IMG/VR virus record: IMGVR_UViG_3300037042_000655
Span: 1-31,496 of that record
Length of the DNA stretch: 31,496 nucleotides
Origin: a virus
Direction: 5' to 3' (one strand)
Shown: in pieces, positions 1 to 31,496 of the stretch
How the letters are laid out: the number at the start of each line of letters is the position of its first letter
How positions within the stretch are numbered: position 1 is the first letter of the stretch
Position numbers and translations under genes: made by a program
Notes under the pieces: model-generated
Seen by the model: the letters and a program-made list of their open reading frames with translations, nothing else
Told to the model about the DNA's origin: nothing
The model's database searches: none

Positions 1-140
1 GAATTTTTTTAACGGAGAATTTCAAATAAAAGACTATAATAAGGCAATTGATAAAGCTAACAAAATTAAAATGATTGGTAAATTCTATGATGGATATAAA
101 AGAAAGTCATTTGTTAGAGCTATGTCAGATGTTAGATAAG
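1..140. repeat. Left copy of terminal direct repeat (circular-contig overlap)
   Basis: These 140 bases recur at 31355-31496. The first 126 bases are identical, the right copy then has two extra bases (GC at 31481-31482), and the last 14 bases match again. A coding frame runs through the right copy and continues past this one, so the repeat is best read as the overlap of a circular or circularly permuted genome rather than a packaging repeat. The 2-base difference is either an assembly or read error or real population variation. Confidence 0.9.
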
Positions 141-287
141 CCTTTATTTGACTTCACTCACTTCATTCAAAAGCTACAAATACAGCCTTTAGCTCTTCAG
201 AATTGTAACGATGTAGACCAGTATAAACTATTGATTGAAGAGATTTACAATTATAGAACAAGAGAAAAAATTAATTTAAGATACTAA
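1..287 (+). CDS. ParB-like protein, C-terminal part (wraps from window end)
   Basis: This is the tail of the gene that starts at 30903. From position 141 to the TAA at 285-287 the frame is an exact continuation of the frame that reaches 31496. Joined across the circle the protein would be about 246 residues: 198 at the right end and 48 here. Upstream of position 127 the local sequence is out of frame because of the 2-base deletion relative to the right copy, so an ATG at 75 that seems to open a 70-residue frame is probably spurious. The stop overlaps the next start by one base (TAATG), so the two genes are probably translated together. The C-terminal portion has no motif I recognise. Confidence 0.7.
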
Positions 288-679
288 TGAAATTTGACAA
301 TCCATTTTTGAAGCACTTAGCAAAAAAATACGAGTTCAACACACTTAACGAATGGGCTGATTACATTAAGGACACCAAAGACAAAGATAACCTTAACGAC
401 ATTGGGCTACTTATCCACGAACTCAGTAATATTAGCGGTTTAAGTTATGACGAAATAAGAGGCACTTCAAGAAAGCGAGAAATAATTGAAGTTAAACACA
501 TTGGCCGCTACATTGCTTATCAGAACCAGCTCGGATCTCTTAACGAAATCGGGTACGCATTCGGAGGCAAACACCATTCAACGGTAATTCATTCACGAGA
601 TTTTGTAGACTCTATGATTGAAATAAACCAGCGAATGTTTATGCAAACATTTAAAAATTTTCAGCACTTAATTAAATAA
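287..679 (+). CDS. DnaA domain IV-like DNA-binding protein
   Basis: 130 residues. Residues about 50-112 look like the C-terminal DNA-binding domain IV of DnaA: a first helix with SYDEIRG, then RKREIIEVKHIGRYIAY, then the signature helix GGKHHSTVIHS at about 94-103, which matches the DnaA box-recognition motif (D/K-H-S-T-V-x-H). The AAA+ ATPase domain and domains I-II are absent, so it cannot be a full initiator. The known family role is sequence-specific binding of DnaA boxes. For this protein I infer a role as phage origin binder, or as a competitor or recruiter of host DnaA. It follows the ParB-like gene with a 1-base overlap and precedes the replication genes. Confidence 0.75.
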   Translation: MKFDNPFLKHLAKKYEFNTLNEWADYIKDTKDKDNLNDIGLLIHELSNISGLSYDEIRGTSRKREIIEVKHIGRYIAYQNQLGSLNEIGYAFGGKHHSTVIHSRDFVDSMIEINQRMFMQTFKNFQHLIK

Positions 680-681
680 CT

Positions 682-894
682 ATGACACCAAAAGAAAAAG
701 CAAAAGAGTTAGTAGATAAATTTATGGGTATTGATGAAGATTCAGAACAATTTGATGGGTTTAAAATGGGGTTTTTTTATGCACAAAGATGTGTATTAAT
801 TGCCATTAACGAAATCATTAAAGAACACTATCCGCAAGATGCAAAACGATGTGAATACTGGAATGAAGTAGAACAAGAAATAGAAAAATTATGA
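682..894 (+). CDS. Small acidic early protein, unknown function
   Basis: 70 residues, mostly charged and predicted helical. It starts two bases after the previous stop and its TGA overlaps the next ATG (ATGA at 891-894), which fits tight translational coupling. The order AKELVDKF near the start, an aromatic middle (MGFFYAQRC) and a charged tail resembles small early proteins I have seen in Bacteroidota phages, but none with a known function. No catalytic motif or membrane segment is visible. It is likely an accessory early gene. Confidence 0.6.
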   Translation: MTPKEKAKELVDKFMGIDEDSEQFDGFKMGFFYAQRCVLIAINEIIKEHYPQDAKRCEYWNEVEQEIEKL

Positions 895-1151
895 AAAAAA
901 TCAAATCACAAAAGGCTGCAATTTTCAGCCTATTATTAAGCGGTCAGGAGATTGACTTAATCAAAGCTTTTAAAGCAACAGGTTCAATGAAATTAGCCAC
1001 ACGAGTACACGAATTTAGAGAAAATGGCTGCAACATTTCAGGCGAAGTAAAGCACTTTAAAACTAAGTTCGGAACGGCTGGGAAGTTTATGAGCTACAAG
1101 TTGAAACCTAACAAAGCGAGTAGAGAATTAGCTAAGTTCTATCAGTTATAA
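891..1151 (+). CDS. Winged-helix DNA-binding protein (HTH_39-like)
   Basis: 86 residues. The order of segments fits a compact winged helix: SQKAAIFSLLLSG (helix 1), IDLIKAFKATGSMKLATRV (helices 2 and 3, with the recognition helix in MKLATRVHEFR), GCNISGEV (wing), then a basic stretch with YKL. This resembles the helix-turn-helix family of small phage regulators often listed as HTH_39. I infer that it regulates early transcription. It is translationally coupled to the gene before it, and about 107 bases (to the candidate -7 box) or 146 bases (to the next ATG) of control sequence follow. The target is unknown. Confidence 0.6.
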   Translation: MKKIKSQKAAIFSLLLSGQEIDLIKAFKATGSMKLATRVHEFRENGCNISGEVKHFKTKFGTAGKFMSYKLKPNKASRELAKFYQL

Positions 1152-1158
1152 AGTCCGT

Positions 1159-1193
1159 TATAATGTGCAAAACTTGTTGTTTTGTGCGTTATA
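1159..1193 (+). promoter_or_regulatory. 15-bp RNA hairpin in control region 1
   Basis: Positions 1159-1173 can pair with 1179-1193 around the 5-base loop TTGTT. All 15 positions pair in RNA if three G-U pairs are allowed. There is no T tract after it, so it is not a classical terminator. It overlaps a possible 13-codon leader frame (1163-1204) and lies 8 bases past a stop codon. Confidence 0.55.
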
Positions 1194-1204
1194 TTACCAG
1201 TTAA
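1163..1204 (+). other. Possible 13-residue leader peptide MCKTCCFVRYITS
   Basis: An ATG at 1163 opens 13 codons ending in TAA at 1202-1204, with three Cys codons. It lies inside the 15-bp hairpin and upstream of the terminator-like hairpin. A similar start (MCKTS) occurs in control region 2 at 3956. It may be chance; the shared 12-mer is what makes it worth listing. Confidence 0.25.
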
Positions 1205-1209
1205 TTTTG
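1181..1209 (+). promoter_or_regulatory. Candidate Bacteroidota-type promoter (TAATTTTG)
   Basis: TAATTTTG at 1202-1209 fits the Bacteroidota -7 consensus TAnnTTTG. TTTG at 1181-1184, with a 17-base gap, or TTG at 1177-1179, with a 22-base gap, could be the -33 element. Such boxes arise often by chance in AT-rich DNA. The position between two operon-like blocks supports it. Confidence 0.4.
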
Positions 1210-1256
1210 TTTTGGTGTTTGTGGTGGAACATCAAAATTTATTGAAAGCATTAAAT

Positions 1257-1297
1257 AATTGCCCGAAGCACCACCACGCCGAGGGCAATTTTTTTAT
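1257..1297 (+). terminator. Terminator-like hairpin just before the next start codon
   Basis: AATTGCCC at 1257-1264 pairs with GGGCAATT at 1283-1290, with an 18-base loop, followed directly by a T run to 1295. The next gene's ATG is at 1298. It may end transcription of the first block, or act as an attenuator if transcription starts near 1216. The loop holds CCACCAC (1271-1277), complementary to GTGGTGG at 1221-1227. Confidence 0.7.
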
Positions 1298-1957
1298 ATG
1301 AATAATCAAAAGAATTATTATGCCGTTATTCCTTCGGCTCTATTATGTAGAAAAGACATAAACGATAAAGGAAAGCTCTTAATTGCTTTAATTAATAACT
1401 TATCAAATGAGAAAGGTTACTGCTGGGCAAACAATCATTATTTAGCTGATTCTTTGGGCTGTGACGAACGAACTATTCAAAGAACTATTGCAGCCTTAGA
1501 AAAGCAAAAAATCATTACCAGAGTAATGAAATTAGATTCAAGTGGTAATTTAGAATTTAGAGCATTAACGGTTATTGACCCTATGACAAATTTTGTACCC
1601 CCCAACGACAAAAATGGTTTAAACCCCTATGACAAAAGTGTCATACATAATAACAAAGATATTAATAACAAATATACTATATATAGCTTTGATTCTTTTT
1701 GGAATGACTATGATAAAAAAATAGATACTGCTAAATGTAAAGACAAATACTCTAAACTATCTGAAACCGACAGAGAGAAAATTAAAAATACTCTACCATC
1801 TTACTTAGCAAATACTACTGATATTAAATTTCGTAAAAACCCATTGACTTACTTAAATGGTAAATGCTGGTTAGACGAAGTTAAAGAGCCAGTTAAAGAA
1901 GAGACCGAGCGAGAATATAATTTAAGACTTTGGAAAGAAAAGAGGGGTATGGTATGA
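1298..1957 (+). CDS. Winged-helix replication protein (DnaD/helicase-loader type)
   Basis: 219 residues from ATG 1298. An in-frame TTG at 1259 is less likely because it lies inside the terminator-like hairpin. Residues 17-78 form a winged helix of the HTH_36 type (GKLLIALINNL, then YLADSLGCDERTIQRTIAAL, then IITRV). A low-complexity Asn-rich linker (about 100-128) follows. The C-terminal block, about 131-193, has FDSFWNDYDKK, LPSYL and NPLTYLNGKCW, a pattern found in phage replication and helicase-loader proteins. Known family role: binding the origin and loading the helicase. The next gene, a DnaB-like ATPase, starts in a 4-base overlap (ATGA at 1954), which supports a joint role in replication. 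Confidence 0.7.
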   Translation: MNNQKNYYAVIPSALLCRKDINDKGKLLIALINNLSNEKGYCWANNHYLADSLGCDERTIQRTIAALEKQKIITRVMKLDSSGNLEFRALTVIDPMTNFVPPNDKNGLNPYDKSVIHNNKDINNKYTIYSFDSFWNDYDKKIDTAKCKDKYSKLSETDREKIKNTLPSYLANTTDIKFRKNPLTYLNGKCWLDEVKEPVKEETEREYNLRLWKEKRGMV

Positions 1958-2919
1958 ATGTAAAAATAATAGATTACTCTAAACGATCACAAGATTTTGA
2001 AGCTTACCATAAAACTGGAGGCACTCAACTTAACTATGCTGGGTTTGAATGCTTTAATAATGTATTTAAATTCGCTTTGGATGGGGTTACAGATATAACA
2101 GGCCTACCACATTCGGGTAAAACTGAATTTGCTTTGGAGATTTTATTCTACCAGTCTGAAGTATTTGGGTTAAGGCATTTGATTTACGCTCCTGATATTG
2201 GTAGCTACAACGAGATTAGACGCAAGTTATTAGTTAAGTATTATCGCAGAAGCTTCAGAGGTTACGAGAACTCTATAAGTAATGCAGAAGTAATAAAGGC
2301 AAGTGCTTGGATTGATACATATTTTTTAATAGCTCAAAAAGATGACCCAAAGAAACCATTAACACCTATTGACTTGTGGAACTTTGCTTCGGATTACGAA
2401 GACAAAAACGGGATTATCAATGTTTGCTTTATTGATTCTTGGAAAAACTTGTTTCACGATATGCAACCATTTGGAGGTAGAGAGGATTTATACCTTGATT
2501 ATGTTTTAAGCTATCGTAACGAGTTAGCAGAGGCTAAACGAAAGCACTTTATGACTATTGCACACCCTAAAAAAATGGAGGTAATGATGCCGAAAGATGG
2601 CACAAAACCAAAAAGAAGAATACCCGATGCCGATGACATTAAGGGAGGTAGTGCTTGGAACTCAAACGGAAAAGTAATTATAACCGTTGACTACCCTGAT
2701 AGGAATAAACAAACCGTTGACATTTATTTTAACAAGGTTAAGCCTGATGTATTGGGTAGAGCAAATGTACTTTTTGAAATGCTTGAGTTTGACTGGAGAA
2801 AGTCAAGGTACTTAGAAACGATTGAAGGTAAAATATGCTATGCTGGGCAAGGCAAAGAATTTAAAGAGAACGGGGATTTTATAGGATTTGCAAGTATAAA
2901 CCAAGAAACACCATTTTAA
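1954..2919 (+). CDS. P-loop ATPase, DnaB/RecA-like, likely replicative helicase
   Basis: 321 residues from ATG 1954, preceded by AGAGGGG at 1941-1947, a good Shine-Dalgarno for this genome. A TTG at 1930 is a weaker alternative. The Walker A motif is GLPHSGKT (residues 50-57). The Walker B-like strand is INVCFIDSW (about 155-163). TIAHPKK (about 201-207) and GGSAWNSNGK (about 231-240) are typical of the RecA-like core of DnaB-type helicases. The DnaB N-terminal domain is missing, so this is a minimal core. The known role is ATP-driven DNA unwinding or strand handling. Its overlap with the winged-helix gene fits an initiator or loader plus helicase pair. A RecA-like recombination role cannot be excluded. 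Confidence 0.7.
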   Translation: MNVKIIDYSKRSQDFEAYHKTGGTQLNYAGFECFNNVFKFALDGVTDITGLPHSGKTEFALEILFYQSEVFGLRHLIYAPDIGSYNEIRRKLLVKYYRRSFRGYENSISNAEVIKASAWIDTYFLIAQKDDPKKPLTPIDLWNFASDYEDKNGIINVCFIDSWKNLFHDMQPFGGREDLYLDYVLSYRNELAEAKRKHFMTIAHPKKMEVMMPKDGTKPKRRIPDADDIKGGSAWNSNGKVIITVDYPDRNKQTVDIYFNKVKPDVLGRANVLFEMLEFDWRKSRYLETIEGKICYAGQGKEFKENGDFIGFASINQETPF

Positions 2920-2922
2920 ACT

Positions 2923-3579
2923 ATGAAAGAAATTATAAACGGAATAACATATTATACCCCAGATGTATTTGAACAATACGAATACAAAGGTTTTTTAATT
3001 ACTATTGAAAATAGCACAAATAAGGATTATGATTTGTATGCTTTTGCTACTCCTACAAAATTTGCTCAATTATTAGATTATGGTAATTATGAACTTGCTG
3101 ATGAAATATTAGAAGCAAATGGTCATTTTATACGGAATGAAAATTTTGATTTTAAAAAAGATGAACCTGAATTTAAAGAAGGTGAAATTGATTATTTTGT
3201 TATAGACCCAACAGATGAAACTTTAATGTGGTTTTTGGGATTAAATTTAAAATCAGTATCTTGTATGTTAGATGCAATAATTTTTGAAATAAACACATAT
3301 TTTGAATGGAAACCTAAAACAGTTGTACTCAAACAAATAACTAAAAAAAGTATTACTCCAAAAAGCTCAAAAAAACAAAGAGGATTTAATCAAGTAGCTT
3401 GGTCATCAATGGTAAAATTAAGGGATGAGAAATGCAAAAAATGCGGTAGTGTTTATGACTTACACGCTCACCACATTAAAAGCTATAAAGAGCATCCAGA
3501 GCTAAGATATGATGTAAATAATGGAATAACTCTTTGCGGTGTATGTCACAGATTAGAACATAAATTAAACGGAAGATAA
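2923..3579 (+). CDS. HNH endonuclease with unusual N-terminal region
   Basis: 218 residues. The last 60 hold an HNH zinc nuclease: CKKC (171-174), the catalytic HAHHIKSY (181-188), NNGITLC (199-205) and CGVCH (205-209). The first 150 residues are acidic and aromatic and match nothing I recognise. The gene looks more A/T-rich at third codon positions (GAT, TAT, AAT) than its neighbours, which use GAC, TAC and AAC freely. It sits between the helicase and a small coiled-coil gene. Free-standing HNH genes in phages are often mobile homing nucleases, and some serve packaging. The distance from the terminase here favours a mobile gene. Confidence 0.8.
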   Translation: MKEIINGITYYTPDVFEQYEYKGFLITIENSTNKDYDLYAFATPTKFAQLLDYGNYELADEILEANGHFIRNENFDFKKDEPEFKEGEIDYFVIDPTDETLMWFLGLNLKSVSCMLDAIIFEINTYFEWKPKTVVLKQITKKSITPKSSKKQRGFNQVAWSSMVKLRDEKCKKCGSVYDLHAHHIKSYKEHPELRYDVNNGITLCGVCHRLEHKLNGR

Positions 3580-3580
3580 T

Positions 3581-3955
3581 ATGAACCACTTAGAAAGATA
3601 CGAGTACTGGAAAGCTCAACAAGAAAGACAAGTTAATTTTGAATTTACAAACTACGCAATGGCAGATATTGAAAGACGAATAGGCAGGAGACCTCAAAGG
3701 ATTCAAGCCGTAATAGACTTAGAAAACTTTTTGAATGACTCAGAAAATAAGATAAGCGAAATCCCAAACGAAGGTATTAGGAACGCTAAAATTGAAAAGT
3801 TAAAGATTCTATACAAAGTCCACGATACTATTACTCAGATGCTAACTGCCGAGATGTATGCACTGGCTAAATTAGATGAGGCAAAAGAAAGAATAGCTGA
3901 ACTTGAGCAAATGAATTTTGATTTATTAAATAAAATTAATGTGCTTGAACTATAA
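3581..3955 (+). CDS. Coiled-coil early protein, unknown function
   Basis: 124 residues, nearly all predicted helix. The N-terminal part is rich in Arg and Glu (ERRIGRRPQR at 31-40). The C-terminal third (about 95-124) has heptad-like Leu/Ile spacing ending in LLNKINVLEL, so oligomerisation is likely. The start follows the HNH stop by one base. The gene ends at the border of control region 2 and is the last gene before a terminator-like hairpin. No catalytic motif is seen. Confidence 0.6.
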   Translation: MNHLERYEYWKAQQERQVNFEFTNYAMADIERRIGRRPQRIQAVIDLENFLNDSENKISEIPNEGIRNAKIEKLKILYKVHDTITQMLTAEMYALAKLDEAKERIAELEQMNFDLLNKINVLEL

Positions 3956-3966
3956 ATGTGCAAAAC
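3951..3966 (+). repeat. Second copy of the control-region 12-mer AATGTGCAAAAC
   Basis: AATGTGCAAAAC occurs here at 3955-3966 and at 1162-1173. Both copies are preceded by TATA and both lie just past the last stop codon of a gene block. In both, a TAnnTTTG box and then a T-tailed hairpin follow before the next gene. This may be an operator or a shared leader element. Confidence 0.55.
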
Positions 3967-4004
3967 AAGTTTACAACTGCAACAAGAAAACGAAATCAAT
4001 AAAT

Positions 4005-4012
4005 TAAATTTG
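4005..4012 (+). promoter_or_regulatory. Candidate -7 box TAAATTTG in control region 2
   Basis: Matches TAnnTTTG exactly. No TTG is found at the usual spacing upstream, which lowers confidence. The placement, between the shared 12-mer and the hairpin, mirrors control region 1. Confidence 0.3.
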
Positions 4013-4039
4013 TATTGTTTCATAGGTATTTATTCTATT

Positions 4040-4076
4040 AAAAGGGTAGTTTCTGTGGTAGAGGGCTACCCTTTTT
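4040..4076 (+). terminator. Rho-independent terminator or attenuator before SSB-like gene
   Basis: AAAAGGGTAG (4040-4049) pairs with CTACCCTTTT (4066-4075), giving 10 bp and a 16-base loop, with T continuing to 4076. It lies 30 bases before the ATG at 4106. The loop repeats GGTAG (4057-4061), which could compete for the CTACC of the right arm. Confidence 0.75.
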
Positions 4077-4105
4077 AAAAACAAAAAAACTAATTCAAAA
4101 TATAA

Positions 4106-4372
4106 ATGCTCATTAATATTAACCTTTGTCTATCGGACATTCCAAGAGAAAAGATTTTCACTTCAAAAAATGGTAAGCAGTACCTTTCTATTTGCGTAAC
4201 TGAAAGAAAAGAACCTGACAACTATGGCAACGATTTAACTGCCTATGTCAATCAAACCAAAGAGGAAAGGGAAGCAAAGCAGCCACGCCAGTTTATCGGA
4301 ACTGCTAAAACTTTAACAAAAAAAGCTATTTCGGAATTTGTTAAAAGAGTTGGTGATAATATCCCATTCTAA
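4106..4372 (+). CDS. Candidate single-stranded DNA-binding protein
   Basis: 88 residues. Predicted beta-rich N-terminal half (LININLCLSDIPREKIF, then GKQYLSICVTERK) followed by a charged linker and the C-terminal end VGDNIPF. That end closely resembles the acidic DDIPF tip by which SSB proteins recruit partners. This short form, about 90 residues, is known from Bacteroidota phages. The core aromatic residues cannot be assigned with certainty. It stands between the coiled-coil gene and NinG in the replication and recombination block, which supports an ssDNA role. The gene has its own upstream control region. Confidence 0.6.
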   Translation: MLININLCLSDIPREKIFTSKNGKQYLSICVTERKEPDNYGNDLTAYVNQTKEEREAKQPRQFIGTAKTLTKKAISEFVKRVGDNIPF

Positions 4373-4374
4373 TT

Positions 4375-5004
4375 ATGAAGCCTAAAAAGTGCAAATTTTG
4401 TAAAGTCTCTTTTGAACCAGCAAAACCACTTCAACAAGTTTGCACTCCAGCCTGCGCAATTGAACTAAGCAATCAGGTTAAAGCCAAGTCAGAAAAGAAA
4501 GAAAAAGTTAAGATAAGAAAAGAGCTAAGGGAATCAGCAAAGACTATTTCTAACTATCGGAAGGACCTTCAGATAATAATTAACAAGATAATCCGAACAA
4601 TTGACGAAGGACACAACTGTATAAGTTCAGGCAGGAAGTACAAATCAAATGACCAAGCTGGGCATTATTACTCAGTAGGGGCTTACCCTCACTTGAGATT
4701 TAACCTTCATAACATATACTCTCAATCAGTCGCAGATAACTTATACAAGTCAGGCAACCCGATTGGTTTTACTCAAGGATTAATTAGGGACTTTGGCGAA
4801 GATTGGGTAAAGATAGTCACTAAATTGCCTGAAGAGTACCGAGAGCTGAAACTGGATAAGGAAGGTATTAAAGAAGCCATACTAAGAGCAAAGGACTTTT
4901 TAGTTAGAATCAATGACTATAAAGAAACTGAGATATTTTTGCCGAGTCAACGAATCTTTTTAAGACACTTAGGGAATAAAGAAATCGGGATATACAATGA
5001 ATAA
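4375..5004 (+). CDS. ninG: NinG/Rap-family recombination protein
   Basis: 209 residues, the usual NinG length. The zinc-binding N-terminus has CKFC (6-9) and CTPAC (23-27), followed by a basic coiled-coil linker (about 35-60). The core has NCISSGRK (81-88), AGHYYSVG (95-102), LRFNLHNI (107-114) and KSGNP (125-129), which match lambda NinG in order. NinG (Rap) is a structure-specific nuclease that acts on recombination intermediates. Position 84 of the usual CISCGR motif is Ser instead of Cys, a small departure. It overlaps the next gene by 8 bases. Confidence 0.88.
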   Translation: MKPKKCKFCKVSFEPAKPLQQVCTPACAIELSNQVKAKSEKKEKVKIRKELRESAKTISNYRKDLQIIINKIIRTIDEGHNCISSGRKYKSNDQAGHYYSVGAYPHLRFNLHNIYSQSVADNLYKSGNPIGFTQGLIRDFGEDWVKIVTKLPEEYRELKLDKEGIKEAILRAKDFLVRINDYKETEIFLPSQRIFLRHLGNKEIGIYNE

Positions 5005-5590
5005 AGAGCAAATACTACTTCAGTTCTATAATTCAGACGTTCCTATGAGAATTTGTGTTAAGAATTCCCACGAATATTACACGACTGACTTATTACACGA
5101 ATGTATTTTAACCCTTTACGAATTAGACGAACAAAAGATAATAGACGCTCACAATAAGAATTACCTTAGCTTCCTTTTTTACAAGATAGTAACCAACTCT
5201 TATATCTCTTATACTTCCCCTTTCGCTAAAAAATACCGACACTTTAACCAAACAACAGATGACTTTAAGAAAATTCAAGCTGATATTGAAATTGAAAACG
5301 ACAACTATGAAGAACTATTTGAAAACTTTATTCAGCATTTAGAAACCGATATTGAAAACTTTGACGAATACGAGAGAGAACTATTTAAACTATATGTTCA
5401 ATTTCGTGACTTTCGTAAAATTAGTAATTTAGTCGGCATCAAGTACGGAGCCGTTAGACATTCAATACTTCAAACAATTAAAAAACTAAAAGAAAAATAT
5501 AATGGAGAATATAATACTTTGCTTGCTTATCGGATCAACTGGTTATGTACTGAGTCAGACGATAATCGAGTTCTGGAGGAAGACTTTTAA
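4997..5590 (+). CDS. Sigma-70-like transcription factor
   Basis: 197 residues. The N-terminal region about 30-75 (TDLLHECILTLYEL, then FLFYKIVTNSYIS) resembles a degenerate sigma region 2. Residues about 120-167 form a sigma region 4-like helix-turn-helix (ERELFKLYVQFRDFRKISNL, then IKYGAVRHSILQTIKKLKE). Known family role: directing RNA polymerase to promoters. The gene sits between early and late blocks, so I infer that it drives late genes, perhaps through the A/T motifs described in the findings. The last 30 residues lie past the HTH and overlap the next gene by 89 bases in another frame. Confidence 0.65.
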   Translation: MNKEQILLQFYNSDVPMRICVKNSHEYYTTDLLHECILTLYELDEQKIIDAHNKNYLSFLFYKIVTNSYISYTSPFAKKYRHFNQTTDDFKKIQADIEIENDNYEELFENFIQHLETDIENFDEYERELFKLYVQFRDFRKISNLVGIKYGAVRHSILQTIKKLKEKYNGEYNTLLAYRINWLCTESDDNRVLEEDF

Positions 5591-5747
5591 CTCTTTCCCT
5601 AAAAAACCTTTGAGCTGTGGGTACTGTCTTTCTTTTTGGATTGGCTTAATAACTTTCTTAGCGATAGAGCCTAATTTATATGCGTTTGGTTACGCTTGTT
5701 TATCTGCGGTGGTATCTTCTATCATTTTTAAAATTATAGTGCAATGA
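5502..5747 (+). CDS. Small membrane protein, DUF1360-like
   Basis: 81 residues. One hydrophobic segment at 2-18, a basic loop, then CGYCLSFWIGLITFLAI (39-55) and a third segment at about 62-80. The CGYCLSFWIG motif resembles the C-x-x-C-L-x-x-W-x-G signature of DUF1360 membrane proteins, whose function is unknown. It lies 89 bases inside the end of the sigma-like gene, in another frame. Its ATG is preceded by AAATATAATGG-type A/T context. The stop overlaps the next ATG (ATGA at 5744-5747). The membrane motif makes it more credible than a chance frame. Confidence 0.6.
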   Translation: MENIILCLLIGSTGYVLSQTIIEFWRKTFNSFPKKPLSCGYCLSFWIGLITFLAIEPNLYAFGYACLSAVVSSIIFKIIVQ

Positions 5748-5992
5748 ATCAAATAATCTATGAACTCCTTTTACCATTGAAGCCAAAATGGGAAACATTT
5801 AAAAACGAGCATCATTCTACTTTTACAAATCAAGACTATACAATAGTGCAGGAAGCTTGGAGTTTAATGTTTGGCGCACCTCCGAGAAATATGGGCTGTC
5901 AAAGTTGCGTTCAGGAGCTAATAACACGAGTATTTAGACAATTTGACAATTTCACACCTGAAAAGAAAAGGAGAAAAAATGCTAAAATTTAA
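5744..5992 (+). CDS. Small protein with CxxC motif, unknown function
   Basis: 82 residues. Mostly helical, with GCQSC (51-55) in the middle and a very basic tail (EKKRRKNAKI). The start is coupled to the membrane protein by ATGA. Its tail overlaps the glycosyltransferase start by 14 bases and contains that gene's Shine-Dalgarno (AAAGGAG, 5966-5972). I know similar small CxxC proteins next to glycosyltransferases in Bacteroidota phages but no function. A metal site is unlikely with a single Cys pair. Confidence 0.55.
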   Translation: MNQIIYELLLPLKPKWETFKNEHHSTFTNQDYTIVQEAWSLMFGAPPRNMGCQSCVQELITRVFRQFDNFTPEKKRRKNAKI

Positions 5993-6734
5993 ACATTCGG
6001 GGAACGCTGGTGATGTAATATACTCACTCAACGCAATTAAACAAGTATGCGACATTAACGATACTCAAGCAGTACTATACCTTGATTTGAATGTTCCAAT
6101 TACAGGTAATATATTCAATCACCCAGTAGGTAATGTGATGCTGAACGAGTATATGTACAAGAATCTACGACCATTATTACTTAACTGCGATTTTATTTCG
6201 GATGTTATGGTTTATTCAGGTCAAAAATTAGACTACGATTTAGATAAGTTTAGGGATATTGGATTTCATTTAGGAGCTGGTGATATAAAGAAATGGTACT
6301 ACTATGTTTATCCTGAAATGACTTTTGATGTTGAAGGACCTATTTTTGAATTCAACAATAAGAAAGAAGACTACATTATTATCAATAGGACAAATAGATA
6401 CCAGAATGGGCAGATAGACTACTTAATTCTGAATGAATACGATAATCAAAAGCTATTCGCTGGGACTAAGGATGAATTTGAGGCAATGAAAAACACTATT
6501 AATAAACTTGAATACTTAGAAGTAAAAGATTTTTTAGAGTTAGCTCACTACATAGACAAGAGTAAAGTATTCATCGGTAATCAATCAATGTGTTTTGCAA
6601 TTGCCGAGCAGTTACAAACGGAGAGAATACTTGAAATATGTTATCATTGTCCAAATGTCATCCCTAATGGTGGTGATTTTTACGATATTTTTAATCAAAA
6701 CGGATTTATAAACGCACTAAACAAATTAATATAA
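5979..6734 (+). CDS. Glycosyltransferase, GT9/heptosyltransferase-like
   Basis: 251 residues from ATG 5979, chosen because of AAAGGAG six bases upstream and because homologous proteins begin at this motif. A start at 5943 would add 12 residues. HSGNAGDVIYSLNAI (5-19) matches the N-terminal acceptor-side loop of GT-B enzymes of family 9. The C-terminal KVFIGNQSMCFAIAEQL followed by PNVIPNGG resembles the nucleotide-sugar-binding half. Known family role: transfer of heptose or a related sugar to LPS-like acceptors. I infer modification of a host surface glycan or of the virion. It leads directly into the methyltransferase (1-base overlap). Confidence 0.65.
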   Translation: MLKFKHSGNAGDVIYSLNAIKQVCDINDTQAVLYLDLNVPITGNIFNHPVGNVMLNEYMYKNLRPLLLNCDFISDVMVYSGQKLDYDLDKFRDIGFHLGAGDIKKWYYYVYPEMTFDVEGPIFEFNNKKEDYIIINRTNRYQNGQIDYLILNEYDNQKLFAGTKDEFEAMKNTINKLEYLEVKDFLELAHYIDKSKVFIGNQSMCFAIAEQLQTERILEICYHCPNVIPNGGDFYDIFNQNGFINALNKLI

Positions 6735-7300
6735 TGGCAGAAACAAAAAAATCAAGAGAAAGAAGACTCAAGGAAGGATTCTTTGAAAAGTACATTGACG
6801 GTAAAAAAGTTATCGACATTGGAGTAGGTAGGTTTGACACTTGGGATGGAGCAGATGCAGTTAGTCCTGATTGTGATACTTGGGACAAAGACAATGGCAA
6901 TGCTGAATTTATGCAAGGAGTAGAAAACGAAACTTATGATTGTGTTTACAATAGTCATTTGCTTGAACATTTAAACGAGCCAGTATTAGCTATTCACAAC
7001 TGGATGCGAATATTAAAAAGTGGAGGACATATGATTATTGCAGTTCCTCATCGTGACTTGTACGAAAGAAAAACACACTTACCAAGTAAATGGAATGGAG
7101 ACCATAAGTTTTTTATTTTACCTGAGACAGACGAACTACCTGATACGAAAAGTCTAAAACGATTAATTGAGGAAGGATGCGCTGAGTATCAATTTGAAAT
7201 AATCGCAATTGATGTACACGACAGTTGCACTAATAAAGATAGAACTGATGAACACGGAGATGGTGAATATCAAATTCAAGCAATAGTTAAAAAGCTGTGA
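6734..7300 (+). CDS. Class I SAM-dependent methyltransferase
   Basis: 188 residues. SAM-binding motif I is KKVIDIGVGR (24-33), a variant of the usual D-x-G-x-G. The post-motif YDCVYNSHLLEHL (68-80) and LKSGGHMIIAVP (94-105) are typical of Methyltransf_11-type enzymes acting on small molecules or sugars. PHRDLYE and KWNGDHKFF follow. No DNA-methylase motif (DPPY or the PC Cys motif) is seen, so DNA is an unlikely substrate. It lies between two glycosyltransferases with coupled starts, so methylation of the transferred glycan is a plausible role. Confidence 0.75.
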   Translation: MAETKKSRERRLKEGFFEKYIDGKKVIDIGVGRFDTWDGADAVSPDCDTWDKDNGNAEFMQGVENETYDCVYNSHLLEHLNEPVLAIHNWMRILKSGGHMIIAVPHRDLYERKTHLPSKWNGDHKFFILPETDELPDTKSLKRLIEEGCAEYQFEIIAIDVHDSCTNKDRTDEHGDGEYQIQAIVKKL

Positions 7301-8355
7301 AAATACTTGTAATTATACCTGAGCCAGTAACTGGAGTAGAATATCATCGGTTAATTATTCCTTTTGAAAATATGGGTGCTGATTACCAAATTACTGGCAG
7401 TAAACACATAGATAATCAATCAGATATTTTCTTTCAAGAGTTTGATTTAATTTATACAAGCTCAGTAGTTAGTAAGTTAGGTTTTCAAGAAGTACTTTGG
7501 GCGCAGTTAAAAAGATTAGGTATACCAGTCATTGTTGATAGAGATGATGACTGGGTACTTCCTCACGACCATATAATGAAAAGCGATTGGGTTAAGAACA
7601 AAACAGCTGCCCAAATAGTCTATAATTTGAAGATGGCTGATGCTGTATCTGTTCCTACTGAGTACTTAGCACAAAAGGCAAGGCAATACAACAAGAATGT
7701 ATTTGTTATACCTAACGCAATAGACTTTAATCAGCCTCAATTCAAAACGGACCAAAAAGTAAAGGACTTAAAAACTGAGAAAGTTCACATAGGCTGGAGC
7801 GGTTCAGTAACGCATTTTCACGATGTAATGATGCTAACTGATACTTTTATGCAGCTAAATTCTAATCCTGATACTAAAGGAAAATACAGAGTAGTACTTA
7901 GTGGATTTGTAGAAGGCGATATGATATGGAAGGAATATGAAAAGATTTTCACTTCAGGATTTAAAATAGCAGAAGACCAATACTGCCGTATAAACGGAAT
8001 GGATGTCTATACCTATGCAAGTGCTTATGATTTAATGGATGTCGGTTTAATTCCTTTGAAAGATACCGAATTTAACCGATGTAAGTCTGAACTTAAAATG
8101 ATGGAAATGGGTGCTAAGAAGCTACCAGTAATTGTCTCAAATCAATATCCCTATACCAATATCGCCAAACACGCAGAGAACTGCTTAATGGCATCTAAAA
8201 AGGATTGGTTCAAAAATATCAAAAGAATGATTGACAGCAAAGAGTTAAGAGAAGATTTAGGCGCAGCCTTATATGAAGAAATATTTGCAAATTATAATAT
8301 ATTAAATATAAACGAACTAAGAAAGGAGATGTTTAATTATGTCAAAAATAGGTAA
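7297..8355 (+). CDS. GT-B glycosyltransferase (GT1/GT4-like)
   Basis: 352 residues. GTG start at 7297 in a 4-base overlap (GTGA) with the methyltransferase stop. Domains: an N-terminal Rossmann-like half with VEYHRLIIPF (14-23) and DRDDDW (81-86); then VIPNAID (137-143), IGWSGS (165-170), and the donor-binding block GLIPLKDTEFNRCKSELKMM (250-269) with Glu266 in the place of the usual retaining-GT glutamate. Known role: transfer of a sugar from a nucleotide donor. The target is unknown. The end overlaps the terminase small subunit by 17 bases, so the cassette is transcribed into the packaging genes. Confidence 0.75.
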   Translation: MKILVIIPEPVTGVEYHRLIIPFENMGADYQITGSKHIDNQSDIFFQEFDLIYTSSVVSKLGFQEVLWAQLKRLGIPVIVDRDDDWVLPHDHIMKSDWVKNKTAAQIVYNLKMADAVSVPTEYLAQKARQYNKNVFVIPNAIDFNQPQFKTDQKVKDLKTEKVHIGWSGSVTHFHDVMMLTDTFMQLNSNPDTKGKYRVVLSGFVEGDMIWKEYEKIFTSGFKIAEDQYCRINGMDVYTYASAYDLMDVGLIPLKDTEFNRCKSELKMMEMGAKKLPVIVSNQYPYTNIAKHAENCLMASKKDWFKNIKRMIDSKELREDLGAALYEEIFANYNILNINELRKEMFNYVKNR

Positions 8356-8773
8356 ACCAAAAGCGATAGAAAGTCCTGAAATGATGCTTGAGTTATTTGA
8401 GAGATATAGAGAGGAGACAAAATCAAATCCAATTCTCAAACATACATTTGTGGGAAAGGATGGTAAATCGGTTTATGAGAAAAGGGAAAGAGCATTAACG
8501 ATAGATGGTTTTGAAGTGTATTGTTTCAAGGAAGGCATTATAAATGACTTAGGTGATTACTTCTCTAATAAAGGTGAGCGATACACTGACTATGCCACCA
8601 TCTGTACGCGTATAAGGCAAATTGTCAGAGAGGACCAAATACAAGGAGGTATGGCTGGAGTGTATAACCCGAGCATAACCCAACGATTAAATGGGTTAAC
8701 TGAGAAAGTTCAAACTGAGCAAAATATAAATGTCAATAAGCTACCTGAATGGTTGACAAAACCGATTGAGTAA
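8339..8773 (+). CDS. terS: Terminase small subunit
   Basis: 144 residues. The N-terminus (KPKAIESPEMMLELFERYREE) and the aromatic middle (LTIDGFEVYCFKEG, then GDYFSNKGERYTDYATICTRI) match small terminase proteins of Bacteroidota phages, with helix-turn-helix-like segments for DNA recognition. The C-terminus ends in LPEWLTKPIE. It is directly followed by the large subunit (TAATG, one-base overlap), the standard order. The role is to recognise viral DNA and regulate the motor. Called mainly on this pairing and general resemblance. Confidence 0.75.
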   Translation: MSKIGKPKAIESPEMMLELFERYREETKSNPILKHTFVGKDGKSVYEKRERALTIDGFEVYCFKEGIINDLGDYFSNKGERYTDYATICTRIRQIVREDQIQGGMAGVYNPSITQRLNGLTEKVQTEQNINVNKLPEWLTKPIE

Positions 8774-9924
8774 TGTTCAATCCTAACTTTGTCTTTTTAG
8801 AAAAGTCAGTAAAGAGTAAACGAATAGTCGCACTACAAGGCGGTACTCGTTCAGGTAAGACTTATTCAGCTCTGCAATGGTTAATTCGGTTATGCCTCAA
8901 ACACGAGGGAATAACCATTTCAATAGTTAGGAAAACTTTACCTGCTTTGAAGTCCTCAGCAATGCGTGACTTTATTGAGATACTTACTTCAATAAATTTA
9001 TATAACGAGTCGGACCATAACAAGTCGGAGAATACTTATATACTCAATAAAAACTTGATTGAGTTCTTTTCGGTAGACGATGCTCAAAAAATACGAGGAA
9101 GGAAAAGAGATATACTATTTGTAAACGAAGCAAACGAGATAGACCTTGAAGACTGGAGGCAGTTACTACTTAGAACCACAGGAAAGGTTATTATTGACTA
9201 TAACCCTTCAGACTTTGAGCACTGGATTTATGACCAAGTATTAACCCGTGACGATTGCGGATTGATTATAACTACCTACAAGGATAACCCACATTTACCC
9301 GATGCTTTAAAACGAGAAATAGAAAGTTTAGAACAGGCTGATCCTGAATACTGGAAAATCTTTGGACTTGGTGAGAGAGGGCAGCTAATGGGTTTAGTCT
9401 TCAACAATTGGACCAATCAATTAGCGGTACCTAACGAGGCTAACTTTATTGGGTACGGTTTAGACTGGGGGTTTAGTGCTGACCCAACAGCATTGGTTAG
9501 TGTTTGGAAATACGAGCAAGAACTTTACATAAGAGAGGAGCTGTACGAACGAGGTTTGACTAACCAAGATATAGCTGAACGATTGAAGAGTTTGGAGATA
9601 GGTAGAAAGGAGATATTTGCTGACTCTGCCGAACCTAAAAGTATTGAGGAAGTGTACAGACTTGGTTACAATATTAAACCAACACAGAAAGGGAAAGACA
9701 GCATTATAAACTCAATTGACATTCTTAGACGCTACAAACTACACCTAATCGGAAACAACCTGCAAAAGGAGTTCCGCACCTATAAATGGAAAACCGACAA
9801 AGCAGGAAAGATAGTGAATGAACCAGTAGACTTTAATAACCACTTAATAGATGCCACAAGGTACTTAGCCTTGATGAAACTACAAGAACACAAACGAGGA
9901 CAATATGTTACAATTCGTGCCTAA
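8773..9924 (+). CDS. terL: Terminase large subunit
   Basis: 383 residues. ATPase: Walker A GGTRSGKT (23-30), Walker B ILFVNEAN (114-121, with Glu119 catalytic), coupling motif around IIDYNPS (140-146). Nuclease: GLDWGFSADPTA (229-240) with Asp231, FADSAEPKS (282-290) with Asp284, and NNHLIDATRY near the C-terminus with an Asp completing the RNase H-like metal site. This is the PBSX/Terminase_3 type. It packages DNA into the prohead and cuts it. The length is slightly short for the family (usually over 400) but all motifs are present. An A/T-rich gap of 18 bases follows. Confidence 0.95.
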   Translation: MFNPNFVFLEKSVKSKRIVALQGGTRSGKTYSALQWLIRLCLKHEGITISIVRKTLPALKSSAMRDFIEILTSINLYNESDHNKSENTYILNKNLIEFFSVDDAQKIRGRKRDILFVNEANEIDLEDWRQLLLRTTGKVIIDYNPSDFEHWIYDQVLTRDDCGLIITTYKDNPHLPDALKREIESLEQADPEYWKIFGLGERGQLMGLVFNNWTNQLAVPNEANFIGYGLDWGFSADPTALVSVWKYEQELYIREELYERGLTNQDIAERLKSLEIGRKEIFADSAEPKSIEEVYRLGYNIKPTQKGKDSIINSIDILRRYKLHLIGNNLQKEFRTYKWKTDKAGKIVNEPVDFNNHLIDATRYLALMKLQEHKRGQYVTIRA

Positions 9925-9926
9925 TT

Positions 9927-9939
9927 AAATATATAATAT
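9927..9939 (+). promoter_or_regulatory. A/T start motif AAATATATAATAT (copy 1)
   Basis: Identical 13-mer to 23578-23590, ending 3 bases before the ATG at 9943. Related A/T-rich strings lie in front of other late genes at 16971, 17985, 20238 and 25326. It may be a late promoter element or a translation-start context. Confidence 0.4.
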
Positions 9940-9942
9940 AGA

Positions 9943-10533
9943 ATGAAACGCAATTACTATAATTTAACCTTAAAAGACTTCATAGAACTGCAAAAGGTAA
10001 CTGAGTCGGGAATTGAAGGTAAGAAAAAGAAGCTTTCAATTGTCTATAAAATTGAACTTGAGTTCTTTGATGGTTTTACCTCTGAGCAAATAATAAGCCT
10101 ATACAGTGACTTTGAGAAGTTAGAAGCTCAACCGATTAAGACAACCTACAAGAAACGAGTTAAAGTAGGCGGTAGATGGTTCTTTGTGGATTACAGACTG
10201 AGTCAAATTAGTAGCAGTCAATTTATAGACATCTCACACTTTTCTAAAACAAATCCGATTGAAAACATACACAAGATAGTAGCTTCGTGCATTAGACCAA
10301 TTAACTGGAAATTTGGAAAGCCAAGTAAATACAACGGAGACGAACACGAAGAAATTAGCGAGTTACTTTTAAACTCAATGAAAGTTAAAGACGCTTACCC
10401 GATTATGCTTTTTTTTTGCACTCTCTCAAGCAAATTATCGGACAATATCCTAACCTATTTCCTAAGTCAGAAGGAGGAGACATTGAACAGGCTCAGAACT
10501 TTTATACAAAATGGGGATGGGTCGCAACAATAG
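9943..10533 (+). CDS. Candidate tail-assembly chaperone (G-like product)
   Basis: 196 residues. Order: YNLTLKDFIELQKV near the start, a Lys-rich stretch, LSIVYKIELEFFDGF, a linker, a small beta region (GGRWFFVDYRL), SSSQFIDISHF and a helical end. This resembles proteins I know in Bacteroidota phages as tail-assembly chaperones, analogous to lambda gpG. The T9 run at 10409-10417 gives the heptamer T-TTT-TTT in frame, and a -1 slip there joins the frame that ends at 10673. Both frames after the slip look protein-like. It is followed by tail genes and the tape measure, as expected, though 4.5 kb ahead of it. Confidence 0.55.
   Translation: MKRNYYNLTLKDFIELQKVTESGIEGKKKKLSIVYKIELEFFDGFTSEQIISLYSDFEKLEAQPIKTTYKKRVKVGGRWFFVDYRLSQISSSQFIDISHFSKTNPIENIHKIVASCIRPINWKFGKPSKYNGDEHEEISELLLNSMKVKDAYPIMLFFCTLSSKLSDNILTYFLSQKEETLNRLRTFIQNGDGSQQ
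10409..10417 (+). promoter_or_regulatory. Candidate -1 ribosomal frameshift site (T9)
   Basis: The zero-frame codons are CTT-TTT-TTT-TGC (10408-10419). A -1 slip on the Phe codon at 10414-10416 moves reading to TTG at 10416, giving an open frame to 10673. T-TTT-TTT is a good slippery heptamer. I see no strong hairpin downstream. The alternative is a missing T in the sequence, which would merge the frames in one gene. Confidence 0.55.
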
Positions 10534-10673
10534 ACAACCTTGCTAACCACGACAAGACAAAATGGGACTACTTTTTTAATTTAGGACTGAAGGAGTTTTT
10601 TAACATAGTAAGCTACCACATAGAACACACTGAACAGATAAAGAAAGAGAATGGCAGAAACAGACTACACTAA
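10416..10673 (+). CDS. Frameshift extension of the tail-chaperone gene (T-like part)
   Basis: This frame has no good start of its own: it begins with a TTG inside the T9 run. It is most likely reached from 9943 by a -1 shift, giving a fusion of about 243 residues (158 plus 85). Its sequence FYTKWGWVATIDNLANHD followed by KTKWDYFFNLGLKEFFNIV is typical of C-terminal segments of tail-chaperone-like proteins in this host group. It ends 23 bases into the next gene. In lambda the G-T fusion binds the tape measure and tail tube; a similar job is inferred here. Confidence 0.55.
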   Translation: MHSLKQIIGQYPNLFPKSEGGDIEQAQNFYTKWGWVATIDNLANHDKTKWDYFFNLGLKEFFNIVSYHIEHTEQIKKENGRNRLH

Positions 10674-11277
10674 ACTTTTAGGAGACTTAGGCACAGACGC
10701 TGAGGCTGGACCGATTCAGTTTGAGTCTATTATTGAACAAGCTATAGTTAGGTTTGTCAATGGGTTAACCGACACGATGAAATCTAACCTTACCGAGTTA
10801 GATGCTTACTATGCGGATTCAGAGTTAGTTCAGTCTATTATTACTTTGCCTTTGAGTGCCAATGGTTCTAACTTTGAGATGTCTATTGAGATGAACTACT
10901 ACGGTGACTTTTTAAACGAGGGAGTAAGTGGTACCCGTAACAAATTCAATTCTCCTTATTCATTCAAAAAAGAGTCAGTCAGTCCAGCCTTTAACAAGTC
11001 ACTAAGAAAGTGGATTACAAAAAGAGGCATTCCAATTGAAAGCAGGTACTCACAAACTCGTAATTTAACTAAAGACCAAAGAAAGAAAAAACAAATAGAT
11101 GAAAAAACCCAAATGGCTTACGCAATGGGTATAGGTATAAAGAGAGAAGGTATAAAACCAACTAACTTTATCAATAATGCAATAAGTGAGGAGGCAGTAG
11201 AACCATTTGCACAGGCCTTAGCTGATGCTTTGGGAAGGTCACTTCAAATAACAATAACTAAAAATATTTTAAAATGA
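10651..11277 (+). CDS. Tail-completion/adaptor-like virion protein
   Basis: 208 residues. The middle has MNYYGDFLNEGVSGTRN (about 82-98), where YGDFLNEG is the usual motif of HK97 gp10-like tail-completion proteins in this host group (Y-x-x-x-x-x-x-G). A Lys/Arg-rich stretch and a helical C-terminal end (EPFAQALADALG) follow. The start overlaps the frameshift product by 23 bases. Known role of the family: joining head and tail or finishing the tail end. This call is on weak similarity and position. Confidence 0.45.
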   Translation: MAETDYTKLLGDLGTDAEAGPIQFESIIEQAIVRFVNGLTDTMKSNLTELDAYYADSELVQSIITLPLSANGSNFEMSIEMNYYGDFLNEGVSGTRNKFNSPYSFKKESVSPAFNKSLRKWITKRGIPIESRYSQTRNLTKDQRKKKQIDEKTQMAYAMGIGIKREGIKPTNFINNAISEEAVEPFAQALADALGRSLQITITKNILK

Positions 11278-12482
11278 TAATAAATTCACAGCCTAATAAT
11301 TGGCAGAATGTTTATAACGAGATGGTATTCGGATTGGAAAGCACCAACGCAACTGCTGCGGGTTTTCAATTCTTAGTGGACATAAATGTAAGCGGACAAA
11401 CGAATCCAGTCGCAAGGTTAACTTACCCTAAACAGCCTAACATTAATACAGTTGACGTAGATGTGAGCGAGGTATTGAGGCAATACGTTAGCTATGACTT
11501 TGCAAGTTATAATGTCTCAGGCATCTATCATTGCATCAATTCTAAAGTTGACTATTGGGTAGAGTTTGGTGAGGTGAGGAATAACGCTTCAGGTATTCCT
11601 GTAATCTATCCGAACTTAACTGGTTTCTATGCAAGTGGTAATAATGCTCATTCAACAAATGCTATTTTTGATTTTTTAGATTGGAGTAAAACAGCCTTCA
11701 CAAGTTTAAACATCGGTCCTCCTGAAAGTTCACTTAAGACTTTGAACCAAACTACCTACCAAGAAAAGTTGAGACAAGGTGAAGAGCGATTCTTAACTAT
11801 ATTTGATAGAGAGGGTTTATTTGCTAATATTAATGTTCAGGTACTTGATAAAAATCTAAATTTATTAATTGAATCAAATGCTGGATTCACTCCGATTGGG
11901 TCAATTGTTTCAATCAATGTCGCTAACTCAGGTAATGCAAGTGGATACTACAAATCAGTTTACGATGCAGCCTTTGATTATCCGAATGCGGTGTACTATC
12001 GGGTTAACGGACAGAACACAGCAGGTAGCGGAGCCGTGACTTATTTTAGCAGAACTTTCCTAATTGATACAACTTGCCAAAAGTATTCACCAATTAGATT
12101 GCATTGGTTAAACAACTTAGGAGGCTTTGATGCTTATACATTTACGAAAGTCAGCAGAAACTTTACAGACATTGAAAGAAAAATGTTTAAGAAGTTCCAA
12201 CCTTTAAACTATCCAAAGACCTTCAGAGCGAAAACAAACTACTTTACTAAACTTACGGACACGATCCAAATAAATTCCGATGGTTTAACCGATGCCGAAT
12301 GGATAGGCTTAAAAGAGTTAGTGCTAAGTCCAGTGGTTATGATGGAATACGGAGCGACTTATATACCAGTCAACATTAAAGAGAGCAACTACGAGGAGAA
12401 GATATACATAAACGACAGACAAATAAGCTCTCTTCAGTTAACGATTGAATACACATTTGACAATTATCGCCAATCATTATGA
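11274..12482 (+). CDS. Tail structural protein
   Basis: 402 residues with a high Asn, Thr, Ser and Tyr content and predicted beta structure. It carries RLHWLNNLGGFDAYTF (about 277-292), a stretch I know from conserved tail proteins of Bacteroidota phages, and FDNYRQSL at the end. No enzyme motif is visible. The gene lies between the adaptor-like gene and the 870-residue tail protein, with 4-base overlaps (ATGA) on both sides, so it is likely part of the tail tip or baseplate. A distal-tail-like role is a guess. Confidence 0.55.
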   Translation: MIINSQPNNWQNVYNEMVFGLESTNATAAGFQFLVDINVSGQTNPVARLTYPKQPNINTVDVDVSEVLRQYVSYDFASYNVSGIYHCINSKVDYWVEFGEVRNNASGIPVIYPNLTGFYASGNNAHSTNAIFDFLDWSKTAFTSLNIGPPESSLKTLNQTTYQEKLRQGEERFLTIFDREGLFANINVQVLDKNLNLLIESNAGFTPIGSIVSINVANSGNASGYYKSVYDAAFDYPNAVYYRVNGQNTAGSGAVTYFSRTFLIDTTCQKYSPIRLHWLNNLGGFDAYTFTKVSRNFTDIERKMFKKFQPLNYPKTFRAKTNYFTKLTDTIQINSDGLTDAEWIGLKELVLSPVVMMEYGATYIPVNIKESNYEEKIYINDRQISSLQLTIEYTFDNYRQSL

Positions 12483-15091
12483 ACCAAACAGAACTAAAAA
12501 TAGTAGTTTACAACGTTTCAGGAATAGTAACGGATTCTTTTAACGTGGACTTATACGACTCGGTACCATTGCCGATAAACAAGTCTATCATTGACATTAG
12601 AGAACCTGAGAAAAGAGAAAGCGATTACTCAAAATCTATAACGATTCCTGGCACTGCAAATAATCATTCTTTATTCTCAAGTATCTTTAACTTGGATAGG
12701 TCAGTAATAAACACAACTAATTTAAACTTTCAGCCTGACTTTAACCCGAACTTAAAAGCTGAGGCGATACTTTACAGAAAAGGAATCCAACAGTTAAGAG
12801 GTTACTTGCAATTGCTAAGTATTAAGAATGTAGATGGAGCGATAGAGTACGAATGCGTTATGATTGGTAAGTTCGCAAACCTCTTTCAGGACTTAGGAGA
12901 GTTGAGTTTGCAAGAGTTAGACTTATCTGAGTTTGACCACGTTTGGAATAAAACCAACGTAGAGAATAGCTGGGACACTTCAATCGTTAAGAACGGGACT
13001 GCCTATGTAAACTTCAACGCAAGTGCGCAACCCGATGGAACTGGATATGTTTATCCACTAATAGACAGAGGCAATTCAAACGGCAATACAGAAAACGATT
13101 ACAACTTGGCTACTTTTTATCCAGCAGTTTATGCTAAACAAGTAGTTGATTCTATTTTTGCTGGTGCAGGTTACAGGTACGAATCAAACTTTTTTAATAG
13201 CCAACGATTTAAGAATCTAATAGTTCCTTTCTGCGGTGGCGATTTTAGAATGACTGAGCAAGAAGTTGAGGATAGAACTTTTTTAATGACTAATAACACA
13301 GCATTAACTTATACCAGTTCAACAGCTAATCAATCGCAAACATTTAAAGTAGGTTTAAATACAAATGACAATGACACAAACCCAGCAGGAGTAAGTACGG
13401 CTAATAATTGGTGGTTAGCTCCAAGCGGATTGAATGGCAAATATAGATTTGCTTTTGAAGGCACAATCTCAGCAAGTGGAACGGGTGGAGTTATGTCAGT
13501 TTATTTGAGCATTATTAGAGATAGAAGCTCAGCATTAACTACAATAGGGCAAATAAATATAGGGGTAATTGCGGGTAACAGTTATGATGTAAGTTTACAA
13601 ACAATACCCTCTGATATAATCGCAGGGGATAAGGTTTATTTAAATATGTACTATCGCCCAATTTTTACAAGTGGGAACGCAACAAATACTTCAATAACAT
13701 TTGCAAGTGGATTCGCTCTTTACTCAAATCCTGAAGCAACTTACCAAGAAGGCCAAACAATTGACATAGCATCGGCACTACCTGAGAAAACAAAGCAAAC
13801 AGAGTTTTTGCAGTACTTAATTAAGGCTTTCAATTTATATGTTGAAGTAGATAAGATAGACCCAAAGAAACTAATCATTGAGCCGAGAGATGAATTTTAC
13901 ACTGAGAACTTAGTAGACCTTACAAACTACTTAGATGTATCTCAAGAGCTTGAAATAAAGCCTATGGGTTTACTTGACTTCAGAGTATTTGAAATGTCTT
14001 ACAAGTCAGATTCAGACGAATTCAACAAAAGATACGAGGACGTTTTTAGAGAACCATTTAGCACTTTAAAATTTAATGTTAATAATGACTTCGTAAGAGA
14101 AGCCAAAACAGTTGAGCTTGGATTCTCTGCAAGTCCTTTGGCAGATTCAACGGCAAACGATAGGGTACTAACTAAGATAAGACCGCAAGACCCTTCAACA
14201 GGTTCAAGCCAATTACCTGTTTATAATATCCGACTTTTGCAGTACGGAGGTTTAGTAAATACTTCAACGGGTTGGAACTTATGGCAAACCGCAGCGACTG
14301 GATTTGTAAGGTATGAAGAGTTCCCTTATGCGGGAATGTTAAATAGTGTTACAGCTCCGACTTTTAGTTTAGAATGCTCAACAGCAAGAGCTTACCAGTA
14401 TGGAAGTAAACCTGCAATAACTACGGCCAATCTTTATAACTCTTATTGGCTTAAAACCATTTCAGAAATTACTGACAAAGATTCTAAACTTGTTAGCGGT
14501 TACTTTCATTTATCCCCTAATCAATTGGCGAATTTATCTTTCAGAGATTACTACCGAATTGACCAACAGTATTACAGGCTGCACAATGTGGAATACGATA
14601 TGAACTCGGATGATCCAGTCAAGATTGAGTTTTTAAAATTAAAGTTAGCTCCAGCATTTATAAGTGAGAATACAACTACTAACGGAGGATACGCTACTTT
14701 TGACCCTGAGCAACCGAATCTACCTGAAATACTTTTGCCCGATTTATTTAAAGACGAAAACAATCCTTTTTTAAGTGACAGAAGTAAGAACTACACAGAC
14801 ATAATATACACTAACGATGGTATAGTGTCAATAGATTTTACGCAAAAGATTTGGCTTTTGGATGGTAACAGCAGAGTCTATTTACCCGATGCAAATTTGC
14901 CTAAATTAAAAACGGGCTACCCTTTAATTATTACTCACAATCAAGGTTCAAGCGATATAACTATTTACCCAAGTTCAGGTCAGTTAATCGGAGGTGAATC
15001 AAGTTTTACTTTAACGACTAAGTATACAGCTTGGTTTGTTCCTTATTCAGGAAATTGGACAGTAATAATGAATAACAACACAAACGTATGA
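12479..15091 (+). CDS. Large tail-tip/baseplate protein
   Basis: 870 residues, the longest protein of the window. The N-terminal region (LKIVVYNVSGIVTDSFNVDL, then REPEKRESDYSKSITIPGT at about 41-59) matches large tail proteins of Bacteroidota phages, where it probably forms the hub. The middle has many Asn/Ser/Thr-rich beta segments. The last 100 residues (GYPLIITHNQGSSDITIYPS, then TAWFVPYSGNWTVIMN) look like a small beta domain of fibre proteins that carries surface-binding parts. Receptor binding is plausible. The stop overlaps the ATG of a 42-residue gene (ATGA at 15088). Confidence 0.6.
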   Translation: MNQTELKIVVYNVSGIVTDSFNVDLYDSVPLPINKSIIDIREPEKRESDYSKSITIPGTANNHSLFSSIFNLDRSVINTTNLNFQPDFNPNLKAEAILYRKGIQQLRGYLQLLSIKNVDGAIEYECVMIGKFANLFQDLGELSLQELDLSEFDHVWNKTNVENSWDTSIVKNGTAYVNFNASAQPDGTGYVYPLIDRGNSNGNTENDYNLATFYPAVYAKQVVDSIFAGAGYRYESNFFNSQRFKNLIVPFCGGDFRMTEQEVEDRTFLMTNNTALTYTSSTANQSQTFKVGLNTNDNDTNPAGVSTANNWWLAPSGLNGKYRFAFEGTISASGTGGVMSVYLSIIRDRSSALTTIGQINIGVIAGNSYDVSLQTIPSDIIAGDKVYLNMYYRPIFTSGNATNTSITFASGFALYSNPEATYQEGQTIDIASALPEKTKQTEFLQYLIKAFNLYVEVDKIDPKKLIIEPRDEFYTENLVDLTNYLDVSQELEIKPMGLLDFRVFEMSYKSDSDEFNKRYEDVFREPFSTLKFNVNNDFVREAKTVELGFSASPLADSTANDRVLTKIRPQDPSTGSSQLPVYNIRLLQYGGLVNTSTGWNLWQTAATGFVRYEEFPYAGMLNSVTAPTFSLECSTARAYQYGSKPAITTANLYNSYWLKTISEITDKDSKLVSGYFHLSPNQLANLSFRDYYRIDQQYYRLHNVEYDMNSDDPVKIEFLKLKLAPAFISENTTTNGGYATFDPEQPNLPEILLPDLFKDENNPFLSDRSKNYTDIIYTNDGIVSIDFTQKIWLLDGNSRVYLPDANLPKLKTGYPLIITHNQGSSDITIYPSSGQLIGGESSFTLTTKYTAWFVPYSGNWTVIMNNNTNV

Positions 15092-15216
15092 TAAATAAAT
15101 TTAAAGAATTAATAGAGAGAACTGAATTTGAAGAGCTAATTAAATTAATGGATTTAGCGGATTCAAGTATATTAAATATAATCATTAACACAGAAAACGA
15201 GGTATTGAATGGCTAA
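15088..15216 (+). CDS. 42-residue acidic helical protein, unknown function
   Basis: ATG 15088, TAA 15214-15216. The start overlaps the tail gene stop by 4 bases and the end overlaps the tape-measure start by 8. The protein is a single acidic helix (FKELIERTEFEELIKLMDLA). The tight fit between two essential genes makes a real small gene plausible. Its role could be a tail-assembly helper or only a coupling leader. Nothing more can be seen. Confidence 0.5.
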   Translation: MINKFKELIERTEFEELIKLMDLADSSILNIIINTENEVLNG

Positions 15217-16945
15217 AAATGTAGTAGAAATAGACGCACGGGTAAAAACTGGCGACTCAGCAGAGAAGGTAGACGAGTTAAGTAAGTCAACGGAAGGACT
15301 TAATAAGAACCTAAAAGAAACACAGAAGGAAGCCAAAGAGACTGAGAAAAAACTTGATAAGGCTACCGATGCAGTAGGCAAAATGCCAGGCCCTATCGGA
15401 GGTGCTGTGGATGGGTTTAAGAATATGGCTAATTCTTTTAAAGCTATTATTGCTTCACCTATCGGAATGGTATTAGCAGCTGTTGCAGTAGTATTAGGAA
15501 CTTTAACAGCTTTATTCTCAAGCTTCAGTCCTATTGTTGACTTTCTGTCTGATAAGATTGCTTTATTAAATGGAGCTTTTAGGGGATTACAAACTCAGTT
15601 AGCAAGCTTTATTCAAGGCACTGGATTTTCAACTGAGAAGATTCAAGAGCAAGCCTTAGCAATGCAAGAGGCTGAAAGAGCTACACGAGACTATGAAGAC
15701 TCTATATCCGCTTTGAACCTTACACAAGCGCAACAGGAAAGAGCTATTGACGTAAACCTAAAAAAGTTAAAGAATAAAAACATAACTGAGAAAGAGTCTA
15801 ACGCAATAATTCAGCAAACAATACAACTTCAGAAACAGCAAATTGACGATTTACAAAAGAACCAACAGAAAGAAACTGAAATTCTAAAACTAAAAGTCAA
15901 AGGCTACGGAGGTACCAATAGACAAATATTAGAAATAGTCAGAGGCCGTTCAGTAGCTGAGTTAAATACAGGAAACGAAGACTTAGATAAAGCTTTAATT
16001 GCACTTCAGGAGAACTACGGGAAGAGGGTTAATGCAGTCAGCACCTACGAGCAAAAATATGAAAGAATACAAAACGTAAGAGACTCTCAAGAACAAAAAT
16101 ATCAAGGTAAAAGAGATGCGAGAAGGAAAGCAGAAGAGGAGCAAAGAAAGAAAGAGGTAGAACAATCGGCCAAACTTTTAGAACAATACGACAAGCAACA
16201 AAAGGACAGAGAAGAGGCTGTTAAAACTGGATTTGAAAAGACCTCTAAACTAACTGAAGATTACTACAAAAAACAAGCAACTGATTTAGTAAACGCAAAC
16301 TTGAGCCAACAAGATTTAAAAAAGGCGCAAGATGAATTAGAACTCCAAAGACTTAACCAACAGCTTGAAAATGCTAAGATGTATGGACAGTCAACTGTTG
16401 ACATTGAGAAAGCAATAGCAGATAAAAAGTATTCAATTAATAAAGAGAATGCCGATGCTACACAGAAACTTGAAAATGAAACAAGAACTAATAGAGAGAA
16501 AGCCTTAGAATCTTATTCTAATACACTAAAAACCTTTGCAAGTGTATTGGGAGAAAGCACAGCAGAAGGAAAAGCCTTAGCAGTAGCAGCCGCAACAATT
16601 GACACTTACTTAGGAGCAGTTAAAGCATACAATACGCAGTTAATTCCGAGCGACCCTACCTCACCATTCAGAGGAGCTTTGGCAGCAGCAGCAGTAGTGG
16701 CAGCAGGTATATCAAACGTAAATAAAATTTTAGCTGTACAAGTACCAGGCGGAGGAGGTGGAGGTTCTGCGAGTATGTCAGCCCCACCAATGACAAGGCC
16801 TTCAAGTTCATTCACACGAATAGACAATACCGAACCGATTGACGTAAACAATACAGGATTAACAAAAGTCTATGTGACTGAAACCGACATAACCAATACA
16901 CAGAAGAAAGTTGACTCTATTAAAGCTAAGGCTGTCATAGGTTAA
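15209..16945 (+). CDS. Tail tape-measure protein
   Basis: 578 residues. Nearly all helix. An N-terminal coiled coil rich in Lys and Glu (about 18-56), a hydrophobic segment at about 79-103 (SPIGMVLAAVAVVLGTLTAL), long coiled coils (about 150-430), an Ala-rich helix (about 450-500) and a Gly-rich linker with GGGGGG near 505. This is the typical design of tape measures, which set tail length and help DNA entry. If about 1.5 angstroms per residue applies, the tail would be roughly 85 nm. It follows tail genes and precedes the protease. Confidence 0.8.
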   Translation: MAKNVVEIDARVKTGDSAEKVDELSKSTEGLNKNLKETQKEAKETEKKLDKATDAVGKMPGPIGGAVDGFKNMANSFKAIIASPIGMVLAAVAVVLGTLTALFSSFSPIVDFLSDKIALLNGAFRGLQTQLASFIQGTGFSTEKIQEQALAMQEAERATRDYEDSISALNLTQAQQERAIDVNLKKLKNKNITEKESNAIIQQTIQLQKQQIDDLQKNQQKETEILKLKVKGYGGTNRQILEIVRGRSVAELNTGNEDLDKALIALQENYGKRVNAVSTYEQKYERIQNVRDSQEQKYQGKRDARRKAEEEQRKKEVEQSAKLLEQYDKQQKDREEAVKTGFEKTSKLTEDYYKKQATDLVNANLSQQDLKKAQDELELQRLNQQLENAKMYGQSTVDIEKAIADKKYSINKENADATQKLENETRTNREKALESYSNTLKTFASVLGESTAEGKALAVAAATIDTYLGAVKAYNTQLIPSDPTSPFRGALAAAAVVAAGISNVNKILAVQVPGGGGGGSASMSAPPMTRPSSSFTRIDNTEPIDVNNTGLTKVYVTETDITNTQKKVDSIKAKAVIG

Positions 16946-16949
16946 AACT

Positions 16950-16970
16950 TATCTAAAAAAAACTATCTAA
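16950..16970 (+). repeat. Short tandem TATCTAA repeats before the protease gene
   Basis: TATCTAA occurs at 16950-16956 and 16964-16970, 14 bases apart, followed by AAATAT just before the ATG at 16975. The 29-base gap holds nothing else. It may be a regulatory element of the capsid block or chance in AT-rich DNA. Confidence 0.3.
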
Positions 16971-16974
16971 ATAT

Positions 16975-18603
16975 ATGGCTAAACTTCCTTTATACGAGCT
17001 GCTCATCAACGAAGACGAAGAGACTGGAGTAGACTTTATTGCTTTGGTTGATTCTCCTGCTATTGAGTACGACTGGGTAGCTTTTGAAAGTCAATTTGAG
17101 ACTTACAGCGACTATCCTAAGGCTGCGAGTGAGAATGCAAAAAGAGCGATTGAGTTAAAAGAAAAATACAACTTAGATTGTGGCACTCAAGTAGGATGGG
17201 TTAGAGCTTCTCAATTAGCAAATGGAGAGAATCTGAGTAGAGAAACGATTGCGAGAATGTCAGGTTTTGAAAGGCACAGAGACAATTCTAAAGGTGACCC
17301 GAAAGAGGATTGCGGAGCTTTGATGTGGTTAGCTTGGGGCGGAGACGAAGGTGTAGAGTGGGCAAGTAGAAAACTAAAACAGATTGACGAATTCGTAGTA
17401 GAACCAAAGGCAGGAGAAGACAAGAACGAGTTTATTAGTAGATGTATTTCTGTTGAGGTCGGAAATGGAATTGAACAAGAACAAGCTGCTGCTATTTGCT
17501 ACACTAAATGGGATAAGAAAAACTTTAACTTTAAAACTACCGACAAACAAATTATCTCAGGAGCCGCTATGATTCCCGACAAACCTATTTATAGAAGGGG
17601 AAAAGATGGCGAAGAGTACAACGTAGTTTTCTCAAAAGAGACCATTCAAAAAATAGTTGAGAGATACTTTAAAAATCAGTACGGAACTAACTTTAATCTT
17701 CAGCATAAAAAGAATATGTTGGCGGATGGGGTGTACTTGATTGAGTCTTTTATTATTGATTCAGAAAGAGGAATAAAAACTCCTGAAGGCTTTGACAATT
17801 TGCCCGATGGGTCTTGGTTTATTTCCTGCAAAGTAGACAATGAAGAGATTTGGAACGACTATATCAAGAGTGGTAAGTTTAAAGGATTCTCAGTAGAAGG
17901 ATTATTTACGGATAGAAAAGTAGAGATGGTTTCAAATGTTCAAGAAGCTATTGCATTGATTGATAAATTACAATTAAATAAAACAAATATATATACAAAT
18001 AATATGAGCGATGTAAAAGTGCTTTTAAGCAAATTAAAGGAGATATTCACAGAAGAAGCTCCTATGTCTTTTGAAGAGGCAAAATTAGCCGATGGATTAA
18101 CCATTATTAAGTGGGAAGGACCATTAGCAGAAGGTACTAGCGTAATGGTAGTAAGTGAATCAGGAGAAGTTCCTGCGCCCGATGGTGAACACGAGCTTCA
18201 AGATGGTAGAAAAATTACTGTTGAAAACGGAAAAGTAACTGCCTTAGAAGTTCCTGAAGTTATGCCAACAGAAGTAGAGCCTTCAGTAGAAGTAGAAATC
18301 GAGGCTAAAGAAAAGATGAATGAGTATTATATGCCGATGATTGAGGAATTAGCTGCTAAGGTTATGAAAATGGAGGGAATGATGGCAGCACTTGAGGCTA
18401 AAATAGCTGAAAAGATGGGCGCAACAGAGGAGAAAATGAATACTCAAAAAGATGCTTTCTCTAAATTAGTTGAGATAGTTGAGAAGTTAGCAGATGCACC
18501 TTCTGAAGTAGTAGAAGCTAAACCTTTTAATGTAAATTTTCAAGCTGAGAAAGATAATCAGTACAATAAATTAAACGAAATTTTAAACTTTATAAATAAA
18601 TAA
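16975..18603 (+). CDS. Prohead protease (XkdF/S78-like) fused to scaffold
   Basis: 542 residues. Residues about 47-137 form a small domain common in Bacteroidota phage proteases (YPKAASENAKRA, then ANGENLSRETIARMSGFERH, then GGDEGVEWA). Residues 151-180 have a second short motif (EFISRCISVE, then QAAAICYTKWD). The serine protease domain spans about 190-320, with likely His244 (NLQHKKN) and Ser306 (KGFSVEG). The C-terminal 200 residues are acidic and end in a coiled coil (Met-rich, about 440-510), typical of scaffold. The protease matures the prohead and the scaffold guides capsid assembly. An internal ATG at 18004 (residue 344) could also make the scaffold alone. Confidence 0.8.
   Translation: MAKLPLYELLINEDEETGVDFIALVDSPAIEYDWVAFESQFETYSDYPKAASENAKRAIELKEKYNLDCGTQVGWVRASQLANGENLSRETIARMSGFERHRDNSKGDPKEDCGALMWLAWGGDEGVEWASRKLKQIDEFVVEPKAGEDKNEFISRCISVEVGNGIEQEQAAAICYTKWDKKNFNFKTTDKQIISGAAMIPDKPIYRRGKDGEEYNVVFSKETIQKIVERYFKNQYGTNFNLQHKKNMLADGVYLIESFIIDSERGIKTPEGFDNLPDGSWFISCKVDNEEIWNDYIKSGKFKGFSVEGLFTDRKVEMVSNVQEAIALIDKLQLNKTNIYTNNMSDVKVLLSKLKEIFTEEAPMSFEEAKLADGLTIIKWEGPLAEGTSVMVVSESGEVPAPDGEHELQDGRKITVENGKVTALEVPEVMPTEVEPSVEVEIEAKEKMNEYYMPMIEELAAKVMKMEGMMAALEAKIAEKMGATEEKMNTQKDAFSKLVEIVEKLADAPSEVVEAKPFNVNFQAEKDNQYNKLNEILNFINK
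18004..18603 (+). CDS. Possible nested scaffold protein (internal start)
   Basis: In-frame ATG at codon 344 of the protease gene would give a 199-residue protein beginning MSDVKVLLSKLKEIF. It starts where the protease domain ends and covers the acidic linker and coiled coil. AAATATATATA at 17985-17995 lies just upstream, like the A/T strings in front of other late genes. This arrangement is known for lambda C/Nu3, where the scaffold is the C-terminal part of the protease gene with its own start. Here it is inferred from sequence only. Confidence 0.45.
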   Translation: MSDVKVLLSKLKEIFTEEAPMSFEEAKLADGLTIIKWEGPLAEGTSVMVVSESGEVPAPDGEHELQDGRKITVENGKVTALEVPEVMPTEVEPSVEVEIEAKEKMNEYYMPMIEELAAKVMKMEGMMAALEAKIAEKMGATEEKMNTQKDAFSKLVEIVEKLADAPSEVVEAKPFNVNFQAEKDNQYNKLNEILNFINK

Positions 18604-18606
18604 AAT

Positions 18607-19563
18607 ATGTCATTTTCAGTAGGAACGTTAACTGGCTACGTTAAAGCCAATGAAAGAGAGTTATTGACTAAGTCTTTATTCTCAGCAAAATCAATCAGTT
18701 TGGCATCTAAAATGCCGAATGTAAAATCAGCAACTCAAGTAAACGTAATGGATACTGACGCTGTATTTCAATCGGGTACCTCTTGCGGTTTCTCAGCTTC
18801 AGGAACTACAACTTTCACCAAAAGAACTATGACTGTTTCTCCGATTAGAGTACACGAGGCTTTATGTCCAAAAACATTAGAGAACACTTGGTTAGGTTTA
18901 GTTTTACCTTCAGGTTCAAATCCAAAATCAATTCCATTTGAGCAACAATTCACAGACTTAAAAGCTGGTTTAATTGCACAAAATTTGGAGAGAGCTTTTT
19001 GGCAAGGTGACACTGGAAGTGGTGATAATAGTTTAGCTCAATTTGATGGTATGATTAAATTGGTTACAAGTGTTTCAGGTAGTGCAATTGCTGCTAACTC
19101 ATCTGCATTTATGAGTGGTGCGCCTTACTCTGCTACTGGTGGAATTACCGTATCAAATGTAAGTAACATCATTCAAGGTGTATTCAGAGCTATTCCTGCT
19201 GCATTGGTAGACAAAACCGATACAATGGTATTTGTAGGTATTGACACTTTTAGAACTTACCAATTAGCTTTAACTAACGCTAATTTATTCCATTACAACA
19301 CTGACGCTTCAAGCTCAAACTTTGAAATTACAATTCCTGGTACTAACATCAAAGTAGTAGGAGTAAATGGTTTGAACGGAACTAACAAAATCTACGCTTT
19401 AAGAACTTCAAATATGTTCTTTGGTTGCGATGTGTTAGGTGAGGAAAGTAAGTTTGAATTGTTCTGGGCGCAAGAAGCTATGGAGGTTCGTTATGTATGC
19501 GAATTCAAAGCAGGTGTACAAATCGCATTCCCAGCTGAAATCGTTTATTTCGTAGGAGCTTAA
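18607..19563 (+). CDS. Major capsid protein (HK97 fold)
   Basis: 318 residues, starting 3 bases after the protease-scaffold stop. The order of an N-terminal segment, ERAFWQGDTGSGDNSLAQFDG (about 129-149, an E-loop and spine-like region), VDKTDTMVFVGIDTFR (about 200-215), GTNIKVVGVNGLNGTNKIYA and a final beta strand (KAGVQIAFPAEIVYF) is typical of HK97-fold capsids in Bacteroidota phages. It forms the head shell. Position after the scaffold and before a strong terminator fits very high expression. Codons look rich in TTC, AAC and TAC. Confidence 0.85.
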   Translation: MSFSVGTLTGYVKANERELLTKSLFSAKSISLASKMPNVKSATQVNVMDTDAVFQSGTSCGFSASGTTTFTKRTMTVSPIRVHEALCPKTLENTWLGLVLPSGSNPKSIPFEQQFTDLKAGLIAQNLERAFWQGDTGSGDNSLAQFDGMIKLVTSVSGSAIAANSSAFMSGAPYSATGGITVSNVSNIIQGVFRAIPAALVDKTDTMVFVGIDTFRTYQLALTNANLFHYNTDASSSNFEITIPGTNIKVVGVNGLNGTNKIYALRTSNMFFGCDVLGEESKFELFWAQEAMEVRYVCEFKAGVQIAFPAEIVYFVGA

Positions 19564-19574
19564 TTAATAAACTT

Positions 19575-19618
19575 AAGAGGGGATTCGGTTTGAATGTTCA
19601 AGCCTTATCCCCTTTTTT
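19575..19618 (+). terminator. Strong terminator after the capsid gene
   Basis: AAGAGGGGAT (19575-19584) pairs with ATCCCCTTTT (19607-19616) with one G-U pair. Inside, GGTTTGA and TCAAGCC pair as a second stem, so the hairpin is long. T6 follows from 19613 to 19618. It lies 12 bases past the capsid stop and is a classic intrinsic terminator, probably partly read through to feed the genes that follow. Confidence 0.85.
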
Positions 19619-19644
19619 ATAAACAATAAAAGGAGAATAAAAAA

Positions 19645-20154
19645 ATGGCGTGCGCAGTAACAGCAGGATACACTTTAGATTGCAAGGACGCAGTCGGTGG
19701 ATTAAAAAATATCTATTTCGCAAATGGTTTACCTTCAGCAGCTACTATAACAAGTACAACTGCTTCAGGTATTTCTAACGTGAGTGGAGTTAGTTTCTAC
19801 AAGTACGAGTTAATGCCACAAGCAGCAGATTCGTTTACTGAAGAGATTACCGCAGCTCCAGCGAATGGAACAGTTTTCTATACTCAAACAGTAGTAGCAA
19901 ATTTTGCTAAGATGAGTCAAGCATCAAGAAATAAGTGGTACACTTTAGCTCAAGCAAGATTATTAACCATCATTGAGAAAAAAGACGGTAGCTTTTGGTT
20001 ACTTGGTGAAGTTAACGGCTTAGAAGTTAGCGCAGGTTCACATACAAGTGGTGCCGCAATGGGAGATTTCAACGGAGTTCAACTTACTTTGACAGGTATG
20101 GAGGCCGCTCCAGCGCAAATCTTGACCTCAACTTCAGCATTTACCAAATTATAG
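19645..20154 (+). CDS. Virion structural protein, candidate major tail tube
   Basis: 169 residues. A start context AAAGGAGAATAAAAAAATG (a good Shine-Dalgarno at 19630-19635) suits a very abundant protein. MACAVTAGYTLDCKDAVGG at the N-terminus is a signature I know from phage structural proteins in this host group. The rest is beta-rich with many Ala, Thr and Ser. The gene has its own terminator and lies between capsid and portal. It could be the tail tube or a head decoration protein. Small size and abundance signals favour the tube. Confidence 0.6.
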   Translation: MACAVTAGYTLDCKDAVGGLKNIYFANGLPSAATITSTTASGISNVSGVSFYKYELMPQAADSFTEEITAAPANGTVFYTQTVVANFAKMSQASRNKWYTLAQARLLTIIEKKDGSFWLLGEVNGLEVSAGSHTSGAAMGDFNGVQLTLTGMEAAPAQILTSTSAFTKL

Positions 20155-20186
20155 GCTTCAAGATAGGGTTGTTTCATAGTTAGATT

Positions 20187-20217
20187 AGGTAGCTCACAAG
20201 GCTACCTTTTCTATTTT
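20187..20217 (+). terminator. Intrinsic terminator after the tube-like gene
   Basis: AGGTAGC (20187-20193) pairs with GCTACCT (20201-20207) around a 7-base loop, followed by TTTCTATTTTA. It ends 63 bases past the last stop. The T tract is interrupted, so strength is moderate. Together with the terminator at 19575-19618 it isolates the tube-like gene. Confidence 0.75.
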
Positions 20218-20237
20218 ATAACTTTTTGTATTTTTTC

Positions 20238-20248
20238 TATATACATAT
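20238..20248 (+). promoter_or_regulatory. A/T start motif before the portal block
   Basis: TATATACATAT directly precedes the ATG at 20249, after a T-rich stretch. It resembles the other late A/T strings. As it follows a terminator, a promoter for the portal operon is likely in or near this stretch (20208-20248). Confidence 0.4.
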
Positions 20249-20656
20249 ATGGTCAATTTAACCTATGGAGAGAACGAATTGCTGCTGACTGGGACAGAAA
20301 ATATAACTGACCCAAACATAACTACATTGAACCAAGCTTGGTTTGGTATTTATTCACAAGTTACTAAGGTAACTAAATGGGTTAAGTTAGTGAATCAATC
20401 ATTATATTTGCCAAGATGCGATAATTTTACTATGACAATTGTATCTAATATTGGTAGTGAATCATTATTAGAAGGAATTGTTTATTTGAAGGAGAAAGGA
20501 TTTTACGAGTACTCACTATACACAAATACTGGTGGAGAAAGTCCAAGCGAAAACGATACTTTGCTTGAAAGAGGCAAGTGTTTATTAGAATTTAGTGACG
20601 CAACAATTACCAGTTACGACCCAAATATTGAAGTTATAGTTTATGACAGAGAATAA
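20249..20656 (+). CDS. Virion-associated beta-rich protein, unknown
   Basis: 135 residues. Beta strands dominate (YGENELLLTG, then FTMTIVSNIGSESLLEGIVYL, then GFYEYSLYTN). A GECL-like segment (RGKCLLEF) and VIVYDRE close the chain. Its stop overlaps the portal ATG by 14 bases. Similar small beta proteins precede portal genes in Bacteroidota phages; function unknown, probably a decoration or head-tail component. Confidence 0.5.
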   Translation: MVNLTYGENELLLTGTENITDPNITTLNQAWFGIYSQVTKVTKWVKLVNQSLYLPRCDNFTMTIVSNIGSESLLEGIVYLKEKGFYEYSLYTNTGGESPSENDTLLERGKCLLEFSDATITSYDPNIEVIVYDRE

Positions 20657-22475
20657 AAGCAAATTCGTTTTTTATAACGAACCCGTTTCAACTTATACAG
20701 TTCCAGTTTTTGAGAAAGACAAAAACAAAGATTGGGTTAATTACGGAGAGGATAATTGTTACCCTCAGTACTTAGTAGGCCTATTTAATAGGAGTGCTAA
20801 ACACAATGCTATTTTAACAGCTAAACAAAAGTACACATACGGCAGGGGTTTAAAGATAAAGGAAGGATTAGTAACTGACCAAGCTATTAAAGCTCAACAA
20901 TTTTTAGTGCGACCTAACAACTTTGAAACACTCAGCGACATATTTAACAAGGTAGTTTTAGATAAGCGTTTATACGGAGGCTATGCGCTTCAGATTGTTT
21001 GGAGTAAGTTAAGCGGTAAGGTGGCTCAGTGTTATCATATGGACTTTGCAAAAGTTCGTTCAAACGTAGATAATACCTCTTTTTACTATTCGGATAATTG
21101 GGAAGATTACAGGCCAAAGGTTACTGAGTTTGACGCTTTCAATCCTGAGAAAAGAGAGGGAGTTCAAATACTTTATTATAGAGAATACAGGCCTAATTTA
21201 GCTACTTATCCTTTGCCTGACTATATCGGAGCTATTCCGTATATAGAGAGTGATGTTGAGGTAGCAAATTTTCACAGAGCTAACTTACAAAATAATTTTT
21301 TCTTTGGTGGTATTTTAAACTTTAACAACGGAATCCCAACAGACGAAGAGCAAAGAGCCTTAGTAAGACGCATCAATAACAAACACGGCAGCACAGATAA
21401 CGCTGGTAGATGGATTATTAACTTCTCAGATGGTTCAGACAAAGCTCCAAATGTAATTAATCTTCAACCATCAGAATTAGATAAGCAATTTGACATACTA
21501 AACGATACTATCCAGCAAGAGATTTTTGTAGCTCATCGTGTTACATCTCCTATTTTTATGGGTATTCGTGTTGAGGGTCAACTTGGTGGTAGAAACGAAA
21601 TGATTGACGCTTTTAAATTGTTTGAACAAAACGAAATCAAACCTGACCAGAACCATTTTGAGGAGTTGTTTAATTACATAATAGGCCTAAACGGAATCAA
21701 TCAGCCTTATGAAGTTCAGCCTTTAGAACCATTCTCACCTGAATTTACAGAACAAACTTTAATTCAGATTGCTACAAAAGACGAATTAAGAGAGATGGCT
21801 GGTTTACCTAAATTAGAGCAACCAACGCCAGTAACTCCTCAGTCATTTTCAGAAGATAGCGAAATTGAAGTTTTCGCAGAGTATGGAGTAGATGCAGACG
21901 AATATTTTGAGATAGAAAGCAGAAAATTAGAGATTTTTGAAGACCACTACTCTTTTGAGTCTCACTTAGAATTTAGTGAGCAAGATTTAACAGAGATGGC
22001 TTTTGCTATTGAGTCACTAACTGAAGAGGAGAGAAGTTTAATAAGCCAAGTAAAAAGAGACCCATTAATTAGCAAGAAAGATTTAGCTGTAAACTTAGAA
22101 GTAAGTGAGGGCAAATTAGACGAGTTAATTAAGTCTTTGAAAGATAAGAAAGTTTTAACTCTTACTGAAGGAGCTTGGAACGTTATTAATATCCTGCCGA
22201 CTCAATCAGCAATCGGAAAGATAGCAGACGAACTTAGAAAGTACGAAGTGCGCTACAAATATCAAGGACCAAAGGATAGCAAGAATAGAGCTTTCTGTAA
22301 GGCTTTATTGAACTTGAATAAGCTTTATACAAGAGACGAAATCAGCAAGATTTCACAGCGAGTAGGACGCAATGTTTGGACCAAACGAGGAGGCTGGTAC
22401 ACAAAGCCTGGCACTGACATTCACTTACCTTACTGCAGACATCAATGGGCATCAATTTTAGTTAAGAAAAAATAA
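20643..22475 (+). CDS. Portal protein with C-terminal winged helix and MuF-like domain
   Basis: 610 residues. Residues about 1-400 are a portal: early Tyr-rich clip region, KHNAILTAKQKYTYGRGL (about 52-69), VVLDKRLYGGYALQIVW and FVAHRVTSPIFMGI, then a helical stem. Residues about 459-515 resemble a winged helix (EEERSLISQVKRDPLISKKD, then SEGKLDELIKSLKDKKVL). Residues about 527-610 match the C-terminal MuF-like minor head domain (YQGPKDSKNRAFCKALL, then RRGGWY-like KRGGWYTKPG, then LPYCRHQW with Cys598 and His600). Known role: portal ring for DNA entry and exit; MuF-type domains are minor head proteins. The fusion makes the protein longer than usual portals (about 400-500). Confidence 0.85.
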   Translation: MTENKSKFVFYNEPVSTYTVPVFEKDKNKDWVNYGEDNCYPQYLVGLFNRSAKHNAILTAKQKYTYGRGLKIKEGLVTDQAIKAQQFLVRPNNFETLSDIFNKVVLDKRLYGGYALQIVWSKLSGKVAQCYHMDFAKVRSNVDNTSFYYSDNWEDYRPKVTEFDAFNPEKREGVQILYYREYRPNLATYPLPDYIGAIPYIESDVEVANFHRANLQNNFFFGGILNFNNGIPTDEEQRALVRRINNKHGSTDNAGRWIINFSDGSDKAPNVINLQPSELDKQFDILNDTIQQEIFVAHRVTSPIFMGIRVEGQLGGRNEMIDAFKLFEQNEIKPDQNHFEELFNYIIGLNGINQPYEVQPLEPFSPEFTEQTLIQIATKDELREMAGLPKLEQPTPVTPQSFSEDSEIEVFAEYGVDADEYFEIESRKLEIFEDHYSFESHLEFSEQDLTEMAFAIESLTEEERSLISQVKRDPLISKKDLAVNLEVSEGKLDELIKSLKDKKVLTLTEGAWNVINILPTQSAIGKIADELRKYEVRYKYQGPKDSKNRAFCKALLNLNKLYTRDEISKISQRVGRNVWTKRGGWYTKPGTDIHLPYCRHQWASILVKKK

Positions 22476-23053
22476 TGGCAACAGTAATATTCATATCAGA
22501 AGAGACCCTTAAACAAGAGTCTATAATTTCGGAGAATGTAGACCCTAAGTTATTAGTGCCTACGATTAAAGAGGCGCAAAATGTTTACTTACTTCCTATA
22601 CTTGGTACCTCTTTATACAATCAATTAGTAACACAAGTCTCAAGCAATACAGTAAGCGCAGCGAATGTAACTTTGTTAGACACTTATATCACTCCGACAC
22701 TCGTTAAGTACTGCGTGTATGAGTCTATTTTGCCTTTAAGTTTTAAGTTTCAGAATAAGAACATAGCTACAAAGAATTCAGAGTTTAGTAACCAAGCAAG
22801 TTTAGACGATTTAAGATACTTACTTGACTACACAAAAAATAGGGCTGAGTGGTATGCTGAGAGATTGACTAACTTTTTACTCGCAAATAATACTACTTAT
22901 CCGTTATATTTGACACAAGTAAATGCAAATATAGATACTATTTACCCGAACGATAATAACTATCAAAATGGAATGTACTTAGGTCCTGACATTGACTGGG
23001 ATTTGGTACCTCCGCACATTAAATATCAAGGCAATTTTAGAAGACGAACATAA
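22475..23053 (+). CDS. Head-tail connector-like protein (DUF6712 type)
   Basis: 192 residues, overlapping the portal stop by one base. ISEETLKQESIISENVDPKL, VPTIKEAQNVYLLPILGTSLY and the C-terminal ending with DIDWDLVPPHIKYQGNFRRR fit a conserved group next to the portal in Bacteroidota phages. Head-tail connectors have this helical early part. Known role: an adaptor ring under the portal. Assigned from position and pattern. Confidence 0.65.
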   Translation: MATVIFISEETLKQESIISENVDPKLLVPTIKEAQNVYLLPILGTSLYNQLVTQVSSNTVSAANVTLLDTYITPTLVKYCVYESILPLSFKFQNKNIATKNSEFSNQASLDDLRYLLDYTKNRAEWYAERLTNFLLANNTTYPLYLTQVNANIDTIYPNDNNYQNGMYLGPDIDWDLVPPHIKYQGNFRRRT

Positions 23054-23057
23054 CACT

Positions 23058-23171
23058 ATGAGAAAAAAAGGAAGCAAAAACAAATCAAATTTAGAAAAAT
23101 TAAGAATTTACCTCAATGCAAACCAGCCTAAACAAAGTAGTCAACTTACTACAAGAGATAGCAACAAGTAA
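23058..23171 (+). CDS. 37-residue basic peptide (possible small gene)
   Basis: ATG 23058, TAA 23169-23171, five bases after the connector stop. The first half is very Lys-rich (MRKKGSKNKSNLEKLRIYLN), the second Gln/Ser-rich. It overlaps the next gene by 56 bases. It could be a short coupling gene or chance. In related phages a basic small protein often lies here, but that is only general recollection. Confidence 0.3.
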   Translation: MRKKGSKNKSNLEKLRIYLNANQPKQSSQLTTRDSNK

Positions 23172-23562
23172 TCAGTTCTTAAATGGAAACTTTACTTTTT
23201 GCGATGTCGCAGATTTGGGAGCGAGTGCGCCATTATCTTACCCTCTTTTGTGGGGCGATGTAAGACCTTCAAATTTTAGTAGTAAGGTATTTAGTTTAAA
23301 CTTACAATTGACTGCAATAGACATCGTTTTAAAGGACTTGAGTAACGAAAGAGATGTACTCTCAGATACTTTGCAAATAATCTCAGACGTAATTGCTAAA
23401 ATAAAGCAGTCTACTTACTACGGTTCGTACTTTGAGATGCAGGAAAATATTACTTGTACTCCTATCAAAGATTCTTACGGAGACGAAGTCGCTGGATGGG
23501 TATGTAATTTTACTTTAAACATAGCGAACCCTTACGATTCGTGTGTTATTCCAACAAATTAA
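23116..23562 (+). CDS. Tail-completion or neck-like virion protein
   Basis: 148 residues. LNKVVNLLQEIATSNQFLNGNFTF opens the chain, followed by DVADLGASAPLSYPLLWGDV, then a helical region and WVCNFTLNIANPYDSCVIP at the end. This pattern (a helix, then a beta domain with YPLLW and ANPYDSC) recurs in Bacteroidota phages after connector genes. Role likely neck or tail terminator. The ATG at 23116 overlaps the small basic frame. No enzyme motifs. Confidence 0.55.
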   Translation: MQTSLNKVVNLLQEIATSNQFLNGNFTFCDVADLGASAPLSYPLLWGDVRPSNFSSKVFSLNLQLTAIDIVLKDLSNERDVLSDTLQIISDVIAKIKQSTYYGSYFEMQENITCTPIKDSYGDEVAGWVCNFTLNIANPYDSCVIPTN

Positions 23563-23577
23563 AATTTTAAAAGAAAA

Positions 23578-23590
23578 AAATATATAATAT
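23578..23590 (+). promoter_or_regulatory. A/T start motif AAATATATAATAT (copy 2)
   Basis: Identical to 9927-9939 and ends one base before the ATG at 23592. The 29-base gap in which it lies is entirely A/T-rich and has no Shine-Dalgarno. Confidence 0.4.
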
Positions 23591-23591
23591 T

Positions 23592-23867
23592 ATGATATTA
23601 GAGCAAAGAATGTTAGGCGGTAACGGGTGTAAATTCATCGATGCGGCCTCAACTGGTAATACTTTTTACGTTATAGTTGTAAATGCTGATTGCGTTTTAA
23701 CAACTTTGTCAACTGTGAACGGTCAGGACTTACTAACTCAGTACGGATTGAGCGGAAAGACCTTAAAACAAGGTATGCTAATCCCTGCTTTTAACGGAGA
23801 CCCGATTGCAAATATTACACCATCAAGCGGTTCAGTTATTGGTTACGGATATAACATAATGGGTTAA
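23592..23867 (+). CDS. Small beta-rich structural protein, unknown
   Basis: 91 residues. FIDAASTGNTFYVIVVNADC, then TTLSTVNGQDLLTQYGLSG, then ITPSSGSVIGYGYNIMG suggest a compact beta fold without catalytic residues. It is followed directly by the fibre-like protein (TAATG overlap), so the two may work together. Similar small proteins occur before fibre genes in Bacteroidota phages. Likely a virion component. Confidence 0.55.
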   Translation: MILEQRMLGGNGCKFIDAASTGNTFYVIVVNADCVLTTLSTVNGQDLLTQYGLSGKTLKQGMLIPAFNGDPIANITPSSGSVIGYGYNIMG

Positions 23868-24679
23868 TGATTAGCTTAGGATTAGGAACTGTTGTTGGAG
23901 GTAATGGAAGTAGCTTTGGCGGTTTTTCTGCCGAGTATCAGGCTGTTTTATCAAGGGCTACAAGTTCAGGAATTACTTTACCAAGTTTAGCGAATCAAGC
24001 TAATCAAAATAAGTTAATTGTTGACTTAAAAGCTGCTGGAGTTTGGGATAAATTAGATGTATTCTATATGTTCGCAAATACTGGTTCAAGTGGGTTCGCT
24101 TTATTAAATTGGAAAAATCCAAACGGAACAACTAACGCAAGTGCAGTAGGTAGCTTAACCTTTAATGGTTCAGCATTTCAAGGAGCTGCATTAAGTTATT
24201 TAAACACTAATTATAATCCAACAACTAAGGCTACAAATTTCTCACAAAATAACGCAGGGATTGGAGTTTGGAAAAGGACTCACGATGCAACACCTAACAA
24301 ACATCTATGGGGTAATATAGGATCAAGAAGTTATGTTCACGCAGTTAGTCAAGCAAATCAAAGATTACACACTACAACTGGTTTAGCTGCGTCATTTAAT
24401 ACTTCAAATACAGGTATGTTGGTTATGAATAGAACTGCTGCGAGTGGTACTGGTTGTATTACTTTAGCGGTTAATACTACAATAACAGTTACTAATCAAA
24501 CAAGTGGAACTACAGCCCCTCCTGACAATGCTAACTATTCAGTATTCACTATAGCTACCTCAACTGCTGATACTTATTTAGGTCAAATTTCCGCTTGGTG
24601 GATTGGTGCTAATTTCGCAACTGAAGTAAATAACTCAAGTTTATATAATGCGTTAAATACATATATGTCTACCATCTGA
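23867..24679 (+). CDS. Fibre-like virion protein (Gly/Ser/Asn-rich)
   Basis: 270 residues. Starts with a Gly-rich segment, then AEYQAVLSRATSSGITLPSL, LKAAGVWDKLDVFYMFANTG and FALLNWKNP. These match a family of phage surface proteins I know in Bacteroidota with a lectin-like (concanavalin-like) fold. The remainder is beta-rich with many Asn, Thr and Ser. I infer a tail fibre or head decoration that touches the host surface. It is the last structural gene before the lysis genes (1-base overlap with the next ATG). Confidence 0.6.
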   Translation: MISLGLGTVVGGNGSSFGGFSAEYQAVLSRATSSGITLPSLANQANQNKLIVDLKAAGVWDKLDVFYMFANTGSSGFALLNWKNPNGTTNASAVGSLTFNGSAFQGAALSYLNTNYNPTTKATNFSQNNAGIGVWKRTHDATPNKHLWGNIGSRSYVHAVSQANQRLHTTTGLAASFNTSNTGMLVMNRTAASGTGCITLAVNTTITVTNQTSGTTAPPDNANYSVFTIATSTADTYLGQISAWWIGANFATEVNNSSLYNALNTYMSTI

Positions 24680-24843
24680 TGAACACAAAAATAATAGAGC
24701 TTAATATAGTTAGCTGGACTTTTGCAATAGTCGGAACACTTGCACATTGGCTACCAGTAGTTCAATTCTTATCGTTTACCCTATCGGTAATTATCTCACT
24801 TTGGCAATTAACCCAAATGCTAAAAAAGTGGTTAAAAAAATAA
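24679..24843 (+). CDS. 54-residue two-helix membrane protein, holin candidate
   Basis: ATG 24679, TAA 24841-24843, in a 1-base overlap with the fibre gene stop. Two hydrophobic segments (about 10-26 and 28-45) with a short turn (HWLPVV) and a Lys-rich C-terminus (MLKKWLKK). Size, topology and charge fit small class II-like holins. The next gene, also membrane-bound, starts 16 bases before this one ends. Which of the two forms the lethal hole cannot be decided here. Confidence 0.6.
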   Translation: MNTKIIELNIVSWTFAIVGTLAHWLPVVQFLSFTLSVIISLWQLTQMLKKWLKK

Positions 24844-25067
24844 AGCAAAATATTAACTTATTAGATAACCCAGTTACAACGATATGCGGATTGATTTGTT
24901 TTTTTTATTCGCTTGTTTTAATTGGATTGCCTTTGGTTTATGAGACCTTTGCCGAGATTGATATTTACTACTCTGCTGGTCTTGGAATCATTGGTTTGTG
25001 CTTACTTATTATTCCTGACGATGTCAAAGGAGCTTTAAGAAAATTCATTAATAAAAAAAGTGAATGA
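24828..25067 (+). CDS. Small two-helix membrane protein, lysis-associated
   Basis: 79 residues from GTG 24828. A TTG at 24747 is possible but would overlap the 54-residue gene almost entirely. A basic N-terminus (KKIKQNINLLDNP), then a hydrophobic segment about 15-35 and a second about 45-62, then IPDDVKGALRKFINKKSE. This pattern recurs in small membrane proteins of Bacteroidota phages near the lysis genes. A holin or antiholin role is possible. The ATG of the next gene overlaps its stop by 4 bases. Confidence 0.6.
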   Translation: MVKKIKQNINLLDNPVTTICGLICFFYSLVLIGLPLVYETFAEIDIYYSAGLGIIGLCLLIIPDDVKGALRKFINKKSE

Positions 25068-25336
25068 TTTTACTTTTACTATATGTATGGCTTGATGCAA
25101 TTAGAGATTCAATAGCTCATCACGATGCCTATTACAAGTTAGGTAAATTCTTTTCTCGGCATCAAAGTGAAATGGTTAAGCCAATATTCTTTAAGTATTT
25201 TCCTATGTTTTGGGATGCGTGGCACTTGGCAAAATTCATGCAATATAACATAGTCGCTTTTTTACTTGTTAAGACCTTAGCCTTTCCAGTAGTTACTACA
25301 ATTATGAGCCTACTATTCATAACCCTATATATATGA
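25064..25336 (+). CDS. Small membrane-associated protein, unknown
   Basis: 90 residues. One hydrophobic segment at the N-terminus (LLLLYVWLDA), then a soluble part with many His and aromatic residues (RDSIAHHDAYYKLGKFF, YFPMFWDAWHLAKF), and a C-terminal hydrophobic segment about 66-90. I know related short proteins in Bacteroidota phages but no function. The stop overlaps the phosphoesterase ATG by 4 bases. Conserved His (19, 20) could bind metal, but this is speculative. Confidence 0.5.
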   Translation: MILLLLYVWLDAIRDSIAHHDAYYKLGKFFSRHQSEMVKPIFFKYFPMFWDAWHLAKFMQYNIVAFLLVKTLAFPVVTTIMSLLFITLYI

Positions 25337-26277
25337 AAAATAAAGCCCTAATATTTGAGTACTGTAAGCAATTCCCAAACACAGCTAACCTAACCTTAGC
25401 TAAAAAAATATACAAAGAACATCCTGAAAAATTTAATGATGTTGAAAGTGTGCGGGACAGAGTCAGATATTACAGAGGGAATAAAGGTGCAAAACCTTAT
25501 ATTGATTATTTAGAAAAACTAAAATCTGAACTACCAAAAGGAGAAAGCGAAAAAGTAGAACCTTACTACTTACCAAAAGACCGCAAGAAGGTATTAATCA
25601 TATCAGATATTCACCTTCCTTACCACGATGACAAAGCTTTATTTGCTGCTTTAGAATATGGATTAAAAGAGGAGGTAGATACTATTTATATAAATGGCGA
25701 TTTATTAGACTTTGCGTTAATCTCTAAGCACGAAAATAATACAACTAAGCATTCAGTAAAGTACGAATTAGACTGCGCTAAAGTGTTTTTAAAAGGACTG
25801 AGAGATATGTTTCCAAAAGCCTTGATAATATACAAGTACGGAAACCACGATTTAAGGTTTGATAAATGGATCAGGTTAAAAGCTCCTGAATTGTTGGATA
25901 TAGAGAACATTATGCTATCAGAACTGCTATCATTGAGGGATTTAGGCATCATTCAGCTTGATAGTTTGCAATGGTGCTATATGTGGGATATTGCAGTACT
26001 ACACGGCCACGAATTACCTATGAAGTCAGGAGGTATAAACCCAGCAAGAGCAGCAAGATTATCGGTCAATCGTCCTTTAATTATAGGTCACTTTCACAGA
26101 CAATCAAAGGATGCTGGAATGATACTTGGAAAGCCACACTATTATACCTATTCAAACGGATGCCTTTGTGACTTAACACCTGCTTACCTTCCGATTAATA
26201 ACTGGGTTCACGGCTTTTGTATTGTTGAGAATGGGATAGTAACACAAAAGGAGGTAATCAATGGAACAATCTACTAA
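25333..26277 (+). CDS. Calcineurin-like metallophosphoesterase with N-terminal HTH-like part
   Basis: 314 residues. All five motifs are present: SDIHLPYHD (Asp92, His94), GDLLDF (Asp123), GNHD (170-173), LHGHE (His224) and GHFHR (His253, His255), so the two-metal site looks complete. The first 50 residues (FEYCKQFPNTANLTLAKKIY, then RDRVRYYRGNKG) form a separate helical part that looks like a DNA-binding region. Known family role: hydrolysis of phosphomonoesters or diesters, including nucleic acids. Substrate unknown. It sits amid lysis genes, which is unexpected. It overlaps the next gene by 17 bases. Confidence 0.85.
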   Translation: MKNKALIFEYCKQFPNTANLTLAKKIYKEHPEKFNDVESVRDRVRYYRGNKGAKPYIDYLEKLKSELPKGESEKVEPYYLPKDRKKVLIISDIHLPYHDDKALFAALEYGLKEEVDTIYINGDLLDFALISKHENNTTKHSVKYELDCAKVFLKGLRDMFPKALIIYKYGNHDLRFDKWIRLKAPELLDIENIMLSELLSLRDLGIIQLDSLQWCYMWDIAVLHGHELPMKSGGINPARAARLSVNRPLIIGHFHRQSKDAGMILGKPHYYTYSNGCLCDLTPAYLPINNWVHGFCIVENGIVTQKEVINGTIY

Positions 26278-26491
26278 CGAGCAGAATTTAGAAGAGTATT
26301 TAATAGAGGCTGGAGAAACGAGGGGAGAGATTATTTCGATTTGTAACTATGCGTTAGCAACTTGTGACTATTACGATTATTCTATGCAGTCAAGAGAAGA
26401 CAAAGACCGAATAGATAATATTAGGCGAATGGCTTTGATTTTGGTGGAAGGTTTTTTAAGTGAGATTTACTATGAAAATTATGAAGATTAG
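26261..26491 (+). CDS. Acidic small protein, unknown
   Basis: 76 residues, rich in Glu, Asp and Tyr, mostly helical (EEYLIEAGETRGEIISICNY, DRIDNIRRMALILVEGFL). It overlaps the phosphoesterase by 17 bases and the endolysin by 20 (from ATG 26472). There is no motif. Coupled starts on both sides suggest a real gene, perhaps a regulator of the endolysin. Confidence 0.5.
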   Translation: MEQSTNEQNLEEYLIEAGETRGEIISICNYALATCDYYDYSMQSREDKDRIDNIRRMALILVEGFLSEIYYENYED

Positions 26492-26882
26492 CGAACATAT
26501 TAGCTACGATGAGGCGGTACTATCCCCGACAGCTATAAGAAACGGAATAGACAATATGCCAAACGAGCAACAGCTACACAATATGCAAGAGTTAGCTGAG
26601 AATATCTTTGAACCTCTCCGAAAGATGTACGGCAAGCCTATTAAAATTAACTCATTCTTTCGCTCTGCTAAATTAAATAAGTTAGTAGGTGGAAGTCCAA
26701 CAAGTCAACACGCAAAAGGTCAAGCAATAGATATAACTGGAGGCAATAAAGCCGAGAATAAAAAGCTATTTGAGTTAGCTAAGACTTTGGATTTTGACCA
26801 ATTAATAAACGAGTATGATTTTAGCTGGATTCACATATCTTATTCAACTAAAAACCGCAAACAAATTTTAGTAATAAAATGA
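26472..26882 (+). CDS. Endolysin, peptidase M15 family
   Basis: 136 residues from ATG 26472. Another ATG at 26481 and a GTG at 26460 are alternatives. KISEHISYDEAVLSPTA (5-21) is the typical N-terminus of Bacteroidota phage M15 proteins. Zinc ligands: His80 and Asp87 in SQHAKGQAIDI (78-88) and His121 in WIHISY (119-124). SFFRS (61-65) gives the conserved Arg. The enzyme cuts peptide cross-links of peptidoglycan at the end of infection. There is no signal peptide, so it needs a hole from a holin. The stop overlaps a tiny membrane gene by 4 bases. Confidence 0.9.
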   Translation: MKIMKISEHISYDEAVLSPTAIRNGIDNMPNEQQLHNMQELAENIFEPLRKMYGKPIKINSFFRSAKLNKLVGGSPTSQHAKGQAIDITGGNKAENKKLFELAKTLDFDQLINEYDFSWIHISYSTKNRKQILVIK

Positions 26883-26962
26883 ACGAGCAAAAAAAAGAAG
26901 ATATAATTATATTAATTTTGTGTATTATTTGGGTAAGTTACTTACTCAGTACGTTATTATGA
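26879..26962 (+). CDS. 27-residue single-helix membrane peptide
   Basis: ATG 26879, TGA 26960-26962, in ATGA overlaps with the endolysin before and the next gene after (26959). MNEQKKED then a continuous hydrophobic helix (IIILILCIIWVSYLLSTLL). Such coupling on both sides is a strong hint that it is translated. A role in lysis timing or membrane disturbance is possible. Confidence 0.5.
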   Translation: MNEQKKEDIIILILCIIWVSYLLSTLL

Positions 26963-27114
26963 AAAGCCTACTAAAATACAAAGCCACTCCTGAACAAATT
27001 AAAGCCATTGCCGAACACGAATTAAATAGAAAAAGATTAGTCGCAGAAGTTGAAAAGGAATGGAATGAAAAGCAGAAGTCAGGTAACTATTTAAAGAATG
27101 GAAAAAAGAAATAA
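26959..27114 (+). CDS. 51-residue basic helical protein, unknown
   Basis: From ATG 26959, in a 4-base overlap with the 27-residue gene. An upstream ATG at 26920 in frame would overlap that gene almost fully and is less likely. A single amphipathic helix (YKATPEQIKAIAEHELNRKR) with a Lys-rich C-terminus. It overlaps the spanin-like gene by 17 bases. Possibly a lysis accessory protein. Confidence 0.5.
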   Translation: MKSLLKYKATPEQIKAIAEHELNRKRLVAEVEKEWNEKQKSGNYLKNGKKK

Positions 27115-27421
27115 TGTACTCTTTGGTATAATACTTATTGGTATAATTGCGTTTATTCTATTCGTAGGGATAAGATGTCCCCACGAAGAGAAAGAAAGCA
27201 ACACAGCGATTATAAATGCCCAAAAAGAGATACTGCGAATTGATACTATCGTTAAGCGTTATGATTCTATTATCTATCGCACTAAAATAAAAACAAATGA
27301 AAAGATTAGGATTATTTATTTGTGGCCTGACAGCGTGTTGGTTGACAGCATTCGGGCAAGACTGCAAGACTTTGACAGCATCGGAACTCCGAAAAATCTT
27401 AGTAGTTATGGAGCAGAGTAA
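27098..27421 (+). CDS. Inner-membrane spanin-like protein
   Basis: 107 residues. A basic start (MEKRNN), a single hydrophobic segment at about 7-25, then a charged, helical domain outside the membrane (NAQKEILRIDTIVKRYDSII) and an acidic end. This is the layout of an inner-membrane spanin (Rz type). The next gene starts inside it in another frame (overlap 125 bases), much like the Rz/Rz1 arrangement. Spanins fuse inner and outer membranes in the last step of lysis of Gram-negative cells. Only topology and order support this; there is no sequence signature. Confidence 0.5.
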   Translation: MEKRNNVLFGIILIGIIAFILFVGIRCPHEEKESNTAIINAQKEILRIDTIVKRYDSIIYRTKIKTNEKIRIIYLWPDSVLVDSIRARLQDFDSIGTPKNLSSYGAE

Positions 27422-27638
27422 CTCAACGCACTTGATCAGCGAAACCCAGCAAAGAATCATTGAGAACTTAGAAAAGAAGGTGCAACACATTAACTTTATT
27501 GCCGAAACTTACCACATAGACAATAAAAAGTTAATAAGAACTAACCAAGAACTACGAATAAAAGTTGACCGCCACAAAAAACTATCTATAATTGCCACTA
27601 CTACGGCAATAATTTTAGGATTAATCTTAATTTTTTAA
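27297..27638 (+). CDS. Spanin-like exported protein with C-terminal membrane helix
   Basis: 113 residues. The N-terminus is a signal sequence (MKRLGLFICGLTACWLTAFG). LTAC (residues 11-14) fits a lipobox, and AFG-Q (18-21) fits a signal peptidase I site common in Bacteroidota. A helical part (about 30-90) follows and a C-terminal hydrophobic helix (about 94-113, IIATTTAIILGLILIF). A lipid-anchored N-terminus plus a C-terminal membrane helix would be the layout of a unimolecular spanin like T1 gp11. It overlaps the previous gene by 125 bases. Cleavage at AFG-Q would instead leave a periplasmic protein with a membrane anchor. Confidence 0.5.
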   Translation: MKRLGLFICGLTACWLTAFGQDCKTLTASELRKILVVMEQSNSTHLISETQQRIIENLEKKVQHINFIAETYHIDNKKLIRTNQELRIKVDRHKKLSIIATTTAIILGLILIF

Positions 27639-27711
27639 AAAATAATTGTATTGATTTTCAGCAACTTAGCAATAAGTAGGGAATTATTTTGTCTAAATTG
27701 TAAGCAGGTGA

Positions 27712-27741
27712 TTTCAATTGTAAACAAAAGCACTATCTTCG
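27712..27741 (+). promoter_or_regulatory. Candidate promoter for the right-hand early block
   Basis: TATCTTCG at 27734-27741 is one base off the Bacteroidota -7 box TAnnTTTG. TTTC at 27712-27715 (18-base gap) may be a weak -33 element. It lies 30 bases before the ATG at 27771 in a 132-base gap after the lysis genes. I see no hairpin terminator in this gap. Confidence 0.4.
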
Positions 27742-27770
27742 ACTCGTTAACCACTTAAAAAAAACTAATT

Positions 27771-28019
27771 ATGAAAGCAGAAATCAAACAAATTTTCCCA
27801 TCTAAATTTATTGTTCAAGAACACGAAATTATCAAAGGTGCAGTTCAATTTTTATACCCTGAATATGACCCAAAAATATCAGTTGTTGGTGGTGGCTTTG
27901 GATTACACGGGGATGGCATCAACACATTTGAATTGATGGATTTCACAACTGACAAAGTATTTGGATATATGACAGCAGAGGAAATAAACCAATACATACA
28001 CGATAAAAAAATCAAATAA
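27771..28019 (+). CDS. Small early protein, unknown
   Basis: 82 residues. A beta-rich middle with VVGGGFGLHGDG (about 42-53), which resembles a loop rather than a P-loop as no Lys-Thr follows, then a helical C-terminus (TAEEINQYIHDKKIK). It is the first gene after the control region and is followed at once by a small membrane gene (1-base overlap). Function unknown. Confidence 0.55.
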   Translation: MKAEIKQIFPSKFIVQEHEIIKGAVQFLYPEYDPKISVVGGGFGLHGDGINTFELMDFTTDKVFGYMTAEEINQYIHDKKIK

Positions 28020-28180
28020 TGAAGTACCTACCTATTATCTTAGCTATTTTAGCTGTTTACTTAACAGCCTTTATTCCTTACAAATATTTCACTACAATTT
28101 TGTTCGGAGCTTTATTAACTATTTCACTAACTATTTACAATATCTATGATACAAGAAAAAAAGAAGCTACAAAGCTTTAG
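28019..28180 (+). CDS. 53-residue two-helix membrane protein
   Basis: ATG 28019, TAG 28178-28180, in a 1-base overlap with the previous stop. Two hydrophobic segments (about 3-19 and 22-43) and a charged C-terminus (DTRKKEATKL). It overlaps the next small gene by 35 bases in another frame. It could be an early membrane protein, for example one acting against competing phages, but nothing in the sequence shows this. Confidence 0.45.
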   Translation: MKYLPIILAILAVYLTAFIPYKYFTTILFGALLTISLTIYNIYDTRKKEATKL

Positions 28181-28316
28181 ATTATCGGAGGAGCTTATCC
28201 GTAAAATCTCAATCCATCAGGACAAAATCAATCAATCTCGCACAGCGTACGAAGGTCTATACACTAAGGACCAGCTTGTTACTGATGCACTAAACAACTT
28301 TTTAAAAACTAAATAA
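28146..28316 (+). CDS. Candidate ribbon-helix-helix DNA-binding protein
   Basis: 56 residues, ATG 28146, TAA 28314-28316. LQSFRLSEELIRKISIH (8-24) looks like the beta strand plus first helix of an Arc-type ribbon-helix-helix, and TKDQLVTDALNNFLKTK (40-56) like the second helix. This fold binds operators as a dimer. A transcription regulator of the early block is inferred. The 35-base overlap with the membrane gene would couple the two. Confidence 0.45.
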   Translation: MIQEKKKLQSFRLSEELIRKISIHQDKINQSRTAYEGLYTKDQLVTDALNNFLKTK

Positions 28317-28317
28317 A

Positions 28318-28506
28318 ATGGGAAAAATTAAAATCACTTTTGAGTCTTACGGAATTAAGCATTTTGTTTCAATAGATGAAGATTGCACAATTTACGAATT
28401 AATGCAAGTAATAACTAATATGATTCAATCAATTACTTTTCCAACAGAAACAATTAAAAATGGCTATGAACACGAAATAGCAAGGATAGAGGAGGGCGAA
28501 CTATGA
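28318..28506 (+). CDS. Small early protein, unknown
   Basis: 62 residues. A ubiquitin-like beginning of two beta strands and a helix (KIKITFESYGIKHFVSID, then YELMQVITNMIQSI), then an acidic end. It starts one base after the RHH-like gene and its stop overlaps the next ATG by 4 bases. I know this sort of short protein in Bacteroidota phages but no function. Confidence 0.55.
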   Translation: MGKIKITFESYGIKHFVSIDEDCTIYELMQVITNMIQSITFPTETIKNGYEHEIARIEEGEL

Positions 28507-28736
28507 CACTTGAAGAATTCGCTGAAGATACCATAATGGAATGGTACTCAATGGGCGAGAAAGACTTTCCTAAATGTTTAGAAATAGCAGAAGATTTAGG
28601 ACTTTGGAATTTCGCAGCCGAGTTAAAGCTACTTGAGATGCAAAACCAGCAAGAACAGAAAGGCAGAGATAACGAACTAAGATTTTTAATTTACAATGCA
28701 GCAAACCCTTTTAGAAATGAATCAAATACTAATTAA
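28503..28736 (+). CDS. Small acidic helical protein, unknown
   Basis: 77 residues, all helical (TLEEFAEDTIMEWYSMG, FPKCLEIAEDLGLWNFAAEL), Gln- and Glu-rich in the last third. Coupled to its neighbours by short overlaps. A regulator or inhibitor role is possible on size and charge alone. Confidence 0.5.
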   Translation: MTLEEFAEDTIMEWYSMGEKDFPKCLEIAEDLGLWNFAAELKLLEMQNQQEQKGRDNELRFLIYNAANPFRNESNTN

Positions 28737-28887
28737 CCGGTACTTAAGATTGCAGAGATTGAGAACATTTGCAATCCAAGACAATAACATTTGCAAAAAA
28801 ATTCAAGCAGATGGTCTTATTCAACGAGTTACGCAAGAACTCAATTCAACAACATTTAACAAATTCCAAATTTATGAACGAGCTTAA
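28720..28887 (+). CDS. 55-residue basic helical protein, unknown
   Basis: From ATG 28720 (a further ATG at 28696 would add 8 residues and more overlap). Composition is basic and Gln/Asn-rich with helices (NQILINRYLRLQRLRTFAIQ, KKIQADGLIQRVTQEL). It overlaps neighbours by 17 bases on the left and 14 on the right. It may be a small DNA- or RNA-binding protein. Evidence for being a gene is mainly spacing. Confidence 0.4.
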   Translation, partial: NQILINRYLRLQRLRTFAIQDNNICKKIQADGLIQRVTQELNSTTFNKFQIYERA

Positions 28888-29134
28888 ATCTAAATATCCA
28901 GAGAAACTTGAAATGAGGTATCGACTTCAGGCTGCAAAAGATGAGTTAGTATTGGCTTGGAAAAACTACAACGCAATCCGTAAAAAGCTTAACTCAAAGA
29001 AAGTAACTGAAGAGGATTACACCGCACTCGGTCAAGCTCACACAGACTGGCAATTAAAAAACGACTTATTAGATAGTATTCAATCAGAAATAAACAAATT
29101 CACTAATTTAAAATTTTATGCAAACAGAAACTAA
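28874..29134 (+). CDS. Coiled-coil early protein, unknown
   Basis: 86 residues from ATG 28874. The longer frame opening at 28769 would overlap the previous gene almost entirely. Two long helices (YRLQAAKDELVLAWKNYNAI and TDWQLKNDLLDSIQSEINKF) separated by a Lys-rich loop give a helical hairpin. It ends 17 bases into the ssDNA-binding candidate and may be a partner of the recombination genes that follow. Confidence 0.5.
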   Translation: MNELKSKYPEKLEMRYRLQAAKDELVLAWKNYNAIRKKLNSKKVTEEDYTALGQAHTDWQLKNDLLDSIQSEINKFTNLKFYANRN

Positions 29135-29462
29135 TTTAACACACTGGAAAAAACTAACTAATCCGAACTATATCGGAGCCGAAATCCTGCAACCTAACCA
29201 AGAACTCAAGCTAACTATTGAGAAGGTTCAAAAAGAACAAGTAAAGACTGCTGAAGGCACTCAAGAATGTATAGTAGCGTACTTCAAAGGAGGGCAAAAA
29301 GGAATGATTATAAACAAAACCAATGCTAAAATCATAACTAAAATACTTGATACTCCTTTTATTGAGCATTGGGTCGGAAAATCAATCATTATTTACTCAG
29401 CAAAAGTACGAGCATTTGGTGAAATGGTAGATGCTCTGCGTGTTAAAAACCAAAAGGCATAA
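29118..29462 (+). CDS. Candidate DNA-binding recombination partner protein
   Basis: 114 residues. WKKLTNPNYIGAEILQPNQE (10-29), then LTIEKVQKEQV, KGMIINKTNAK and a final KVRAFGEMVDALRVKN. This conserved pattern is well known in Bacteroidota phages immediately before a YqaJ-type exonuclease. The likely fold is an OB-like beta barrel, and a role in ssDNA binding or annealing beside the nuclease is inferred. The exonuclease starts 2 bases after its stop. Confidence 0.6.
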   Translation: MQTETNLTHWKKLTNPNYIGAEILQPNQELKLTIEKVQKEQVKTAEGTQECIVAYFKGGQKGMIINKTNAKIITKILDTPFIEHWVGKSIIIYSAKVRAFGEMVDALRVKNQKA

Positions 29463-29464
29463 CT

Positions 29465-30076
29465 ATGTTTGACGAAAGAAGATTTGGATTAATTACTGGG
29501 AGTAAATGTGTAGTTTTATTTCCTAAAAGGTCAGCCGAAAAAGGCCAAGAAACTTATGCCAAAGAATTAGCTAATCAAATGTATTTTAAATACTACGATG
29601 AGAAAGGCACTTGGCAAACTGAACACGGTCATTTATCTGAAAGTTCATCGTTTGAATACTACCAACAGCATTTTTGCAGAGAAGCTCAATATAGGCCTGA
29701 ATTTCAAAAATTTGACAATTACGGAGGTTCAGCAGATTGCATCGCTCCTGAATGGGGTGTTGATTTTAAATGCCCTACTTCAATGGAAAAATGGTTAGAC
29801 TATTTTTATTACGGAGTAGATGAACAACAGTACCACCAATGCCAAATGTATATGTGGTTATACGATAAACCTCAATGGCATATTTGCGCCTATTTACTTG
29901 AAACCTCACGAATGGCTGATAATGGTTTAGTTTACCCAGTTGATTATGATAAGCGAATGATTCGTAATGTAGTAACACGAGAGGAAGGCTGGAACGAACA
30001 ACTATTGGAACGAGGCGAAAAAGTAATATTAATGAGAAACTTATTTTTTGAAAAACTAAAAACCCACTTTAAATAA
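29465..30076 (+). CDS. YqaJ/lambda-exonuclease-like recombinase
   Basis: 203 residues. RRFGLITGSKC (5-15) is the YqaJ N-terminal signature. TEHGHLSESSS (52-62) gives the conserved Glu. The PD-(D/E)xK site is GGSADC (Asp91) and GVDFKCP (Asp100, Lys102), where the more common Glu-x-Lys is replaced by Asp-x-Lys. QQYHQCQMYMW (121-131) holds the final conserved Gln. Known role: 5'-3' digestion of one strand of dsDNA to prepare single-strand annealing. It follows the ssDNA-binding candidate directly. Somewhat shorter than lambda Exo (226). Confidence 0.85.
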   Translation: MFDERRFGLITGSKCVVLFPKRSAEKGQETYAKELANQMYFKYYDEKGTWQTEHGHLSESSSFEYYQQHFCREAQYRPEFQKFDNYGGSADCIAPEWGVDFKCPTSMEKWLDYFYYGVDEQQYHQCQMYMWLYDKPQWHICAYLLETSRMADNGLVYPVDYDKRMIRNVVTREEGWNEQLLERGEKVILMRNLFFEKLKTHFK

Positions 30077-30077
30077 A

Positions 30078-30254
30078 ATGACATCAATCCAATTTTTATT
30101 AGAGGCTTTAACGATAAGCCAACAAGCTACTCCTGAGATAGTAGCTGGAGCTGAACGGCTCAGACAACTTGAACTTGAGTTAGCTAAACAGCAAGGCATT
30201 CAGGAAGGAATTAAAATTATGAAATCTTTAATCAACCCTAACAATGAGCAATAA
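30078..30254 (+). CDS. 58-residue helical protein, unknown
   Basis: ATG 30078, TAA 30252-30254, starting 1 base after the exonuclease stop. Two helices (TSIQFLLEALTISQQ and GAERLRQLELELAKQQGIQE) resemble a small coiled coil. Overlaps the next gene by 11 bases. No further hint to its role. Confidence 0.5.
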   Translation: MTSIQFLLEALTISQQATPEIVAGAERLRQLELELAKQQGIQEGIKIMKSLINPNNEQ

Positions 30255-30459
30255 AAGTAGTGTAGAGTGGTTATTTTATAAATTATGGGATACTCCAAAG
30301 GATAAATTAAATTGGTATGCTATTTTAAAAGAAGCCAAAGAAATGCACAAGGAGGAGGTAGAAGATGCTTATGGAGAAGGTTATGCAGATGGTATACATA
30401 AGAATGATGTTATGTATCAAGATTCAATAGATTATTATAATAAAACATTTAACAAATGA
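30244..30459 (+). CDS. Small acidic protein, unknown
   Basis: 71 residues. SVEWLFYKLW (6-15), a helical middle with AKEMHKEEVEDAYGEGYADG and the ending YYNKTFNK match a group of small proteins widespread in Bacteroidota phages near recombination genes. Role unknown. The stop overlaps the MazG ATG by 4 bases. Confidence 0.6.
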   Translation: MSNKSSVEWLFYKLWDTPKDKLNWYAILKEAKEMHKEEVEDAYGEGYADGIHKNDVMYQDSIDYYNKTFNK

Positions 30460-30890
30460 ACTATAACGAATTAAAAAAGCTCATTATTGACTGGGCAAAT
30501 GAAAGAGAGTTAATCAAAAGAGAGAACTCTACTAATCAATACCTCAAGTTTTTAGAAGAAGTAGGCGAAACTGCAAAAGCTCTTTTGAAAGACGATTCTG
30601 CTGGAGTTATTGACGGATTTGGGGATATTGCAGTTACTATGATAATACTTGGAGAGCAGATAGGAAACAGCCAAGAACTGAGCGATACCTATAAACCAAT
30701 AGGATTTATCAATTTACACGATGTAGTTAGGCGAGTAGGACCTGAATTCGTTAACCCTTCAGCTATGAATTTTCTAAACGATGCTTGTTTTTTCTACGGC
30801 TTGGATTTGGTGCAATGTTTAGAAGTAGCTTGGCAAGAAATCAAGGACAGAAAAGGAAAAACTATTAACGGAACTTTTATAAAAAACTAA
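30456..30890 (+). CDS. MazG-like nucleotide pyrophosphohydrolase
   Basis: 144 residues. The all-alpha NTP-PPase signature is intact: KFLEEVGETAKALLKDD (31-47) gives the metal-binding E-E-x-x-E (Glu34, 35, 38), and GVIDGFGDIAVTMII (50-64) gives D-x-x-x-D (Asp53, Asp57). The C-terminal part (LVQCLEVAWQEIKDRKGKT) closes the helix bundle. Known role: hydrolysis of NTPs or dNTPs to monophosphates, affecting pools or alarmone signalling. In phages it probably keeps nucleotide supply and host metabolism favourable. Twelve bases separate it from the ParB-like gene. Confidence 0.8.
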   Translation: MNYNELKKLIIDWANERELIKRENSTNQYLKFLEEVGETAKALLKDDSAGVIDGFGDIAVTMIILGEQIGNSQELSDTYKPIGFINLHDVVRRVGPEFVNPSAMNFLNDACFFYGLDLVQCLEVAWQEIKDRKGKTINGTFIKN

Positions 30891-30902
30891 CTTAAAAAAA
30901 AT

Positions 30903-31496
30903 ATGTTTAATTTATCATTTGAACCAATGGCGAAGAATAGTACCCAAGTTCACACAACTACTGATTACTCAAAGTTTAAGCCAATTGATGGCAACAGAAA
31001 CAAAAATCTACTGCACATTAACCGACTAAAAAAGTCAATGGCTAAAAACTATTTGTTTACTATTATTATCGTCAATGAAAATTATGAGATAATTGATGGT
31101 CAGCACAGATTTGATGTAATACAAGAGCTTAAATTACCTTTACACTACATTATCTGCAAAGGTTATGGATTAACAGAAGTTCACATCTTAAACCAAAACT
31201 CTAAAACTTGGAATTCCGACGACTATCTTACTGGATATTGTCAACTTGGTTATGAGCATTATATTGAATATGCTAAGTTTAAGAAACGATTTGGATTTGG
31301 GCATAACGAGTGTTTACTTTTATTATCTAATAACGATAATGGGAATTACATTAAGAATTTTTTTAACGGAGAATTTCAAATAAAAGACTATAATAAGGCA
31401 ATTGATAAAGCTAACAAAATTAAAATGATTGGTAAATTCTATGATGGATATAAAAGAAAGTCATTTGTTAGAGCTATGTCGCAGATGTTAGATAAG
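30903..31496 (+). CDS. ParB/Srx-fold protein (N-terminal part, open at window end)
   Basis: 198 residues to the window end, continued at 141-287 for a total near 246. The ParB-like fold is seen in NRNKNLLHINRLKKSM (31-46), IIIVNENYEIIDGQHRFDVI (54-73) and LPLHYIICKGYG (78-89). DGQHR (65-69) is the conserved nucleotide- or DNA-binding box (DGxHR) of this fold. NSKTWNSDDYL (99-109) is a second motif common in phage members. Known members act as nucleases, CTPases or partition proteins; no helix-turn-helix typical of ParB partition is clear here. It leads directly into the DnaA-like gene at the circle junction. Confidence 0.75.
   Translation, partial: MFNLSFEPMAKNSTQVHTTTDYSKFKPIDGNRNKNLLHINRLKKSMAKNYLFTIIIVNENYEIIDGQHRFDVIQELKLPLHYIICKGYGLTEVHILNQNSKTWNSDDYLTGYCQLGYEHYIEYAKFKKRFGFGHNECLLLLSNNDNGNYIKNFFNGEFQIKDYNKAIDKANKIKMIGKFYDGYKRKSFVRAMSQMLDK
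31355..31496. repeat. Right copy of terminal direct repeat
   Basis: Matches positions 1-140 except for the extra GC at 31481-31482. In this copy the ParB-like reading frame stays open to the last base. In the left copy the missing two bases bring a TAA into frame at 137-139. The right copy is therefore the likelier true sequence. Confidence 0.9.

Follow-up and report, generated by a model that had tools for sequence, protein, structure and literature searches.

Ribosomal frameshifting has a textbook example in the recoding of phage tail assembly chaperone genes, and dnaX uses either a ribosomal or a polymerase mechanism, depending on the bacterium. In the searchable papers, polymerase slippage is documented for dnaX, insertion sequences, Shigella secretion genes, tssM and endosymbionts, and phage tail chaperones figure as ribosomal cases. 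The gene at 9943-10673 of the window, the whole 31.5-kb virus record analysed here, resembles lambda gpG/gpGT in that two predicted products share an N-terminal domain, the minor one carrying a C-terminal domain read in the -1 frame, and in that both genes lie in the late structural module. Several features set it apart. Lambda relies on a ribosomal slip at a heptamer, whereas the window gene has an invariant run of nine Ts (T9); its zero-frame form has a conserved tail of its own, 25-52 codons long in all complete members of the family; and it adjoins the terminase gene, rather than the tape measure gene as in lambda. No sequence similarity between the window protein and lambda gpG/gpGT was found.

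The reading favoured here, with a probability of about 0.64, is that polymerase slippage on T9 produces the two forms of a tail assembly chaperone. The gene would encode two proteins with residues 1-158 in common. Ribosomes that read the templated U9 message in the standard way would make the 196-aa short form. RNA polymerase, apparently that of the host, would sometimes slip on T9: the nascent RNA, held by nine rU:dA pairs, would realign and acquire an extra U, and standard translation of the U10 mRNA would then yield a 243-aa form with the -1-frame C-terminal domain. By analogy with lambda gpG/gpGT, the short form would be abundant and coat the tape measure protein, and the long form would be minor and recruit the tail tube subunit.

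The T9 is the sole A/T run of nine or more in the entire window. Across it the zero frame reads ATT ATG CTT TTT TTT TGC, which confirms that the heptamer T_TTT_TTT is in phase with the upstream frame, as the original prediction had held. From 10389 the -1 frame meets no stop codon until the one at 10671-10673; its length of 85 codons, counted from TTG at 10416, agrees with the prediction, as does the lack of a good start, there being no ATG within the segment. The zero frame had been credited with 39 further codons, and a recount from the last TTT codon gives 38. A one-base step back after that codon produces a 243-aa fusion with the predicted junction peptide ...PIMLFFLHSLK, which contains two Phe. 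At its end the -1 frame runs 23 nt into the following gene, across that gene's ATG (10651), and 117 nt separate the zero-frame stop from the same ATG.

Coordinates of the slip gene and its neighbours in the window
Feature	Position	Strand	Description
Zero-frame ORF, short product	9943-10533	+	196 aa: shared N domain (codons 1-158) and 38-codon zero-frame tail; AlphaFold2 mean pLDDT 87.3
T9 slip site	10409-10417	+	Context C-TTTTTTTTT-GC; holds in-phase T_TTT_TTT at 10410-10416; exact T9 in 151/151 distinct homologues and in Nonlabens phages P12024L and P12024S
Zero-frame tail over -1 frame	10417-10533	+	Predicted to prolong a long helix; length compared with simulations; -1 synonymous depression
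-1-frame C domain (KWGW...TIDNL...TKWDYFF)	10416-10673	+	Accessible by slip only; with N domain, 243-aa fusion
Next gene	10651-11277	+	Matches phrog_29822 (unknown function)
Terminase large subunit, directly upstream of slip gene	8773-9924	+	PF04466, phrog_2
Tape measure protein, same late module	15209-16945	+	phrog_1538, 1.3e-12

Late genes of the window (8773-22475) run in the order terminase, slip gene, three genes, tape measure, protease-like, capsid-like and portal, so that tail genes stand ahead of head genes, unlike the usual order. A methyltransferase-like gene and a glycosyltransferase gene (phrog_7162, 1.8e-62) occupy 5943-8355, just upstream of the terminase genes.

Homologue searches show that the run is kept without exception. 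Each of the 14 loci from the first search has T9, and both frames are open in it. A search based on the neighbouring terminase gene, and hence blind to the T run, gave 80 loci; pooled with the earlier ones, these comprise 59 distinct genes including that of the window, each with an exact T9 and the -1 relation, at N-domain identities down to 31%. Later searches with the C-terminal domain raised the total to 151 distinct metagenomic sites, and even where identity falls to about 26% every one has exactly nine Ts and joins its two parts by a -1 step; two cultured Nonlabens phages bring the number of distinct relatives with T9 to 153. The first loci (443 kb) contain 60 T9 runs, all but one of which are the slip site itself, together with five T8 runs and no T run longer than nine. 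The homologue comparison thus bears out the conserved -1 recoding of the original prediction: the T run, the in-phase heptamer and both frames are retained at all 151 sites, none has ten Ts, and none (0/151) has a single uninterrupted frame. The T9 with its two joined frames is neither chance nor sequencing error.

Two side observations concern the loci themselves. The lone off-site T9 in the first loci lies at 1320-1328 of locus L098. In IMGVR_UViG_3300042557_000175, both contig ends (L176 and L179) carry the region, in copies that share 87% identity across 2.2 kb, and the contig is thus probably a chimera assembled from two strains.

The run occurs in two codon registers. The common one ([CG]TT TTT TTT TG.) is found at 146 sites, and its two extra Ts fall in conserved Leu/Val and Leu codons. 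The second (GAT or GGT TTT TTT TT[GA]) belongs to the five distinct sites of one clade, L164, in which the run is moved one base over relative to the codons, its length is still nine, and the fusion has Asp/Gly and Phe in place of the flanking Leu/Val and Leu. Because T9 persists in the second register beside other residues, run length can be separated from amino-acid conservation, a separation that rests on this one clade of five distinct sites. Amino-acid conservation alone is insufficient to explain T9, since the flanking residues differ in the second register, and the heptamer alone is insufficient, since it needs just seven Ts. A G on the 3' side of the run was also considered as an obligatory polymerase pause signal and dropped, the base there being A in the Nonlabens phages and in some second-register sequences.

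Substitution patterns point to selection on both frames. In the overlap, variable sites in the window's group fall at -1 codon positions 1, 2 and 3 in 7/39, 3/38 and 11/38 cases, a coding pattern, and the -1 frame is under purifying selection. Over seven groups, synonymous variation in the -1 frame affects 80 of 241 codons within the overlap versus 150 of 262 past the zero-frame stop (CMH P = 1e-8, an approximate value, as codons within a group share ancestry). Synonymous sites are especially conserved in the first 12 codons past the slip in most groups. The zero-frame tail is longer than in simulations with random -1 recoding, at P 0.01-0.44 per lineage and P 0.0003 for seven lineages combined, one per deep lineage and chosen after the values had been seen. 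These results favour a functional zero-frame tail over one overlapped by another element, and they uphold the earlier description of the continuation as protein-like. Because -1 synonymous change is nearly halved in the overlap and the zero-frame tail is conserved and longer than chance, it is likely, as had been proposed by comparison with lambda G/GT, that both a short and a long product are made.

Bacterial RNA polymerase slips on runs of nine As or Ts (PMC5009743, PMC1088944, PMC6260861), with a bias to T runs (PMC6260861). Nine is about the length of the RNA:DNA hybrid and a length reported to provoke slippage by the bacterial enzyme. The family has two features of programmed transcriptional slippage: a homopolymer of about nine A/T within the frame overlap, at 151/151 sites and in two registers, and an overlapping-frame layout kept among non-identical homologues. 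The polymerase is favoured because exactly nine Ts are fixed in two registers, with no T10 and no detected stimulator, and from these sequence patterns it is probably the polymerase rather than the ribosome that slips. It also seems somewhat probable that selection acts on the length of the run, which is close to that of the RNA:DNA hybrid, and that a large phage family, probably of Bacteroidetes, sets its tail-chaperone ratio by polymerase slippage, where lambda and many other phages use ribosomal frameshifting. The same 243-aa product is expected from slippage by either machine. Altered mRNAs are predicted to leave distinct products: a U7 message would give the one-Phe peptide MLFLHSLK, and U8 or U11 messages would give products ending in FALSQANYRTIS.

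Programmed -1 ribosomal frameshifting at T_TTT_TTT in the style of lambda G/GT would make the same two products and is the somewhat unlikely alternative. The in-phase heptamer and the -1 fusion of the original prediction stand; its reading of the site as a heptamer slip accords less well with the data, the exact T9 in two registers and the lack of a detected stimulator fitting a polymerase better. The heptamer is never broken in any homologue or either register, as ribosomal slippage requires, yet nine Ts, not seven, are kept across two registers with different codons, even if run length and coding are told apart solely by the small second-register clade. Downstream structure or an upstream Shine-Dalgarno (SD)-like stimulator is common in -1 frameshifting and not obligatory, and lambda-type sites can function without strong stimulators. 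Among 28 representatives, downstream RNA structure, scored without pseudoknots, had mean z values of -0.05, 0.26 and -0.18 in three windows; and SD-like elements were absent except for one AGGA. Upstream terminator-like hairpins, like downstream hairpins and SD-like sites, did not exceed shuffles on average. The synonymous conservation just past the slip could mask an element. Known tail-chaperone recoding is ribosomal (PMC5009743), but E. coli ribosomes shift far less readily on U_UUU_UUU than on A_AAA_AAG, which makes the former a comparatively poor site (PMC5009743). Two further explanations do away with programmed slippage. Homopolymers in general mutate by slippage, so that replication slippage at the T run might toggle the long form between genomes; such phase variation is very improbable given that all 151 distinct assembled sites have T9, with no T8 or T10, and that selection acts on both frames. 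Some sequencing methods are likewise error-prone at homopolymers, but a sequencing or assembly error hiding ten Ts, or a decaying gene, is scarcely credible when T9 and the -1 relation recur in 151 distinct metagenomic sequences at identities down to about 26% and in two cultured phages, and when the -1 frame is under purifying selection.

As for function, a lambda G/GT-like tail assembly chaperone is likely in view of the two-form design, the location among the late genes and a weak match to the HK97 chaperone fold. The original prediction of a tail chaperone keeps these three supports and gains none from sequence families: no Pfam, PHROG or NCBIfam family names a function for the two-product protein. 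The HK97 tail assembly chaperone (2ob9) tops the VIA-align list of solved structures, although weakly (Z 3.7, 56 residues); Foldseek returned three weak matches annotated as tail assembly chaperone and, against the PDB, no match below E 0.6. Modelled alone, the C-terminal domain has low confidence (pLDDT 64) and weak matches. It has 16 invariant columns among 14 diverse members, and in the alignment of the window segment (10416-10673) with its homologues, 12 of 14 C domains have a match to a PHROG of unknown function, phrog_11101 (best E 3.6e-4). The two conserved frames predict short and frameshift-extended forms with a common N-terminal domain, as in chaperones, but the gene adjoins the terminase gene and lies three genes before the tape measure gene. 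Chaperone genes usually, though not strictly, come directly before the tape measure gene; their products bind tape measure and tube proteins and are missing from virions. It is unlikely, though compatible with either slippage mechanism, that the two-product protein is something other than a tail assembly chaperone, for example another late morphogenesis factor encoded beside the terminase. The three intervening genes, the lack of a named family and the weakness of the fold match speak for such a role; against it stand a two-form design with a common N-terminal domain, typical of tail chaperones, and the HK97 chaperone as best solved-structure match.

Cultured relatives were reached through a fold search, because tblastn of the fused proteins against the phage collection gave no match. 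With the predicted structure of the short form (pLDDT 87) as query, that search picked out an uncharacterised protein from Nonlabens phage P12024S. In both P12024L (genes _40/_41; 23946-24640 of JQ823123) and P12024S (_38/_39; 2001-2695 of JQ823122), a distant homologue follows the terminase gene, with T9 in the common register and the same -1 fusion; unlike in the window, an A follows the run. Joined by this slip, genes _40 and _41 of P12024L encode a protein that contains the KWGW motif, and profiles of the metagenomic family detect the P12024L frames among twelve phage records with E = 7e-4 (N) and 6e-6 (C). The two halves are annotated as separate hypothetical proteins in each genome and are probably one recoded gene. 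The same profiles found no significant member in Flavobacterium phage 6H, Polaribacter P12002L, Riemerella RAP44, Bacteroides BS-TP2 and BF1-4, Olleya Harreka_1, Cellulophaga phiST or Parabacteroides PM708P4, and a scan of genome contigs with the C-terminal domain yielded 95 pattern matches and no relative. The terminases closest to that of the window in the phage collection are from Bacteroides and Parabacteroides phages, and the cultured relatives have a flavobacterium as host; the virus is probably a phage of Bacteroidetes.

Other phages show related layouts. In the gut phage MT836763, an uninterrupted 182-aa gene after the terminase (3915-4463) has a weak N-profile match (E 0.008) and is possibly an unshifted relative. 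The fold relative R9VW65 (191 aa) probably lies at 10352-10927 on the minus strand of Flavobacterium phage 6H, without a T9 run; the frame after it resembles another C-terminal domain, and a different recoding may be in use there. The N-terminal model also has good matches, and the C-terminal model weak ones, in two uncharacterised viral proteins (258 and 243 aa), which is consistent with single-frame versions elsewhere.

The searchable literature, which leaves out most subscription papers, yielded no report of a tail chaperone with a slippage run. Annotation of genomes of this kind overlooks the C-terminal domain or lists it as a hypothetical gene of its own, which is the case in the Nonlabens phages; searches for the gene family are now possible, and the cultured phages make slippage directly testable. 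Among described polymerase cases, the insertion sequences also have a conserved nine-nucleotide run in a two-frame overlap, read as programmed transcriptional slippage (PMC1088944), and differ from the window gene in using A runs and in encoding transposases. Shigella flexneri mxiE and spa13 likewise place a homopolymer in overlapping frames, where added nucleotides lead to a longer fusion, and the spa13 extension runs into the beginning of the gene that follows, as in the window (PMC5009743, PMC1088944). These are type III secretion genes for unrelated proteins, and slippage is proven there, whereas we infer it for the window gene. If polymerase slippage is indeed at work here, the family would add a widespread, naturally replicated case controlled by run length, and its polymerase route to the end that lambda reaches on the ribosome would parallel dnaX.
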